Shown here one piece after another: positions 1-49,498 of a stretch of 49,498 nucleotides of DNA. The notes beneath the pieces were generated by a model. It did not search any database and was not told where the DNA came from. It saw nothing but the letters and a program-made list of their open reading frames with translations. Position numbers and translations under genes: made by a program. Numbering within the stretch: position 1 is the first letter of the stretch; the number at the start of each line of letters is the position of its first letter. This DNA is from Dactylosporangium siamense (GTDB lineage Bacteria > Actinomycetota > Actinomycetes > Mycobacteriales > Micromonosporaceae): the NCBI RefSeq assembly GCF_016862795.1, contig NZ_BONQ01000031.1, positions 1 through 49,498 on the forward strand. The letters are read 5' to 3'.

Positions 1-106
1 CGCTGCGGGCGCCTGCCCCAATACTGCGCTGCCGATGACCGGCCCGAGACGCTTCGCTGGCCGGTCATGCTCGGTGGTGGGATCTCCATGCCCCCAGCGT
101 CGCACT

Positions 107-562
107 TCAGCTTGCGGCCGGGTGCACTCTCCAAGGCTCGGCCCGCAGCCCGCCGCGCTGGTTGATGCCGTCCTTGAGGCGGTTGGCGGTGTCGCCGGAG
201 ATGCCGGGCGCCAGCCAGGACGGGATCTCGACGGCGTCGGCGGTGTACGCGTCGCCCTCGCCGTTGTACTCGACCCGCATCGTCACCGGTCCCCGGTCGG
301 TCTCCAGCATGACGAACACGGTGCCGTCCGGGTCCCCCGACAGCGTGGTGCGCCGGCCCAGCATCTGGCAGGAGGTGATCGCGCCATACGGGGTGCTCTG
401 GCCGGTCGTGCCCTCCGGGCCGCCGGTGAGCAGCGCACACGTGCCGGGCTGCCGGGCGGCGAGCGCGTCGGACCGGCCCGGGAATCCGGTCGCGACGAGA
501 TACCCGACCACAACGACGAGCACGCCGACGATCCCGCCGCTCCACCACCACAGACGATTCAT
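107..562 (-). CDS. hypothetical secreted or membrane-anchored protein
   Basis: About 151 residues. A short basic N terminus is followed by a hydrophobic segment (roughly residues 6-26, rich in Val, Gly and Trp), which is a signal anchor or uncleaved signal peptide. The rest is a soluble extracytoplasmic domain with a Cys pair (CALL and TSCQML). I chose ATG at 562 because an AAGG ribosome site lies 6 nt upstream. A GTG at 568 in the same frame is the alternative. I recognise no family and can offer no function. It is divergent from the acyltransferase gene. Confidence 0.7.
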   Translation of the reverse strand: MNRLWWWSGGIVGVLVVVVGYLVATGFPGRSDALAARQPGTCALLTGGPEGTTGQSTPYGAITSCQMLGRRTTLSGDPDGTVFVMLETDRGPVTMRVEYNGEGDAYTADAVEIPSWLAPGISGDTANRLKDGINQRGGLRAEPWRVHPAAS

Positions 563-659
563 GACCACCTTGATACCGGAAACCGCCCGGCGATGTAGTA
601 CCGGGGAGCTACCGAAAAGACAGTCCCGCAGCGTGACGACCGCGCGGGGGCACCGTTCG

Positions 660-665
660 TACCGT
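660..665 (+). promoter_or_regulatory. -10 box, leaderless start of acyltransferase
   Basis: TACCGT sits 7 nt before the ATG at 673. That spacing would place the transcription start at the start codon, and no ribosome binding site is visible. One of a series of such sites in this window. Confidence 0.5.
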
Positions 666-672
666 CTCAGCC

Positions 673-1752
673 ATGACCCTTGCTCAACGTGTGTCGGATG
701 CGACCCCGGCGACCCGGGACCGCGCCGTGGACGGGCTGCGCGCCCTCGCGATCGGCGGGGTCATCCTCGGTCACTGGCTGGTCACCGCCCTGGTCACCGA
801 CGGCGGCACGGTGCGCGGGGCCAGCCCGCTGCGCTTCCTGCCGCAGCTCGCGCCGGTGACCTGGCTGTTCCAGACCCTGGCCGTGTTCTTCCTGGTCGGT
901 GGCTACACGGCGGGCCGGCCACGGACGCTGCCGTATCGCCGGTGGCTGGCGGCCCGGCTCATCCGGCTGCTGCGCCCGGTGCCGCCGCTGCTGGGCGTCT
1001 GGACGGTGGTCGCGGCGGTGCTGCTGGCGACCGGCGCGACCGATCGGACCATGCACACCCTGGTGAAGCTGGTCCTGTCGCCGCTGTGGTTCCTGCTCGT
1101 GTTCGCCGCGCTGACCGCGGCGACGCCGCTGGTGTCGCGGCTGCACTGGCAGTGGCCGCTGAGCGTGGTCATCGCGGTGGACGTGCTGCGGTTCGGGCCA
1201 CTGGCCCCCGAGTGGATCGCCTGGGTCAACCTGGGTGCCGGCTGGCTGGTGCCGTTCTGCCTGGGGATCGCCTGGTCCCGCGGCACGCTGAACGTCCGGC
1301 GGACCGGCTGGCAGCTGCTCGTCGGCGGGGCGGCCGCGACGGCGGTGCTGATCCACTGGTTCGGCTACCCGGCCTCGATGGTCGGCGTGCCCGGCGAGGG
1401 CATGTCCAACCTCAACCCGCCGACCCTGGCCGCGGTCACGTTCGGGCTGGCGCAGTGCGGGCTCGCCCTGCTGCTGCTCGGTCCGCTGCGGAGGCTGCTG
1501 GCCAGGCCGGTCGCGTGGGCCGGGGTCGCGCTGCTGAACCTGTCGGCGATGACGGTGTTCCTCTGGCATCAGACCGCGATGATCACCGTGACGCTCGTCG
1601 TGGACGGTACCCGACCCGGCCTGCACACCGTGCCCGACACGCCGGCCTGGATGGCGGCCCGGATACTGTGGCTTCCCGTTTTCGCGTTGGTACTGGCATG
1701 CTGCTGGGCGCTGTTCCACAGGTTCGAGCGCGCTCCGGCCGCCGCACGGTGA
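673..1752 (+). CDS. acyltransferase family 3 membrane protein
   Basis: Residues 14-36 read R-A-V-D-G-L-R-A-L-A followed by V-I-L-G-H-W. This is the N-terminal R/H signature of the Acyltransferase_3 family (OafA/NolL type), whose members transfer acyl groups to sugars, lipids or peptides at the cytoplasmic membrane. Around ten hydrophobic segments follow, and the 359-residue length is normal. The second transmembrane helix carries the family-like FFLVGGY stretch. The substrate cannot be read from the sequence. The gene is monocistronic in appearance, 55 bp ahead of the cell-wall hydrolase gene, which makes a surface-modification role plausible but unproven. Confidence 0.85.
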   Translation: MTLAQRVSDATPATRDRAVDGLRALAIGGVILGHWLVTALVTDGGTVRGASPLRFLPQLAPVTWLFQTLAVFFLVGGYTAGRPRTLPYRRWLAARLIRLLRPVPPLLGVWTVVAAVLLATGATDRTMHTLVKLVLSPLWFLLVFAALTAATPLVSRLHWQWPLSVVIAVDVLRFGPLAPEWIAWVNLGAGWLVPFCLGIAWSRGTLNVRRTGWQLLVGGAAATAVLIHWFGYPASMVGVPGEGMSNLNPPTLAAVTFGLAQCGLALLLLGPLRRLLARPVAWAGVALLNLSAMTVFLWHQTAMITVTLVVDGTRPGLHTVPDTPAWMAARILWLPVFALVLACCWALFHRFERAPAAAR

Positions 1753-1795
1753 TGTGAATATTCGGATAAGACGGACATATCCGAGTATCGCTCGT

Positions 1796-1801
1796 TATGT
1801 T
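1796..1801 (+). promoter_or_regulatory. -10 box, leaderless start of NlpC/P60 gene
   Basis: TATGTT is separated by 6 nt from the ATG at 1808. There is no Shine-Dalgarno sequence, so this supports 1808 as the real start rather than the ATG at 1754. Confidence 0.5.
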
Positions 1802-1807
1802 CCCTGC

Positions 1808-2413
1808 ATGGCTTCAGCTTGGCTCAAGGCATCAGCCGCGCTCACCACGGCCGTCATCGCCTTCGCACCGGCAGCGCCGGTGTCAGCGAACCCCATCCCG
1901 CCACCGCAGTCGGTGGTCGTGCAGGCCGGCGACACGCTGTGGGGCCTGTCCCGGCGCAACGGCACCACGGTCGCGGAACTGCAGCGCATCAACAACCTCG
2001 GCGCCTCGACCCTGATCCGGATCGGTCAGACGCTGCTGCTGACCGAGTCGACCCGCGCGGCCAGGGTCGCCGTCGCCGTCGCCTACGCCAAGGCGCAGGT
2101 CGGCAAGCCCTACAAGTTCGCGACGGCGGGACCAGAGACGTTCGACTGCTCGGGGCTGGTCATGCGGGCCTGGCAGGCGGCCGGTTTCCAGCTGCCGCGC
2201 ATCACGTACGACCAGATCAAAGTCGGACAGCACGTCACCCGCGAGCAGCTCGAGGCCGGCGACCTGGTGTTCACCAACAACGGCGGCCACGTCATGCTCT
2301 ACATCGGCGACGGCCAGGTCGTGAACGCCGGCCACACCGGGGTCTCCGTGCACCTGCAGGCCCTGCCCCGCACGGAGAACGTCGTGGCCTTCGTCCGGCT
2401 GCCCGACCGCTGA
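1808..2413 (+). CDS. secreted LysM - NlpC/P60 peptidoglycan endopeptidase
   Basis: 201 residues. A signal peptide covers roughly residues 1-27 (A-P-V-S-A-N cleavage region). A LysM peptidoglycan-binding domain spans about 35-79 (V-V-V-Q-A-G-D-T-L-W, ending I-G-Q-T-L). A C-terminal NlpC/P60 cysteine peptidase covers about 86-200. Catalytic residues visible are Cys114 in D-C-S-G-L and His161 in G-G-H-V-M-L-Y-I-G. The third polar position appears to be Asn173 rather than the more usual His. The family cleaves D-Glu/diaminopimelate stem-peptide bonds in peptidoglycan. A longer frame opens at 1754, but the signal peptide and the -10 box favour 1808. The gene is convergent with the next one, with a 4-bp gap. 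Confidence 0.9.
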   Translation: MASAWLKASAALTTAVIAFAPAAPVSANPIPPPQSVVVQAGDTLWGLSRRNGTTVAELQRINNLGASTLIRIGQTLLLTESTRAARVAVAVAYAKAQVGKPYKFATAGPETFDCSGLVMRAWQAAGFQLPRITYDQIKVGQHVTREQLEAGDLVFTNNGGHVMLYIGDGQVVNAGHTGVSVHLQALPRTENVVAFVRLPDR

Positions 2414-2417
2414 CCCG

Positions 2418-2780
2418 TCACCGCCCAGTGATGCCGGCCACCTCGTCGAGGTGTTGCAGCAGGTCGTGCGCGGCCAGCTCGACGTCCTTGTGCCGCCACT
2501 CCGAGGCCCGGTACACACAGGCGATCAGCCCGCTGCGGTGCACCCGCCGCAGGTCGCCGCAGTTGAACGCGTATCGCGCCTTGGTCTCGTCGCCGGGGCC
2601 GACGGTGAGCCCGAGGTGCCACCGGCCGTACTCGTCCCAGGAGTGCCGCTCCAGGTACGCGTTCTGATCCTCGGCCCTGGGCTGCACCTCACCCCAGTCA
2701 CTGTCCAGCACGTACTGCCGCGCGTCGATGAGCTTGCTGATGTACGCGACCGCCGCCTCGTTCACCTCGTACTTGGCCAT
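2418..2780 (-). CDS. conserved hypothetical protein
   Basis: 120 residues, soluble, starting M-A-K-Y-E-V-N-E-A-A with a G-rich ribosome site just upstream. It is rich in charged residues and Trp/Tyr and has no signal peptide or membrane segment. I do not recognise the domain; the style is that of small actinobacterial proteins of unknown function. It lies downstream of the HAD-like gene on the same strand, separated from it by a long hairpin, so it is probably a separate transcription unit or one attenuated by that hairpin. Confidence 0.65.
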   Translation of the reverse strand: MAKYEVNEAAVAYISKLIDARQYVLDSDWGEVQPRAEDQNAYLERHSWDEYGRWHLGLTVGPGDETKARYAFNCGDLRRVHRSGLIACVYRASEWRHKDVELAAHDLLQHLDEVAGITGR

Positions 2781-2824
2781 ACCCCCCGCGATACCCGCGC
2801 CAGGCCCGCTTCAACACCGTTCTC

Positions 2825-2878
2825 CATGATCCGGTGGACCCTGGGCACCCAGGGGTGCGCGAGGTCTACCGGATCATG
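2825..2878 (-). terminator. 54-nt imperfect palindrome at the end of the HAD-like gene
   Basis: Outer arms 2825-2840 and 2863-2878 match at 15 of 16 positions (CATGATCCGGT core). A second short stem lies inside (GCACCC 2845-2850 with GGGTGC 2853-2858). The stop codon of the HAD-like gene (2874-2876) is within the outer arm. There is no T-run on either side. It is probably a transcription terminator or RNA-stability hairpin. It could alternatively be a small dispersed palindromic element. Confidence 0.55.
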
Positions 2879-3356
2879 AGGAGGACGCGAGCCACGCACC
2901 CACGGCGGCGACATCGTCCCGGGTGAGACCCCGACGAGCATCGACCGCGTGCAGCAGCGCCGGGCCGGGGTGGTGCGCGGCGACCCACGCACGGTCAGCG
3001 GCGGCGATCTCGTCGTCGACCCAGACGAACGCACGCCCGGCCGCCCACGCGACCAGACCACGGGTCTTCCAGTGCACCGGACCGGGATCATCCTCGTCCG
3101 GCCAGGACACGACCGGCAACGACGGCAGGTCGAGCAACGGGCCGACGACCTCGTTGGCGTCGGCGCCCCACGTGGTCGCCCACACCAGGTCGCACGGCAG
3201 CGCCGTCAGCCAGGCGCCGAGACGAGGGTCGAGGCGGGCGAGCAGCGGGTTGCCCCGCGCCGCCGCACGGATCCGCGCCGAGGCCGGCGGGCCGTACTCC
3301 CGCGCACCGAACGGAATGAGCGGGCCGTCGACGTCGAGGAACAGCACCGGTCGCAC
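2874..3356 (-). CDS. HAD-like hydrolase domain protein
   Basis: 160 residues. The N terminus reads P-V-L-F-L-D-V-D-G-P-L, the HAD motif I with nucleophile and acid/base Asp. A D-L-V-W-A-T-T-W motif II-like stretch follows in the middle, and F-V-W-V-D-D-E carries the distal acidic pair near residue 115. HAD proteins are mostly phosphatases; the substrate here is unknown and there is no large cap domain. The start is GTG at 3356, 7 nt downstream of a TACGCT -10 box, so the mRNA is probably leaderless. Confidence 0.75.
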   Translation of the reverse strand: MRPVLFLDVDGPLIPFGAREYGPPASARIRAAARGNPLLARLDPRLGAWLTALPCDLVWATTWGADANEVVGPLLDLPSLPVVSWPDEDDPGPVHWKTRGLVAWAAGRAFVWVDDEIAAADRAWVAAHHPGPALLHAVDARRGLTRDDVAAVGAWLASSS

Positions 3357-3363
3357 CCGTCAC

Positions 3364-3369
3364 AGCGTA
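3364..3369 (-). promoter_or_regulatory. -10 box, leaderless start of HAD-like gene
   Basis: On the minus strand TACGCT precedes the GTG at 3356 by 7 nt (GTGACGG), with no ribosome binding site. Confidence 0.5.
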
Positions 3370-3412
3370 GAGGAGAGGTCAGCCGCGGAGCCGGTCCGTT
3401 CCCATGTTCGGT

Positions 3413-3462
3413 GGGCCCGCCGGGGCACGTCACAGGTCTGCATCGTGGTGCACGGCGGGCCC
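3413..3462. repeat. 10-bp inverted repeat between divergent genes
   Basis: GGGCCCGCCG (3413-3422) is repeated inverted and exact as CGGCGGGCCC (3453-3462) with a 30-nt spacer, upstream of the DUF4259 gene. It may be a regulator site or a leader hairpin. No function can be assigned. Confidence 0.4.
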
Positions 3463-3500
3463 GATGACGGCTTGCCCGTCGGATCGGCGATGATCAGGGT

Positions 3501-3935
3501 GTGGGAACTTGGGATTCCGGACCGCTGGACAACGACACCGCCGCCGACTGGTGCCGCGAGTTGCATGATGCTCCGGCGGCCGAACGGACAGCGATGGTTC
3601 GCACGGCGTTGACCGTCGTGATCGGCCACGACGCCGACACGTACCTGGACGACGACTTCGCGGTCGAGGCGATCGCAGCGGCGGCGGTCATCGCCGCGCA
3701 GCTGCCCGACGGCCCGCGCCTTGACTCCCCGTACGCGCCGGACTTCATCCACGCCGGCGGTGGCCTCGACGTGCCCGACGGCCTGCCTTCGCTGGCGTTG
3801 CTGGCGCTGGACCGTATTGACGGCGCGAACTCGGCGCTGCCGGGCCTGTGGGAGGACGGCTACCCGACGGTGCTCGAGCGCCGTCGACCGATCCGCGCCG
3901 CCCTTGAACGAGCGGCCGGCTCATCGCCTGGCTGA
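3501..3935 (+). CDS. DUF4259 domain protein
   Basis: 144 residues. The opening M-G-T-W-D-S-G-P-L-D-N-D-T-A-A-D-W is the hallmark of DUF4259, a soluble helical family of unknown function found in many bacteria. The start is GTG at 3501, since the family begins exactly at this Met-Gly-x-Trp. The family aligns over its full length. No operon partners: the downstream gene is on the opposite strand. Confidence 0.85.
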   Translation: MGTWDSGPLDNDTAADWCRELHDAPAAERTAMVRTALTVVIGHDADTYLDDDFAVEAIAAAAVIAAQLPDGPRLDSPYAPDFIHAGGGLDVPDGLPSLALLALDRIDGANSALPGLWEDGYPTVLERRRPIRAALERAAGSSPG

Positions 3936-3972
3936 GTTCGCGGTGCCGGTGAATGGAGTCGCAGGACCGGAC

Positions 3973-4860
3973 CTACGTATCGCTGCGATGGGGTTCGACG
4001 GCGTCCAGAAGCACTCTGATCAGACAGCGTCGCCGGCCTGCCTCGACATCGTCCTGGAAGGCGTCTCGCGCGTGCAGGATCAGATGGTCGTTGATGATGA
4101 GCAGGTCACCCTCGGCGAGGGTGTAGCGGAACTGCAGCGCGGGTCGCATCATGACGGTGTCCAATGCGTCGAGGGCCATCCTGTCCAGGTCTGTCAGGGG
4201 TTTACCCGTGAGCGCCTGCGCCATCTCGATCCGTTGCCGGTTGCAGCGGACAAGCCATCCCTCTGGTCGTTCGTCGAAGACCGGCGCCATGATCCACTGC
4301 TGGCCGCCGTGGTCGACGTGGCTCCGTTCAAATGCGTACGGGCGGCACAGCCGCGTCAGCGCCTCCGAAAATTCCTGTCGGAGGTTTTCGACAATGGTCG
4401 GAACGCTCAACAGGACCGACTGGCCACCCGCGGCAGCCGAACCCAGACACAGCAGAGCGAAGTAGTCGATCTCGTCGCCGAGGTTGCTCATCGCGCTGTC
4501 ATTGTGAATGTCAAGCTCGTCGTGTGACTTCGAGGTGTAGACGCCGGGGGCAAACGACCCGTCGGGCCGGAAACGGGACGATCCCTCGTCCCGGACGATC
4601 CAGCCCAGCGTTGTGGCACCGGCGGGGCCCTGGGGGCGCGGCCGACCGAGGAAGCGCACGATCGACGGCGCGAAGTCCGAACACTCCTCAGGGCTCCGGC
4701 CCGCGATCGGGACGTCGGTCACCAGCGCGAAGCCCGGATGCCCATCCAGTGGCCCACGGACCGCGGCTGCCAACGCAACCGGATCGGCCACGTACGGGAT
4801 TCGCCAGTGGGTCGAGGACTTCAGCTCATCCGCATACCACCCCGGTCGCTCGGCAGGCAT
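3973..4860 (-). CDS. TauD/TfdA (clavaminate-synthase-like) Fe(II)/2-oxoglutarate dioxygenase
   Basis: About 295 residues. The facial triad is visible: the H-N-D motif in the stretch L-D-I-H-N-D-S (His119, Asp121) and the distal His263 in L-I-L-H-A-R-D-A-F. A 2-oxoglutarate-binding Arg follows in C-L-I-R-V-L-L (about residue 282). The N-x-x-L-I-L-H-x-R-x-x-F pattern is typical of the clavaminate synthase / arginine beta-hydroxylase branch, which hydroxylates amino acids or natural-product scaffolds. I chose ATG at 4860 because it overlaps the glycosyltransferase stop as TGATG and has GGAG about 9 nt upstream. ATG at 4875 is an alternative, but its GGAGGA directly abuts the codon. It is the last gene of the STAND/glycosyltransferase/dioxygenase operon. 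Confidence 0.85.
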   Translation of the reverse strand: MPAERPGWYADELKSSTHWRIPYVADPVALAAAVRGPLDGHPGFALVTDVPIAGRSPEECSDFAPSIVRFLGRPRPQGPAGATTLGWIVRDEGSSRFRPDGSFAPGVYTSKSHDELDIHNDSAMSNLGDEIDYFALLCLGSAAAGGQSVLLSVPTIVENLRQEFSEALTRLCRPYAFERSHVDHGGQQWIMAPVFDERPEGWLVRCNRQRIEMAQALTGKPLTDLDRMALDALDTVMMRPALQFRYTLAEGDLLIINDHLILHARDAFQDDVEAGRRRCLIRVLLDAVEPHRSDT

Positions 4861-6005
4861 CACGACGGACTCCATTCCTCCATCGTGCGGTGTCGGGCAA
4901 GGGTGTCAAGGATCGAGGTGGCGCATTCGTCGGCGCTGGGCATGGTCCCCATCTCCTGGGACAGGCGCCACGCGTTTCGGTGGTAGAGGTTGTCCGCGCA
5001 GATCCGGTGGACGGCGTCGACCACGGCACTGTCCACGTCCGGCGCCTGGCCAAGGTCGATTCCGGCACCAAGGCTCGCCACCCGGAAGGAGTTGTAGGAC
5101 TGATCGGCTCCCATCGGCTGGCAAACGACCGGGATCCCCAGCGCGAGGCAGTCCAGCATGGTGCTCCGACCCCCGTGACACACGACGATGTCCTGGTCGC
5201 GGAGCCAATCCAGGTAGGCGGCGCGCGGCTGCGGCGATCCGTTGGTGCCGTTCAACCGGGTAACTGAGAATCCTTCCCCGGTCAACGCGGCCGCTGCCTT
5301 GTGCAGCGACGGAGAGAAGCCGGAATAGACCGTTCCGAAGGTGATGCCGATCTTGCGAGAGGTGCCGGGCACGGGAACGGCAGTCCTCATGTCTCGCAGC
5401 GCGATGTCGGAAAGCATCGGATTCATGAAGAGGTCCTGCGGGCGGCGGGACGAGAGGGGATTCGGCTGGAACGACGGCGGTATCGTGTCGATGCAGACAT
5501 GTCCCCAGAAGCCGTCCATCGCCGGATCCTGGGCCAGCCCGGCCCCGGTCCGCAGCGACGACCACAGCTGGTGCCAGCGCGCCCGCTGGGTCTCGATCGG
5601 CGAGCGAAATGTGGTGGCGACGCAGACGCGGTAGCTCCCGACGCGCTCTCCGTAGAGAGCCCCAGCAAAATCGTGATCATCGTGGACGATCACGTTGGGT
5701 CGGAGCGCAGGGTCGGCGCGGATCATCGCCGTCAACATCTCGGCGCTCCGGGTGGAGAAGATCCGCGACCAGTGCTCTCGCGGGGTCGCGGTCGGGTAGC
5801 GCTCGCGAGCGCGACGAAGGTCGTCGGCCAGGGTCCATTCCGGGCCGATGTCGAGCGTCGCGTAGCCCATCCGCCGGAGTATGGCGGTGGAAAGGCGGCT
5901 GCCGGCCAGCCTGACTTCGCAGCCGGCCCGTATCAGCGCGTCGGCCAATGGCCGCAAAGGATAGATGTGTCCATACCCGGGTAGCACCGAGAACAGGACC
6001 GTCAC
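4860..6005 (-). CDS. GT1-type (GT-B) glycosyltransferase
   Basis: 381 residues. The N terminus reads L-P-G-Y-G-H-I-Y-P-L-R-P-L-A, with the catalytic-type His13 and the family P-L motif. The C-terminal nucleotide-sugar motif is H-G-G-R-S-T-M-L-D-C-L-A-L-G-I-P followed by Q-P-M-G-A-D-Q. These are the signatures of macrolide/aglycone glycosyltransferases (YjiC/MGT/EryCIII class), which move an NDP-activated sugar onto small hydrophobic acceptors. I chose GTG at 6005 because it forms a GTGA overlap with the stop of the STAND gene. The upstream in-frame extension to 6173 is Arg-rich and reads antisense to STAND codons. Acceptor and sugar are unknown, and no sugar-biosynthesis genes are present here. 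Confidence 0.88.
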   Translation of the reverse strand: MTVLFSVLPGYGHIYPLRPLADALIRAGCEVRLAGSRLSTAILRRMGYATLDIGPEWTLADDLRRARERYPTATPREHWSRIFSTRSAEMLTAMIRADPALRPNVIVHDDHDFAGALYGERVGSYRVCVATTFRSPIETQRARWHQLWSSLRTGAGLAQDPAMDGFWGHVCIDTIPPSFQPNPLSSRRPQDLFMNPMLSDIALRDMRTAVPVPGTSRKIGITFGTVYSGFSPSLHKAAAALTGEGFSVTRLNGTNGSPQPRAAYLDWLRDQDIVVCHGGRSTMLDCLALGIPVVCQPMGADQSYNSFRVASLGAGIDLGQAPDVDSAVVDAVHRICADNLYHRNAWRLSQEMGTMPSADECATSILDTLARHRTMEEWSPS

Positions 6006-9000
6006 CACCCTCGCCACCCGACGACCTTCTGGGCGATCAGCTCGTCCGGCCAGCGGCAACCCAGAGCGTCGAGCTGCTGACGGGCGAGCGACAGCAGGCG
6101 CTCTCGCGACGAGTCGTCGGTGATCGACGCCAGCTGGAGACGAGCCTGGGCTGTGCCCAGTTCGCTCCCGCACTCGGTGAACAGCGCTGTCGCATTGTCG
6201 AGTGCCCCGGTGGCCCGATGGCGATCACCGTGCAGGACGGCGATCTGCGCGATGGTGAACCAGCCCCAAGCCTCGCCGCGGGTGTCGCCGATCGTCCGGA
6301 AATTCTCGATGAGGTGGTCAAGCTCTGCCAGCTGCCCTCCGTCGCGTGGCAGTGCACCCGATCGAATCTTCAGCTCGATGGCGACCAGTGCCACCCAGGT
6401 CTGCCCGATCTTCGCTGGGTACCGTTCAAACGCCTCCCTCGCCTGACTGAGGGAGGCCGCAGCCGCGGCGTAGTCGCCTGCGTCCGACAACGCCTGCGCG
6501 AGACTGAAACCGATCCAACCGACCGCGCGCGGGTATCCATCGGCAATGGCGCGGCTCAGCCCGGCGGACAGTTCCCGGACAGCACCGGCGACATCTCCGG
6601 CGACGCGATAGACGGACCCGAGGCCGAGATGTGGGTAGCTCCGCATGGCGGTGTGCGCTTCCACACCCTCCAGCGATGCCAGAGCCTCTCGATAGCATTG
6701 CGTTGCTTCGGCCGGGGAGTCGCCCAGACGGAATGACTCACCCAGGCGAAACTGGGCCCAGGCAATGCCGACCTTGTCGCCGATCGAGGTGAAGACGTCG
6801 GACGCCTTCTGGAGCTCGGCCTGGGCTTCCGACGCCCGCCCGATTCGGGAGAGCGCCACCCCGAGGTGCAGTGCCATGGTGGCACTGCCCATCACGTTGT
6901 GGCTCCGTGCCGCGGCCTCGGCGCCGAGCCTGCACGCGTTGATCCAGGCATCCCAGCTGCAGGTCGAGTCGAGATAGGTGCTGACAGCGCGAGCGAGCAG
7001 CCAGACCTCGTCGAACAGCCCGTCCTTGAATGCCTGCTCGATCAGGACCGTGATGTTTCGGGCCTCGCCATCCATCCAGGTCACCGGATTCTCACGGACG
7101 ACAACGGCAAGCGTGCCGATCTCCACCCAGGTGGAGGCGCCGAGCGCGCCCTCGATCTGGCCGCCGTCCAGCCCGATGGCCAATCCGGCCTCCTCGGCGA
7201 GGACGATGTAGGCCGCCAGCACGTTGCGGAGGAAACGGACCCGCGCCTCGTCGTCGGACGCGGCGAACTTTCTCCCGAGATCACGAAGCAGATCGTGGTA
7301 GCGATATTGCCGCTCGGTCGCCGTCGCAGTTCGACCCACCACGTCCACGAACTGCTGGTCGGCCAGCCGCTGCAGTGATCTCCGGGCAGTGTCCAGCGAG
7401 GTCCCATCCCCGGTGCCCAGATGCCAGGCTTGGAACTCAGCGGTCGGTAGTGTCGCGAGCAGACCGAAGGCCTTTTGGGCCGCAGGCTCCAGGGATGGGT
7501 AGTTGAGGCTGAGCGATGCCTCGAGGTCGAGGTCGCCGATCCTCATCTCGGCCAGGCGGAGTTTGGAGTTCGAGTAGGTGCGGTCCAGCTCCGTCAGCGT
7601 GGACTCGGGACGCAGCCGGAGCGCGGCAGCAACGATTCGCAGTGCCAGTGGTAGCCGCCCGCAGGTCGCACACAGTTGTTCGACGATGCGCTCGTCGGCC
7701 TGGTCGTATGCTCTGTTGCGATAGATGAGCTCCTTGGCGTCGTTCATGTCGAGCTCGCGAAGCCAGAGATTTTCGAGACCCTCGATGGAGATCGCCTGCC
7801 GGGACGTCACGATGACGCCGGTGCTGCCGTCGGCGGGCAGCAGCGGCCGCACCTGATGTTCGTCGGCGCAGTTGTCCAGGACCAGCAGGGTCTTCATCGT
7901 GCCGAGGATGGCCCGCAACTGACCGGAGCGAAGGCCGCGGTCGCGGGAGATCTTCGATGGTGCGAGGCCGTAGGCGCGCAGGATCTCGCCGGTGACCTCG
8001 AAGGTGTCGAGCGCCTCCGCCTCATAGCCGCGCATGTTGATGTAGATCGTCCGGTCGTAGTCCGGCGCAAACCTCTGCGCGGCGACGATGGCGAGCGTGG
8101 TCTTGCCGATGCCGGCCCGCCCGTAGATGTTGGCGAAGAGCGGTGGAAGGTCGTTCCTGATGCGGAGCAGTTGCTCCAGCTCCGCGGCGCGGCCGACGAA
8201 GTCGCGCGGCGCCGACGGGAGCGCGAATATGGTGGCCGTCAGGTCACGCCGGCCCTCCGAAGCTTCCTTCGGCCGGCTCCTGGTCTGATCCGTGAGCGTC
8301 TGATCCGTAAGCGTCTGGACCTCATGCTTCAGCGTCAGGTAGCGCACATCGTCAAGGTCGCTCGGCTTGATGATCGTGAAGTGGTCGCCGGGCAAGGTCC
8401 GTGTGTCGGGGAACACCGACCGGCCCGGCACGTCCTTGACGACGTTGTCCTCCGTTCCGACCGTCGCCAGAATCTTGATCCGGTACCGCGGATCGGGAGG
8501 AATCAGGATGCTTTCGAAGATCCGCCGCTGAGCCGCGTTGACCTGCTCGTCGAGTGGCCGCAGCTCCCGCTCCTGCGGGTTGCCGCCCAGCAGGCGGAAG
8601 AGCGGCCGACGCAGGGACAGCGCGAGGTCCGAGCCGCCCGTGGGCGTCGCGTACATGAGCAGGCCGACCACGCGGTGCAGCGTCGATGACTCAGGCCGGC
8701 TGACCTCCGCGGCGATGTAGCGCTGCGCGACGAGCCCACCCTGGCTGTGGGCGACCAGCAGGATCGACGGTTCGACCACTCGCAGGTCGATGAAGTCGCC
8801 GAGGCCACGCGCGATGTTGTCGATGGATGGCAGCCGCTTCAGTGGATTGAGCTGCGCGATTTTGGAGGTGTACTCGTACTGGTAGACCGTCACCTGCTCG
8901 CTGACCGGCGCGTCGCTGCTCAGCAGACTTTCCATCTGCGTCCACGTGTGGGGGCCTGACAGGAACCCATGTATGAACACGAGGGCCAGTCGAGCGTCCT

Positions 9001-9010
9001 GACCGGTCAT
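6002..9010 (-). CDS. STAND protein: alpha/beta hydrolase - NB-ARC NTPase - TPR
   Basis: 1002 residues in three parts. (1) Residues about 1-225 form a lipase-like alpha/beta hydrolase: oxyanion motif F-I-H-G-F, nucleophile Ser89 in A-H-S-Q-G-G-L, probable Asp188 in G-T-E-D-N-V-V and His210 in G-D-H-F-T-I. (2) Residues about 265-600 form an NB-ARC/AP-ATPase module: Walker A G-R-A-G-I-G-K-T-T (297-305), Walker B T-L-L-V-L-D-N (374-380), V-T-S-R sensor (401-404), a GxP motif G-R-L-P-L-A-L (451-457), and Y-H-D-L-L in the place of the MHD motif. (3) The C-terminal third is made of TPR-like helical repeats. STAND proteins are switch-like sensors in which ligand sensing by the repeats triggers NTP-driven assembly and activates the N-terminal effector. 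The catalytic triad looks intact. It heads a coupled operon with a glycosyltransferase and a dioxygenase. Whether it is a regulator, a defence protein or a biosynthesis switch cannot be decided from sequence. Confidence 0.88.
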   Translation of the reverse strand: MTGQDARLALVFIHGFLSGPHTWTQMESLLSSDAPVSEQVTVYQYEYTSKIAQLNPLKRLPSIDNIARGLGDFIDLRVVEPSILLVAHSQGGLVAQRYIAAEVSRPESSTLHRVVGLLMYATPTGGSDLALSLRRPLFRLLGGNPQERELRPLDEQVNAAQRRIFESILIPPDPRYRIKILATVGTEDNVVKDVPGRSVFPDTRTLPGDHFTIIKPSDLDDVRYLTLKHEVQTLTDQTLTDQTRSRPKEASEGRRDLTATIFALPSAPRDFVGRAAELEQLLRIRNDLPPLFANIYGRAGIGKTTLAIVAAQRFAPDYDRTIYINMRGYEAEALDTFEVTGEILRAYGLAPSKISRDRGLRSGQLRAILGTMKTLLVLDNCADEHQVRPLLPADGSTGVIVTSRQAISIEGLENLWLRELDMNDAKELIYRNRAYDQADERIVEQLCATCGRLPLALRIVAAALRLRPESTLTELDRTYSNSKLRLAEMRIGDLDLEASLSLNYPSLEPAAQKAFGLLATLPTAEFQAWHLGTGDGTSLDTARRSLQRLADQQFVDVVGRTATATERQYRYHDLLRDLGRKFAASDDEARVRFLRNVLAAYIVLAEEAGLAIGLDGGQIEGALGASTWVEIGTLAVVVRENPVTWMDGEARNITVLIEQAFKDGLFDEVWLLARAVSTYLDSTCSWDAWINACRLGAEAAARSHNVMGSATMALHLGVALSRIGRASEAQAELQKASDVFTSIGDKVGIAWAQFRLGESFRLGDSPAEATQCYREALASLEGVEAHTAMRSYPHLGLGSVYRVAGDVAGAVRELSAGLSRAIADGYPRAVGWIGFSLAQALSDAGDYAAAAASLSQAREAFERYPAKIGQTWVALVAIELKIRSGALPRDGGQLAELDHLIENFRTIGDTRGEAWGWFTIAQIAVLHGDRHRATGALDNATALFTECGSELGTAQARLQLASITDDSSRERLLSLARQQLDALGCRWPDELIAQKVVGWRGW
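8283..8312 (-). repeat. two-copy 15-bp tandem repeat in the STAND linker
   Basis: Units 8283-8297 and 8298-8312 are identical at 14 of 15 positions. They encode a duplicated T-L-T-D-Q block at residues about 233-243, in the linker between hydrolase and NB-ARC domains. The duplication keeps the frame. Confidence 0.8.
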
Positions 9011-9132
9011 CTCGTCCGCGCGATCGCAGGCGTCATGACGAAATGATCGCGGAACGGGCGGCTGGGCGCCACACGTCGGCCGCGGGAATCAGGATCAGCG
9101 CCATCGCGCAGGTCAGCTTGCCTCCAAGGCGT

Positions 9133-9558
9133 TCACCCGGACGACGGGATCCGTCCGGCGCTGTCCCGGTTGACCCGGCGGCGGATGATGTCCGCGACGG
9201 ACGGGCCGCCGGCGAAGCACCACAGGGCGATGACCGGGTCGCAGATCGCGCAGCCGAACGACGAGTCGTGCGCGAACGGCAGCAGCGGCTCGCCGCGCAG
9301 GTGGTGCGCGACGTCCCAGGCGGTGTGCAGCAGCCAGCCGACGCCGATCCACCGCCACGACGACAGCCCCCGGAACGCGACGACCGTCATCACGGTCGTG
9401 AACGCCAGTTCGAGGGGCCCGAAGGCGCCGCCGCTGAGGTACGCCGCGCCGGCACCGGCCACCATCAGCGCGTTGAACGGCCGGCGGTGCCGGGACGGGA
9501 TGAACGAGTTGAGCGCCGCGTAGAGCAGCCCGATGAGCACGGGCCCCAAGATGGACAT
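9133..9558 (-). CDS. DUF6010-like integral membrane protein
   Basis: 141 residues with about four hydrophobic segments. Recognisable conserved blocks are M-V-A-G-A-G-A-A-Y-L-S-G-G, G-W-L-L-H-T-A-W-D-V-A-H-H-L and S-S-F-G-C-A-I-C-D-P-V-I-A-L-W. I match these from memory to the DUF6010 family of small membrane proteins of unknown function. The conserved His and Cys residues (H-T-A-W-D-x-x-H-H; C-A-I-C) could bind metal, but that is speculation. The start ATG at 9558 follows a TAGCGT -10 box by 6 nt. Confidence 0.75.
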   Translation of the reverse strand: MSILGPVLIGLLYAALNSFIPSRHRRPFNALMVAGAGAAYLSGGAFGPLELAFTTVMTVVAFRGLSSWRWIGVGWLLHTAWDVAHHLRGEPLLPFAHDSSFGCAICDPVIALWCFAGGPSVADIIRRRVNRDSAGRIPSSG

Positions 9559-9564
9559 GCCGCG

Positions 9565-9570
9565 ACGCTA
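9565..9570 (-). promoter_or_regulatory. -10 box, leaderless start of DUF6010 gene
   Basis: Minus-strand TAGCGT, 6 nt (CGCGGC) before the ATG at 9558, with no ribosome site. Confidence 0.5.
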
Positions 9571-9613
9571 AGCGCGCCGCCGGGGCCACGACAGCGGCGC
9601 GGCTGCCACGTTC

Positions 9614-10417
9614 CTACGGGAAATGGACACGCAGGAACTCGCGCAGCACGGCCAGCCACGCGTCGGGCTGGTCCAGGTGCACGTCGTGCCCCGCGTCCGG
9701 CACCACGACGTGCGCGGTGCCGGGCCGCAGCGCCACCATCCGCTCCACCTCGCCCGCGGGGCCGGTGCCGTCGGAGCCCCGGACCAGCAGCGTGGGCGCC
9801 CGCACCGCGGTCCAGTCGTCCCACCGCGCGACGTCCGCGACGCCCCGGATCGCCGCCGTCATCACGGCACCGTCGAAGCGGGGCCACAGCCCGCCGTCGC
9901 GCTGCTCCAGGTCGTCGGCCCACGTCTGCGCCAGGGACCGCCCGCCGAGGAACTCGACCGCCGCCGCCCGGGACGGGAACGGCACCGGCCACGACGCGAA
10001 CCATGCCTCGAGCCGGCTCGGGTAGTCACCGTCGTCGCCGCCGACCCCGCCCTCCAGCATGACCAGGCCCCGCACCCGCGACGGGTGCCAGGCGGCGACG
10101 AGCATCGCGGTGTGGGCGCCCATCGACTGCCCTGCCAGGACCGCCGGCGCATCGGTGAACGCGTCCAGGACAGCGATCACATCGTCCACATACGCGCGCC
10201 GCGACACGTCCCCGGGATGCCGGGTGGAGCGGCCGTGCCCGCGCTGATCGGGCACCACGACCGTGTGCGCGTCGAGCAGGGCGGTGGCGGTCGGGACCAG
10301 CTCGTGCGCGCTGCCGGCCAGGCCATGCAGCAGGACCACCGGCGGCCCGGATCCGCCGACGAGCGCCGAGATCGTCACGTTGTCCCGTCGCAGGGTCATC
10401 CTTCGCACCGGCGCCAT
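9614..10417 (-). CDS. alpha/beta hydrolase
   Basis: 267 residues with the classic alpha/beta hydrolase layout. There is an oxyanion H-G-L-A-G (31-35), D-Q-R-G-H-G-R-S (57-64), nucleophile Ser98 in G-Q-S-M-G-A, an acidic residue in L-V-R-G-S-D-G-T and the terminal His in D-A-G-H-D-V-H. Size and motifs match the esterase, haloperoxidase-like and C-C hydrolase families, and the substrate is open. The start is ATG 10417 or ATG 10399. The longer frame to 10546 would overlap the divergent serine hydrolase gene and is rejected. Only 14 bp separate the two divergent starts. Confidence 0.85.
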   Translation of the reverse strand: MAPVRRMTLRRDNVTISALVGGSGPPVVLLHGLAGSAHELVPTATALLDAHTVVVPDQRGHGRSTRHPGDVSRRAYVDDVIAVLDAFTDAPAVLAGQSMGAHTAMLVAAWHPSRVRGLVMLEGGVGGDDGDYPSRLEAWFASWPVPFPSRAAAVEFLGGRSLAQTWADDLEQRDGGLWPRFDGAVMTAAIRGVADVARWDDWTAVRAPTLLVRGSDGTGPAGEVERMVALRPGTAHVVVPDAGHDVHLDQPDAWLAVLREFLRVHFP

Positions 10418-10419
10418 CG

Positions 10420-10425
10420 TAGAGT
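10420..10425 (+). promoter_or_regulatory. -10 box, leaderless start of serine hydrolase
   Basis: TAGAGT, then 6 nt (GCGGTG), then ATG at 10432. The same TAGAGTGCGG string precedes the FAD oxidoreductase start on the minus strand at 31348-31339. Confidence 0.55.
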
Positions 10426-10431
10426 GCGGTG

Positions 10432-11802
10432 ATGGACGGGTTCGTAGCCGCGGCGGAGAAGCTCGGCGTGCACGGCTTCGTGCTGCTGCGCGATGGCGAG
10501 ACCGTCGCGGAGGGCCATTGGCATCCTTACGAGCCCGACGAGCCACAGACCCTGTACTCGCTGAGCAAGAGCTTCGCCTCCACCGCCGTCGGGCTGGCCG
10601 TCGCCGACGGGCTGCTGTCCGTGGACGATCACGTCGCCGACCTCCTGCCCGTCGGCGATCAGCAAAACGACCTGCGCGGGATGCGGGTGCGGCACCTGCT
10701 GACGATGACCACCGGCCACGACACCGACGCCGCCCCGCTGATGGACGAGGACCCGGACGGCGACTGGGTCCGCGTGTTCCTCGGCGTGCCCGTCGCGCAC
10801 GAGCCCGGCACCCGGTTCGTCTACAACAGCGGCGCCACCTACGCGCTGTCCGCCATCGTGCAGCGGCACACCGGCGAGACCCTGCTGGACTACCTGCGGC
10901 CGCGGCTGTTCGAGCCGCTCGGGTTCGGCCCGGCCGAGTGGGACAGCTGCCCGCGCGGGATCAACCTCGGAGGCTGGGGGCTGCGCCTGCGGACCGCCGA
11001 CGTGGCACGGTTCGGCGAGGTGTACCGGTGCGGCGGTCGCTGGCAGGGCCGGCAGCTGCTGCCGGCGGGCTGGGTCGACGCGGCGACCGCCTTCCAGGTG
11101 CCGACGGCGGACACGAACGGGTCACCGGACTGGCAGCAGGGCTACGGCTTCCAGTTCTGGCGGTGCCGGCACGGCGCGTACCGTGGCGACGGCGCGTTCG
11201 GCCAGTTCGTCATCGTCATGCCGGCCCAGGCGTCGGTGCTCGCGATCACCGCCGGCACCGCCGACATGCAGGCCGTCCTGGACGCGGTGTGGACGCATGT
11301 GCTGGACGCCACGCCGGCGCCACCGCCGCGCCCGCAGGGGCCGCGCCTGGAGGGGCTGCGGCTGCCGGCGCTCACCGACACCGCCGAACCGGACGCGGAG
11401 CTGCCCGGCCGCCGGTTCCGGGTCGCCGACCCCCTTGCCCCGCCGCAGCGTGGCGGCCGGCCACTCATCGACCAGCCCACCCGGATGCTCGGTTTCGCGG
11501 TGGCACGGGCAGCGGCCGGCTGGCTCGTCGAGCTCGACGACGAGCACGGCGAGCACCGGTTCCGGTGCGAACCCGGCCGGTGGCACCGCTCGACCTTGAC
11601 CTTGTCCGACGGTGGGACGCACCCGATCGCCACCACCGGCGCCTGGCGCGACCCGCGAACGTTCGAGCTGCGGGTGTGCCACACCGGCGAGCCGTGCACC
11701 AGGACGTACACCGCGACGTTCGACGCCGGCGGGGTCACGATCGCCGGGGAGGACTCGGTCGGGTTCGACTTCACCGTCCATCCGCCGGTCCGGGCGGTGT
11801 AG
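10432..11802 (+). CDS. serine hydrolase, beta-lactamase class C / esterase-like
   Basis: 456 residues. The S-x-x-K motif is S43-L-S-K46, followed by the second catalytic motif Y131-N-S in F-V-Y-N-S-G-A. This is the fold of class C beta-lactamases, D-alanyl-D-alanine carboxypeptidases and EstB-like esterases. No signal peptide is seen, so it is probably a cytoplasmic esterase or peptidase, not a secreted beta-lactamase. The last 130 residues form an extra C-terminal domain after a Pro-rich hinge (about 295-305), as in other long members. The start is ATG 10432, with GTG 10429 adjacent. Confidence 0.85.
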   Translation: MDGFVAAAEKLGVHGFVLLRDGETVAEGHWHPYEPDEPQTLYSLSKSFASTAVGLAVADGLLSVDDHVADLLPVGDQQNDLRGMRVRHLLTMTTGHDTDAAPLMDEDPDGDWVRVFLGVPVAHEPGTRFVYNSGATYALSAIVQRHTGETLLDYLRPRLFEPLGFGPAEWDSCPRGINLGGWGLRLRTADVARFGEVYRCGGRWQGRQLLPAGWVDAATAFQVPTADTNGSPDWQQGYGFQFWRCRHGAYRGDGAFGQFVIVMPAQASVLAITAGTADMQAVLDAVWTHVLDATPAPPPRPQGPRLEGLRLPALTDTAEPDAELPGRRFRVADPLAPPQRGGRPLIDQPTRMLGFAVARAAAGWLVELDDEHGEHRFRCEPGRWHRSTLTLSDGGTHPIATTGAWRDPRTFELRVCHTGEPCTRTYTATFDAGGVTIAGEDSVGFDFTVHPPVRAV

Positions 11803-11912
11803 CAGCGCCAGCCATCCCGGAAATGTGCCAGGTGGCGTCGCTGCGCGGGCGGAGCGGTCGTTGACCCTTCAAGGTGGAGATCACCAGGTCACATCGCCCC
11901 CGAGGAGCCGTC

Positions 11913-12467
11913 ATGCCGCGCCGCCCCGTCCTTGCCGTCACCGCCCTGCTGACCGGTGCCCTGAGCCTCGCCGGGTGCGGCGTGCTCAAGGGTGCCGACG
12001 ACACCCCCACCCCCGGAGCCGCCGCCACCACCGGCGGTGCCGCCAGCGCCCCCGCCGCCACGAAGAGCGCCCCTGCCGCCACGAAGAGCGCCCGCCCGGC
12101 CGGGTTACCCGACATCTGCACGCTGCTGACGAAGGCCGAGGTCAAGACCCTCACCGGCAAGACGGTGACCCTGATGAGCAACGAGGGCGGCAACAGCTCC
12201 GGCGCCCGCTACTGCCAGTGGCAGCTCAGCGCCGGCCAGCTCGACGTGACGGTCAACATCGAGACCCGCGACCAGTTCGACGTGCAGAACAAGGACGCCG
12301 ACCAGGTCGACGGGATCGGCGAGTCCGCCTACTCCCTGGCCGGGCACCTGTACGTGTACGCCGCCGGCAAGGTCGTCGACGTCTACGCCACCTCGGCCAG
12401 CACGGACGCCGGCAACCTCAAGGTCGAGCGCGCCACCGCCGAGAAGGTCCTGCCCAAGTTGCAGTAG
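11913..12467 (+). CDS. DUF3558-like lipoprotein
   Basis: 184 residues. A signal sequence with lipobox L-A-G-C puts Cys at about residue 22, followed by an Ala/Thr/Pro-rich low-complexity tether (about 28-65) containing a duplicated A-A-T-K-S-A-P block. The globular part then opens L-P-D-I-C-T-L-L-T-K-A-E-V and has Y-C-Q-W, with V-D-G-I-G-E-S-A-Y near the end. That pattern is typical of DUF3558 and related actinobacterial surface lipoproteins of unknown function. The ATG at 11913 has GAGGAG 5 nt upstream; the frame upstream to 11874 lacks a signal peptide context. Confidence 0.8.
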   Translation: MPRRPVLAVTALLTGALSLAGCGVLKGADDTPTPGAAATTGGAASAPAATKSAPAATKSARPAGLPDICTLLTKAEVKTLTGKTVTLMSNEGGNSSGARYCQWQLSAGQLDVTVNIETRDQFDVQNKDADQVDGIGESAYSLAGHLYVYAAGKVVDVYATSASTDAGNLKVERATAEKVLPKLQ

Positions 12468-12470
12468 GCG

Positions 12471-12914
12471 TCAGCCGATCCGGATGACGATGACCTCGTC
12501 GTCGGCGACCTCGGCGACGCAGTCGTGCAGCAGGACGATCACGTCCCGGCCGGCCGCACCGGCGTCGGCCGGGTCCAGGTCGATGCGGTCCTCGGCGAAG
12601 CGGTCACGGAACTCGGCGTCGCCGAACGCGTCCGGGTCCAGGCGCGGCAGGAACTCGCGGTGCTGCGGGGTCAGCAGCACCGTGAACCGGTCGTCGTCCT
12701 CGGGCACCTCGTCCAGCAGCCGGTCGTACTGCGACGTGTGCAGCGTGACGCCACTGTCGCCGAGCAGCTCCAGGACCGGCAGGATCACGTAGGCGGGCCA
12801 GTCGAAGGACACCTCGAGCGGCGTGCCGAGCTTCTCCAGCACGGCTGCGGGATCGCGGGTGAACTCAGCGACGTCCGTCGCCTTGAGGGAGCTGAAACTG
12901 GCCACTGCGGACAT
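12471..12914 (-). CDS. hypothetical protein, possibly DUF1877 (YfbM)-like
   Basis: 147 residues, acidic and soluble. The N-terminal pattern (V-A-S-F-S-S-L-K-A-T-D-V-A-E-F followed by D-P-A-A-V-L-E-K-L-G) recalls DUF1877 proteins, but I cannot confirm the match. Its start lies inside the 3' end of the EI24 gene (about 50 nt overlap, different frame). A TACGGT -10 box 7 nt before the ATG suggests its own leaderless promoter. It is convergent with the lipoprotein gene, with a 3-bp gap. Confidence 0.65.
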   Translation of the reverse strand: MSAVASFSSLKATDVAEFTRDPAAVLEKLGTPLEVSFDWPAYVILPVLELLGDSGVTLHTSQYDRLLDEVPEDDDRFTVLLTPQHREFLPRLDPDAFGDAEFRDRFAEDRIDLDPADAGAAGRDVIVLLHDCVAEVADDEVIVIRIG

Positions 12915-14040
12915 GGTCCTGACCGTACCGGAACCTCGGATCCAGCCACGGCGCGGGCGCCGCCGCCACGGACGGCGGCGGCGTGATGATCCGTCGGTGC
13001 AGCAGGACCGCGCCGACCAGCACCGACGGGGCGGTCACCAGGTACAGCACCGCACCCGGCAACGCGAAGATCTCCGGGATCGGCACGATCGCCAGGAACC
13101 GCAGCGACAGCACCGGCAGGATCAGCGCGACGAGGCTCATGATGCCGAACCCGGTGACGTAGGCCCGGTGCCGCCACGCGAACGTCAGCTGCTGCTTGAC
13201 GCCGTGCACGCCGTGGTGGTGCATCGGCACGGCGAGGACCAGTACCCCCACCAGGAACCCGTTGAAGAACAGCCCCACGCCGAACGCGACGGCGAGGTTG
13301 AAGCCCGGCAGCAACAGCAGCGGCAGGCAGATCAGCCAGCCGAGGTGCAGGACCAGCGTCACGATGAGGGTCTGGCGCAGGCAGACGCCGGCGGCCCGCC
13401 ACCACGGTGGCGGCACCACGTCGGCGCCGCCGGTGCGCCGCACCACGCTGCGGGTCATGAACGGCAGGAAGAACGAGCCGAGGAACATCGTGATGGGCAC
13501 CGTCAGCGCCGTCAGCAGCAGGTGGAACACGGCCACGGCGGCCCACTTCATGATCCACCGTAGCGCCCACCGCAGCGGCGACGGCCAGCTGGAGACGAAG
13601 CCGAGCAGCCAGTCCACGGCGAGGCCGACGAGCCGCGAGACGCCCTCCTCCGCGGCCAGCAGGCACACCGCGGTCAGCAGGACCGGCAGCAGCGCCCAGA
13701 ACCACAGCCTCGGGGAGCGGACGAAGTACGCGATGCCGCGCCAGAAATACCCGAACCCGATGAAGAACCGTCCGACGCTGCTCGCGGCCCGTTTGGCCCC
13801 GGCGACGGTGTGCCGGCTCGCGGTCCCGGCCGCACCCGCGACCCGCAGTGCGGCCGCCTGCGCCGCGGCCTGCGCGACCTGCGCCGCCTGCGCCGCGACC
13901 TGGGCCGCCTGGCCGGCCTGCGCCGCGGCCTGGGCGAGGTGGCCGGCCTGCGCGACCGACCGGGTCTCCACGGGCACCTGCGGCGGCGGCACGTAGGGCG
14001 CGGCCGGCGGCGCCTCCGGTCGGCGTAACTGCTCGTCCAA
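12865..14040 (-). CDS. EI24/CysZ-like integral membrane protein
   Basis: About 391 residues. The N terminus is soluble: a Pro-rich stretch, then an Ala/Gln heptad-like block (repeats of A-Q-A-A and A-Q-V-A). The EI24 domain follows with about six hydrophobic helices, starting G-F-G-Y-F-W-R-G-I-A-Y-F and including a family-typical P-I-T-M-F-L-G-S-F-F-L-P-F. EI24/CysZ proteins include the sulfate permease CysZ, but no sulfate genes are nearby, so transport is not established. The frame extends to an ATG at 14157. I prefer TTG at 14040, because the added 39 codons use rare AT-ending codons (TTA, AGA, ACA, GTT) and a GAAGAGGG ribosome site precedes the TTG. A TTA leucine codon lies at codon 5. 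Confidence 0.75.
   Translation of the reverse strand: MDEQLRRPEAPPAAPYVPPPQVPVETRSVAQAGHLAQAAAQAGQAAQVAAQAAQVAQAAAQAAALRVAGAAGTASRHTVAGAKRAASSVGRFFIGFGYFWRGIAYFVRSPRLWFWALLPVLLTAVCLLAAEEGVSRLVGLAVDWLLGFVSSWPSPLRWALRWIMKWAAVAVFHLLLTALTVPITMFLGSFFLPFMTRSVVRRTGGADVVPPPWWRAAGVCLRQTLIVTLVLHLGWLICLPLLLLPGFNLAVAFGVGLFFNGFLVGVLVLAVPMHHHGVHGVKQQLTFAWRHRAYVTGFGIMSLVALILPVLSLRFLAIVPIPEIFALPGAVLYLVTAPSVLVGAVLLHRRIITPPPSVAAAPAPWLDPRFRYGQDHVRSGQFQLPQGDGRR
12922..12927 (-). promoter_or_regulatory. -10 box inside the EI24 3' end
   Basis: Minus-strand TACGGT, 7 nt (CAGGACC) before the ATG at 12914, located within the coding end of the upstream gene. Confidence 0.45.
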
Positions 14041-14164
14041 GACCCGCCCTCTTCCCCGTCGGCCGGACGCCGAGCGTAACGACTCGGCCCCCGTACGTCG
14101 AGTTGCGCCGGCTTCGCGGGCCGGGTACCTCGTCCGTGTGTATCGCCGAACGGCCATGACTCCA

Positions 14165-14170
14165 TAGGGT
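14165..14170 (+). promoter_or_regulatory. -10 box, leaderless start of Hsp70-WD40 gene
   Basis: TAGGGT, 6 nt (CATCGA), then GTG at 14177. No Shine-Dalgarno sequence. Confidence 0.55.
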
Positions 14171-14176
14171 CATCGA

Positions 14177-16540
14177 GTGGTGACGAACGGCGCGACGGGG
14201 CTCGGCATCGACTTCGGCACCTCCACGACCGTCGCGATGCTCGCCGGCGCCGACGGGGTCGCCCGGCCGCTGTTGTTCGACGCCAGCCCGTTGCTGTCCT
14301 CGGCGGTGTTCGCCGCGCCCGGCGGGGACCTCCTCACCGGCGCCGACGCGGAGCGGGCCGCGGTGGCGTACCCGGCCGCCTACGAGCCGAACCCGAAGCG
14401 CCGCGTCGACGAGCGCACCGTCCTGCTCGGCGAGCGCGAGATCACCGTCGTCGACCTCGTCGCGGCCGTCCTGCGCCGGGTCGGCACGGAGGCCGAACGG
14501 TCCACGGGCGCGCCGCCGCGCACCGTCGTGCTCACGCACCCGGCCACGTGGGGGCCGACCCGGCTGGCCGTGCTCGCCGAGGGCGCCGACCGGGCCGGGC
14601 TCGGCACCGTGCGGTTCGTGCCGGAGCCGGTCGCCGCGGCCGCGTACCTCACCGGCAGCCTCGGCGAGCAACTGCCGGACGGGCGCTGCCTGGTCGTGTA
14701 CGACCTGGGCGCCGGCACGTTCGATGTCAGCGCGGTCAGAGCCGTCGGTGCCGGCTTCGAGGTGCTCGCCTCGGCCGGGATCGGTGACCTCGGCGGCCTC
14801 GACCTCGACGCCGCGGTCGTCGGCCTGGCCCGCGACACCGTCGGGGCGACCTTTGTGTGGCAGCGGCTCGACCGCCCGCAGACCCAGCCCGATCAGGAGG
14901 CCCGCCACCAGCTGTGGCACGGCGCCCGCGCGGTCAAGGAGCAGCTGTCCCGGCACGCCACCGGCGACCTGCGGATCCCGGTCGCCGCCGCGACCATCCA
15001 CGTGACCCGGGAGGAGTTCGAGGCCCTGGCGCTGCCGTACCTGCGCCGCACCGTCGACGTGACGCTGCGGACCCTCTCCTCCGCCGGGATCACCCGGGAC
15101 CAGATCGCCGGGGTGTTCCTCGTCGGTGGCGGCTCCCGGGTGCCGCTCGCCGCGACGCTGCTGCACCGGGCGACCCGGATCGCGCCGAGCGTCCTGGACC
15201 ACCCGGAGCTCGCCGTCGCCGCCGGCAGCCTGCACGTCGGGCCGCCGCCGTTCATCCCCGGCCAGCGCCCGCCGCTGTCCCCGGACGACCCGCTGTTCCT
15301 GACCGACCCGCCTTTTCCGGCCGACCCGCTGACCTCGGTGCTGGCGCTGCTCGACCCGCCGCCGACCCTGACGCTGCCGGGGCCACGGGCACCGCTGCCG
15401 TTCGACCCGCTGCTGCCGATGTCGGGGTCCGCCTGGGCCGGCGAACCGGTGCTGGACCCGGTGCCGGTCCCGCCCGGCGGCCGGGCCCGCGACCTCGGCG
15501 TCTGGGCGGTGCTCGCGCTGCTGGCCGCCGCGATCGTCGCCGTCGCCGTGTGGTGGCCGCGGCCCGGGCGGCAGCAGCCGCCCTCCCCGCGGGAGCTTGC
15601 CCCGGCCGTGGGCCTGGCCGCCGCCACGGAGCTGCCCGGCCACAGCGGGTCGATCCTCGCCCTCGCCTTCGCCCCGGACAGTGCCACGCTGCTGTCCGGC
15701 GGCGGTGACTCGTCCGTCCGGCTGTGGGACGTCGCCTCCCACGCCGAGCGTGGCGGGCCGCTCACCGGCCACGTCAACCCGGTGCGTGCGGTGCGGTTCA
15801 GCCCCGACGGTGCGACGTTCGCCACCGGTGGTTACGAGTGCGGCCGCAGGTGGCGTACCGACACCGCAGCGGAAACGGGAGCGCCGACCGCCGTCCCGGC
15901 CACCACCGGTGCGGTGCGGGCGACCGCGGGCATCGCCGACATCGCGTTCCAGCCCGGCGGCACCCCGGTCGCGGTCGGCTTCGCGGGCGGCACGTTCCGC
16001 CTGTGGGACCTCGCCGCCGGCATCGAGCTCGGCGTCCTGCCGTCCGGCGCCGCGGCTGCTTCCACCGCGGCGGACGCCGTGCTCGACCCCGACGGGCGGT
16101 GGGCCGCGTTCGGCGCCGACCGCACCGTCGAGGTGTACGCCGTCGCCGACCGCCGGCCCGTCGCCGCCCTCACCACGAGCCCCGCGACCCGGCTCGCGTT
16201 CAGCCCGGACGGCCGCACGCTCGCCGTGGCCGCCCTCGCCGGCGACGCCGTCCTCATCGAGTTCTGGGACCCGGCCACCGCCACCCTGCTCGGCACCGTC
16301 CACGACCCCGGCCACCCCACGAGGATCACCTCCATGGTGTACGACCAGCGCGGCGCTCTCCTCGCCACCGGCGACGCGGGCGGTCGCGTCGTCCTGCTCG
16401 ACGCCCACGACCGGCACCCGATCGGCACCACCGGCCCCACCGGCGCCCCGATCCAGTCCCTCGCGTTCAGCCCCGACGGCGCCTGGCTCGCCACCGGCGA
16501 CAGCCGCGGCATGATCCGCCTGCACCCCGTCCGCCGCTGA
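14177..16540 (+). CDS. Hsp70-family ATPase fused to a membrane anchor and WD40 propeller
   Basis: 787 residues. The N-terminal ~360 residues form an actin/Hsp70 ATPase: phosphate-1 loop G-I-D-F-G-T-S-T-T (10-18), phosphate-2 Y-D-L-G-A-G-T-F-D-V-S, and the adenosine motif F-L-V-G-G-G-S-R-V-P. Instead of an Hsp70 substrate-binding domain there is a Pro-rich linker, then one transmembrane helix (around residues 440-460, V-W-A-V-L-A-L-L-A-A-A). A WD40 propeller with several R/L-W-D blades follows (H-S-G-S-I-L-A-L-A-F; V-R-L-W-D-V; F-R-L-W-D-L), with F-S-P-D-G repeats. By topology the ATPase would face the cytoplasm and the propeller the outside, though the opposite cannot be excluded. Function is unknown; a chaperone-like or signalling sensor is an inference. 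The EI24-like membrane gene is divergent. Confidence 0.88.
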   Translation: MVTNGATGLGIDFGTSTTVAMLAGADGVARPLLFDASPLLSSAVFAAPGGDLLTGADAERAAVAYPAAYEPNPKRRVDERTVLLGEREITVVDLVAAVLRRVGTEAERSTGAPPRTVVLTHPATWGPTRLAVLAEGADRAGLGTVRFVPEPVAAAAYLTGSLGEQLPDGRCLVVYDLGAGTFDVSAVRAVGAGFEVLASAGIGDLGGLDLDAAVVGLARDTVGATFVWQRLDRPQTQPDQEARHQLWHGARAVKEQLSRHATGDLRIPVAAATIHVTREEFEALALPYLRRTVDVTLRTLSSAGITRDQIAGVFLVGGGSRVPLAATLLHRATRIAPSVLDHPELAVAAGSLHVGPPPFIPGQRPPLSPDDPLFLTDPPFPADPLTSVLALLDPPPTLTLPGPRAPLPFDPLLPMSGSAWAGEPVLDPVPVPPGGRARDLGVWAVLALLAAAIVAVAVWWPRPGRQQPPSPRELAPAVGLAAATELPGHSGSILALAFAPDSATLLSGGGDSSVRLWDVASHAERGGPLTGHVNPVRAVRFSPDGATFATGGYECGRRWRTDTAAETGAPTAVPATTGAVRATAGIADIAFQPGGTPVAVGFAGGTFRLWDLAAGIELGVLPSGAAAASTAADAVLDPDGRWAAFGADRTVEVYAVADRRPVAALTTSPATRLAFSPDGRTLAVAALAGDAVLIEFWDPATATLLGTVHDPGHPTRITSMVYDQRGALLATGDAGGRVVLLDAHDRHPIGTTGPTGAPIQSLAFSPDGAWLATGDSRGMIRLHPVRR

Positions 16541-16637
16541 CCGCCCCTCCCCCGCCTCAGGCTAACGACCCTGCCCCGGCCGCACTCCGGGCACCGTCCG
16601 GCCCGTCCTCGATCGTGGCGTGTGTTGAACTGGGACC

Positions 16638-17468
16638 GTGCAGATGCGTCCAGCGGAACTGGCAGCGATCCGTGCCGGCGAGGTCGACGTGGCGTTCCGT
16701 CGATGGGAACAGCCACGTGTCAGGGTCGGCACCCAGATGCGGACCGCGGTCGGACTGGTCGAGATCACGTCCGTCGACCGCGTCCCGGTGAGCTCGCTGA
16801 CCGGCGCGGACGCCCGCCGGGCCGGCGCGGCGTCACTGGCCGCGCTCCGGCAGGGCCTGGACCGCCTGCACCCCGAACGGCCGGTGTATCGGATCGGGCT
16901 GCGGTATGCGGGCACGGACCCACGGCACACACTGCGGGAAGCGGTGCCCGACACCGCGGAGATCGACGCGATCATCGCGGGCCTCGACCGGCTCGACCGC
17001 GCCGCACCCACCGGGCCCTGGACGCGGGCAACGCTGCTGCTGATCGACGAACTGCCGGCCATCCGGGCCCCCGACCTCGCCCAGCGGATGGGCCGCGACA
17101 CCCCGTCGTTCAAACAGAACGTGCGCAAACTGAAGGAACGCGGCCTGACCGAATCACTCGACATCGGCTACCGGCTCTCGCCCCGCGGCGCCGCCGTCCT
17201 GGACCACGAGGGACATCCCCGCACCACCCGGGACCGGCCGGCACCGGAACCGGGCACCCCGCTGCCACACCTCGGCGCAGCCGCGACCCGCGCGCTCACC
17301 ACCCACGGCGTGGTCCGGCTCGAACAGGTGGCCATGCTCAGCGAGGGCGAGGTGCGGGCACTCCACGGCGTCGGGCCCTACGCCCTCCGACACCTGCGAG
17401 CCGCGCTGGACGCCGCCGGGCTCGCCTACCGCGCCGAGCCTGACGCCTCGCCGCCGGCGGCATCCTGA
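16638..17468 (+). CDS. ASCH (PUA-like) - winged HTH - helix-hairpin-helix protein
   Basis: 276 residues. Residues 1-75 look like an ASCH/PUA-like fold (M-R-P-A-E-L-A-A-I-R-A-G then V-G-L-V-E-I-T-S-V), a family linked to RNA or modified-base recognition. Residues about 125-190 resemble a winged helix (D-L-A-Q-R-M-G-R-D, S-F-K-Q-N-V-R-K-L-K-E-R-G-L then L-S-P-R-G). Residues about 210-265 resemble the RNA polymerase alpha-CTD/HhH type (T-H-G-V-V-R-L-E-Q-V, L-H-G-V-G-P-Y-A-L-R-H-L). The combination suggests a nucleic-acid-binding regulator. The start is GTG 16638 or ATG 16644; a weak TGAACT lies 6 nt ahead. Confidence 0.7.
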   Translation: MQMRPAELAAIRAGEVDVAFRRWEQPRVRVGTQMRTAVGLVEITSVDRVPVSSLTGADARRAGAASLAALRQGLDRLHPERPVYRIGLRYAGTDPRHTLREAVPDTAEIDAIIAGLDRLDRAAPTGPWTRATLLLIDELPAIRAPDLAQRMGRDTPSFKQNVRKLKERGLTESLDIGYRLSPRGAAVLDHEGHPRTTRDRPAPEPGTPLPHLGAAATRALTTHGVVRLEQVAMLSEGEVRALHGVGPYALRHLRAALDAAGLAYRAEPDASPPAAS

Positions 17469-17514
17469 CTGGCGTTGGATGCTCGGCCGTGAGTCTTCAG
17501 GAATCGGAGAGGGA

Positions 17515-18111
17515 ATGTCGGATCGTCGCTTTTTCACAGTAGAGCCGACCGCCGAACCGATCACCGCACCGATCGCCAAGGTGGGCGGCCAGCCGACGTG
17601 GCTCGAACAGCCGCAGTGGCCCATCTCGCGCAATCACGGCACGCCGATGACGTTCATCGCGCAGTTCGAAGTCCCGGCCGGGATGGCGTACGTCTTCATG
17701 ACCGACGCTACCGAATACGTTGACTACGCCTGGGAGGCGGAAGGCGGCGAGAACGCCGTGATCGTGCAGCGCAACGGCCGTCTGCCGCTGCTGGAGGTCT
17801 ATGGGCCGATGGTCTCGGTCTACGGCTCCGCCGAGCCGCGGCCGATTTCGGTATCGGCGCAGGCGACCGGACCAACGGTTGCCGCCGATCACCGGATCGT
17901 GCTGGCAACGCAGGACGTCGGCGACTTCCAATTCTCCGGTGGTGAGCCGGCATGGTTACAGAATGCCGATGTCCCGGGCGAGGGCTACCGCTTCCTGGTG
18001 CAGTTGGAGGCCGACCGGCTGCCCTTTCCCATCAACTTCGGCGATGGCGGCATCGGCTACGTCTTCCTGTCGCCCGATCTCCTGGAGGGCCGCTTCCTCT
18101 GGCAGAACTGA
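17515..18111 (+). CDS. DUF1963 (YwqG-like) protein
   Basis: 198 residues, cytoplasmic. Diagnostic blocks are G-G-Q-P-T-W-L-E-Q-P-Q-W-P, followed by M-T-F-I-A-Q-F-E-V, and later F-L-V-Q-L-E-A-D with G-D-G-G-I-G-Y-V-F at the end. This is the arrangement of DUF1963/YwqG proteins, a family of unknown function often found with polymorphic toxin immunity genes, although no toxin gene is adjacent here. The ATG at 17515 has GGAGAGG 2-3 nt upstream. The frame to 17479 lacks support. Confidence 0.8.
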   Translation: MSDRRFFTVEPTAEPITAPIAKVGGQPTWLEQPQWPISRNHGTPMTFIAQFEVPAGMAYVFMTDATEYVDYAWEAEGGENAVIVQRNGRLPLLEVYGPMVSVYGSAEPRPISVSAQATGPTVAADHRIVLATQDVGDFQFSGGEPAWLQNADVPGEGYRFLVQLEADRLPFPINFGDGGIGYVFLSPDLLEGRFLWQN

Positions 18112-18153
18112 AGGGCTGGTTGAGCCGCTCGTCGCGTCGATGGACAAGCACTC

Positions 18154-18726
18154 CTACGGTGCAGCGGTCGGCTGTGGTGCCGACGCCCGCCTGCTGTGGC
18201 GCCGGCGCAGGATGAGCGTCCACACGATCGCGGTCAGCAGCAGTGCGGTGCCGAGCTGCCAGGGAAAGCCGAACATCAGCGTGACCCAGGTGCCCAGCGG
18301 ATCCGTGCGCTGCCACCACGTCCCGGTGCCGGAGCCGTCACCCGGCCCGTCCAGGCTGACCTCGGGCATCAGTGGGCTGTAGATCACACCGACCTCGTCG
18401 CCGTCGAACCGGTCACCGAGATCGGGGAACAGGGACGGGCTCAACCGCCTGGTCGTGATGTAGATCCGACCGTCCTGCCCGCCGTAGATCTCGGCCCACC
18501 CGTGGTCCTCCATCGCAATCAGCGTGTCGGTCACCTCGTCGATGTTCGATGGCCGGGTGTCGGACCCTCGTGGGCTGCTGTCGAGCCACGGCAGCTGCAT
18601 CGCGGACAACGAGATGCCGGACCAGTGCCGGGAATCGAACCCGGCGAGCGCGGTCGACAGCACCATCAGTGGGACCAGGATCATCAGGCAGAGCAGTGTG
18701 ATGACGGCGTCGCGCGCTCGGGTCAT
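18154..18726 (-). CDS. hypothetical membrane protein with two TM helices
   Basis: About 190 residues. The first TM helix (about 8-29, L-L-C-L-M-I-L-V-P-L-M-V-L) is followed by an extracytoplasmic domain of about 110 residues, with an I-Y-I-T-T-R-R-L-S-P motif. A second TM helix lies near the C terminus (F-P-W-Q-L-G-T-A-L-L-L-T-A), followed by a basic Arg/Ala/Pro tail. No family recognised. The start is ATG 18726, preceded by GGGG; ATG 18741 is an alternative. Convergent with the DUF1963 gene. Confidence 0.7.
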   Translation of the reverse strand: MTRARDAVITLLCLMILVPLMVLSTALAGFDSRHWSGISLSAMQLPWLDSSPRGSDTRPSNIDEVTDTLIAMEDHGWAEIYGGQDGRIYITTRRLSPSLFPDLGDRFDGDEVGVIYSPLMPEVSLDGPGDGSGTGTWWQRTDPLGTWVTLMFGFPWQLGTALLLTAIVWTLILRRRHSRRASAPQPTAAP

Positions 18727-18808
18727 CCCCGTATGATGCACGCGGCCGGCCGCCGGTGTCCGCCCCGCCCGCCGGCCAGGTCCGTTGACGCCGCCCCGCC
18801 CGGCGGAC

Positions 18809-18832
18809 GGTGGGCGGTGGGCGGTGGGCGGT
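18809..18832. repeat. GGTGGGC heptamer tandem repeat
   Basis: Three perfect copies (18809-18829) and a partial fourth. They lie directly after the end of the FHA gene in the gap to the hypothetical membrane protein. It is a simple G-rich repeat that could fold as a G-quadruplex or aid termination. No direct evidence for either. Confidence 0.75.
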
Positions 18833-19716
18833 CAGAGCGGCCTGGCGTGCACGGTGATGCGGGTGAACGAGCCGACGTGGATGTGGTCGCCGTCGGCGAG
18901 CGGGACGGGCAGCTCGGGCTGGATGGGATCGGCGGCGTCGTTGACGAACGTGCAGTTGGCGGAGCGCAGGTCGACCACGGCCCAGCCGCCGCCCGGCTGC
19001 GCGACGAGCAGGGCGTGCAGGTGCGACACGGCGATGTCCTCGGGCGGGCCGGCCAGGTCGATGTCGGGGTAGCTGCCGCGGGACCGGCTGCGCCGGCCGA
19101 TGAGGACCTGCTCGCCGGTGAGCGCGAACCGGCGCTCGGGGCAGAACCGCGGGTAGGAGATCGTGGGGTCGGGACCGTTCCAGGCCTCGACCCGGTCGAA
19201 GTGGGCCCGGTCGGCGGAGACCACCACGTGCCAGCCCACGGCGGCGGCGGTGCCGTTCGTCGCGGTGCTGTTCGACGCGGTGGCGTCCAGCCCCCGACCG
19301 GACGTCACCGCACCAGGCCCGGCCGCTCCCGACGTGGCAGCACCCGACGTGGCAGCACCCGAAGTGGCAGCACCCGAAGTGGCAGCACCCGAAGTGGCAG
19401 CACCGGACGTGGTGGCGTCCGGCGTGGCCGCGCCGGCCGTACCGGCGCCGGCCGAGGCGGCCCGGACCGGCTCGGAGGCGAGGACGGCCTCCAGCGCGGC
19501 GTCGGGAGGGGCGGCCAGCGCGTCGAAGCCGTCGACCTCGCAGAACCGCCCGGTCATCGGCGTCGCGCACTCCGGGCACACGGTGATCCGGACCGGCGCC
19601 GACGTCGGTTGGACGGCCGGCGGCGCCTGCCCGGAGGGTGCCGCCGTCATGGCGGCGCCGCAGACGTCGCAGTAGTCGGTGGTCTCCGACTCGTGACCCT
19701 TCGGGCAGGTGGCCAT
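18832..19716 (-). CDS. zinc-ribbon FHA domain protein
   Basis: 294 residues. The N terminus has two zinc ribbons (C-P-K-G-H with C-D-V-C-G, residues 4-19; C-P-E-C with F-C-E-V-D-G, 47-63). A low-complexity S-G-A-A-T linker follows (about 85-150), and then a C-terminal FHA domain: L-I-G-R-R-S-R-S and V-S-H-L-H-A-L-L, ending near residue 290. FHA domains read phosphothreonine; the G-R-R-S motif supplies the binding Arg and Ser. The usual S-R-x-H is S-H-L-H here. As last gene of the PknG operon it is the likely phospho-dependent output, in the position OdhI/GarA occupies functionally in corynebacteria and mycobacteria. It is not a sequence orthologue of those. ATG 19716 has GGAG 8 nt upstream; the frame to 20064 overlaps vWA codons. 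Confidence 0.88.
   Translation of the reverse strand: MATCPKGHESETTDYCDVCGAAMTAAPSGQAPPAVQPTSAPVRITVCPECATPMTGRFCEVDGFDALAAPPDAALEAVLASEPVRAASAGAGTAGAATPDATTSGAATSGAATSGAATSGAATSGAATSGAAGPGAVTSGRGLDATASNSTATNGTAAAVGWHVVVSADRAHFDRVEAWNGPDPTISYPRFCPERRFALTGEQVLIGRRSRSRGSYPDIDLAGPPEDIAVSHLHALLVAQPGGGWAVVDLRSANCTFVNDAADPIQPELPVPLADGDHIHVGSFTRITVHARPL
19331..19405 (-). repeat. 15-bp minisatellite in the FHA linker
   Basis: Five tandem 15-bp units (19331, 19346, 19361, 19376, 19391) differ only at one or two positions (GACGTGG versus GAAGTGG). A degenerate sixth is at 19406-19420. The minus strand encodes repeated T-S-G-A-A pentapeptides. The length is a multiple of three, so copy-number change would keep the frame. 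Confidence 0.9.
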
Positions 19717-19727
19717 CGGGCGCTCCT

Positions 19728-21029
19728 TCAGTTCGTGCGGACGCGCGTCGTCCTGCGGGATTCGAGCGCCGCGATCTCGGCGTCGATGTCGACGTCCTTG
19801 TTCTCGGAGCGGCGTTTGAGCTGCACGGTCCCGGTCCGGGCGTCCTGCACCTCGACGACCCGGGCCAGCAGCTGCACGGTGTCGGACCGGCCGGCCTCGG
19901 TGGCGAGCTGCACGGCGCGGCCCAGCCGGGCGGTCGCGGTGGCGGTGTCGCCGGCCTCGCGGGCGGCGAGCCCCTCCTGGATCGCGGAGGCCAGCTCGGC
20001 GGCGCCGGTGTAGTGCGCGACCCGCTTGTTGAGCCGGGTCGACTTGGCCTCCTCGTCGGTCCACACGGCCCGCACGAGGCCCTTGGCGAGGACCTCCTCA
20101 CCGCGCACGACGCTGACTCGGGCGGCGAGCTTCTCCTCGCCGACGGCGCCGACGGTGTCCGGGTCGAGCTCGATGGCCAGGTGGTAGTCGCGGCTCTCCG
20201 CGCCCCACGCGCCGGTCGGGTAGTCGCCGACGCGGGCGCTGACGTCGGTGCGCCGGTCGGTGAGGTCGAGGATCCCGGGATGGACCTGCTTCACGAAGCG
20301 GATCCGGGCCCCGGCCGGGGTCCAGAGGCGCAGGGCGACACCGGCGACGGTCTTGCCCATCGCGGCCTCGATCATGGACCGGAAGTCCTCCTCGAGGCCG
20401 GCCGGGTCCTTCATGCCGTCGGCGGTGCCGAGCAGCGCGTCGGCGACCTTGATGAGCTCGGCGGCGCTCCAGTTCTGGCCGACGCCGCGGCTGTCGCAGA
20501 CGAACAGGCCGGTGCACTGGTCCAGCACGGCCTGGAAGGTGCGGGCGGACTCGCCGTTGCGCCCGTCGGTGAGCAGGATCGCGTGCCGGATCTCGGCCGG
20601 GTTGGCCAGGAACAGCTCGCGGGCGAGGGTGAGCCAGGTGCCGATCTGGGTGCCGCCGCCGGCCTTCAGGTGCCGGATCGCCTGCCGCGCGGCGTAGCGG
20701 GTGTCGTCGTTGGCGACCGCGAGGGTCTGCACGTCCGGATACACCATCTGGGCCCAGTCGGTGCCGGCGACGACCGCGAACGCGACGCCGTCGCGCAGGG
20801 TGTCGACGGCGACCGCCGCGGCCTTGCGGGCCTGGACGAGCCGCTCGCCGCTCATCGACCCGGAGCAGTCGATCATGATGACCTCGGCGGCGGAGGCCCC
20901 GGCCCCCACGGTGCGACCGGCGCCCGCCCCGGCGGTGATGGTGACGACGGCGTCGGCGACGGACGCGCCCTCGGGCAGGTACTCGTTCTGGAAGACTTCC
21001 GCTACGACACCGCTGGACTCGTCGGTCAT
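19728..21029 (-). CDS. von Willebrand factor A domain protein
   Basis: 433 residues. The vWA domain spans about 40-230. Its metal-ion-dependent adhesion site reads I-D-C-S-G-S-M-S-G (the D-x-S-x-S motif), with a supporting T in G-G-G-T-Q-I-G-T and D in L-L-T-D-G-R-N-G. A beta-rich domain follows, then a helical C terminus (L-A-A-R-E-A-G-D-T-A-T-A) with charged coiled-coil character. No signal peptide, so it is cytoplasmic. Its ATG overlaps the PP2C stop (ATGA), and its stop lies 11 bp before the FHA gene. In this operon it probably acts as a protein-interaction partner or kinase substrate. The start at 21278 would overlap the PP2C gene and is rejected. Confidence 0.88.
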   Translation of the reverse strand: MTDESSGVVAEVFQNEYLPEGASVADAVVTITAGAGAGRTVGAGASAAEVIMIDCSGSMSGERLVQARKAAAVAVDTLRDGVAFAVVAGTDWAQMVYPDVQTLAVANDDTRYAARQAIRHLKAGGGTQIGTWLTLARELFLANPAEIRHAILLTDGRNGESARTFQAVLDQCTGLFVCDSRGVGQNWSAAELIKVADALLGTADGMKDPAGLEEDFRSMIEAAMGKTVAGVALRLWTPAGARIRFVKQVHPGILDLTDRRTDVSARVGDYPTGAWGAESRDYHLAIELDPDTVGAVGEEKLAARVSVVRGEEVLAKGLVRAVWTDEEAKSTRLNKRVAHYTGAAELASAIQEGLAAREAGDTATATARLGRAVQLATEAGRSDTVQLLARVVEVQDARTGTVQLKRRSENKDVDIDAEIAALESRRTTRVRTN

Positions 21030-22051
21030 GGCTGCGGCGCTCCTCTCGATGGGTCGAACGGGACGGCGGCGACGGCGATGTTGTCGGCGCCGCCGGCGGC
21101 ACGGGCGAAGTTCGTCAGCCGCCGCACGAGCTCGGCCGCGTCGCCGTCGCCGTCGATGGCGTCGGTCCAGGTGGGGTACCGGGTGAGCCCGTCGCTGGTG
21201 AGCAGGAGCACCCCGGCGGTGGTGGGGCGCAGGGTGGTCAGGTGCGGGTCCCCGGCGGGCGCGTCGGCGCCGAGCCACCGGGTCAGCGCCGCCGCCTGCG
21301 CGGACAGCCGCAGCGCGTCGGCGTCGACCCCGGCCGCGGTGAGCTGCCCGGCCAGGGAGTCGTCGACGGTGAGACAGCGGGCGCCGTCGCCGTCCAGCCA
21401 GTACGCCCGGCTGTCACCGACCCACCCGACGGTGCACTGCCCGTCCTCGACGACCGCGGCGAGGAACGTGCAGGCCGGCGCGTCGTAGGCGGCGGCCGAC
21501 CCGGCGAGCTTCGCGACCGCGACCGACGCGGACCGGTACGCCCCGGTGATGTCGCCGCCGCCGACGAGCACCTCGATCGCCTCGACGGCGGCGGTGGTCG
21601 CGGCGGCGTCGGAGTCCGGTGCGCTGGACACGCCGTCGCAGACGACGACGGCGCGCCGGCCGCCGGCGACGCCGATCGCGTACGCGTCCTCGTTGCGCCG
21701 CTTGCGCAGCCCCCGGTCGGTGACGGCGACCACGCCCGGCAGGTCGTGCTCGGCGTGCTCGCTGCCGGCGTCGCGGCGCAGCCCGCAGCCGTCGCAGTAT
21801 CCGTCGGCACCGGCCGTCGCCCCGCACGCCGCGCACGGGCCTGCCGCCGCCTTCGACGAGCGCCACTCGCCCGTGGACGCCGACGGCGGCGGGGCGGGCT
21901 CGACGAACGCCTCGACCGGCGGGGAGAGCGGACCGGCGGACGGCTGCAGCGTGAACTGCTCGGCCGGGGCGGCCAGGTCCGCGCCGCAGGACTCGCAGTA
22001 GTGGTCACCGTCCACGGTGGGCGCCGCGCAGGACGGGCAGGCGGCCGTCAC
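21026..22051 (-). CDS. PP2C-type Ser/Thr phosphatase with zinc ribbons
   Basis: 341 residues. The N terminus has two zinc ribbons (C-P-S-C with C-E-S-C at about 5-22; C-A-A-C with C-D-G-C at about 72-90) joined by a Pro-rich linker. The C-terminal PPM/PP2C domain shows R-N-E-D-A-Y, V-V-C-D-G-V-S-S, G-W-V-G-D-S-R-A-Y, L-L-T-S-D-G-L and A-D-N-I-A-V, so the metal-binding Asp residues are present. It would oppose PknG in the same operon. I prefer GTG 22051, which overlaps the kinase stop as GTGA and has GAGG 8 nt upstream. GTG 22057 is possible. Confidence 0.88.
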   Translation of the reverse strand: MTAACPSCAAPTVDGDHYCESCGADLAAPAEQFTLQPSAGPLSPPVEAFVEPAPPPSASTGEWRSSKAAAGPCAACGATAGADGYCDGCGLRRDAGSEHAEHDLPGVVAVTDRGLRKRRNEDAYAIGVAGGRRAVVVCDGVSSAPDSDAAATTAAVEAIEVLVGGGDITGAYRSASVAVAKLAGSAAAYDAPACTFLAAVVEDGQCTVGWVGDSRAYWLDGDGARCLTVDDSLAGQLTAAGVDADALRLSAQAAALTRWLGADAPAGDPHLTTLRPTTAGVLLLTSDGLTRYPTWTDAIDGDGDAAELVRRLTNFARAAGGADNIAVAAVPFDPSRGAPQP

Positions 22052-24270
22052 AGCCACGTCCTCGGCCGGACCCGGTTGGCCTCGTCGACGAGGTCGATGC
22101 GGGTCTGCTGGTCCGGTGCGACCTTCGCCAGGACCCGGAAGGCGCGTTCCAGTCCGGTCCGCAGGTCCCGCTCCGCCAGCCGGTGGGTCAGCACCGTCGC
22201 CGTGCCGGCGTTGCCCGCCCGGACCCAGTCCAGTGCGGTGCGCAGCGTCTCGACGGTCAGCCGGGCGCGGCGTTCGGCGTCCAGGCTGAGGCGTTCGACC
22301 CGGCCGGAAATGTCGAGCAGGTCGGCCTCCGCGAGGCTGGCCGGCGGCGCGGCGAGCCGGGCCCGGACCGCGGCCACCTGCGCCGGGACGCTGTGGCTGG
22401 AGCTGTCCGGCACCGCGTCGAGGGTCGCGACCGCGCCGGGCCGGTCGTCGCGTTCGGCGAGGATCCGGGCGACGCCGAACGCGGCGCTGACGAACGACCG
22501 GTCGGTGCGCCAGACCGCCGAGTAGTGCCGCAGGGCGGTGTCGGTGTCACCGGCCGCCTCCGCGGCGGCCGCGACGGCGAGCTGCGGGGCCAGCTCTCCG
22601 GGCAGCGCACCGTAGACGGCCTCGAACGCCGCCCTGGCCTCGCCGGGCCGGCCGGCGGCGAGGGCGGCCATGCCGTGATACCAGTCGACGCGCCAGTCGG
22701 GTTCGGCCACCGCGGCCAGGTCGGCGGCGGCGCCGTCGAGGTCACCAGCGGCGATGCGGGCCCGGATGACGGCGAGGGCGACCTCGATCCCGTCCGCGCC
22801 GACGGACTTCAGCGCCTCCTGCAGCACCACCGGGTCGGCCGTCTGCATCGTGGCCAGCAGTGCGGCGCCCGGATCGGCGGGGTCAACGGTCGGCACCGGC
22901 AGCGCCGCGACCACCTCGGCGCCGGCGGGGCGGGCCGGGCCGGCGATCGCCCGGGCCCCGTTGGTCGGCCCGGCCTCGGCGGTGATGACGCCGGCCGTGG
23001 TGCCGAACGCGGTGCGTTCACCGGTGAACTGGCTCGACACGCTCGGCCGGGGCTGGCCGTCGGCGGCGCTGAGGATCTGCCGGAGCACGCCGGTAAGCTG
23101 CTCGGCCATCTCGGCGGCGGAGACGAACCGGCGGGCCGGGTCGGGGTCGGTGGCCCGCAGCAGCAGCCGGTGGTAGGACTCCTCGCGGGCCAGCAGCGGC
23201 ACCGTCGAGGGGTCCGGGAGGTGGTCGACGAACGTGGTGGTGAACCCGCGGAAGTCGAAGCTGAGCACCGCCATCGACCGGGCCACGGTGTAGAGGTCCG
23301 AGGCGACGGAAGCCCCGACCGAGGCGACCTCCGGCGCCTGGTAGCCGACGGTCCCCCACACGGCGCTGACGTCGTCGTCGACCCGCCGCACGGCGCCCAG
23401 GTCGACGAGCTTGACCCGCTGGTCGGTGTGCAGCGCGTTGTCCGGTTTGAAGTCGCAGTACAGCAGCTCCCGCTCGTGCAGGTAGCCCAGCGCCGGCAGG
23501 ATCTCCAGGGCGTAGGCGATGACCTGCGGCAACGGCAGCGACTGGCGGACCCCGCCGGTCACCGGCCGGGCGAGGAAGATGTCGCGCAGCGACAGGCCGC
23601 CGACGTACTCCATGACGATGTAGCCGACCCGGTCGCCGCTGCGCGGGTCGGGGTGCGACACGAAGTCGTAGATCTTCACGATCGACGGGTGGTCGACCTC
23701 GACGAGGAACCGCCGTTCGGTGATCGCGGCGGCGGTGGCGTCGGCGTCACCGGAGTCGATGAGGCCCTTGAGGACGACCCAGCGGTCGCTGACCTCGTCG
23801 CCGACGTTGCGGTCGCGGGCCAGGTAGATCCAGCCGAGCCCGCCGTGGGCGATGGCGCCGAGGACCTCGTACCGGCCGGCGACGACGGCGCCGGGCGGCA
23901 GCGACGGCCGGAAGTTGTACTGGGTCCGGCAGTTCGTGCAGAACCCCTCGGCCAGGCCGGGCCGGCCGTCGCGGGACCGGCCGACCGGCTGCTCGCACGT
24001 GCCGCAGAAGCGGCGGTGCTCCGGGACCTGCGGGTCGGGCAGGACCGCACCGGCGGGGTCGCGGCGCGGCATCGACGGCAGCGCGACCAGGGCCGCGGCG
24101 CCCCGGCCCCGGCCCGTGGTGCGCGCGGAGGACGAGGTGCGGCCGGACACCGACGGCGTCGAGGCCTCGGTCGCGGGTGCGGCGGCGCCGGCCTGCTTGT
24201 GGCCGCACTCGTCGCAGTACCCGTCCTCGTCGTACGTGCCCGGGCAGCCGGCACGTGTGCACTGACTCAT
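22048..24270 (-). CDS. pknG: PknG-type serine/threonine protein kinase with TPR domain
   Basis: 740 residues, close to mycobacterial PknG. From the N terminus: an extra zinc ribbon (Cys4, Cys9, Cys19, Cys22), then the PknG rubredoxin-like site (Cys89/Cys92 and Cys111/Cys114). The kinase domain follows: glycine loop I-A-H-G-G-L-G-W-I-Y-L-A (140-151), Lys168, the catalytic loop Y-C-D-F-K-P-D-N with Asp273 (non-RD, as in PknG), and D-L-G (290-292). A C-terminal TPR-like region runs from about 455 to 740. In mycobacteria and corynebacteria PknG phosphorylates FHA proteins (GarA/OdhI) to control 2-oxoglutarate flux in response to amino acids sensed by GlnH/GlnX. The same sensor genes lie upstream here. 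The start ATG overlaps the upstream stop (ATGA). Confidence 0.93.
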   Translation of the reverse strand: MSQCTRAGCPGTYDEDGYCDECGHKQAGAAAPATEASTPSVSGRTSSSARTTGRGRGAAALVALPSMPRRDPAGAVLPDPQVPEHRRFCGTCEQPVGRSRDGRPGLAEGFCTNCRTQYNFRPSLPPGAVVAGRYEVLGAIAHGGLGWIYLARDRNVGDEVSDRWVVLKGLIDSGDADATAAAITERRFLVEVDHPSIVKIYDFVSHPDPRSGDRVGYIVMEYVGGLSLRDIFLARPVTGGVRQSLPLPQVIAYALEILPALGYLHERELLYCDFKPDNALHTDQRVKLVDLGAVRRVDDDVSAVWGTVGYQAPEVASVGASVASDLYTVARSMAVLSFDFRGFTTTFVDHLPDPSTVPLLAREESYHRLLLRATDPDPARRFVSAAEMAEQLTGVLRQILSAADGQPRPSVSSQFTGERTAFGTTAGVITAEAGPTNGARAIAGPARPAGAEVVAALPVPTVDPADPGAALLATMQTADPVVLQEALKSVGADGIEVALAVIRARIAAGDLDGAAADLAAVAEPDWRVDWYHGMAALAAGRPGEARAAFEAVYGALPGELAPQLAVAAAAEAAGDTDTALRHYSAVWRTDRSFVSAAFGVARILAERDDRPGAVATLDAVPDSSSHSVPAQVAAVRARLAAPPASLAEADLLDISGRVERLSLDAERRARLTVETLRTALDWVRAGNAGTATVLTHRLAERDLRTGLERAFRVLAKVAPDQQTRIDLVDEANRVRPRTWL

Positions 24271-25409
24271 GTCGCACTCCCTTCGGCGGCGCCGGACAGC
24301 GCCTGCTGGTACGCGAAGACGGCTCTGGTCGCCGCCCGCAGGTCACACGGTGCCGCCCACAACAGGTCGCGGGCGGCACGGTACCGCTCGGTCAGGTCGT
24401 GCTCCTCGACGCGGTCGAGCCGGACCGCCTTCGCCCGGTAGGCCTCCAGCCGGCCGCGCAGCTCCTCGCGCCGGTCGAGCAGGCCGGTGGCCGCCGCGAC
24501 CCGGTCCTCGGCGGCGGTGACGGCGGCGGTCAGGTCGCGGTCGAGGGCGGTGATGCGCCGGTCGAGGGCCGGCCAGCCGGCGAGGTCGAGCGCGTCTGTG
24601 GCGCGGACCAGGTCGGCGACCGCGGCCTGCCAGCGGCCGTGCGCGTCGGTGGTCTCCGGCAGCCCCGGGTCGGCGATCTTCGCGACGGCGGCGTCATGGG
24701 CGCGGTGCGCCCGCTGCTCCGCCGCGGCGAGCGCGTCCAGGAGCATGTCGAGGCGGGTGAGGCGGGCCGGGAGCGCGGTGCGCAACGCGGCCAGTTCGGA
24801 CAGCTGCCGGACCGTGCGGGTGAGCTCCTCACGCAGCGCCGACCAGGCCGCCTCGTCGACGGTGAGTGGGTCGGGCACGGCTTGGGCGTACACCTGCTGC
24901 AGCCGCTGCTGGAGCGGTCCGGTGGTCGGGGTGTGATCGGCGCCGAGGCGGTGGTGCGCGGCGACGGCGGCCTCCAGCGCGGTGTCCAGCTCGATGAGCC
25001 GCTCGGTGAGCGCCGCCCTGGCCGCCCCGATCCGGTCGAGGACGTCGACGGTCGCGGCGCACTGCCGCTCCAGCTCGGCGACGAACGCCACGGGCGGCAG
25101 GCTCGGCAGCCCGCGCGGGCCGTCGACCGGGTCGACCGGCACCGGCGCCGCGAAGATGCGGGCGGCATCGGCGTCGCGGGACCGGCCGGTGAGGTCGCGC
25201 AGCCGGTCCAGGACCGCACGGATGGCGACGAACCCGGCCCACAGCCGCGCGACGTCGACGCCGGACCACAGCCGGGCCGTGGCGCCGCGCAGCTCGACGC
25301 CGCGCAGCAGCGCCTGTGCCGGGTGGACGTCCACCGCGTACAGCGCCGCCGCGAGCCGGTCGTGCGCGGCCGCCAGGTCGGCGACCGCGCGGTCGGTGTC
25401 CGCTTTCAT
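24267..25409 (-). CDS. helical coiled-coil protein of the PknG operon
   Basis: 380 residues, nearly all alpha-helical and Ala/Leu/Arg/Asp rich, with several heptad-like segments (for example L-A-A-A-E-Q-R-A-H-R-A-H and L-D-R-R-E-E-L-R-G-R-L-E-A). There are no signal peptide, membrane helix, Cys cluster or catalytic motif. No family recognised. It lies between the substrate-binding lipoprotein GlnH (7 bp upstream) and PknG (ATGA overlap). The tight coupling suggests it is a stoichiometric partner, perhaps an adaptor between the GlnX membrane sensor and the kinase. That role is inferred from position only. Confidence 0.8.
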   Translation of the reverse strand: MKADTDRAVADLAAAHDRLAAALYAVDVHPAQALLRGVELRGATARLWSGVDVARLWAGFVAIRAVLDRLRDLTGRSRDADAARIFAAPVPVDPVDGPRGLPSLPPVAFVAELERQCAATVDVLDRIGAARAALTERLIELDTALEAAVAAHHRLGADHTPTTGPLQQRLQQVYAQAVPDPLTVDEAAWSALREELTRTVRQLSELAALRTALPARLTRLDMLLDALAAAEQRAHRAHDAAVAKIADPGLPETTDAHGRWQAAVADLVRATDALDLAGWPALDRRITALDRDLTAAVTAAEDRVAAATGLLDRREELRGRLEAYRAKAVRLDRVEEHDLTERYRAARDLLWAAPCDLRAATRAVFAYQQALSGAAEGSAT

Positions 25410-25416
25410 GTCCCGG

Positions 25417-26382
25417 TCAGTCCAGGTACTTCGCGGGCGGGGGTGGGGGCGCCGTGCCGAGCCATTGGCTGTAGATCGCCGTCCACCTGCCGCTGGCGCG
25501 GACCTTGTCCAGGACGCCGTTGACGAACCGGACCAGGTCCGTCGCGTCGAGGCGCATCGCGACGGCGGACGGCTCGTCGCTGACCGGCTTGCCGACGACC
25601 TCGGTGGACGGGTCCTGCGCGGCCAGGCCGATCAGCAGCACGTCCACCGTGGACACCGCGTCGACCTGCCCCTGCTGCAGCAGCACCAGGCAGTCCAGGG
25701 TGCTGTCGGTGGCGACCGGGATCGGCTTCGACGGCTGCTTCATGATCGTGACGATGCTGGTGCTGCCCCGGGTCGCGCACACCTTGCGGCCGGCGAGGTC
25801 GTCGAAGTCGTCGATGCCGGAGCCCTTGTTGACCAGCAGCCGCTGGGCGGAGGTCAGGTACTCGGTGGAGAACGCGACCTGCTGGCGCCGCTCGCAGGTG
25901 GAGGTCATCGTGCGGATGACCATGTCGACCTCGCCGCGCTGCAGGACCGGGATCCGGTCGGCGGTGGTGATCGCCCGCCACTGGATGGCGTCGGGGTTGC
26001 CCAGCAGCGCCCTGGCGATCTCCTTGGCGAGGTCGATCTCGAAGCCGACGACCTCGCCGGTCCTCGGGTCGCGGTAGCTGGTGAGGTAGGCGTTCTGGTC
26101 GATGCCGACGATGAGCCGGCCCCGCTCGACGATCTTCGCCATGGTGGAGCCGGCGGGCATCTTCCCGGGTGCGGGCAGCGTCGCCGGCGGCCGGAGGCTG
26201 GCGCGGACGTCGCACGCCGGCGGTGACGTCGACGGCGGGGCCGGCGACTGCGCGGGGTCCTGCACGTTGAGCGGGCGCGGCACCGCGGCGGCGGCCGTGC
26301 TGTCCACCGCCGGGGTCGCCGGGTCCTGACCGCATCCCGCCAGCACGAACACCACGGCGAGGGTGGCGACGATTTTTCTCAT
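25417..26382 (-). CDS. glnH: GlnH-like amino-acid-binding lipoprotein
   Basis: 321 residues. The signal peptide has lipobox L-A-G-C (Cys17) and a Pro/Ala tether follows to about residue 75. Then comes a periplasmic binding protein family 3 domain: R-L-I-V-G-I-D-Q-N, G-F-E-I-D-L-A-K-E-I-A-R-A and D-M-V-I-R-T-M-T-S-T, with R-Q-Q-V-A-F-S. These match glutamate/aspartate-binding proteins. In actinobacteria GlnH binds Glu/Asp at the cell surface and signals through GlnX to PknG. No ABC permease or ATPase genes are next to it, which fits a sensor role rather than uptake. Its ATG overlaps the glnX stop (ATGA). Confidence 0.9.
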   Translation of the reverse strand: MRKIVATLAVVFVLAGCGQDPATPAVDSTAAAAVPRPLNVQDPAQSPAPPSTSPPACDVRASLRPPATLPAPGKMPAGSTMAKIVERGRLIVGIDQNAYLTSYRDPRTGEVVGFEIDLAKEIARALLGNPDAIQWRAITTADRIPVLQRGEVDMVIRTMTSTCERRQQVAFSTEYLTSAQRLLVNKGSGIDDFDDLAGRKVCATRGSTSIVTIMKQPSKPIPVATDSTLDCLVLLQQGQVDAVSTVDVLLIGLAAQDPSTEVVGKPVSDEPSAVAMRLDATDLVRFVNGVLDKVRASGRWTAIYSQWLGTAPPPPPAKYLD

Positions 26383-27701
26383 CGGTACTCCGCGATCCGC
26401 TGGTTCAGGCCGAACGCGGCGGCCGCCGCGACGGCAAGGGCGAGCAGCGCGACGGCGATGTCGGCGCCACCGAGTGCGTCCCCGGCGCCGGCCGCGGCCC
26501 GGTCGAACCGCCGCCCGCCGCCGGCGATGCCCTCGGCGAGGGCCGCGTCGAGCCGGCCGGCGGCGCTCGCCGCGCTGGCGTCACCGTCGGTGGCGAGCTT
26601 GACCGCCTCGGCGTGCTGGCTGCCGTCGTCCAGCTCGCGGACCTTCTGGTGGACCGTCAGCCACTCCGCGGCGTGCTGCTGGGCCTGCTGCACGGCCGCG
26701 CGCGCCGCGTCGTCGGGTGCCTCCTGGTGCGCCCGCTGCAGCAGCCCGCCCTTGCCGTCCTTGCCCGCGAGCTGCTCCATCATGACCTTGAAGTCGTCCT
26801 CGAACGCCTTGCCGTCGCCGCGGGCGATGAGCGTCAGCCCCTCGTCGGCGCGGGCCTGCAGGGCCGTGATCCGCGCCTCGGCGAGCAGTCCGACCTGCTC
26901 GGACCCACCGTCGCGGCCGTCGCTGATGTGCCCGGCCGCGCCGCTGGCCGCGATCGCCAGCCAGCCGAACGCGACGAGCGCCGCGACGGTCGCCAGGACC
27001 ATGCCCCGGTTGAGCCGCCGGTTCGTCAGCCGGATCAGGTACCGCTGGGTCAGCACCAGCACACCGAGCAGCGCCAGCCCGAGCAGGGTCACCGTCCAGG
27101 GCCACCGGGCCACGGCCCGCTGCGCGTCGGACAGGCGGGTCGCCTCGGCCCGGAACAGCTCCTGCGCCGCCGGCAGGATCGTCTGGCGCATCAGCGCCGA
27201 CGCCTCCCGCAGGTAGGCGCCGCCGAGCGGGATGCCCTGCCGGTTGTAGGTGCGGGCCGACTCGACCAGGCCGGTGTAGACGGGGATCTGCCGGACCAGG
27301 ACGCCGAGCGCCGTGGCGCTGCGCCCCTCCGCGCTGTGCAGCGCGACGGTCAGCGCCGAGGAGGCCCTGGCGATGTCGTCCAGGTAGCGCTTGCGCAGCT
27401 CGGCCGGCTCGACACCGTTGCCGAGGAAGGCGGTGGCCGCGGTCGCGTCGGCGTCGGACAGCGACCGGTAGATGTCCTGCGCCTGGAGGCTGAGCGGCCC
27501 GCTGCGGTCCGTCACGTCGCTGACCAGCCCGACGCTGGCCCGCATGGCGAGCACCCCGGCCAGGCCGAACGCGAGGCCGAGCACGACCACGACGGCCGTC
27601 AGCGTGGTGAGACGGCCCGGGCTCGTGGCGGCCCGGCGGATGAGTCGACGCCACGCGATAGCCAAGAAACATCTCCCCGTCTCGATGATGCCCCCGAACA
27701 T
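26379..27701 (-). CDS. glnX: GlnX-like four-TM membrane sensor
   Basis: About 440 residues. It has four membrane helices: about 35-55 (V-V-V-V-L-G-L-A-F-G-L-A), a central pair near 190-260 (T-L-L-G-L-A-L-L-G-V and A-T-V-A-A-L-V-A-F-G-W) and one near the C terminus. Two helical extracytoplasmic regions of 120-150 residues lie between them, resembling four-helix-bundle sensor domains. Topology, size and the adjacent glnH and pknG identify it with mycobacterial/corynebacterial GlnX, the transmembrane link between GlnH and PknG. ATG 27701 is used. A TTG at 27665 preceded by GGGGAG is an alternative. The frame to 28061 is antisense to the sulfurtransferase and rejected. First gene of the operon. 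Confidence 0.87.
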   Translation of the reverse strand: MFGGIIETGRCFLAIAWRRLIRRAATSPGRLTTLTAVVVVLGLAFGLAGVLAMRASVGLVSDVTDRSGPLSLQAQDIYRSLSDADATAATAFLGNGVEPAELRKRYLDDIARASSALTVALHSAEGRSATALGVLVRQIPVYTGLVESARTYNRQGIPLGGAYLREASALMRQTILPAAQELFRAEATRLSDAQRAVARWPWTVTLLGLALLGVLVLTQRYLIRLTNRRLNRGMVLATVAALVAFGWLAIAASGAAGHISDGRDGGSEQVGLLAEARITALQARADEGLTLIARGDGKAFEDDFKVMMEQLAGKDGKGGLLQRAHQEAPDDAARAAVQQAQQHAAEWLTVHQKVRELDDGSQHAEAVKLATDGDASAASAAGRLDAALAEGIAGGGRRFDRAAAGAGDALGGADIAVALLALAVAAAAAFGLNQRIAEYR

Positions 27702-27820
27702 ATCCGGCGGCGTCAACCACCTGACAGCCACGTGGCGCGAACGTCCGGCGTCGTTCCCGGGACGAGCCGGCGGCGCGGGCGCATAGGATCGTACTTTCGT
27801 CGAGCGTTGGAGGCTGGCCG

Positions 27821-28633
27821 ATGGATCCGCTCGTGCAGGTCGGGGATGTCCGGGACGGCGTGACGCTGCTCGACGCGCGCTGGACCCCGCAGCCGCCGAC
27901 GGCGCTCGAGCGGTACCGGGTCGCGCACCTGCCCGGCGCCCGGTTCGTCGACCTCGACACCGACCTCGCCGCCCCACCCGGCGCCGGCGGGCGGCACCCC
28001 CTGCCTTCCGCGGCGGCGTTCCAGGCCGCGATGCGCCGCCTCGGGGTCGGCGACGATTCAAGCGTGGTGGTGTACGACGACCGGGACGCCTCCGTCGCCG
28101 GCCGCCTGTGGTGGATGCTGCGGCACTGGGGGCACCGTGAAGTGCGGGTCCTGGACGGTGGCATCGCCGCGTGGATCCGCGCCGGGCGGCCGGTCGAGGC
28201 CGGCGACCCGGTGCCGGTGCCGGCCGGCGACTTCACCGCCGGCGAACCCCGCGACGACCTGCTGACGGCCGCGCAGGTGCCGGCGTTCGTCGAGGGCGGG
28301 GTCCTGCTCGACGCCCGGCTCGGGCCCCGCTTCCGCGGCGAGGTCGAGCCGCTCGACCCGGTCGCCGGGCACATCCCGGGCGCGGTGTCGGCGCCGACGT
28401 TCGACAACAGCGACGCCGACGGGCTGTTCCTGCCGCCGGCCCAGCTCCGGGAGCGGTTCGCCGCGCTCGGCGTCACCGCCGACCGGCCGGTCGCGGCCTA
28501 CTGCGGCTCCGGGGTGACCGCGACGCACGAGATCATCGCCCTGGAACTGGCCGGCTTCACGCCCCGGCTGTACGCGGGATCCTGGAGCGACTGGATCACC
28601 GACCCGGACCGCCCGGTGGCCACCGGCCCCTGA
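27821..28633 (+). CDS. thiosulfate/3-mercaptopyruvate sulfurtransferase (tandem rhodanese)
   Basis: 270 residues with two rhodanese domains. The N-terminal one (about 1-130) is the inactive copy (L-P-G-A-R-F-V-D-L-D then V-V-V-Y-D-D-R-D). The C-terminal one carries the catalytic Cys228 in Y-C-G-S-G-V-T-A, whose C-G-S-G-V-T loop is usual for actinobacterial sulfurtransferases. It transfers sulfane sulfur from thiosulfate or mercaptopyruvate to acceptors such as cyanide or thiols, in the cytoplasm. The ATG has TTGGAGG 7 nt upstream, and a TAGGAT -10 candidate lies at 27784-27789. Divergent from glnX. Confidence 0.92.
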   Translation: MDPLVQVGDVRDGVTLLDARWTPQPPTALERYRVAHLPGARFVDLDTDLAAPPGAGGRHPLPSAAAFQAAMRRLGVGDDSSVVVYDDRDASVAGRLWWMLRHWGHREVRVLDGGIAAWIRAGRPVEAGDPVPVPAGDFTAGEPRDDLLTAAQVPAFVEGGVLLDARLGPRFRGEVEPLDPVAGHIPGAVSAPTFDNSDADGLFLPPAQLRERFAALGVTADRPVAAYCGSGVTATHEIIALELAGFTPRLYAGSWSDWITDPDRPVATGP

Positions 28634-28646
28634 CCGGCCGCCGCGT

Positions 28647-29933
28647 TCAGGCGTTTCCCGGTCCGGTGTTGGACCGGCGCCCGCGCACGGCTGCCACGGC
28701 CTTGGCGACCTGGGCGTCGAAGGCGTCCAGCTGCTCCGCCTCGGCGGCGCTCGCGACGAAGGCGCGCCGGTCGCAAGCCGTGCCCGCGCGCCAGATCCGC
28801 TGGATCGCGCGGGTCGCGGTGATGTCGGTCAACGGGTCACCGGACACGAGGACCAGGTCCGCGCGCTGCCCGACCGCGACCCGTCCCCGGTCGGGGAGGC
28901 CGAACACGCGGGCCGGTTCGGTGGTCGCCGCGGCCAGCGCCCGCGCCGGGCTGATGCCGCACCGGACCAGCAGTTCCAGCTCCCGGTGCAGGCTGGCCCC
29001 GAACACGGTCCCCGGGTTCGGGGCGTCGGTGCCCGCCAGCAGCGTGACCCCGGCCTCGGCCAGCCGCCGCACGGTGCCCTCGGCCCGCGAGTACGGCGGC
29101 ATCCGCCGGCCGCTCCAGCTCGGTACACCCGACGTCAACCGGCGGGTCCAGGCGTCCCCGAGCGCCTCGGCGAGCCGCGGGTCCGCCGCCACCGCCGCGC
29201 CGCCCGGTTCACCGAGCGTGTTCTCGATGGTGGCCAGCGTCGGACCGACCGCGATGCCGGCCGCGGCGATGCGTTCGACCAGGGCCTGGTCCAGCTCGCC
29301 GGTCGCGGGGACGTGGGCCACCACGTCGACGCCGGCGGACACGACCTCCTCGACCCCGGCCGCCGAGCTCACGTGCGCGACGACAACCAGGCCGCGGTCG
29401 TGCGCGGCGGCCACCAGCGCCGTGATCGTGCCGGGGTCCAGCGCCGGCCACAGGCCGCCGACCCCAGAGATGATCTTCAGGTGGTCCGAGCCCTCGGCGA
29501 CCCGGTCCGCGACGAACCGCTCGGCCTGGGCGGCGGCGGTCAGCGTCGGGATCGGGGCGTACATCAACGACGGGTGCCCGCCGGGCGCGGTCGCGCCGAT
29601 GCCCGAGGAGCGCACGTCGGCCACGTCGGGACGGGACCGGGCCTCCTCCTTGGCCCTGGCCACCAGGTCGGGCTTGCTGAACATGTCCAGGACGGTGCTG
29701 ACGCCGAACGTCAACGACTGCGCGAGGGCGCCGGGCACGAGGTGCACGTGCGTGTCGATCAGACCGGGAAGCACCGTCCCGCCACCCGCGTCGATCACCT
29801 CGTCGCCGTCCTGGGCGATCGGGGCCGCCGAGCACCCGGTGATCACCCCGCCGGCGAACCGGACCGACGTCCAGTCCCGCGACGCGGTCCCGTCGAACAC
29901 CTTCGCGTTCACGATCGTCGTTGCCGCGGCCAT
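28647..29933 (-). CDS. amidohydrolase-family metal-dependent hydrolase
   Basis: 428 residues. Metal ligands are visible in order: G-L-I-D-T-H-V-H-L (HxH), the Lys in H-L-K-I-I-S-G, V-V-A-H-V-S-S and V-A-H-V-P-A (two His), and Asp in L-L-A-G-T-D-A-P-N. The N- and C-terminal parts form the usual composite beta-sandwich. It resembles the prolidase/imidazolonepropionase-like amidohydrolases that hydrolyse cyclic amides or dipeptides; the substrate is unknown. ATG 29933 has GAGGA 5 nt upstream. GTG 29951, which gives a GTGA overlap with the FAD oxidoreductase stop, is a close alternative. It forms a two-gene operon with the oxidoreductase. Confidence 0.88.
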   Translation of the reverse strand: MAAATTIVNAKVFDGTASRDWTSVRFAGGVITGCSAAPIAQDGDEVIDAGGGTVLPGLIDTHVHLVPGALAQSLTFGVSTVLDMFSKPDLVARAKEEARSRPDVADVRSSGIGATAPGGHPSLMYAPIPTLTAAAQAERFVADRVAEGSDHLKIISGVGGLWPALDPGTITALVAAAHDRGLVVVAHVSSAAGVEEVVSAGVDVVAHVPATGELDQALVERIAAAGIAVGPTLATIENTLGEPGGAAVAADPRLAEALGDAWTRRLTSGVPSWSGRRMPPYSRAEGTVRRLAEAGVTLLAGTDAPNPGTVFGASLHRELELLVRCGISPARALAAATTEPARVFGLPDRGRVAVGQRADLVLVSGDPLTDITATRAIQRIWRAGTACDRRAFVASAAEAEQLDAFDAQVAKAVAAVRGRRSNTGPGNA

Positions 29934-29947
29934 GGCGTCCTCAGGGC

Positions 29948-31336
29948 TCACGAGTCGAAGCCCAGGCCGAGGCGGTCCAGGGTGCGCAGCCACAGGTTGC
30001 GGCGGCCCTCATCGCGGTCGGCCCGGGCGATCGACCAGCGGGTCAGCTGGATCACGCCGGAGCGCACCGGCTCCGGCGGGAACGGCACCGGCCTGGAGCG
30101 CACCATCCGCAGCCTGGTCAGCGGGGTCGGCTCGCCGGCCAGCAGGTCCAGCATCACCTGCGCGCCGAAGCGGGTCGCGCCGACGCCGAGACCCGTGAAC
30201 CCGGCGGCGTAGGCGAGGCGGCCGGCATACCCCGTGCCGAAGAACGCGCAGAACCGCGAGCACGTGTCCACGACCCCACCCCACGCGTGGGTGAACCGGA
30301 CGCCGTCCAGCTGCGGGAACGTCTCGAAGAAGTGTGCCGCGAGCTTGTCCGACGTCGATGGGCGCTGGTCATACGCGGGGCGGATGCCGCCGCCGTTGTA
30401 GTACACCGCGTCGTAGCCGCCCCACAGGATGCGGTTGTCGTCGGTGAGCCGGTAGTAGTGGAACTGGTTGGCGCTGTCGCCGATGCCCTGCCGGTCGGCC
30501 CAGCCGATGGAGGCCCGTTGTGCCTCGGTGAGGGGCTCGGTCATGAGGGCGTAGTCGTACACCGGGACGATGAACGGCCGGACCCGGCGCAGCGGCGAGC
30601 GGAACGCGCCGGTGCCGAGGGCGACCCTGGCCGCGGTCACGGTGCCGTGCGGGGTGCGCAACCGCAGCCCGCTGCCCGTGCTGTGCACTCCGGTGACCCG
30701 GGTGCCCTCGTGGAAGCGCACGCCGAGCGCGGCGCAGGCCCCGGCGAGGCCCCAGGCCAGCCGGGCCGGGTCGAGCATCGCGGTGCCGTCGCGGTCCCAC
30801 ACGCCGGCCTCGTAGGTGGCCGCCCGCACCTCCGCGCGGATCGCGTCCCGGTCGAGGAACTCCACCCGCCGGCCCATCCGCCGTGAGGTTTCGAGGCCCT
30901 CGAGGAGCCCGCCGACCTGCCATGGTTCGGTCGCCACCGACAGCTCGCCGGTGCGCTCGAAGCCGCAGTCGATCCCGTGCCGCCGCAGCGTCGCCTCGAT
31001 CCCGTCCAGGTTGGCCCGGCCGAGCTCCTCCAGGGTCTCGATCTCGTCCGGGAACCGGTCGACGCCGTTGGCCAGGCCGTGGGTGAGGCTGGCCGCGCAG
31101 AAGCCGCCGTTGCGCCCGGTGGCCGCCCAGCCGATCCGCCGGCCCTCCAGGACGACGACGTCGAGCCCGGGGTCGCGCTCCTTCGCCAGCAGCGCCGTCC
31201 ACAACCCGCTGAACCCGCCGCCGACCACCGCCAGGTCCGCGGTCGTCTCCCCCCGCAGCGGCGGGTGCGGGTCGGGCAGCGTCCGGTCCAGCCAGAACGG
31301 GGTGCTCACGGCGTCGCGCAGCGCGGGATGACCCAT
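29948..31336 (-). CDS. FAD-dependent amine/amino-acid oxidoreductase (DAO family, PuuB-like)
   Basis: 462 residues. The Rossmann motif is L-A-V-V-G-G-G-F-S-G-L-W-T-A (about 35-48), followed by V-V-L-E-G-R-R-I-G-W-A-A-T-G-R-N-G-G-F, the FAD-contact block of the DAO/glycine oxidase superfamily. The G-R-N-G-G-F block and the C-terminal G-T-G-Y-A-G-R-L-A-Y-A-A-G-F-T-G-L-G-V resemble gamma-glutamylputrescine oxidoreductase (PuuB/OrdL). It oxidises amines or N-substituted amino acids with O2. With the amidohydrolase downstream it may form a small catabolic step, but the substrate is unresolved. The ATG lies 6 nt after a TAGAGT box. Confidence 0.9.
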   Translation of the reverse strand: MGHPALRDAVSTPFWLDRTLPDPHPPLRGETTADLAVVGGGFSGLWTALLAKERDPGLDVVVLEGRRIGWAATGRNGGFCAASLTHGLANGVDRFPDEIETLEELGRANLDGIEATLRRHGIDCGFERTGELSVATEPWQVGGLLEGLETSRRMGRRVEFLDRDAIRAEVRAATYEAGVWDRDGTAMLDPARLAWGLAGACAALGVRFHEGTRVTGVHSTGSGLRLRTPHGTVTAARVALGTGAFRSPLRRVRPFIVPVYDYALMTEPLTEAQRASIGWADRQGIGDSANQFHYYRLTDDNRILWGGYDAVYYNGGGIRPAYDQRPSTSDKLAAHFFETFPQLDGVRFTHAWGGVVDTCSRFCAFFGTGYAGRLAYAAGFTGLGVGATRFGAQVMLDLLAGEPTPLTRLRMVRSRPVPFPPEPVRSGVIQLTRWSIARADRDEGRRNLWLRTLDRLGLGFDS

Positions 31337-31342
31337 TGCCGC

Positions 31343-31348
31343 ACTCTA
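31343..31348 (-). promoter_or_regulatory. -10 box, leaderless start of FAD oxidoreductase
   Basis: Minus-strand TAGAGT, 6 nt (GCGGCA), ATG at 31336. Mirrors the element at 10420-10431. Confidence 0.55.
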
Positions 31349-31377
31349 CGGGTCACGCGCCCGGCCCCGGGCGTCGA

Positions 31378-31383
31378 TACACT
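31378..31383 (+). promoter_or_regulatory. -10 box, leaderless start of hypothetical gene
   Basis: TACACT, 6 nt, GTG at 31390. It forms a back-to-back promoter pair with the minus-strand box at 31343-31348. Confidence 0.55.
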
Positions 31384-31389
31384 GAGCGG

Positions 31390-32280
31390 GTGGCCACGGA
31401 CGACCTGCTGTTCGTCGTGCTCGACGGTGCCGGCGGCTGCCTCGTCGCCCTCGACGAGCCGACCCTGGCCGGGCCGGTGTCCCGGGCCGGTCGCGGCGGC
31501 GTCATCCACCTCGTCCCCTCCGGGCGGCCGGTGCTGCGCCCCGACCCGCCGGGCAACGCCGGGCTGCGCGCGCTGACCGGCGCCGGGACCGTCGCCGTCG
31601 CCGGGGCGACCGTCGCGCTGTCCGCGCTGTTGACACCGTTCGTCGGCGCACCGATCGGGGTGGCCGGCCTGGCGCTGTGCGGCGCCGGCTACCGCAGTGG
31701 CCGGTCGGCGCTCGACCGGCGCTGGGGCGACCGGCACCGCATCCTGCGCCGGCCCGCCGAGGTGGGGGTGTTCGCCGGGGCGTTCAGCGCCGCGCAGACG
31801 ATCCTCATGCTGTGGCCGCGGCTGCGGGACCTGGTCCAGGTGTCGACGCCGAGCCGGGAGCTGGCCGGGTCGCTGTGGACCCTGGCCGGCCTGCTGCACG
31901 ACCGGGCCGACCTCCAGGAGCAGCTCGCCGAGCTGTCCCGGGCCGCGGCCCGGCTGCCGGCCGGCTCCCGGGCCGCAGCGCCGCTGCGCGACGAGCTGGC
32001 GCAGCGGCAGGCCCTGCTCCGGGCGTCCCTCACAGAGCTCGCCGGCGCGGTGGACGCCCGGGTGTCGGCGCTGGAGACCCTGGCCGGGGAGTGCGTCGAC
32101 CTGGTCCGGGACGAGCGGGCGGTGGTGGCCGCGGTCGAGGCGATCCGCAGCGCGGACCGTTCGCTGGGCCTGGTCGTCCCGCCGGTCGTCACTCCCCCGG
32201 ACGAGACCGGCGAGCTGGCGTCGCAGACCCGTTCGATCGTGGCGGCGTATCGGGAGCTGACCGGCCTCACCCGGCGCTGA
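31390..32280 (+). CDS. hypothetical membrane-associated protein
   Basis: 296 residues. Residues 1-55 are soluble and beta-rich (L-L-F-V-V-L-D-G-A-G-G). A hydrophobic hairpin follows at about 62-98 (T-V-A-V-A-G-A-T-V-A-L-S and G-V-A-G-L-A-L-C-G-A-G). A long helical, Arg/Glu/Ala-rich C-terminal half (about 145-290) is probably coiled coil. I know no matching family. The start is GTG 31390, fixed by the -10 box; the ORF upstream to 31336 is not supported. Confidence 0.7.
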   Translation: MATDDLLFVVLDGAGGCLVALDEPTLAGPVSRAGRGGVIHLVPSGRPVLRPDPPGNAGLRALTGAGTVAVAGATVALSALLTPFVGAPIGVAGLALCGAGYRSGRSALDRRWGDRHRILRRPAEVGVFAGAFSAAQTILMLWPRLRDLVQVSTPSRELAGSLWTLAGLLHDRADLQEQLAELSRAAARLPAGSRAAAPLRDELAQRQALLRASLTELAGAVDARVSALETLAGECVDLVRDERAVVAAVEAIRSADRSLGLVVPPVVTPPDETGELASQTRSIVAAYRELTGLTRR

Positions 32281-32382
32281 GCGGTCCCTTCCGGGCAAGG
32301 GCCACCCGTCCACAATGGAGTGCGCCGTCCGCACGGGGTGGGGGCGGCCTTTCGGCGGTGCCGCGGGCGACGCTGCGTCGCC

Positions 32383-32388
32383 TAACCT
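32383..32388 (+). promoter_or_regulatory. -10 box, leaderless start of Pro-rich membrane protein
   Basis: TAACCT, 7 nt (TCACGCC), GTG at 32396. Confidence 0.5.
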
Positions 32389-32395
32389 TCACGCC

Positions 32396-33205
32396 GTGTC
32401 GCCCGACGAGGACTCGCCGCCGCCCACGCCCCCGCCCGCCGAACCGCCGCCGGGCCCACCTGCGGATCCGCCGCCGGGACCACCGCCGGGACCACCTGCG
32501 GATCCACCGCCGGCAGCGCCTGCGGGTGGTGGGCGCACGGGTCGTGTCGCGCGGTGGACGGCGATCGCCAGCACGGCGGCGGTCGTGCTGGCCGGGCCCG
32601 CCGCGTGCGTGCAGGTCCTCGGGGTCAACGTGGCGCAGGTCGTCGGCTGGTTCGGCGGGCCGGTGCCGTCGCCGTCGGTCACCGGGCAGTCGGCGACCCC
32701 CGTACAGGAGCCCGTCACCCCGTCGCCGAGCGGGTCCGGAGCCTCTGCGTCACCGTCACCCTCACCCTCCCCCTCGGTCGGGCCGACCGGCCCGCCGCCA
32801 CCCCCGCCGCCGTCGCCGACACCGACGAGGAGCCCTGCGCCCGTCGCGTTCACCTTCGACGCGCGGAGCACCGTCGACCAGTGCGACAACCTCGCCGGGC
32901 ACGGTGACGCGCCGAAGACCGGACGGGTGCTCATCTTCGTGCGGTACCAGCGCGACACCGTCTGGTTCTACGAGCAGCCCGTCATCTTCGGCCCGGACCA
33001 CACCTGGACCAGCAGCCGGGTGGTGACCGGCGGCGACGACGACGGCGGCACCGAGTTCCGCTACGCCGCGGTCGCCGTCTCCGACCAGACCGCCGACACC
33101 CTGTCGAAGATCACCGGCTCGCCGTATCCGACGCCGTCCCTGCCGGGCACGATCATCCGCGAGAGCGACGCGGTCGTCCGCACCCGCGACAAGGGCATCT
33201 GTTAA
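32396..33205 (+). CDS. Pro-rich single-pass membrane protein, hypothetical
   Basis: 269 residues. The cytoplasmic N terminus (about 1-45) consists of P-P-P-G-P-P-A-D-type repeats. One transmembrane helix (about 60-80) follows, then a Pro/Ser/Thr wall-spanning stretch (about 95-150) and a compact extracytoplasmic C-terminal domain with D-Q-C-D-N and a terminal Cys (G-I-C). The layout suggests a cell-surface sensor or binding module. No family recognised. GTG 32396 is fixed by the -10 box. Its TAA stop overlaps the stop of the convergent MFS gene (TTAA). Confidence 0.7.
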   Translation: MSPDEDSPPPTPPPAEPPPGPPADPPPGPPPGPPADPPPAAPAGGGRTGRVARWTAIASTAAVVLAGPAACVQVLGVNVAQVVGWFGGPVPSPSVTGQSATPVQEPVTPSPSGSGASASPSPSPSPSVGPTGPPPPPPPSPTPTRSPAPVAFTFDARSTVDQCDNLAGHGDAPKTGRVLIFVRYQRDTVWFYEQPVIFGPDHTWTSSRVVTGGDDDGGTEFRYAAVAVSDQTADTLSKITGSPYPTPSLPGTIIRESDAVVRTRDKGIC

Positions 33206-34413
33206 GCGGGCACCGGCTCGGCGACCTGCGGGCGGGTCCGGCGGGCCCAGGCGACGACCGGCGGGACGAGGGTGCCGAGGACCGCGAACACGGCGCCCAG
33301 CAGCAGCCAGCCCGGTGCGCCCCAGCCGACCGCCAGGCTGGTCACCACGAACGGCGCGAGCATCTGCCCCAGCTGCATGCCCATCGAGTAGGCGCCCTGG
33401 TACTGGCCGTGCGCGTCGGACGGGGCCAGCCCGAACGAGATGCCCCACCCGGCGGCGGAGTGCCACAGCTCGCCGGTGACGTGCGCGAGCGCGCCGAGCA
33501 CCAGCAGCGCGACCGTCGCCGGCATGCTGGTGCCACCGCTCACCGCGAACAGCGCGCACCCGGCGAACAGCGCCAGCCCCGCCCGCCGCGAGGCCCGGGC
33601 GGCGCCGGACAGCGACTCCGTGCCGCGGGCGGCCCGGACCTGAAACAGCACCACCGCCGTGGTGTTGACCAGGAACAGCACCGCGATCAGCCAGCGCGGC
33701 GCGTCGGTGCGGTGCGCGATCCACAGCGGCAGCGCCACCTCGAACAGCCCGAAGTGCGTCGCCATCAGCCCGTCGAGGACCACGAACGCCAGGAACGGCC
33801 GGTCCCGCAGCGCGACCAGCCGGGGACCCGTCTCCCGGGCGGGCGCGGCCGGCACCGGGGCCAGCCCGCGCAACACCAGCGCCGCGGCCGCGTAGGTGAC
33901 CGCGTCGAGCAGGATCAGGGTGAGGTACGCCGGCCGCGTGTCGATCGCCAGCCCGACGCCCGCGACGGCGGAACCGGCGGCGATCCCGACGTTGGTGACC
34001 GAGCGCAGGTATGCCCTGGTGTGCACGCGCCGGTCCGCCGGGACCGCGCCGGCGATGACGGCGCCCTTGGCCGCCCGCTGGGCCGCGTCGGCGATCGCCA
34101 TCGGCACCCCGACGAGCAGGTAGGACCCGAACCCGTCGACGGTGACCAGTGCGACCGACCCCACGGCCAGGACGACGAGCCCGGCGACCAGGACGCCGCG
34201 CGGTCCGCGGCGGTCCGCGACGTAGCCCATCGGCGCGCTCGCGACCAGGCTGGCCAGCGCCGTCACGGTCAGCGCCAGGCCGGTCTCCCGCACGCTCAGC
34301 CCGACGGACCGGGTCAGGAACAGCGCGATCGACGTCATCGACACGCCGTTGCCGAACGTGTTGATCAGGGTCGCACCGGCGAGCAGCCGCAGTGGGCCGG
34401 GTTCTGGAAGCAC
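33202..34413 (-). CDS. MFS transporter (drug-efflux type)
   Basis: 403 residues with about 12 hydrophobic helices. The MFS loop 2-3 signature is present as G-Y-V-A-D-R-R-G-P-R-G-V-L near residues 64-76. Proton-driven efflux of small molecules is the most common role of such proteins. GTG 34413 is chosen because it lies 6 nt after a TTTAAT -10 box. TTG 34428 is the alternative. It sits downstream of the hemerythrin-SRPBCC gene and close to a TetR gene, so a TetR-controlled efflux unit is likely. Confidence 0.87.
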   Translation of the reverse strand: MLPEPGPLRLLAGATLINTFGNGVSMTSIALFLTRSVGLSVRETGLALTVTALASLVASAPMGYVADRRGPRGVLVAGLVVLAVGSVALVTVDGFGSYLLVGVPMAIADAAQRAAKGAVIAGAVPADRRVHTRAYLRSVTNVGIAAGSAVAGVGLAIDTRPAYLTLILLDAVTYAAAALVLRGLAPVPAAPARETGPRLVALRDRPFLAFVVLDGLMATHFGLFEVALPLWIAHRTDAPRWLIAVLFLVNTTAVVLFQVRAARGTESLSGAARASRRAGLALFAGCALFAVSGGTSMPATVALLVLGALAHVTGELWHSAAGWGISFGLAPSDAHGQYQGAYSMGMQLGQMLAPFVVTSLAVGWGAPGWLLLGAVFAVLGTLVPPVVAWARRTRPQVAEPVPA

Positions 34414-34419
34414 GCCGCC

Positions 34420-34425
34420 ATTAAA
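34420..34425 (-). promoter_or_regulatory. -10 box of MFS gene
   Basis: Minus-strand TTTAAT, 6 nt (GGCGGC), then GTG at 34413. It overlaps the last codons and stop of the upstream hemerythrin-SRPBCC gene. Confidence 0.5.
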
Positions 34426-35530
34426 CAATACGTACGTACGGTTTGCTAGTCAGGTCCGCGCGGATCCGGTCCAGGGTGGCCGCCATCGCCTGCGGCATCG
34501 CCGCGCCCCGGCCACTGAGCCGCTCGAAGGCGAGCACGCCACGGCCCGCGCTCAGGGCCATCGTCTGCACCAGCCGCGTCCCGCCGGGCACGGCGGTCAG
34601 CGCGAAGCGCCACGTGGTGCTGTCGGGGAAGCGGCCGCGGCGCAGGGTCCGGAACGCGAACTCCACGCCCGGCTCGGCGGCGAGCACCACGCACTCCCGG
34701 GTCCAGCGCACGCCGACGCTGCGGCTCGACCCGCGGAAGCGCGCGCCCGGCACGGGACCGGTCGCGGCGTCGTCCCATTCGCAGCGGTAGCACTCGGGGC
34801 TCCAGCGGCCCATGCGCGTGACGTCGGCGACGGCGGCGTACACCTCGGCGGGCGGGACCGGGATCACCACCTCCGCGCGGGCGGTCATCGAGACGACCGG
34901 CTCGGCGGGCGCGAGGTCGGCGTACGCGTCCTGCAGGCGCCTGGTGTACCGGCCGCGGGTGGCGGCCAGGATCAGCCGCAGCGGCAGCCCGCCGGTGTGC
35001 AGCACCCGCTCGGCCAGGGAGGCGTCGGCGGCCATCACCCACGGCACGACGAACCCCATCCGCACCGGCAGCGCCTTGCGCATCGCCTTCTCCATGGCGG
35101 CGTGCCGCTGCGGGGTGATCCGCTCCGCGACGATCGGCACGACGACGGCCTCCTCCTCGGCGAGGTGCTCGACCATGAGGTCCCGCAGCCGCACCGACGC
35201 CGCTTGCAGGGCGGCGAAGTCCCGCGTCTCCAGCGCCGACCGGATGGCGTCCATCAACGGGTCCAGCTCGCCGTGGTCGCCGCTGAGCGCCTCGAGCTCG
35301 GCGTTGGGGCCGGTCGCCTCCAGCAGCATCGGCCACAGGAACCCGTCCTCGCCGGTGTGGTGATGGTGAATGGCGTCGATCACGTCGCCGACGTGGGCGC
35401 GCAGGGCGGCGAGCTGGCGTGGCCCCGGCCGGCGCCGCCCGGCGGCGGCGCTGACGGCGAACTCGGCGAGCCGGTCGAGCTCTCCCCGGATCGCGGCGTG
35501 CATCAACAAGTATCCCGACTGGTCTGTCAT
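34421..35530 (-). CDS. hemerythrin-like - SRPBCC fusion protein
   Basis: 369 residues. Residues about 5-165 form a hemerythrin/HHE four-helix bundle with candidate di-iron ligands His11, His57/His58, Glu61, His86, His122 and Glu126. Residues about 220-365 form an SRPBCC/polyketide-cyclase-like domain (A-E-V-V-I-P-V-P-P-A-E-V-Y-A-A-V-A-D, then M-G-R-W-S-P-E-C), a hydrophobic ligand pocket fold. The pairing suggests binding of a hydrophobic ligand coupled to O2/NO/redox sensing or detoxification, an inference. ATG 35530 has GAGGAG 8 nt upstream; ATG 35536 is alternative. It is probably co-regulated with the MFS gene by the divergent TetR gene. Confidence 0.82.
   Translation of the reverse strand: MTDQSGYLLMHAAIRGELDRLAEFAVSAAAGRRRPGPRQLAALRAHVGDVIDAIHHHHTGEDGFLWPMLLEATGPNAELEALSGDHGELDPLMDAIRSALETRDFAALQAASVRLRDLMVEHLAEEEAVVVPIVAERITPQRHAAMEKAMRKALPVRMGFVVPWVMAADASLAERVLHTGGLPLRLILAATRGRYTRRLQDAYADLAPAEPVVSMTARAEVVIPVPPAEVYAAVADVTRMGRWSPECYRCEWDDAATGPVPGARFRGSSRSVGVRWTRECVVLAAEPGVEFAFRTLRRGRFPDSTTWRFALTAVPGGTRLVQTMALSAGRGVLAFERLSGRGAAMPQAMAATLDRIRADLTSKPYVRIV
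34429..34438. promoter_or_regulatory. candidate TetR operator TACGTACGTA
   Basis: A perfect 10-bp palindrome with partly symmetric flanks (CAA on one side, CGGTTTG on the other) sits just upstream of the MFS -10 box. A bound repressor there would block transcription. It is AT/CG-alternating, as many TetR-family operators are, and lies within codons of the preceding gene. The TetR gene is 1.1 kb away. Confidence 0.4.
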
Positions 35531-35547
35531 GGTCATCGCTCCTCGGT

Positions 35548-35553
35548 TATATT
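35548..35553 (+). promoter_or_regulatory. -10 candidate of tetR gene
   Basis: TATATT in the 70-bp divergent region. It would give a leader of about 40 nt to the GTG at 35601, which has its own GGAG. Confidence 0.35.
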
Positions 35554-35565
35554 CGGTGCAGCCAC

Positions 35566-35596
35566 ACTGTATTCGAACCAGTGAGCATGGAGTCAA
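35566..35596 (-). promoter_or_regulatory. promoter candidate of hemerythrin-SRPBCC gene
   Basis: On the minus strand TTGACT (35596-35591) and TACAGT (35571-35566) are separated by 19 bp, a slightly long sigma-70 spacing. Transcripts would start near 35560 and include the GAGGAG ribosome site. Confidence 0.4.
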
Positions 35597-35600
35597 TATC

Positions 35601-36242
35601 GTGGATACGACACCTCGGGCGTACCGGTCCCCCCGGCGCCAGGCCCAGGCGGAGCAGACCCGGGCCGCGATCGTGCGCGCCGCCGCGCGGCTGTTCGCCG
35701 ACCGGGGCTACGCGGGCACCACGATGCAGGCCGTCGCCGACGAGGCCGGCGTCGCCGTCGAGTCCGTCTACAAGGCCGGCTCCAAGGCCCAGCTGCTGCG
35801 CCGCGCCCACGACGAGACGGTCGCCGGCGACGACCGGCCCGTCCCACTGCTGGAGCGGGAGGAGCTGCGCGCCGCCCTCGCCGTCGACGACCAGCGCGCG
35901 CTGATCCGCACGTTCGCGGCCACCGTCGCCGACCGGGCCCGCACCCTGAGCCCGATCAGCCGCGCGTTCGTCCAGGCGGCCGGCGCCGACCCGGCGATCA
36001 ACGCGTCCTGGGAGGAGCTCGAGTCGCAGCGCCTCGCCGACCAGCGCCGCCTGGTCGAGGCGATCGCCGCGCTGGGCCCGCTGCGGGCGGGCCTGAGCGT
36101 GGACCGCGGCGCGACGCTGATCTGGACGCTGCTCAACCACCAGTCGGGCTGGCTGGTCACCCACCACCTCGGCTGGGACGACGAGCAGGTCGCCGGCTGG
36201 ATGACGGAGACCCTTACCTGCCTGCTGCTGCCCGGATCATGA
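35601..36242 (+). CDS. TetR-family transcriptional regulator
   Basis: 213 residues. The N-terminal helix-turn-helix is typical: T-R-A-A-I-V-R-A-A-A-R-L-F then A-G-T-T-M-Q-A-V-A-D-E-A-G-V-A (about 20-62). The C-terminal ligand domain is divergent and shows H-H-L-G-W-D near the end. It probably represses the divergent hemerythrin-SRPBCC gene and the MFS gene and is released by a small hydrophobic ligand. GTG 35601 has GGAG 8 nt upstream. The frame continues to 35370 but reads antisense to the neighbour. Its stop forms TCATGA with the stop of the convergent GGDEF-EAL gene. Confidence 0.88.
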   Translation: MDTTPRAYRSPRRQAQAEQTRAAIVRAAARLFADRGYAGTTMQAVADEAGVAVESVYKAGSKAQLLRRAHDETVAGDDRPVPLLEREELRAALAVDDQRALIRTFAATVADRARTLSPISRAFVQAAGADPAINASWEELESQRLADQRRLVEAIAALGPLRAGLSVDRGATLIWTLLNHQSGWLVTHHLGWDDEQVAGWMTETLTCLLLPGS

Positions 36243-38840
36243 GACGCCGTCGAGGAAGGAGGCGGCGCGGAACACCTCGAAGTCCGGGGCCGGGACCGGG
36301 CGGGAGAAGTGGAAGCCCTGGCCGACCGGGCAGCCCAGCCGGCGCAGCTCCTCCGCCTGCGCCGCGTGCTCGATGCCCTCGGCGACCACCTCCAGCCCGA
36401 GCGCCGCGGCCAGGTCCAGGATGGCCCGGGCCAGGGCGGAGCGCTCCGCGCCCTGGGCGACCCCGTCGACGAACGGCTTCGGGATCTTCAGGACGTCGAT
36501 CGGGAAGTCGTGCAGCCGGGACAGCGACGAGTACCCGGTGCCGAAGTCGTCGACGGCGAGCTGCACGCCGAGGGCCTTGAGCTCGCCGAGGCGGTGCTGG
36601 GCCACCTCCGCGTCCTCGTGCAGCAGCGACTCGGTGATCTCCAGGGTGAGCAGGTGCGGCGGGAGGCCGGACCGGGCGAGGGTCTGCTGGACGTAGAGGA
36701 CGACGGCGGGGTCCTGGACCTGGCGCGGCGACAGGTTCACGCTGATCTTCAGGCCGGGCCACGCGGCCGCCTGGCGGCAGGCGGTGTCCAGCACCGCGTA
36801 GCCGAGCGGCAGGATCAGGCCGCTCTCCTCGGCGAGGGGGATGAACCGGTCGGGTGGGATGAGGCCTTTCGTCGGGTGCGGCCAGCGTACGAGGGCCTCG
36901 GCGCCCACGACGGCGCCGTCGGCGAGGTCGATGAACGGCTGGTAGTGCACGACCAGCTCGTGCCGTTCGACGGCGCCGCGCAGGTCGTCGGCGAGGTCGA
37001 GCTTCTCCACCAGGCCCGCGTGCATGCTGGGGGCGAAGTACGCGAACCGGTTGCGCCCCTGCCGCTTCGCCATGTGCATCGCGACGTCGGCGTTGCGCAG
37101 CAGCTCGTCGGCGTCCGGGAGCCGGTCCGGGTCGGGCAGGGCGATGCCGACGCTGGCCTGCGGCTGGATCTCCCGGCCGCCGATGGACAGCGGCTGGCGC
37201 AGCGTGGCGAGGACCCGTTCGGCGACGCGGGCGGCCTCGGCGGCGTCGTCGAGGTGCTCCAGCAGCATCGCGAACTCGTCGCCGCCGAGCCGGGCGGCGG
37301 TGTCGGCGGAGCGCAGGCAGGTCCGGAGCCGGTCGGCGGTGGCGCGGAGCATCCCGTCGCCCACGGACCGGCCCAGCGAGTCGTTGATGGTCTTGAAGTC
37401 GTCGAGGTCCACGACGAGGACGGCGAGATGCTGATACGGGTTTCCGCGCCGCTCCAGCGCGTGGTGGACCCGGTCGGCGAGCAGGGCCCGGTTCGCCAGG
37501 CCGGTCAGCTCGTCGTGGAACGCCCGGTGGGTGAGCTGGTCCTCCAGGGCCTTGCGTTCGGTGACATCCCGGGTGGTCATCAGGTAGCCGCTGACGTCGG
37601 CGTCGTCGACGACCCGCCCGACGGTCTCCGTCATGATGTACTGCCCGCTCGCGTGCCGCAGCCGGCACTCGAGGGGGCCGACCCGGTCGGCACCCTCGGA
37701 GGTGGCGCTGCCGAGCAGGGCCGTGACCCGGTCCCGGTCGTCGGGGTGCACCAGGTCCAGCAGGGACGTGCCGAGCAGGGCGTCGGGGTGGTGGCCGAGC
37801 AGCGAGCGCACCGACGGCGTCACGTACTGCACGCTCGCGTCCCGGCCGCAGATCGACAGCACGTCGGTGACCTGCTCGGTGAGGCGCTGGAAGCGGCCCT
37901 CGGCCCGCTGCCGCTGCACCTCCCGCAGCACCGCCATCAGGTCCGCCATGCGGATCAGGATCAGGACGAACAGGACGCACGACGCGGCGAGAAACACGGG
38001 GAGCTCACCGACCGCCGTCGCGCGGACCGTGATGACGGCCGGGATGAGCAGCGCGGCGACCGCGAGCAGCACCGCGAACCGGCCGCTGGTCAGCCGCGCC
38101 GGAGCGGCCGGCACCGGCTCGGTGAGCCGGCGCATGTCCGGGTGCAGCGCGGCGCAGCCGGCCCCGATGTAGAACACCAGCCAGCCGAGGTCGACCCAGG
38201 TGCCGACCCGGAACTCGCCGTGCAGCGACTGCCAGGTGAAGATCCCGTCGGTGGTCAGCAACGCGACGACGCTCGCCAGCAGCAGCCGGAACGACGTGCT
38301 GCGGGCGGTCCGGCCGCTGCCGAGCCGGACCAGGACGGCCAGCACGAGCACGTCACCGAGTGGGTAGGCCACCGCCGCGACCTGCTCCAAGACGGAGTCA
38401 CCGGCGCCGTCCAGGTACGGCCGGATCACGAACACCCAGGCCAGCAGCGCCACCCCGACGGTGATGATCGACGCGTCGAGCAGCGCGGCCCGGTCACCGC
38501 CCGGGTTCTGCCGGCGGACCAGCGTCGCCAGGGCCACCGCGAGCAGCGCATACATCGCCACGAAGAACACGTCGGCGAACGACGGCCCGGCCGGCTCGTT
38601 GTGCACCAGCTGCGGCCAGATGTACAGCGCCACGCCGACGGCGTACGACGCCAGGCCGGTGCCGATCAGCACCCACGGCAGGGGCTGCGCCGGGCGGTGC
38701 CGGGCGACCCCGACCGCGACCGCGACCGCCGGCGATGACGCGACCGCCGTCCACAGGATCGAGCGCAGCGGCGAATCCGGCGTGAGGTAGTACACCGCGC
38801 TCAGCGCGACAGCGACGCACGCATACGCCCGGACCAGCAC
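36237..38840 (-). CDS. membrane PAS-GGDEF-EAL cyclic-di-GMP protein
   Basis: 867 residues. Around eight to nine membrane helices cover residues 1-300. A PAS domain follows (about 315-430), then GGDEF (about 435-600) with an intact G-G-D-E-F at 519-523 and an R-S-A-D inhibitory I-site five residues ahead. The EAL domain (about 610-860) has an intact E-A-L in G-A-E-A-L-V-R-W (648-650), N-L-S-P-R-Q, E-I-T-E-S and D-D-F-G-T-G-Y-S-S. Both synthesis and degradation of c-di-GMP appear possible. The integral membrane region resembles the multi-helix N-termini common in actinobacterial dual-domain proteins. GTG 38840 follows AAGGGGG by 5 nt; an upstream GTG at 38861 also fits the frame. Confidence 0.92.
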   Translation of the reverse strand: MLVRAYACVAVALSAVYYLTPDSPLRSILWTAVASSPAVAVAVGVARHRPAQPLPWVLIGTGLASYAVGVALYIWPQLVHNEPAGPSFADVFFVAMYALLAVALATLVRRQNPGGDRAALLDASIITVGVALLAWVFVIRPYLDGAGDSVLEQVAAVAYPLGDVLVLAVLVRLGSGRTARSTSFRLLLASVVALLTTDGIFTWQSLHGEFRVGTWVDLGWLVFYIGAGCAALHPDMRRLTEPVPAAPARLTSGRFAVLLAVAALLIPAVITVRATAVGELPVFLAASCVLFVLILIRMADLMAVLREVQRQRAEGRFQRLTEQVTDVLSICGRDASVQYVTPSVRSLLGHHPDALLGTSLLDLVHPDDRDRVTALLGSATSEGADRVGPLECRLRHASGQYIMTETVGRVVDDADVSGYLMTTRDVTERKALEDQLTHRAFHDELTGLANRALLADRVHHALERRGNPYQHLAVLVVDLDDFKTINDSLGRSVGDGMLRATADRLRTCLRSADTAARLGGDEFAMLLEHLDDAAEAARVAERVLATLRQPLSIGGREIQPQASVGIALPDPDRLPDADELLRNADVAMHMAKRQGRNRFAYFAPSMHAGLVEKLDLADDLRGAVERHELVVHYQPFIDLADGAVVGAEALVRWPHPTKGLIPPDRFIPLAEESGLILPLGYAVLDTACRQAAAWPGLKISVNLSPRQVQDPAVVLYVQQTLARSGLPPHLLTLEITESLLHEDAEVAQHRLGELKALGVQLAVDDFGTGYSSLSRLHDFPIDVLKIPKPFVDGVAQGAERSALARAILDLAAALGLEVVAEGIEHAAQAEELRRLGCPVGQGFHFSRPVPAPDFEVFRAASFLDGVS

Positions 38841-38950
38841 GGGCACCCCCTTTCCTACCACTGCAGATCGGCCGGTCCGGGGCCGGGTTTACGAAGTCGC
38901 ACCAACGCGGCAACCCGCGACCCCGTGCGGCCCGTCCCACTGGGGTGAAC

Positions 38951-39466
38951 ATGTCGGACGAAGCAGAGTTCCGCGACTACGCCGGACCACGGATGGCGAC
39001 CTGGCGCCGCACCGCGTACCTGCTGTGCCGCGACTGGCATCTCGCCGATGATCTCGTGGCGACGGTCCTGGACAAGTTGTTCCGGCAGTGGCACCGCCGG
39101 GAGGCGATCCGCAGCCTCGACGCGTACGTCGGCGGCATGCTCGCCCGCGCCGTGGTCGACGAGCACCGCCGGCCGTGGCGGCGGGAACACCTCGAGGACG
39201 GCGACCGCGATGTCGGGGTCGCCGTCGGGGTCGGCGGCGGGGTCGAAGCGACCGTGGAGCGGCTGACCCTCGACACCTACCTGGCTCAGCTCGGCCCGCG
39301 CCGTCGCGCGGTCCTGGTGCTGCGCTTCTACTGCGACCTCTCGGTCGAGGAGACCGCCGAGATCCTCGGCGTGTCCATCGGCACCGTGAAGAGCCAGACC
39401 GCCCGCGGTCTGGAGACCCTGCGCGCCCTCGCCGCGCCGCCCACTGCAACCGTCAGGCAGGCATGA
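38951..39466 (+). CDS. SigE-family ECF RNA polymerase sigma factor
   Basis: 171 residues. Sigma-2 region: F-R-D-Y-A-G-P-R-M-A-T-W-R-R-T-A-Y-L-L-C-R-D-W-H-L-A-D-D-L-V (about 7-37). Sigma-4 region: L-G-P-R-R-R-A-V-L-V-L-R-F-Y and V-E-E-T-A-E-I-L-G-V-S-I-G-T-V-K-S-Q-T (about 115-155). This is the SigE-type subgroup abundant in Streptomyces and Micromonospora. The start is ATG 38951 or GTG 38945. Its stop overlaps the next start (ATGA), so the downstream membrane protein is co-translated and may regulate it. Confidence 0.9.
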   Translation: MSDEAEFRDYAGPRMATWRRTAYLLCRDWHLADDLVATVLDKLFRQWHRREAIRSLDAYVGGMLARAVVDEHRRPWRREHLEDGDRDVGVAVGVGGGVEATVERLTLDTYLAQLGPRRRAVLVLRFYCDLSVEETAEILGVSIGTVKSQTARGLETLRALAAPPTATVRQA

Positions 39467-40230
39467 TGAGCCACCAGCAGCTGTTCGAACCGGTCCTCAC
39501 CGGTGAGCCCCCGGTCCGTGACACCCTCGACGCGCTGGTGCGCCGGTCGCGCCGGCGCCAGCGGTACCGCCGGCTGACCGCGACGGGCGTGGGCCTCGTC
39601 GCCGCCGGGGTGGTGACGATCCTGGCCCTGCCGTCCACCCCACCGTTGGTGACCGGAGCGCCACCGACGACCGCCCCGTCCTCGCCGAGCCGGGCCGATC
39701 CCATCCTGCTCGGCGAGGATCCGAGCGAGCGGCCGGAGGACGCGGTGCAGCGCCTCGCCGTCGCGGTCCCGGCCGCCGTCACCCAGGTCGTGCCGGCGGC
39801 GCGCACCGTCGTGCAGCCGACCGTGCGCCGGGAGGTGGTGATGACCGTGCCCGACAACGTGACCCTCACGTCCGCGTACGTGATCACCTCGGTCATCACC
39901 GTCAACGGCGTGCCCGGCACCCTGGTCGTCACCGTCCAGCGCCGCTACGTGGCCCTCGGCTGCGCCGCGGCGTTCCCGGCCGACGTGCTGCCCTCGACGC
40001 TGCGGACGCAGTGCGCACCCAACGCGGACGTGGGTCAGCCGTACACGATCGAGACCAAGCGCGACGAGCGCCCGGGCATGATCCGCAACGTCGTCTCGCT
40101 GGACCGGCTGGACGGCCTGACCGTGACCGTCTCGGTGAGCAACGAGCCCGCGCTGACCGGTGCCCCGCCGCTGACCGGGGAGCAGATCGTCGAGATCGCT
40201 CGCGACCCTCAGCTGACCCTGTATCCGTGA
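39463..40230 (+). CDS. single-TM protein co-translated with SigE-type sigma factor
   Basis: 255 residues. A cytoplasmic N terminus of about 35 residues with R-R-S-R-R-R-Q-R-Y-R-R-L precedes one transmembrane helix (about 38-57, G-V-G-L-V-A-A-G-V-V). A Pro/Ser/Thr stretch and an extracytoplasmic beta-rich domain follow. The C-x8-9-C pattern (L-G-C-A-A-A; T-Q-C-A-P) may form a disulfide. Position and topology match the partner genes of SigE-family sigma factors, which could act as anti-sigma factors. However, the cytoplasmic part is too short for a canonical zinc-binding anti-sigma domain. The C terminus runs into the 14-bp repeat. Confidence 0.75.
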   Translation: MMSHQQLFEPVLTGEPPVRDTLDALVRRSRRRQRYRRLTATGVGLVAAGVVTILALPSTPPLVTGAPPTTAPSSPSRADPILLGEDPSERPEDAVQRLAVAVPAAVTQVVPAARTVVQPTVRREVVMTVPDNVTLTSAYVITSVITVNGVPGTLVVTVQRRYVALGCAAAFPADVLPSTLRTQCAPNADVGQPYTIETKRDERPGMIRNVVSLDRLDGLTVTVSVSNEPALTGAPPLTGEQIVEIARDPQLTLYP

Positions 40231-40255
40231 CCCTGTATCCGTGACCCTGTATCCG
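40214..40255. repeat. 14-bp tandem repeat (3 copies) at a gene end
   Basis: TGACCCTGTATCCG is present three times exactly (40214, 40228, 40242). The stop codon of the membrane protein gene is the TGA at 40228, so the first copy is coding and the other two are in the 28-bp gap to the convergent MFS gene. Confidence 0.95.
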
Positions 40256-40258
40256 TGA

Positions 40259-41410
40259 TCAGGCGGCCCGGCGGCCGGCGAGCGCGATGACGGTGCCGAG
40301 CACGACGATCAGCCCACCGACCGCCACGGGCAGCGACAGGACGCCGCCCAGGAGGCCCAGCACCGCCGGTCCCGCCAGCAGCCCCGCGTAGCCCACGGCG
40401 CCGACCTGGGCGATCGCCGCTCCGGCCAGGTCCGGCCGCACGCTCCCGGCCAGCGAGAAGACCAGTGGCAGGACCGGACTCACGGCCACCCCGGTCAGGT
40501 ACACGGCGGCGAGCACGACCGGCACCGCCGGCACCGCCACGAGTAGCGCGCAGACCACTGCCACGCCGGTGCCGCACCAGACGATGACGGTCGCGGCACC
40601 GGCCCTGGCCCGGATCCGGTCCGCGCCGGCCCGCCCGGTCAGGATCCCGGCCTGCAGCAGCGGATGGCCCAGCGCCGCGACCGCCGCCGACGCCCCGGCA
40701 CCGTCCCGCAGCAGCAACCCGCCCCAGTCGGCGAGCACGCCCTCCACCATGAACGCGGCGAACGCGAGGACGCTCAGCAGGTGCACCCGCGGGCCACGCC
40801 TGTCCGGGGGTATCGCTGCCGGGAGCGGCAGGTCCGGGGTCCGCAGCAGCGTCAGTGGCAGCACCAGCACCGCGATGCACGCCACGGTCATGGGGTACGG
40901 GACCGCGAGGCGGGTGCCCGCCGCGACCAGCAGACCGGCGACGGCGGCGCCGACGGCCCAGGCGGCGTGCATGCCGCTGAGGAGCGGCCGGTCGTACGCC
41001 CGCTCCACCGCGGCACCCTGTGCGTTGACGGCCGCCTCGATCACGCCGAACGCGACGCCGAAGCCCGCCGCGGCGACGAACAGCGGTCCGTGGCCGGGGG
41101 CCGCCGCGACGGCCACGGCACCGACCGCGCCCGCCGGGCCGGCGATCCGCAGCACCGTTGCCGGGCCGGCGAGCGGCAGCACCAGCCGCAGCGACTGCAT
41201 CGCCGCGAACGCCGCGACGCCCCAGGTGAACAGGACCGCGCCGACCTGCCCGGCCGACAGGTCGAGGCGGTGTGCCAGCGCGGGTATCCCGGCCGCGACC
41301 ACCCCGCACAGGACGCCGGCGACCGCGAACATCACGGTCACCGACACCCGTGCCCGGCTCGGAACGGGCGCGGGCAGGGCCCGGTGCAACTCGCCCGTCG
41401 CCTGCCGCAT
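40259..41410 (-). CDS. MFS transporter
   Basis: 383 residues, about 12 hydrophobic helices, Ala/Val/Gly-rich, with cytoplasmic loops containing R-R-G-P-R and R-I-R-A-R-A-G. No sugar- or drug-specific signature is evident, and the layout resembles FucP/YbjJ-like or efflux MFS proteins. The start is ATG 41410; a GGGAGAG lies about 16 nt upstream, so the start is uncertain. The frame to 41461 adds a basic tail with little support. No co-transcribed enzyme gives a substrate clue. Confidence 0.85.
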   Translation of the reverse strand: MRQATGELHRALPAPVPSRARVSVTVMFAVAGVLCGVVAAGIPALAHRLDLSAGQVGAVLFTWGVAAFAAMQSLRLVLPLAGPATVLRIAGPAGAVGAVAVAAAPGHGPLFVAAAGFGVAFGVIEAAVNAQGAAVERAYDRPLLSGMHAAWAVGAAVAGLLVAAGTRLAVPYPMTVACIAVLVLPLTLLRTPDLPLPAAIPPDRRGPRVHLLSVLAFAAFMVEGVLADWGGLLLRDGAGASAAVAALGHPLLQAGILTGRAGADRIRARAGAATVIVWCGTGVAVVCALLVAVPAVPVVLAAVYLTGVAVSPVLPLVFSLAGSVRPDLAGAAIAQVGAVGYAGLLAGPAVLGLLGGVLSLPVAVGGLIVVLGTVIALAGRRAA

Positions 41411-41539
41411 GGTTCGCGCCCGTCTCTCCCGGCGCTTCGGATGTCCGGCTGTACTGGGCAACGGCCGCCGTGTCGGCGCGGTTCGGCCTTGTCATGGCCG
41501 ATACCCGACCGTCGCCGGGTCCGCCACTGATGACGGACC

Positions 41540-41596
41540 CGGTTCGGGGTCGGGCGGTTCGGGTCGGGCGGTTCGGGTCAGGCGGTTCGGGTCAGG
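41540..41596. repeat. 14-bp GGTTCGGGTC tandem repeat at the SDR 3' end
   Basis: Units of CGGTTCGGGTCGGG or ...CAGG recur at 41555, 41569 and 41583. A fourth copy carrying one extra G starts at 41540. The last unit contains the SDR stop codon (41592-41594). Same unit length as the repeat at 40214 but an unrelated sequence. Confidence 0.9.
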
Positions 41597-42350
41597 CGGT
41601 GAAGCCGCCGTCGACGTTGACGGTGGCGCCGGTGATGTACCTGCCGTCGGGGCCGGCCAGGAACGCGACGGCGGCCGCCACGTCCGACGGGTCGGCATAG
41701 TGCCCGAGCGCGGTGAACCCGTTGATGGTGGCCGCGTTCGGGCCGTCGGCCGGGTTCAGCTCGGTGTCGGTGGCCCCGGGGTGGACCAGGTTGACGGTGA
41801 TGGCCCGCGGGCCGAGTTCCCGGCCGAGCGACTTCGTCAACCCGATGAGCGCGGTCTTGCTCATCGAGTACAGCGAAAATCCGGGAAACACGGCCCGCTC
41901 CGCGGCATTGCTGCCGATGTTGATGATCCGGCCGCCGGCGCTCATGTGCCGCACCGCTGCCTGGGTGGCGACGAACGGCGCACGCACGTTGACCGCGACG
42001 GTCTGCTCGAACTCGGCCAGGCTCAGGTCCTGCAACGGCCCGAGCAGGAACGCTCCGGCGTTGTTGACCAGGATGTCGAGCCGGCCGAGCTCGGCGGCGG
42101 CACGGTCGACGGCACCGGCCACGGCGGCCGGGTCGGCGCTGTCGGCCTGGATGACCAGCACCCGGCGGCCGGTCGCGGTCACGGCGGCGGCGAGCTCCGT
42201 CGCGCGCTGCCGGTCGTGCTGAAACGTGAGCGCCACGTCGGCGCCCTGCGCGGCGAGGCGGCGCACCACGGCGGCGCCGATCCCCCGCCCGCCGCCGGTC
42301 ACCAGCGCGACCTTGCCCTCAAGACTGTTCGTGATCGTGTTCGTCGTCAT
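41592..42350 (-). CDS. short-chain dehydrogenase/reductase (FabG-like)
   Basis: 252 residues. It has the cofactor motif T-G-G-G-R-G-I-G (about 19-26), N-N-A-G-A, catalytic Ser in I-G-S-N-A and Y-S-M-S-K (Tyr/Lys), and V-H-P-G-A-T-D-T after the active site. The classical SDR3 class uses NAD(P)H for ketone/alcohol interconversion. F-Q-H-D-R after strand beta-2 lacks an acidic residue that would favour NADH, so NADPH is more likely. The start is ATG 42350; ATG 42374 is possible. Confidence 0.9.
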   Translation of the reverse strand: MTTNTITNSLEGKVALVTGGGRGIGAAVVRRLAAQGADVALTFQHDRQRATELAAAVTATGRRVLVIQADSADPAAVAGAVDRAAAELGRLDILVNNAGAFLLGPLQDLSLAEFEQTVAVNVRAPFVATQAAVRHMSAGGRIINIGSNAAERAVFPGFSLYSMSKTALIGLTKSLGRELGPRAITVNLVHPGATDTELNPADGPNAATINGFTALGHYADPSDVAAAVAFLAGPDGRYITGATVNVDGGFTA

Positions 42351-42407
42351 GATGATCAGCTTTGTCGCCGGCACCCACCCGCGTCTGGCGGCGATCGGAC
42401 GTGGCGC

Positions 42408-42845
42408 TCAGGGCAGCGAGCAGATCGCCACGCAGACCGTCCGCGTGTCCGCCTGGGTGGTGCCGACGTACGAGCGGATCTGGAACTCGACCTTCTCGCC
42501 GCTGTAGTACCAGTATCCGGGCGTGGTCTTCACGGCGCCGCCGCTGAAGGTGTTCATGTGGGTCCAGGGGAGGCCGGCCGTGCCCCAGCCGTGGCGGGTG
42601 TAGACACGGGTGGAGGTGGCGCCGGTGGCCCCGTAGGTGAAGGACACCCGCGAGTACGGGTCGCCCGGCTGCTTGTTCGTGCTGAAGTTGCTGATCGTGC
42701 CGGCCGGGTCGGGTGCGTCCGGTCCACAGACCGGTGGCGGGTTCGGCACGTCGCACACCGGGATGGCGTGCGCGGCCGCTGGGCGCACGACCAGCGCGGC
42801 GGTCGCGACCATGGCGAGCACGGTGGCGCGTCGGAGCAAGGACAT
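42408..42845 (-). CDS. small secreted protein, hypothetical
   Basis: 145 residues. A clear signal peptide (M-S-L-L-R-R-A-T-V-L-A-M-V-A-T-A-A-L, cleavage near A-A-A-H-A) is followed by a compact domain with Cys pairs (P-V-C-D-V; P-P-V-C-G; V-C-V-A-I-C). The domain is Tyr/Trp/Thr-rich (Y-W-Y-Y-S-G-E), suggesting a disulfide-stabilised beta-fold exported protein. No family recognised. ATG 42845 is preceded by AAAGG at 7 nt. The reading frame extends to 43010 without a plausible start. Confidence 0.75.
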   Translation of the reverse strand: MSLLRRATVLAMVATAALVVRPAAAHAIPVCDVPNPPPVCGPDAPDPAGTISNFSTNKQPGDPYSRVSFTYGATGATSTRVYTRHGWGTAGLPWTHMNTFSGGAVKTTPGYWYYSGEKVEFQIRSYVGTTQADTRTVCVAICSLP

Positions 42846-43345
42846 CTGATGACCTTTCGATGGGTTCGGTGTCGCTTCCCATCTCCACGCCGACGCCTCG
42901 GCGGCGGTTCGATCCCGCGCCTGCGCGAACCCGACAGACCAGATGCGCCGAAGGCCAGGCGTGTTGCCATCACCCGGCGTTGCGGCCCGAACACCGGCGC
43001 ATGAAACCATTGTTGATCACCGAAAGCGGACCTAACGCCGGCTTAAGCGAACCTTTGAAATCAGGTCTTCACGTGCTTCGATGGATATCAATGCCTGTCG
43101 TGGCCCGGACACCCCGCATGTGCATCCTAGATGCGCGGAAATGACCTGCACGATCGGCCTGATCTGGCCAAACCGGATCTAGCAAGTTCCTTAACGAACC
43201 CTCAAACCGTCATCACCGATAAGCCGAAGCCGCTCGATGAAACTTAAATTGACCGGCCCCACTGGGCTGCCTACGTTGGATTCGTCGATCGGGGTGAAAT
43301 CGTCACACAATGCGTCGGCAGCGTTACGCAGATTGAGGATAAACG
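42846..43345. other. 500-bp intergenic region, visibly lower GC in its right half
   Basis: It lies between the divergent small secreted gene and the heme membrane protein gene. No convincing ORF: the 64-aa frame at 43191-43385 on the minus strand lacks a ribosome site and overlaps the next gene. A small hairpin GCATC-CTA-GATGC is at 43122-43134. The right half has runs such as CTTAAATTGAC and probably holds the promoter of the redox cluster. GAGGATAAACG is the ribosome site before 43346. Confidence 0.5.
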
Positions 43346-44470
43346 ATGGTTCGACGGTATCCTCCAGCTCGGGGCGGGCAACCATCCGCCATCAACGTCA
43401 GCCTGCTGGTGCTCGCCGGCCTGGTCCTGCTGGGCGTCATGACCGAGGGCGGGCGGCCGGTGCTCACCGGACTGGTGGGCTTCCTGCGCTTCTACGGCGG
43501 TGTGTTCACGCTCGTCGCGCTGACCCTCACCGTGATTGCCGGACTCGTCGCCACCGACCGCGTCCTGCTGCTGGCCCGGCACCGGCTGTGGGTCCAGTCC
43601 GTGCACCGCACCCTCGGCATCGTGGCGGTGTCGTGCCTGGCGCTGCACATCGGCACCGAGCTCGCCGCCAGCCGGGTCGGCGTGTTCGGCGCGCTGGTGC
43701 CGTTCACCTCGGCGCCGTTCGGGATCGGGCTGGGCAGCGTCGCGGCGTATCTCATGCTGACCGTGACGTGGAGCGGCATCGTGCGGGCCCGCTTCGCGCA
43801 GAGCGGACGGCCGGGGCTGTGGCGGCCGGTGCACGCCGTGGCCTACCTGTCCTGGCCGGTGGCGCTGACGCACGGGCTCAGCGCCGGGCGCCCGCCGGCC
43901 GTCTGGGTCACCACCAGCTACCTCGTCCTGCTGTTCCTCACGACCGTCGCGCTCGGCCTGCGGTTGTCGGCGGAGCACAACCGGCGCCGCCAGCAACTGG
44001 CCGCGGACCGGACCACGACGACGATCGCGCCGGTGGGACGGCCGGTGCCCGCTCCGTCCGCGCGGCGGGCCGCACCGCCGGGACGGACGGCGACCCGGTT
44101 CCGGTGGGACGCACCACCCGCGGAGCAGCTGTGGCTGGAGCGGGACCTGCACGATTGGCAGACGCCCCAACGCGATGAGCCCGCCACGGCCACGTACCGG
44201 GGCACGGCCGCCCCGCACACGCCCACGAGCCAGACCGGCCGGCACGCGACAGCGGACGAGTCCCCCGGCCTGACCCTGCGCGACCGGTTCGAGGCGCGCC
44301 GCGCGAAGGTGCAGCAGGTGGAGCCCGAGGACCGCTACCCCGACGACGACACGCCGACCCTCGTCAACCTCGACGCACGCCGCGCGATGCGGCGCCGGCC
44401 ACGGAAGTCGCACGAGCTGGACGAGGACGACATCAAGTACTGGGCGCAGCTTCGGGGTGAGGCCAGGTGA
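43346..44470 (+). CDS. ferric-reductase-like heme membrane protein
   Basis: 374 residues. About five to six membrane helices lie in residues 15-215, with several His placed for heme binding: H-R-L-W-V-Q-S-V-H-R-T-L-G near 78-90, A-L-H-I-G-T-E near 100, and P-V-H-A-V-A-Y with L-T-H-G-L-S near 160-180. This resembles the ferric reductase/cytochrome b-like TM domain family. A long polar cytoplasmic tail (about 220-374) with T-P-T-L-V-N-L-D-A-R-R-A follows, where NOX-type proteins would have FAD/NAD domains; none is present. Electrons could come from the next gene product, whose GTG overlaps this stop (GTGA). Confidence 0.8.
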   Translation: MVRRYPPARGGQPSAINVSLLVLAGLVLLGVMTEGGRPVLTGLVGFLRFYGGVFTLVALTLTVIAGLVATDRVLLLARHRLWVQSVHRTLGIVAVSCLALHIGTELAASRVGVFGALVPFTSAPFGIGLGSVAAYLMLTVTWSGIVRARFAQSGRPGLWRPVHAVAYLSWPVALTHGLSAGRPPAVWVTTSYLVLLFLTTVALGLRLSAEHNRRRQQLAADRTTTTIAPVGRPVPAPSARRAAPPGRTATRFRWDAPPAEQLWLERDLHDWQTPQRDEPATATYRGTAAPHTPTSQTGRHATADESPGLTLRDRFEARRAKVQQVEPEDRYPDDDTPTLVNLDARRAMRRRPRKSHELDEDDIKYWAQLRGEAR

Positions 44471-45930
44471 GCAGCCCGCTGCCGGCCGTGCGCTCGATCG
44501 GACCGGCCCGGCTCACTGCCGGTCTCGAGCGCTCCGGACGGCTGAGGCACCACGCCCATCTCCAGGTCCACGGGCCACTCGGCCCGATGTCCCAGCGCGC
44601 CCTGATCGCGCTCGCCGAGGACATCCGGCTGACCGGCCGCGGCGGCGCGGGCTTCCCGTTCGCGCGCAAGCTGCGGGCCGTCGCCGACGCGGTCGACCGG
44701 CGCACCCTCGCCCCGGTCGTGGTGGTCAACGCGACCGAAGGTGAGCCCGCGGCCTGGAAGGACAAGGTCCTGCTGACCCGCGCACCGCATCTCATCCTCG
44801 ACGGCGCCGCGCTGGTCGCGTGGGCGTTGCGGGCGGAGGAGATCGTCGTCTGCGTCGCCGACGATGGTGTCGGTGAGCAGTCGATGCTCGCCGCGCTGGC
44901 CGAGCGTGAGCTTCCGGCGCCGGCACAGGCGATCCGGGTGCCGCACCGGTTCATCTCCGGCGAGGGCGGCGCGCTCGTGCAGGGCATCAACGGCCTGCCA
45001 TTCATCCCGCCGGGGATCAAGCGCCGCGCGAGCGACGGAGGTGTCGGCGGACATCCGACGCTGCTGTCCAACGCGGAAACCTTTGCACAGCTGGCGATCG
45101 CCGCCAGGATGGGCCCTCGACGCTACCGCGAGGCCGGCACCGACGAGCCCGGGACGGTCCTGCTGAGCGTGACCGGCAGCGCCGCGTCGCCGGCAGTGGT
45201 GGAGTGCCCGACCGGCACCCCGCTCGCCCAGGTGCTCGACGTGTGCGAGGTGCCCGCCGGTCCCGCCGTGCTGACCGGCGGCTTCCACGGTCGCTGGATC
45301 GACATGACGACCGCATACCGCGCGGAAGTCTCCCGGCAGGGGCTCACCGCCGTCGGCGGGGCGCTCGGCGCCGGGATCGTGCTCCCGATCGGCGCGGGCA
45401 CCTGCCCGATCGGCGAGGTCGCCCGGGTCGTGCGCTACCTCGCGGCGGAGTCCGCCGGGCAGTGCGGACCGTGCCGGCTGGGCCTGCCGGACCTGGCCCG
45501 CGCGGTCGACGGGGTGGCATCCGGCGCCGGCGACCCGGGCCTGGTCCGGGCCGCCGCCACAGCGGTGAAAGGTCGTGGCGCGTGCGGACACCCCGACGGC
45601 ACCGCCGGTTTCGCGTCCTCCGCGCTGGAGGTCTTCGCCGACGACCTGGCCCGGCACGCCCGCGCCGGCGACTGCGGGCGCCCCGTCGCCGGGACCCTGC
45701 CGGTGCCGGACCGCGACGAGGACGGCGCACTGCGCCTGGCCGTGGACTGGTCGCGGTGCGACGGTCACGGGCTCTGCGCCGAGATCGCGCCGGACCTGAT
45801 CCACCTGGACGGCAACGGATTCCCGGCGTTCCTCGACACTGCGGTGCCGACGCGACTGGAACCGGTGGCGGCGCAGGCGGTGGCGATGTGCCCGGCGCTC
45901 GCGCTGCGCATGGCGGCATCGAAGCGGTAG
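44467..45930 (+). CDS. NuoF-like flavoprotein fused to a C-terminal ferredoxin
   Basis: 487 residues. FMN site: T-G-R-G-G-A-G-F-P-F-A-R-K-L (56-69). NADH/flavin motif: N-A-T-E-G-E-P-A-A-W-K-D-K (88-100). An SLBB-like domain covers about 220-310. The FeS region has Cys333 and Cys336 in Q-C-G-P-C plus Cys373; the first Cys of the complex-I C-x-x-C-x-x-C motif is Ala330, so one classical ligand is missing. A 3Fe-4S-type ferredoxin domain closes the protein (Cys431, Cys437, Cys475). The protein can plausibly carry electrons from NAD(P)H through FMN and FeS to the partner membrane heme protein. It lacks NuoE and NuoG partners. Confidence 0.88.
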   Translation: MSSPLPAVRSIGPARLTAGLERSGRLRHHAHLQVHGPLGPMSQRALIALAEDIRLTGRGGAGFPFARKLRAVADAVDRRTLAPVVVVNATEGEPAAWKDKVLLTRAPHLILDGAALVAWALRAEEIVVCVADDGVGEQSMLAALAERELPAPAQAIRVPHRFISGEGGALVQGINGLPFIPPGIKRRASDGGVGGHPTLLSNAETFAQLAIAARMGPRRYREAGTDEPGTVLLSVTGSAASPAVVECPTGTPLAQVLDVCEVPAGPAVLTGGFHGRWIDMTTAYRAEVSRQGLTAVGGALGAGIVLPIGAGTCPIGEVARVVRYLAAESAGQCGPCRLGLPDLARAVDGVASGAGDPGLVRAAATAVKGRGACGHPDGTAGFASSALEVFADDLARHARAGDCGRPVAGTLPVPDRDEDGALRLAVDWSRCDGHGLCAEIAPDLIHLDGNGFPAFLDTAVPTRLEPVAAQAVAMCPALALRMAASKR

Positions 45931-45936
45931 TGGCTC

Positions 45937-46539
45937 ATGTATCAGACGTCCCGCGGAGATCACGTCGCAGGCCGGGTCGACGTCCACGACCGGGGCCGCT
46001 CCCGGCATGCCCGGCGCGATCCCGAGGACGAGCTGCTCCGCGTGCTGTACCAGGAGCACGCGGAGGCGTTGCTGCGCTTCGTCGTGCGCATCACCGGTGG
46101 CGACCGGCAACGCGCCGAGGACATCGTGCAGGAGACCCTGCTGCGCGCGTGGTGCAACGCGGACAAGCTCGATCCGCACGCCGCGGTCTCGTTGCGGCCG
46201 TGGCTGTTCACCGTGGCCCGCCGGATCGCCATCGACGAATACCGCAGCGCGAACGCACGCCCCCCCGAAGCCTACGACCAGGACGTGGAGGCGCTGTGGC
46301 TCGACGACGAAACCGACCGCGTGATCGCCAATCTCGTCGTCGCGGACGCCATGCGCGGCCTCAGTCCCGCACACCGGGAGATCCTGGTCGAGACCTACCT
46401 GCGCGATCGCACCGTGAACGAGGTCGCCGAACTGCTCGGGCTGCCGATCGGCACGGCCAAGTCACGGGTGTACTACGCCCTGCGCGCATTGCGGGTCGCA
46501 CTGGATGACCTTGGTGGTACGGGCGAAACCCGGCACTAG
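45937..46539 (+). CDS. ECF RNA polymerase sigma factor
   Basis: 200 residues. A variable N-terminal 35 residues precede sigma-2 (L-L-R-V-L-Y-Q-E-H-A-E-A-L-L-R-F and D-I-V-Q-E-T-L-L-R-A-W, about 34-75). Sigma-4 follows (L-S-P-A-H-R-E-I-L-V-E-T-Y and V-N-E-V-A-E-L-L-G-L-P-I-G-T-A-K-S-R-V, about 137-182). It lies 6 bp after the NuoF-like gene. No zinc anti-sigma gene follows, which is unusual for SigL/SigK-type ECFs. It probably directs expression of this cluster. Confidence 0.9.
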   Translation: MYQTSRGDHVAGRVDVHDRGRSRHARRDPEDELLRVLYQEHAEALLRFVVRITGGDRQRAEDIVQETLLRAWCNADKLDPHAAVSLRPWLFTVARRIAIDEYRSANARPPEAYDQDVEALWLDDETDRVIANLVVADAMRGLSPAHREILVETYLRDRTVNEVAELLGLPIGTAKSRVYYALRALRVALDDLGGTGETRH

Positions 46540-46669
46540 TTCAATGCCGCGCCGGAAATCGCTGTGAATTTGTCCACTGTGGAGCCGTTCAGTCCCCTCC
46601 CTCTCCCGTCACGTACCCCTCAGCGGAACGAGCAACACGAACGCGAGCGACGGAAACGAGGAGGACGAC

Positions 46670-47323
46670 GTGGCAGCACGGAGGTTCATCGTCACCCCGG
46701 CCGGCTGCGCTGTGGCGGCGGCCGCCATGACAGGCCTGACAGCACTGACCGGATGCGCCCCGAAAGGCGGCTACGACGCGGAACAGCAGCAGGTGCCGGC
46801 GCTGGCCAACGCCGAGGCAGGGCCGACTTCGGCGCCGCCCGCGTCGACGGCGCCGCCGCAGCCGCTCACCGAGTCCCTCAAGGCGGTCACCATCCCGAAG
46901 ATGGGCAAGGTCGTCGTCGACCAGAAGGGCTGGGTGCTGTACCGCTTCGACAAGGACACCGCCAACCCCTCGAAGTCGGCGTGCGAAGCCAAGTGCGCCC
47001 AGGTGTGGCCACCGGCCATCACCGACGGCAACCCGGATCTCGCCGGTGTCGACCCCGCGATCGTCGGCACCGTCATCCGGGGGGACGGCTCGCGGCAGAT
47101 CACCCTGGCCGGCTGGCCCGTCTACCGGTACATCGGCGACCCCAAGCCGGGCGCCTGGAAGGGTCAGAACGTCGGCGGCACCTGGTTCGTCGTCGCCCCG
47201 ACCGGCAAGAAGAACCTCACCTGCCTGCCGACGCCCGCACCCGCCGCGGTCACGCCACCTGCCGCCTCGCAAGCCGCAGGCCCGCCGGAGTCGACCAGCA
47301 CCGGCGACGGATACGGGTACTGA
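46670..47323 (+). CDS. COG4315 lipoprotein (Yx(FWY)xxD repeats)
   Basis: 217 residues. The signal sequence has a lipobox ending L-T-G-C (about residue 27). Two copies of the motif Y-x-[FWY]-x-x-D follow: V-L-Y-R-F-D-K-D near 84 and V-Y-R-Y-I-G-D near 151. A C-x-x-x-C-x-x-x-W-P stretch (A-C-E-A-K-C-A-Q-V-W-P) is also typical. These secreted lipoproteins have unknown function and often sit in redox-linked ECF sigma clusters. GTG 46670 is preceded by GAGGAGGA. Its stop overlaps the next start (TGATG). Confidence 0.88.
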   Translation: MAARRFIVTPAGCAVAAAAMTGLTALTGCAPKGGYDAEQQQVPALANAEAGPTSAPPASTAPPQPLTESLKAVTIPKMGKVVVDQKGWVLYRFDKDTANPSKSACEAKCAQVWPPAITDGNPDLAGVDPAIVGTVIRGDGSRQITLAGWPVYRYIGDPKPGAWKGQNVGGTWFVVAPTGKKNLTCLPTPAPAAVTPPAASQAAGPPESTSTGDGYGY

Positions 47324-48168
47324 TGAGTTCCCTGCATCGCAGCGCCGCCGCCACGAACTGGCTGGCGCGTGGCCGGCGGTGGCCGTGGTGGGCGCTGCTC
47401 GCCGCGACCGTCGGTGCGGTGCTGCTCGTCCCGGCGCTGCGCGCCGGCGATAACGCCGCAACGAGTGCGCCCGAACACCACCACCACGATGTCGTCCCGG
47501 CCGCGGTCACCGCCACCGGAATCGTTGCCACTGACCTGCCCGACGGCTGGACCATGACCAGTTTCGGAATGATCGGCCCCGCCGACCGGGAGTTTCTGGT
47601 GAAGGTTCGCCAGGCCGGCCTCTGGGAGGGCCCGGCCGGGCAGCTGGCCCGCGACCACGCCGCCGACAAGCGGGTCAAGGAGGTCGGCGCGCAGCTGGCC
47701 ACCGATCATCACGGCCTCGACACGCAGGTGCGGCAGGTCGCCGCCCAGCTCGGCGTACCCCTGCCGAACGAGGCCAGCGCCGAGCAGCAGGGCTGGGTCC
47801 GGGAACTGGACGGCAAACGGGGCGACGAGTTCGACCGCACGTTCGCCAACCGGCTCCGCGCCGCGCACGGCAAGGTCTTCGCCCTCGTCGGGACGGTCCG
47901 CTCGGGCACCCGCAACGAACTGGTCCGGTCCTTCGCACAGACCGCCGTCAACGTCGTGATGAAGCACATGACCCTGCTGGAGAGCATCGGCAAGGTCGAC
48001 TTCGAGGACCTCCCCACGCCGGCCGCCGCGGCGACCGGCAGCAACACAACCCCCGGCGAGGCGAGCTACCGCGAGACCCTCTGGGTCGTCGTCGCACTGG
48101 TCCTGGCCGGCGGGGGCACCGCCGCGTTCCGCGCACTCCGAGCATTGCGTGCGCGGCGCACCTTCTGA
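47323..48168 (+). CDS. DUF4142 membrane-anchored protein
   Basis: 281 residues. An N-terminal hydrophobic segment (about 21-40) could be a signal anchor. A long four-helix DUF4142 domain follows (about 70-235, G-P-A-D-R-E-F-L-V-K-V-R-Q-A-G-L-W-E), containing H-x-x-x-D-K and T-D-H-H-G-L-D-T. A C-terminal transmembrane helix with basic tail closes it (V-V-V-A-L-V-L-A-G-G-G, then R-A-L-R-A-R-R). DUF4142 proteins are ferritin-like helical bundles, mostly secreted. The H-H-H-H-D run near residue 52 may bind metal. It follows the lipoprotein without a gap. Confidence 0.87.
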   Translation: MSSLHRSAAATNWLARGRRWPWWALLAATVGAVLLVPALRAGDNAATSAPEHHHHDVVPAAVTATGIVATDLPDGWTMTSFGMIGPADREFLVKVRQAGLWEGPAGQLARDHAADKRVKEVGAQLATDHHGLDTQVRQVAAQLGVPLPNEASAEQQGWVRELDGKRGDEFDRTFANRLRAAHGKVFALVGTVRSGTRNELVRSFAQTAVNVVMKHMTLLESIGKVDFEDLPTPAAAATGSNTTPGEASYRETLWVVVALVLAGGGTAAFRALRALRARRTF

Positions 48169-48177
48169 CGAGAGGAC

Positions 48178-49287
48178 GTGAGCACATTGCAACAACGAAG
48201 GAACCGCCCGGTCCGGTGGTGGACCGCGCTCGCCGCCGCCATCGTGGTGATCGGCGCGATGCTGTCCGTCACCCACGCAGCCACCGCGGAGGAAGAACCG
48301 GACGCCCTCGCCCAGGCCGCAAAAATCCCCAACGACCAGGGGCCCGCACCGGAGTGCGCCGGGTCGACAGCGGGGCACGTGCACAACGTCCCCGACAAGT
48401 GCCACGCCGACATGGGCGGGCCGGCCAACGGCGACTTCATCGACATCCGCCAGGTCCGCCCGGCCGGCCGCGGGAGCCAGGCCGGTCGCCAGGCGTCCAC
48501 CGGCACGTTCGTCTCGGTCTGCGGCACCAACACCGAGGGGCACCACAACTCGGACAACTTCATCGTGGCGCCCGGCGTGACGAACGGCGCCCATCACACG
48601 CACGACTACGTCGGCAACGTATCCGCCGATGGCAACTCCACCAACGAGAGTCTGGCAGCCGCCGGCACCACCTGCGCGAAAGACGACCGGTCCACGTACT
48701 ACTGGCCCGTGCTGCGCCGCACCGGCAAGCAGGGATCGGATCAGAACAACGACGGGGGCGGCAAGGACGGCAACGTCGGGATCATCCTGAAGCCCGCGTC
48801 GGTGCGGCTGGAGTTCGGCGGCAACAGCCAGGCGAAGGTCCGCGCGATGCCGCAGTTCCTGCGGATCATCACCGGCGACGCGAAGGCGCTCACCAACGGG
48901 CCCGCCAACGCCCGCGCCAAATGGACGTGCAGCGGGCTCACGAACCGGACGACCACGAAGTATCCGCTGTGCCCGCGAGGCAGCCAGATCCAGCGGATCC
49001 TGGAGTTCCCGAGCTGCTGGGACGGCAAGAACACCGACAGCGCCAACCACCGCTCGCACATCGTGTTTCCGAACTCGTCCGGGCGCTGCCCCCGCGGCAC
49101 AGTCGCGGTGCCGCAGCTGCGGATGGTCCTGTCGTACGAGCGGCAGAACGGCACCGGCTTCGCACTGGACTCGTTCCCGGAGCAGTTGCACGCCCCGATC
49201 ACCGACCACGGCGACTTCGCCAATGTCATGTCGGCGCAGCTGATGAACTTCGCCGTGCAGTGCATCAACAGCGGCCGCCGTTGCTAG
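48178..49287 (+). CDS. DUF1996 secreted protein
   Basis: 369 residues. A signal peptide (about 12-35, W-W-T-A-L-A-A-A-I-V-V-I, cleavage near H-A-A-T-A) precedes a domain with family features: F-I-D-I-R-Q-V, F-V-S-V-C-G-T-N, H-H-T-H-D-Y-V-G-N, L-E-F-P-S-C-W-D-G-K-N-T-D-S with N-H-R-S-H-I-V-F, and several Cys pairs. These are the conserved motifs of DUF1996, seen in actinobacteria and fungi, function unknown, probably secreted and disulfide-rich. GTG 48178 has GAGG upstream; TTG 48187 is an alternative. Last gene before the terminator hairpin. Confidence 0.9.
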   Translation: MSTLQQRRNRPVRWWTALAAAIVVIGAMLSVTHAATAEEEPDALAQAAKIPNDQGPAPECAGSTAGHVHNVPDKCHADMGGPANGDFIDIRQVRPAGRGSQAGRQASTGTFVSVCGTNTEGHHNSDNFIVAPGVTNGAHHTHDYVGNVSADGNSTNESLAAAGTTCAKDDRSTYYWPVLRRTGKQGSDQNNDGGGKDGNVGIILKPASVRLEFGGNSQAKVRAMPQFLRIITGDAKALTNGPANARAKWTCSGLTNRTTTKYPLCPRGSQIQRILEFPSCWDGKNTDSANHRSHIVFPNSSGRCPRGTVAVPQLRMVLSYERQNGTGFALDSFPEQLHAPITDHGDFANVMSAQLMNFAVQCINSGRRC

Positions 49288-49293
49288 ATTTCC

Positions 49294-49332
49294 GTGGACC
49301 CGCACTGCCTCAAGGTGGGTGGTGCGGTCCAC
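49294..49332 (+). terminator. strong stem-loop after DUF1996 gene
   Basis: The arms GTGGACC-c-GCAC (49294-49305) and GTGCGGTCCAC (49322-49332) pair over 11 bp with one bulged C and a 16-nt loop. There is no T-run, as often in GC-rich actinomycetes. It probably ends the redox cluster. It could work for both strands, since a possible minus-strand gene stops at 49346. Confidence 0.7.
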
Positions 49333-49345
49333 CCCTCCCGGATGC

Positions 49346-49498
49346 TCAGGGCATCACCCGGGTCCGGACCCGCCGGGCCGTCAGGTCGCCGTGCTGCTCA
49401 GCCTGCGCAGGCTGCTGCAGCGGCTGCTCGCCGCCGAGGGCGCCGTCGTCACGCTCGTCACCTTCGAATTCGGTGCGTACTGCCAGATCCAGTCGAGT
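49346..49498 (-). CDS. possible partial 3' end of a minus-strand gene
   Basis: A minus-strand frame is open from the window edge to a TGA at 49348-49346, 50 codons. The encoded tail is acidic and Gln-rich, ending T-R-V-M-P. A plus-strand frame over the same bases (V-A-V-L-L-S-L-R-R-L near 49390) also has GC-rich third positions, so the coding strand is not certain. Incomplete, no family recognised. Confidence 0.35.
   Translation of the reverse strand, partial: TRLDLAVRTEFEGDERDDGALGGEQPLQQPAQAEQHGDLTARRVRTRVMP

Follow-up and report, generated by a model that had tools for sequence, protein, structure and literature searches.

A putative operon, probably acquired, for an NLR-like hydrolase-STAND protein, a glycosyltransferase and a 2OG dioxygenase in Dactylosporangium siamense

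Gene organization and composition

Three overlapping genes on the minus strand of the analyzed stretch of Dactylosporangium siamense DNA (49,498 nucleotides, hereafter the window) encode a large STAND protein with an N-terminal α/β-hydrolase domain, a glycosyltransferase (GT) and an Fe(II)/2-oxoglutarate (2OG) dioxygenase (DOX; Table 1). A preliminary description had reported that the genes are joined by the stop-start overlaps GTGA and TGATG, and both are present in the sequence. From this overlap we infer that the three genes are probably co-transcribed. The longest open reading frame of GT runs from 4860 to 6173, with a GTG further upstream as start, while a start at the GTG at 6005 yields the protein of 381 residues. 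For DOX there are two candidate start codons, the ATGs at 4875 and 4860, and a GGAG is found 9 nt upstream of the one at 4860. A scan limited to promoters of the sigma-70-like type found none between 3800 and 9300, and one terminator-like site was observed in the same region against 1.7 expected. No peptide gene was recognizable beside the operon, neither upstream (9001–9140) nor downstream (3501–3990), and the window gave no Rfam match at the gathering score.

Table 1. Genes, domains and overlaps of the operon and the adjoining gene.
Feature	Position	Strand	Basis
STAND protein, 1002 aa, α/β-hydrolase–NB-ARC–TPR	6002..9010	−	ORF list; Pfam; PDB AfsR match; NCBIfam
GT-B (GT1-type) glycosyltransferase (GT), 381 aa	4860..6005	−	Pfam EryCIII-like_C, UDPGT; PDB CalG1
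TauD/TfdA Fe(II)/2OG dioxygenase (DOX), 300 aa; 295 aa from ATG 4860	3973..4875	−	Pfam TauD
N-terminal α/β-hydrolase effector domain of the STAND protein, residues 1–250	8261..9010	−	Triad alignment
NB-ARC NTPase domain of the STAND protein, residues 286–487	7550..8155	−	Pfam and motifs
TPR region of the STAND protein, residues about 710–865, probably further	6416..6883	−	Pfam
STAND/GT stop-start overlap, GTGA	6002..6005	−	Sequence
GT/DOX stop-start overlap, TGATG	4858..4862	−	Sequence
DUF4259 gene adjoining the operon	3501..3935	+	Genus search; GC3

The codons of the three genes had also been described as less GC-rich than those of the flanking genes, and the GC3 values bear this out: DOX (0.797), GT (0.830) and STAND (0.831) are the three lowest among 15 local genes, which reach up to 0.972. 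With 66.2%, the GC content of the operon lies below the minimum of 66.65% (mean 72.6%) in 402 overlapping 5-kb windows, none of which was equally low; these were drawn from 35 stretches, 566 kb in all, of this 12.7-Mb genome. An orthologous operon was not found in genus-mates, and a rearrangement breakpoint relative to the genome G001 coincides with the operon site. The operon was probably acquired horizontally, and because the genes share two stop-start overlaps and a low GC3, the data suggest that they travelled together. The adjoining DUF4259 gene, whose GC3 (0.834) is the fourth lowest of the 15, was matched at E 1e-10 in its own genome alone among 7 genomes of the genus and may have arrived with the operon in a single islet. 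A search for a phage origin gave no match for DOX or GT in 50,697 phage records, and none for the hydrolase profile among viral contigs.

Domain composition of the three proteins

The domain assignments of the preliminary description (hydrolase–NB-ARC–TPR, glycosyltransferase and 2OG dioxygenase) agree with Pfam matches above cut-off in all three proteins. In the STAND protein, Abhydrolase_6, NB-ARC (41.3 bits, cut-off 23.5) and TPR_12 (residues 710–780) all exceed their cut-offs, and TPR_14 (836–865) falls just under. The residues Ser89, Asp188 and His210, which by analogy with the α/β-hydrolase fold would form the catalytic triad, are conserved without exception in the 19 domains aligned. 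The NTPase domain carries the motifs GRAGIGKTT, LLVLDN and GRLPLAL followed by YHD, and we take the first two to be Walker A and a Walker B-like motif and YHD to occupy the MHD-like place. The C-terminal TPRs are predicted to be superstructure-forming repeats and constitute a putative sensor. The protein thus combines an intact NB-ARC NTPase, C-terminal repeats and a reused N-terminal effector with its active-site residues, as NLR-like proteins do. The hydrolase structure predicted from a single sequence reached a pLDDT of 32.5, and this model was set aside. In PADLOC 2.0.0, GT and DOX had no match and the STAND protein had only weak ones in its NTPase region (18.8 and 13.8 bits), and the cut-off of no NCBIfam model was reached by any of the three proteins.

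Relatives of the hydrolase domain are fused to EAD2 (over cut-off in 4 of 6 short hydrolase forms scanned), to other STAND NTPases (NB-ARC/TPR), to WD40 and to FG-GAP, and one relative is encoded in this genome in the vicinity of vWA, VMAP-C and AAA_5 genes. It is because of this recurrence, together with the invariant triad, that we read the STAND protein as an NLR-like conflict protein. Two of the short hydrolases (L085 and L087) have a tail that may resemble amyloid (RHIM-like) sequences.

GT belongs to the GT1-type, GT-B glycosyltransferases, with Pfam scores over the cut-offs for EryCIII-like_C (49.8 bits) and UDPGT (36.9 bits), and its best sequence relative in the PDB is CalG1 (E 1.9e-19). 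With a threshold of E 1e-25, the best other match in 300 genomes of the family showed 31% identity, and none was found in 345 genomes of the class. DOX is assigned to the TauD/TfdA family by its TauD score (82.5 bits, cut-off 27). Its residues H124, D126 and H268, presumably the HxD..H iron ligands of this family, are invariant in 5 of 5 aligned sequences. Among antibiotic-tailoring enzymes it resembles TtnM, FrbJ and clavaminate synthase, and TtnM (7n7v) is the best PDB match by both sequence and fold (25% identity in the fold alignment); the predicted structure is of moderate confidence (pLDDT 60.7), and the fold matches support the family only. The neighbors of the nearest DOX relatives are RidA and YheO-like PAS genes.

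Genomic neighborhoods of related genes

No further trio was found in 300 genomes of the family and plasmids, searched with all three proteins, or in 345 genomes of the class, searched with DOX and GT, where few candidates were scored per genome (2 of 100 for STAND in G000) and a distant orthologue could escape. The same holds for DOX in 7 genomes of the genus and for two contig scans that required exact short motifs and yielded no loci and six loci, respectively. Among 14 DOX loci (12 distinct records), none contains a GT relative by profile or a hydrolase-STAND gene, and one (L040), whose dioxygenase is distant, contains an AfsR-type BTAD-NB-ARC-TPR gene. None of four GT loci contains DOX or STAND. 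One of 15 STAND loci of the own genome (L119) carries an EryCIII-like glycosyltransferase 36 bp behind an AfsR-type gene on the same strand; this enzyme matches the operon GT over only 81 residues with 28% identity. L040 and L119 are the only partial pairings seen, and both involve AfsR-type regulators, not hydrolase-STANDs. The searches did not support the trio as a widespread unit or its recurrence in unrelated genomic sites, the check named in the preliminary description: relatives of the three genes never occurred together at one of these loci.

Unexpectedly, a different arrangement was found at other hydrolase-STAND loci, four of which encode PhzF, a small peptide and a 2OG oxygenase of another type. 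They are four of seven, a number that includes two loci in which the profiles detected neither oxygenase nor PhzF (L136 and L086) and one ending at a contig edge (L082), which was classed as STAND solely on the 74% identity of its hydrolase to that of L080. With the same profiles, no such oxygenase was detected in 13 other hydrolase loci, 15 STAND loci of the own genome or 20 arbitrary stretches. The four cassettes form one related family, in which PhzF and the peptide gene stand in place of GT and the oxygenase is of the WelO5/2OG-FeII_Oxy_3 type, not TauD. The window has no match to the cassette profiles for 2OG oxygenase or PhzF, nor to the cassette peptides at E 0.01. Whereas the window STAND protein scores best with HaaT, FxsT is the best-scoring model for the NTPase halves of two other loci, L080 (196 bits) and L135 (184 bits). 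Iron oxygenases of other types thus adjoin hydrolase-STANDs in a small number of further actinomycetes. No description of the four-locus cassette was found in the open-licence literature searched, for which PhzF was a term in part only.

A link between sensor and oxidation is plausible, and because of the four-locus neighborhood, the pairing of a STAND sensor with tailoring enzymes that include a 2OG oxygenase is indirectly supported. The earlier proposal of a STAND-gated tailoring or defense unit is partly supported, in this wider form of a STAND protein with metabolite-modifying enzymes, whereas recurrence of the specific trio is not.

Possible function and relation to known systems

The explanation that we tentatively favor, as a serious possibility, is that the operon was probably acquired and combines an NLR-like conflict protein with two co-translated enzymes that successively modify a single small molecule. 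The serine-hydrolase effector at the N-terminus would be restrained by an NB-ARC switch of the AfsR/HaaT type together with a TPR sensor. Binding of a ligand to the TPR region may lead to ADP/ATP exchange and oligomerization of NB-ARC, and the clustered hydrolase domains could then cut an ester, a thioester or a lipid. DOX would add a hydroxyl to the small molecule and GT would subsequently cap it, and the modified molecule may be a toxic compound that is thereby rendered harmless, or else a cue or product that sets the sensor. In this way, a functional link may exist between the STAND protein and its partner enzymes. Against this explanation speak the failure to find the trio elsewhere in the genomes searched and the nature of the supporting cassettes, which are one related family with a WelO5-type, non-TauD oxygenase and with PhzF and a peptide gene, both missing from the window, in place of GT. 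The FxsT-like NTPase halves of L080 and L135, the AfsR-type regulators in the nearest partial pairings and the weak PADLOC scores likewise count against it.

A rather unlikely alternative is that three independently useful genes met in a rearranging site and that their overlap reflects compact packing instead of joint function. The failure to find relatives of the three genes together at any locus, the breakpoint relative to G001, the RidA/PAS context of the nearest DOX relatives and the restriction of partial pairs to L040 and L119 are consistent with such a chance assembly, while the two overlaps and the common low GC3 suggest joint travel and 2OG oxygenases recur beside hydrolase-STAND genes. 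It is unlikely that the genes form an orphan tailoring operon in which GT and DOX finish a natural product after genes at another site of the genome have supplied the scaffold, with the STAND protein as an AfsR-like regulator or accessory enzyme. The closeness of its NB-ARC-TPR part to AfsR and HaaT, the likeness of both enzymes to antibiotic-tailoring enzymes and the AfsR-type genes beside an EryCIII-like glycosyltransferase and a distant dioxygenase argue for this role; however, the STAND protein is devoid of the DNA-binding or BTAD domain found in L119 and L040, and its hydrolase family is common to EAD2 and VMAP-type settings.

Hydrolysis, hydroxylation and glycosylation are established inactivation chemistry. 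All three activities would therefore fit an islet in which hydrolase, hydroxylase and GT act directly on an incoming antibiotic that the STAND part senses, an explanation that we consider very unlikely. GT matched two NCBIfam models of macrolide self-immunity or inactivation glycosyltransferases with 19.0 and 15.6 bits, but their cut-offs are 700 bits, and the three proteins reached no NCBIfam cut-off at all.

Beyond the favored explanation of the single operon, it seems improbable that hydrolase-STANDs constitute an actinomycete class of NLR-like proteins firmly coupled to enzymes that tailor small molecules or peptides, among which a 2OG oxygenase recurs, and that these enzymes make or modify the ligand of the receptor. 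One lineage would then use a small peptide and PhzF, and the window GT and a TauD enzyme. If true, a bacterial immune receptor would read its own home-made molecule. Should some NLR-like proteins of bacteria be expressed together with tailoring enzymes that produce or edit their ligand, or that neutralize the same threat, bacterial innate immunity would be tied to natural-product chemistry, and the ligands of TPR sensors would become easier to trace.

The operon shares parts with several known systems. According to the available excerpts of Kaur et al. (2020, PMC7159879; 2021, PMC8195603), α/β-hydrolases are partners or effectors in EAD/VMAP and STAND conflict systems, and GT and TauD are not among the partners described in those excerpts. 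The same hydrolase family is fused to EAD2 and found near vWA, VMAP-C and AAA_5; the window protein joins it to NB-ARC-TPR. Unlike in EAD/VMAP systems, no match to EAD, vWA, AAA_5/MoxR or VMAP was found in the 8 window proteins scanned, and as regards the ternary VMAP/EAD system the STAND protein has no EAD Pfam match at E 0.01. The AfsR/SARP regulators, as far as described in the excerpts of PMC10936776 and represented by PDB 8k60 and 8jke, resemble the STAND protein in its NB-ARC-TPR half, and AfsR aligns over residues 258–787 in the PDB sequence match. AfsR differs by its DNA-binding/BTAD part, in whose place the STAND protein has the hydrolase, and membership in AfsR/SARP was rejected since this part is missing and the score for NF053617 was 169 bits against a cut-off of 1430. 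HaaT (NF041717) and FxsT (NF040586), the TPR proteins of RiPP systems, share the NB-ARC-TPR similarity with 209 and 68 bits, far under the cut-offs of 1125 and 300, so that the STAND protein was not assigned to either; with respect to this comparison, no radical SAM match was found in the 8 window proteins scanned. DOX shares fold, sequence and conserved iron-ligand positions with the tautomycetin hydroxylase TtnM (7n7v) and other TauD/TfdA tailoring hydroxylases, although its identity to TtnM is low, as given above for the moderate-confidence model. GT resembles CalG1 and other antibiotic glycosyltransferases in its GT-B family and its C-terminal sugar-binding region.

Layout, composition and genomic site of the operon

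The three overlapping minus-strand genes of the preliminary description were borne out by the ORF listing and the sequence, including both stop-start overlaps, and the proposed domains were all found above the Pfam cut-off: Abhydrolase_6, NB-ARC and TPR_12 in the STAND protein, EryCIII-like_C/UDPGT in the glycosyltransferase (GT) and TauD in the 2OG dioxygenase (DOX). The operon is real. DOX may start at 4875 or at 4860, a GGAG motif being better placed for the latter.

Features of the operon and of the compared loci
Locus	Coordinates	Strand	Feature
Window	6002-9010	-	STAND gene
Window	4860-6005	-	GT gene
Window	3973-4875	-	DOX gene
Window	3501-3935	+	DUF4259 gene
Window	3356-9133		operon site; against L142/L143, one end of an inversion relative to genus-mate G001
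Window	9133-14157		block inverted in G001
L040	4876-9328		TauD relative and AfsR-type (BTAD-NB-ARC-TPR) gene
L119 (own genome, contig C55)	5898-10274		AfsR-type gene, EryCIII-like GT gene, MFS gene further on
L080 (genus of the window's family)	3647-8633		cassette
L079 (same genus as L080)	4061-8909		cassette
L084 (another genus of the family)	7525-12930		cassette
L135 (another order)	3084-8443		cassette
L080	8630-9064		small gene
L085	7237-8052		short hydrolase
L087	5956-6762		short hydrolase

Less GC-saturated codons had also been reported, and the GC3 values of 0.797, 0.830 and 0.831 are indeed the lowest among the 15 genes compared. The GC content of the operon (66.2%) lies below that of all 402 overlapping 5-kb windows sampled from the same genome (566 kb, 35 stretches), the lowest of which is only 0.4 points higher. 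The operon is thus atypical in composition, which fits horizontal acquisition without proving it; it was probably acquired.

Across 300 genomes of the family, in each of which few candidates were scored, a match to the STAND protein at E 1e-90 turned up in the own genome alone. Of 12 flanking-gene queries, 11 were matched at 72-92% identity in G001, a genus-mate; the exception, DUF4259, was present in one of seven genomes of the genus, that of the window. The 34 kb of G001 read gave no match to any of the three operon genes. There the neighboring block runs in the opposite orientation to that of the window, which places the operon at a rearrangement breakpoint.

Recurrence of the three genes

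A recurrent association of the three genes across actinomycetes, which the preliminary description would have taken as support for a functional unit, was not found in the loci compared. Neither a GT relative (by profile) nor a hydrolase-STAND gene was found in the 14 DOX loci, which represent 12 distinct records (L035 and L088 share one, as do L037 and L089); none of the four GT loci, at about 30% identity, held either partner, and the trio was absent from all 15 own-genome STAND loci. The trio is therefore not shown as a widespread unit. The nearest DOX relatives (two in the family at 57% and 52% identity, one at 44% from a Streptomyces plasmid) are adjoined by RidA and YheO-like PAS genes (L033, L035, L036), suggesting a separate conserved metabolic module.

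Two cases were observed in which AfsR-type NB-ARC-TPR genes do adjoin a GT or dioxygenase gene. In L119 (one of the 15 own-genome STAND loci), the GT gene lies 36 bp behind the AfsR-type gene on the same strand; the NB-ARC of the AfsR-type gene is 33% identical to that of the window over 401 aligned positions, but the two GTs match over only 81 residues (28%). In L040 (one of the 14 DOX loci), a distant TauD relative (36%) convergently overlaps the end of such a gene.

A parallel hydrolase-STAND cassette

A 2OG oxygenase of either type was detected in four of seven other hydrolase-STAND loci, L084 and L135 being assigned to this class by similarity to L080, and in none of 13 other hydrolase loci, 15 own-genome STAND loci or 20 own-genome stretches; the profiles were built in this analysis, partly from the four positive loci, and other oxygenase types would escape them. 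In these four loci, a 2OG-Fe(II) oxygenase and a PhzF-like enzyme lie downstream on the same strand in varying order, and a small ORF of 58-69 codons separates them from the STAND gene. The oxygenase exceeds the Pfam cut-off in L079, L080 and L084, while that of L135 (23.5 of 27 bits) falls below it and is 62% identical to that of L084. PhzF (Pfam) and the peptide are signs independent of the oxygenase profile. The L079 and L080 peptides have 43 of 61 aligned residues in common, and third codon positions change most (10, 11, 24); those of L084 and L135 are 44% identical. The neighborhood is possibly a RiPP-like or signal-peptide system. In L080, a further small gene, apparently encoding a membrane protein as judged by eye, shares 4 bases with the start of the hydrolase-STAND gene, and L079 and L082 carry its first 68 residues in conserved form (88-90%).

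The four loci form one related cassette family, roughly one evolutionary event, to which the window adds at most a second. The window operon encodes a TauD enzyme without peptide or PhzF, and its NTPase half did not match that of L080 (tblastn, E 1e-3).

The STAND protein and the reading of the operon

Searching with the hydrolase alone gave relatives in 12 of 200 genomes of the family and 3 of 188 of the class, both counts including the window's own genome, and in 30 plasmid records. These relatives are modular. Among six short forms scanned, EAD2 scores above cut-off in four (L074, L077, L081, L083) but not in L085 and L087; the Gly/Asn/Gln-rich tails of the latter two (FQFGDGNTQ, VQIGDGGVQ) may resemble bacterial RHIM-like amyloid signalling motifs. 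In other relatives the hydrolase is joined to NB-ARC/TPR or STAND-like NTPases (L079, L080, L086, L136), or, on Streptomyces plasmids, to WD40 (L117) or FG-GAP repeats (L115 from Pfam, L116 from the annotation of its record). L083, on contig C132 of the own genome, encodes on one strand a vWA protein, an 852-aa protein without Pfam match, a hydrolase-EAD2 protein, VMAP-C and a MoxR-like AAA_5 protein, and looks like a VMAP-type conflict system. Passages of Kaur et al. (PMC7159879, PMC8195603) give alpha/beta-hydrolases the role of partner or effector in systems of this kind, one of them (PMC8195603) assigning membrane-lipid hydrolysis to an alpha/beta-hydrolase. The presumed Ser, Asp, His triad is invariant in all 19 aligned hydrolase domains. 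On this modularity, context, literature and triad, we interpret the STAND protein as an NLR-like conflict protein in which the hydrolase serves directly as effector.

DOX and GT look like natural-product tailoring enzymes by their closest relatives. The iron-ligand positions of DOX are kept in all five aligned sequences; its best solved relative is TtnM of tautomycetin biosynthesis (7n7v), followed by sequence by FrbJ, gamma-butyrobetaine dioxygenase and TmpA, with which a moderate-confidence structure model agrees. The closest solved relative of GT is CalG1. Such enzymes would allow a sequence in which DOX hydroxylates and GT then glycosylates, the predicted order of chemistry.

A joint function of STAND, GT and DOX is a tentative hypothesis, to which we give somewhat less than an even chance. 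The overlapping starts and stops stand on its side, and the missing trio in the compared loci on that of one main rival, a chance assembly of three genes, which we consider unlikely. An AfsR-like tailoring operon, the other main rival, would find its counterparts in L119 and L040 and appears rather unlikely. The STAND protein itself belongs to a known kind, here met in a new setting. Its NB-ARC-TPR half is of the AfsR/HaaT kind, whereas the DNA-binding part of AfsR is replaced by a hydrolase.

Follow-up and report, generated by a model that had tools for sequence, protein, structure and literature searches.

A rare gene trio of Dactylosporangium siamense encoding a predicted hydrolase-NB-ARC-TPR STAND protein, a glycosyltransferase and a 2-oxoglutarate-dependent dioxygenase

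The window analyzed here is a stretch of 49,498 nucleotides from Dactylosporangium siamense (contig NZ_BONQ01000031.1), whose 12.7 Mb genome is assembled in 296 contigs. A first-pass annotation had described three overlapping minus-strand ORFs, and these are found at 6002-9010, 4860-6005 (inside a longer open frame) and 3973-4875, with the start-to-stop overlaps GTGA at 6002-6005 and TGATG at 4858-4862. Its domain calls hold as well: the hydrolase-NB-ARC-TPR protein, the GT-B glycosyltransferase (GT) and the TauD-type 2-oxoglutarate (2-OG) dioxygenase all score above the Pfam cut-offs. The features of the locus are as follows.

3357..9132, strand not applicable: block formed by the DUF4259 gene and the trio (tblastn synteny, codon use)
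3501..3935, plus strand: DUF4259 gene, convergent to and downstream of the trio, in the same block (Pfam)
3973..4860, minus strand: TauD/TfdA-family Fe(II)/2-OG dioxygenase, 295 aa from ATG 4860 (300 aa from ATG 4875) (Pfam)
4860..6017, minus strand: GT-B glycosyltransferase (EryCIII-like/UDPGT), 385 aa if the start is GTG 6017 (Pfam)
6002..9010, minus strand: STAND protein, 1002 aa (Pfam)
Residues ~1-240 of the STAND protein: N-terminal alpha/beta hydrolase (Pfam Abhydrolase_6 at 10-151)
Residues ~266-600 of the STAND protein: NB-ARC NTPase and winged-helix region (Pfam NB-ARC at 286-487)
Residues ~601-1002 of the STAND protein: TPR region (Pfam TPR_12 at 710-780)

Upstream of the trio, a DUF6010 gene lies on the same strand at a distance of 122 bp (ORFs, Pfam). 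Translation of the GT probably begins upstream of 6005, at GTG 6017, because AGAAGG is found 7 nt before this codon; 6008 and 6005 are the alternatives. The database GT P0024 is 385 aa long with the N-terminus MARVV, and the N-termini of GT relatives read MV or MAGMV. The TauD start is probably ATG 4860, since GGAG precedes it by 9 nt and several relatives align from about there. A single mRNA is likely for the trio. A scan for promoters and terminators was uninformative, with 0 promoter-like sites (0.5 in shuffles) and one terminator-like site, inside the GT gene (1.9 in shuffles). Gene overlaps are frequent in actinomycetes and by themselves no surprise; the surprising part is the apparent conservation of the trio.

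The catalytic motifs of the three proteins are intact (residue roles in the STAND protein were assigned from motifs). The putative hydrolase triad Ser89, Asp188 and His210 is identical in all four STAND relatives, the window's own included, and corresponds to the Ser-Asp-His triad of the alpha/beta-hydrolase effectors of conflict systems. Also kept in 4/4 are the P-loop GRAG(I/V)GKT (297-304), DN in the Walker B region (379-380), TSR (402-404) and HD (572-573), which together with the TPR repeats place the protein among STAND/NB-ARC proteins with TPRs. No DNA-binding domain was found in it by Pfam at E 0.001, and neither HTH nor BTAD was detected. Compared with its most distant relative, the hydrolase is 65% identical, the NB-ARC/winged-helix region 58% and the TPR region 54%, while the linker drops to 24%. 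With the TPR region this close to the NTPase in conservation, the presumed sensor is not evolving rapidly. The structure model of the hydrolase domain (pLDDT 55.5) is too poor for use. NB-ARC genes are ordinary in the source genome, with at least 48 NB-ARC matches among the 150 of 316 candidates scored, so the STAND gene alone is ordinary there; the trio is not.

The GT matches the Pfam families EryCIII-like_C and UDPGT. Its N-terminal His17, HGG (281-283) and DQ (305-306) are invariant in an alignment of four; HGG and DQ form the donor motif of GT1-type enzymes, and these residues assign the protein to the GT-B, GT1-type class. The best solved relatives are CalG1, matched over residues 1-362, and rhamnosyltransferases. 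The GT scores far below the cut-offs of the NCBIfam models for activator-dependent (58 vs 440) and macrolide GTs (56 vs 260). In the dioxygenase, His124 is invariant and Asp126, His268 and Arg283 are nearly invariant across a 23-row alignment; by motif, these are the HxD...H iron triad and the 2-OG arginine of the TauD/TfdA family. The AlphaFold model has a pLDDT of 84.5. By both sequence and fold, the best match is TtnM, the Fe(II)/2-OG hydroxylase of tautomycetin (7n7v), although at ~24% identity; TmpA and FrbJ are also among the closest. Natural-product tailoring enzymes are among the best structural relatives of both proteins, and the closest solved relatives act on small molecules.

Close relatives of the trio proteins are few. 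In a database of 5.8 billion proteins, searched at strict E cut-offs, the STAND protein (1e-60) recovered itself and three proteins with identities of 78, 75 and 57% and lengths of 1002-1004 aa (among the best 7,988 candidates by shared words), the GT (1e-25) itself and three more with identities of 75, 67 and 51%, and TauD (1e-15) 23 rows including itself, one of them from a Pyrinomonadaceae assembly. The longest contig listed is 9,347 bases for STAND P0031, GT P0027 and TauD P0002 alike, and 9,231 bases for both STAND P0029 and GT P0025. Since these sizes agree, we infer that the first three share one contig and the other two a second. No TauD is listed for the 9,231-base contig; the gene may be missing there, or the contig may be truncated. 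The listed contigs of STAND P0030 and GT P0026 differ (5,649 vs 4,952 bases); the C-terminus RWRGW of the former and the N-terminus MAGMVA of the latter would fit an overlap like that of the window, in a shifted frame. The set on the 9,347-base contig is similarly diverged from the window for all three proteins (STAND 57%, GT 51%, TauD 54% identity). In a TauD tree of 27 rows, comprising 22 of the 23 database TauDs (P0023, with an odd C-terminus, was omitted) and five from loci, the TauD of the window pairs with P0002 as its sister (ultrafast bootstrap 100, SH-aLRT 98). On these comparisons one or more other organisms seem to carry the trio as well, and it looks like a real functional unit. 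The first-pass annotation had held that homologues usually lying apart would count against such a unit. On the STAND and GT side the relatives look linked, judging from the 9,347- and 9,231-base contigs. On the TauD side they do not: STAND and GT genes are absent from all five readable loci outside the window that carry a TauD of at least 40% identity (L019, L036, L067, L068 and L069).

No second trio was found in the readable genomes searched, sampled from genus to phylum. The GT was recovered only from its own genome, both among 150 genomes of the order (1e-25) and among 354 of the family (1e-40). Relaxing the threshold to 1e-15 within the genus brought up GTs of 30-31% identity in three of the six other genomes, and neither STAND nor TauD was found at 1e-5 in the 19.5 kb around each. 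TauD is found in 15 of the 354 family genomes at 1e-30; the top three (own, G237 and G454) reach 1e-121 or better and the rest 5e-40 at best. Two of the 396 phylum genomes carry it at 1e-50 (own and G617), as do six of the 150 order genomes at 1e-10, and the genome contigs hold one locus. In the family searches with GT and TauD, the phylum search with TauD and the class search with the hydrolase described below, the best 5 or 6 first-look candidates per genome were scored. The NB-ARC/TPR backbone itself is common among relatives: the STAND alignment (1e-60) matched 20 places in 16 of 100 relatives of G454, with at most eight first-look candidates scored per genome. None of these 20 matches includes the hydrolase; all start at residue 258 or later.

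Horizontal acquisition, proposed earlier from codon use, gains support from codon use, from absence in a syntenic region and from rarity. The lower GC3 is borne out (TauD 0.79, STAND 0.83, GT 0.83); in a comparison of 32 hand-chosen window genes, 27 of the 29 others are at 0.859 or more. In the congener G150, the window genes at 107-3356 keep order and strand, two of them being separated by ~3.5 kb of other DNA, the segment 9133-16540 is found in inverted orientation, and the genes from 18785 onward again keep order and strand. Neither DUF4259 and the trio (3357..9132) nor the genes at 16638-18741 have a match by tblastn in the 34.4 kb of G150 compared, and the block ends at one edge of the inverted segment. 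The six genes of lowest GC3 and the six of poorest codon fit among the 32 all come from stretches missing in G150, and the seventh missing gene ranks ninth on both lists. DUF4259 is found in one of seven genus genomes (its own), DUF6010 in four of seven. No repeats of 22 nt or more were seen at the block edges. A phage origin was set aside after pattern scans of viral contigs for TauD, STAND and GT gave no relative. A plasmid origin was set aside too: STAND matches occur in 199 plasmid records, none covering 80% of the query. TauD has matches in four plasmid records (best 44%) and the GT in eight, with five among the matches listed at 80% coverage or more and 22-27% identity.

The N-terminal hydrolase occurs as a module with other partners. 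At 1e-10 it was found in 6 of 394 class genomes including its own, in seven places including the window, the others at 38% identity or less; HSQGG and DHxx[IV] are kept in 7/7. In the source genome (L061) and in G823 (L063) it is fused to EAD2, and the neighbours of these fusions include one VMAP-C gene and one weak NACHT match (22.0 bits, below the cut-off of 26.7). It is found with NB-ARC and downstream TPR ORFs in G007 (L064), with TPRs and a P-loop recognized by pattern, and no NB-ARC match, in G617 (L060), with DUF7019 in G704 (L065), and with nothing further recognized in G701 (L062). Both the L060 and the L064 protein reach 184 bits with the FxSxx TPR model (cut-off 300); the window STAND protein is nearer to HaaT and AfsR than to this model. 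Downstream of the hydrolase-P-loop-TPR gene of G617, with gaps of ~110 nt, come a 69-aa ORF and then a protein with weak similarity to WelO5 (23.5 bits, cut-off 27; its best match of solved structure has E 0.0043), an arrangement that is no more than a lead. Such partner swapping of the hydrolase is described as a pattern of predicted conflict effectors (PMC7159879, PMC8195603), and by their architectures the hydrolase-domain relatives lean toward conflict systems.

The first-pass annotation had suggested either a STAND-gated tailoring pathway or a defence-type unit, and both are possible. The reading that we prefer, at a probability of roughly 0.4, is a rare, horizontally moving NLR-like operon that combines a switch carrying a hydrolase effector with two enzymes acting on a linked small molecule. 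The NB-ARC/TPR part would serve as an ATP-dependent switch. Binding of a ligand at the TPR end would cause the STAND protein to oligomerize and activate the N-terminal serine hydrolase, which might then attack an ester such as a lipid. Of the two enzymes translated along with it, the GT would glycosylate and the 2-OG dioxygenase hydroxylate a small molecule connected with the switch. This molecule could inhibit the switch, or be produced or removed upon firing; probably it is the ligand or belongs to the pathway under the switch's control. The switch behavior, the effector role of the hydrolase and the small-molecule role of the two enzymes are all conjectured. Consistent with the NLR-like operon are the rarity, the apparent linkage, the sister TauDs and the similar divergence of the three proteins, as well as the hydrolase relatives on EAD2 and STAND backbones, the prediction of alpha/beta-hydrolases as conflict effectors (PMC8195603), the natural-product tailoring enzymes close in structure to GT and TauD, the absence of the block from G150 and the atypical codons. 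Several findings point the other way. The linkage is deduced from contigs that seem to be shared, one of them with no TauD listed, and readable TauD relatives occur without STAND and GT. No relatives were seen in the pattern scans of viral contigs. In PADLOC-DB 2.0.0 the STAND protein has only weak matches (18.8 bits over 58 residues, and 13.8 bits), and the GT and TauD have none. The TPR region falls little short of the NTPase in conservation, in contrast to pathogen sensors that change fast, and the backbone is closest to HaaT and AfsR, proteins named as biosynthetic and regulatory; together these favour a fixed ligand over an arms-race sensor. The company kept by the hydrolase domain weighs for a conflict role.

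The nearest described systems are the predicted prokaryotic STAND/alpha/beta-hydrolase conflict systems (PMC7159879, PMC8195603), which share with the trio the NTPase switch, the TPRs and the alpha/beta-hydrolase; relatives of the window's hydrolase carry EAD2 or adjoin a VMAP-C gene. PMC8195603 names alpha/beta-hydrolases ("hydrolysis of membrane-lipids") as one kind of predicted effector fused to a bacterial death-like domain. The trio differs in having no EAD by Pfam, and no MoxR, vWA or VMAP gene of the ternary system was found among the trio and the five neighbours scanned. In the two texts, dioxygenase is a word used solely of VOC enzymes, apart from a reference, and the GT class detailed is GT4, as against EryCIII-like_C/UDPGT in the trio. 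No paper on the trio was found among those listed, judging from titles and abstract openings, and literature on RiPP TPR proteins and on TtnM yielded nothing of use.

A possible, though on balance unlikely, alternative is a specialized-metabolite or detoxification pathway in which a single compound, e.g., an antibiotic, is processed successively by the hydrolase, the GT and the dioxygenase, with the NB-ARC/TPR part as metabolite-responsive regulator or scaffold. It would explain the conservation of the whole STAND protein including the TPR region, the nearness of the GT to natural-product GTs and of TauD to TtnM, TmpA and FrbJ, and the TauD relatives next to Rid and PAS genes (see below). It also draws on the STAND backbone. 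The best NCBIfam match, over residues 241-963, is HaaT (NF041717), a TPR protein of cyclophane-containing RiPP biosynthesis, and the best solved relative, over residues 258-787, is the SARP-family regulator AfsR (8k60, 8jke). Both scores are far below the model cut-offs, however: 209 vs 1125 bits for HaaT and 169.4 vs 1430 for AfsR (NF053617). A HaaT-type RiPP cluster was rejected on this score. The partner genes encode neither radical-SAM enzymes nor peptide precursors by Pfam, and no RiPP enzyme was found by Pfam among the trio and five neighbours. A plain AfsR regulator was likewise rejected, as the protein carries an N-terminal hydrolase and no DNA-binding part by Pfam. The conflict-type architectures of the hydrolase relatives also speak against a metabolite pathway.

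It is improbable that the trio is a defence unit in which the GT and the dioxygenase are themselves the effectors, modifying an invader or host macromolecule after the STAND protein senses infection. The block-like, patchy distribution would suit such a unit, and the literature offers precedents: GT4 domains joined to bacterial STAND NTPases have been predicted to act as effectors (PMC8195603), and at least three glycosyltransferase-domain families are reported from MoxR-vWA systems (PMC7159879). Against it, the GT belongs to EryCIII-like_C and UDPGT and not to GT4, the closest solved relatives of both enzymes act on small molecules, and no PADLOC family is matched. An accidental operon of unrelated genes, as might be suggested by TauD homologues in other contexts and by the frequency of gene overlaps in actinomycetes, is very unlikely given the same trio apparently present at 51-57% identity with sister TauDs.

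The NLR-like operon can be taken one step further, as a speculation to which we give little weight: a receptor with its own two-enzyme pathway that makes or edits the glycosylated, hydroxylated metabolite it senses. Disturbance of this self-made compound, and not a phage protein, would then fire the lipase-like effector, as in a guard system. To our knowledge, the ligands of actinomycete NB-ARC/TPR proteins are mostly unknown. The coupling of two small-molecule enzymes to a STAND protein would provide a concrete route to a ligand, via the GT/dioxygenase product.

The dioxygenase is also found in other settings. At three loci, L019 (Micromonospora sp. CPCC 205371), L036 (G237) and L068 (on a plasmid from Streptomyces sp. 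NBC_01001), TauD is flanked by a divergent Rid gene on one side and a PAS gene following on the other, with no STAND or GT nearby. Reactive imines are the substrates of Rid proteins. The PAS protein is PAS_6 by Pfam at L019 and L036 and PAS by annotation at L068, and TauD overlaps its gene or sits 22 nt away. At L067 (G617) and L069, neither partner was found. Between these loci and the trio, the TauD subfamily has two distinct sensor-like partners. The tree places the three Rid/PAS TauDs and the trio's in one 19-row group, with inner forks partly open, from which one might guess that the trio recruited its TauD from a Rid/PAS background.

At one locus with a relative of the trio's hydrolase domain (L060, genome G617), the gene order is as follows.

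L060:4084-9443, hydrolase-P-loop-TPR gene, 69-aa ORF, gene for a weakly WelO5-like protein, PhzF-like gene

The WelO5-like match is weak and falls below the Pfam cut-off. This locus is perhaps a second case of a trio-type hydrolase paired with a 2-OG enzyme. In the D. siamense genome itself the hydrolase domain occurs once more, fused to EAD2.

L061:6954-9663 (contig C132), alpha/beta hydrolase–EAD2 fusion gene and adjoining VMAP-C gene

The surroundings of this fusion are a conflict-type setting.

A divergent Rid gene, a TauD dioxygenase of the trio TauD subfamily and a PAS protein form a cassette conserved in three genomes.

L019:6184-8428, Rid/TauD/PAS cassette (Micromonospora sp. CPCC 205371)
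L036:8546-10756, Rid/TauD/PAS cassette (genome G237)
L068:11351-13697, Rid/TauD/PAS cassette (Streptomyces plasmid)

Pfam assigned PAS_6 to the PAS protein in L019 and L036; its N-terminus appears hydrophobic by eye.

Comparison with the congener G150 shows that window 9133-16540 is an inverted segment inside region 9133-18784, flanked on both sides by DNA without a G150 match (3357-9132 and 16541-18784).

Window 14177-16540, 787-aa protein gene

By eye, this protein has an Hsp70/actin-type ATPase-like start and WD40-like repeats at its end; G150 carries a homologue (76%).
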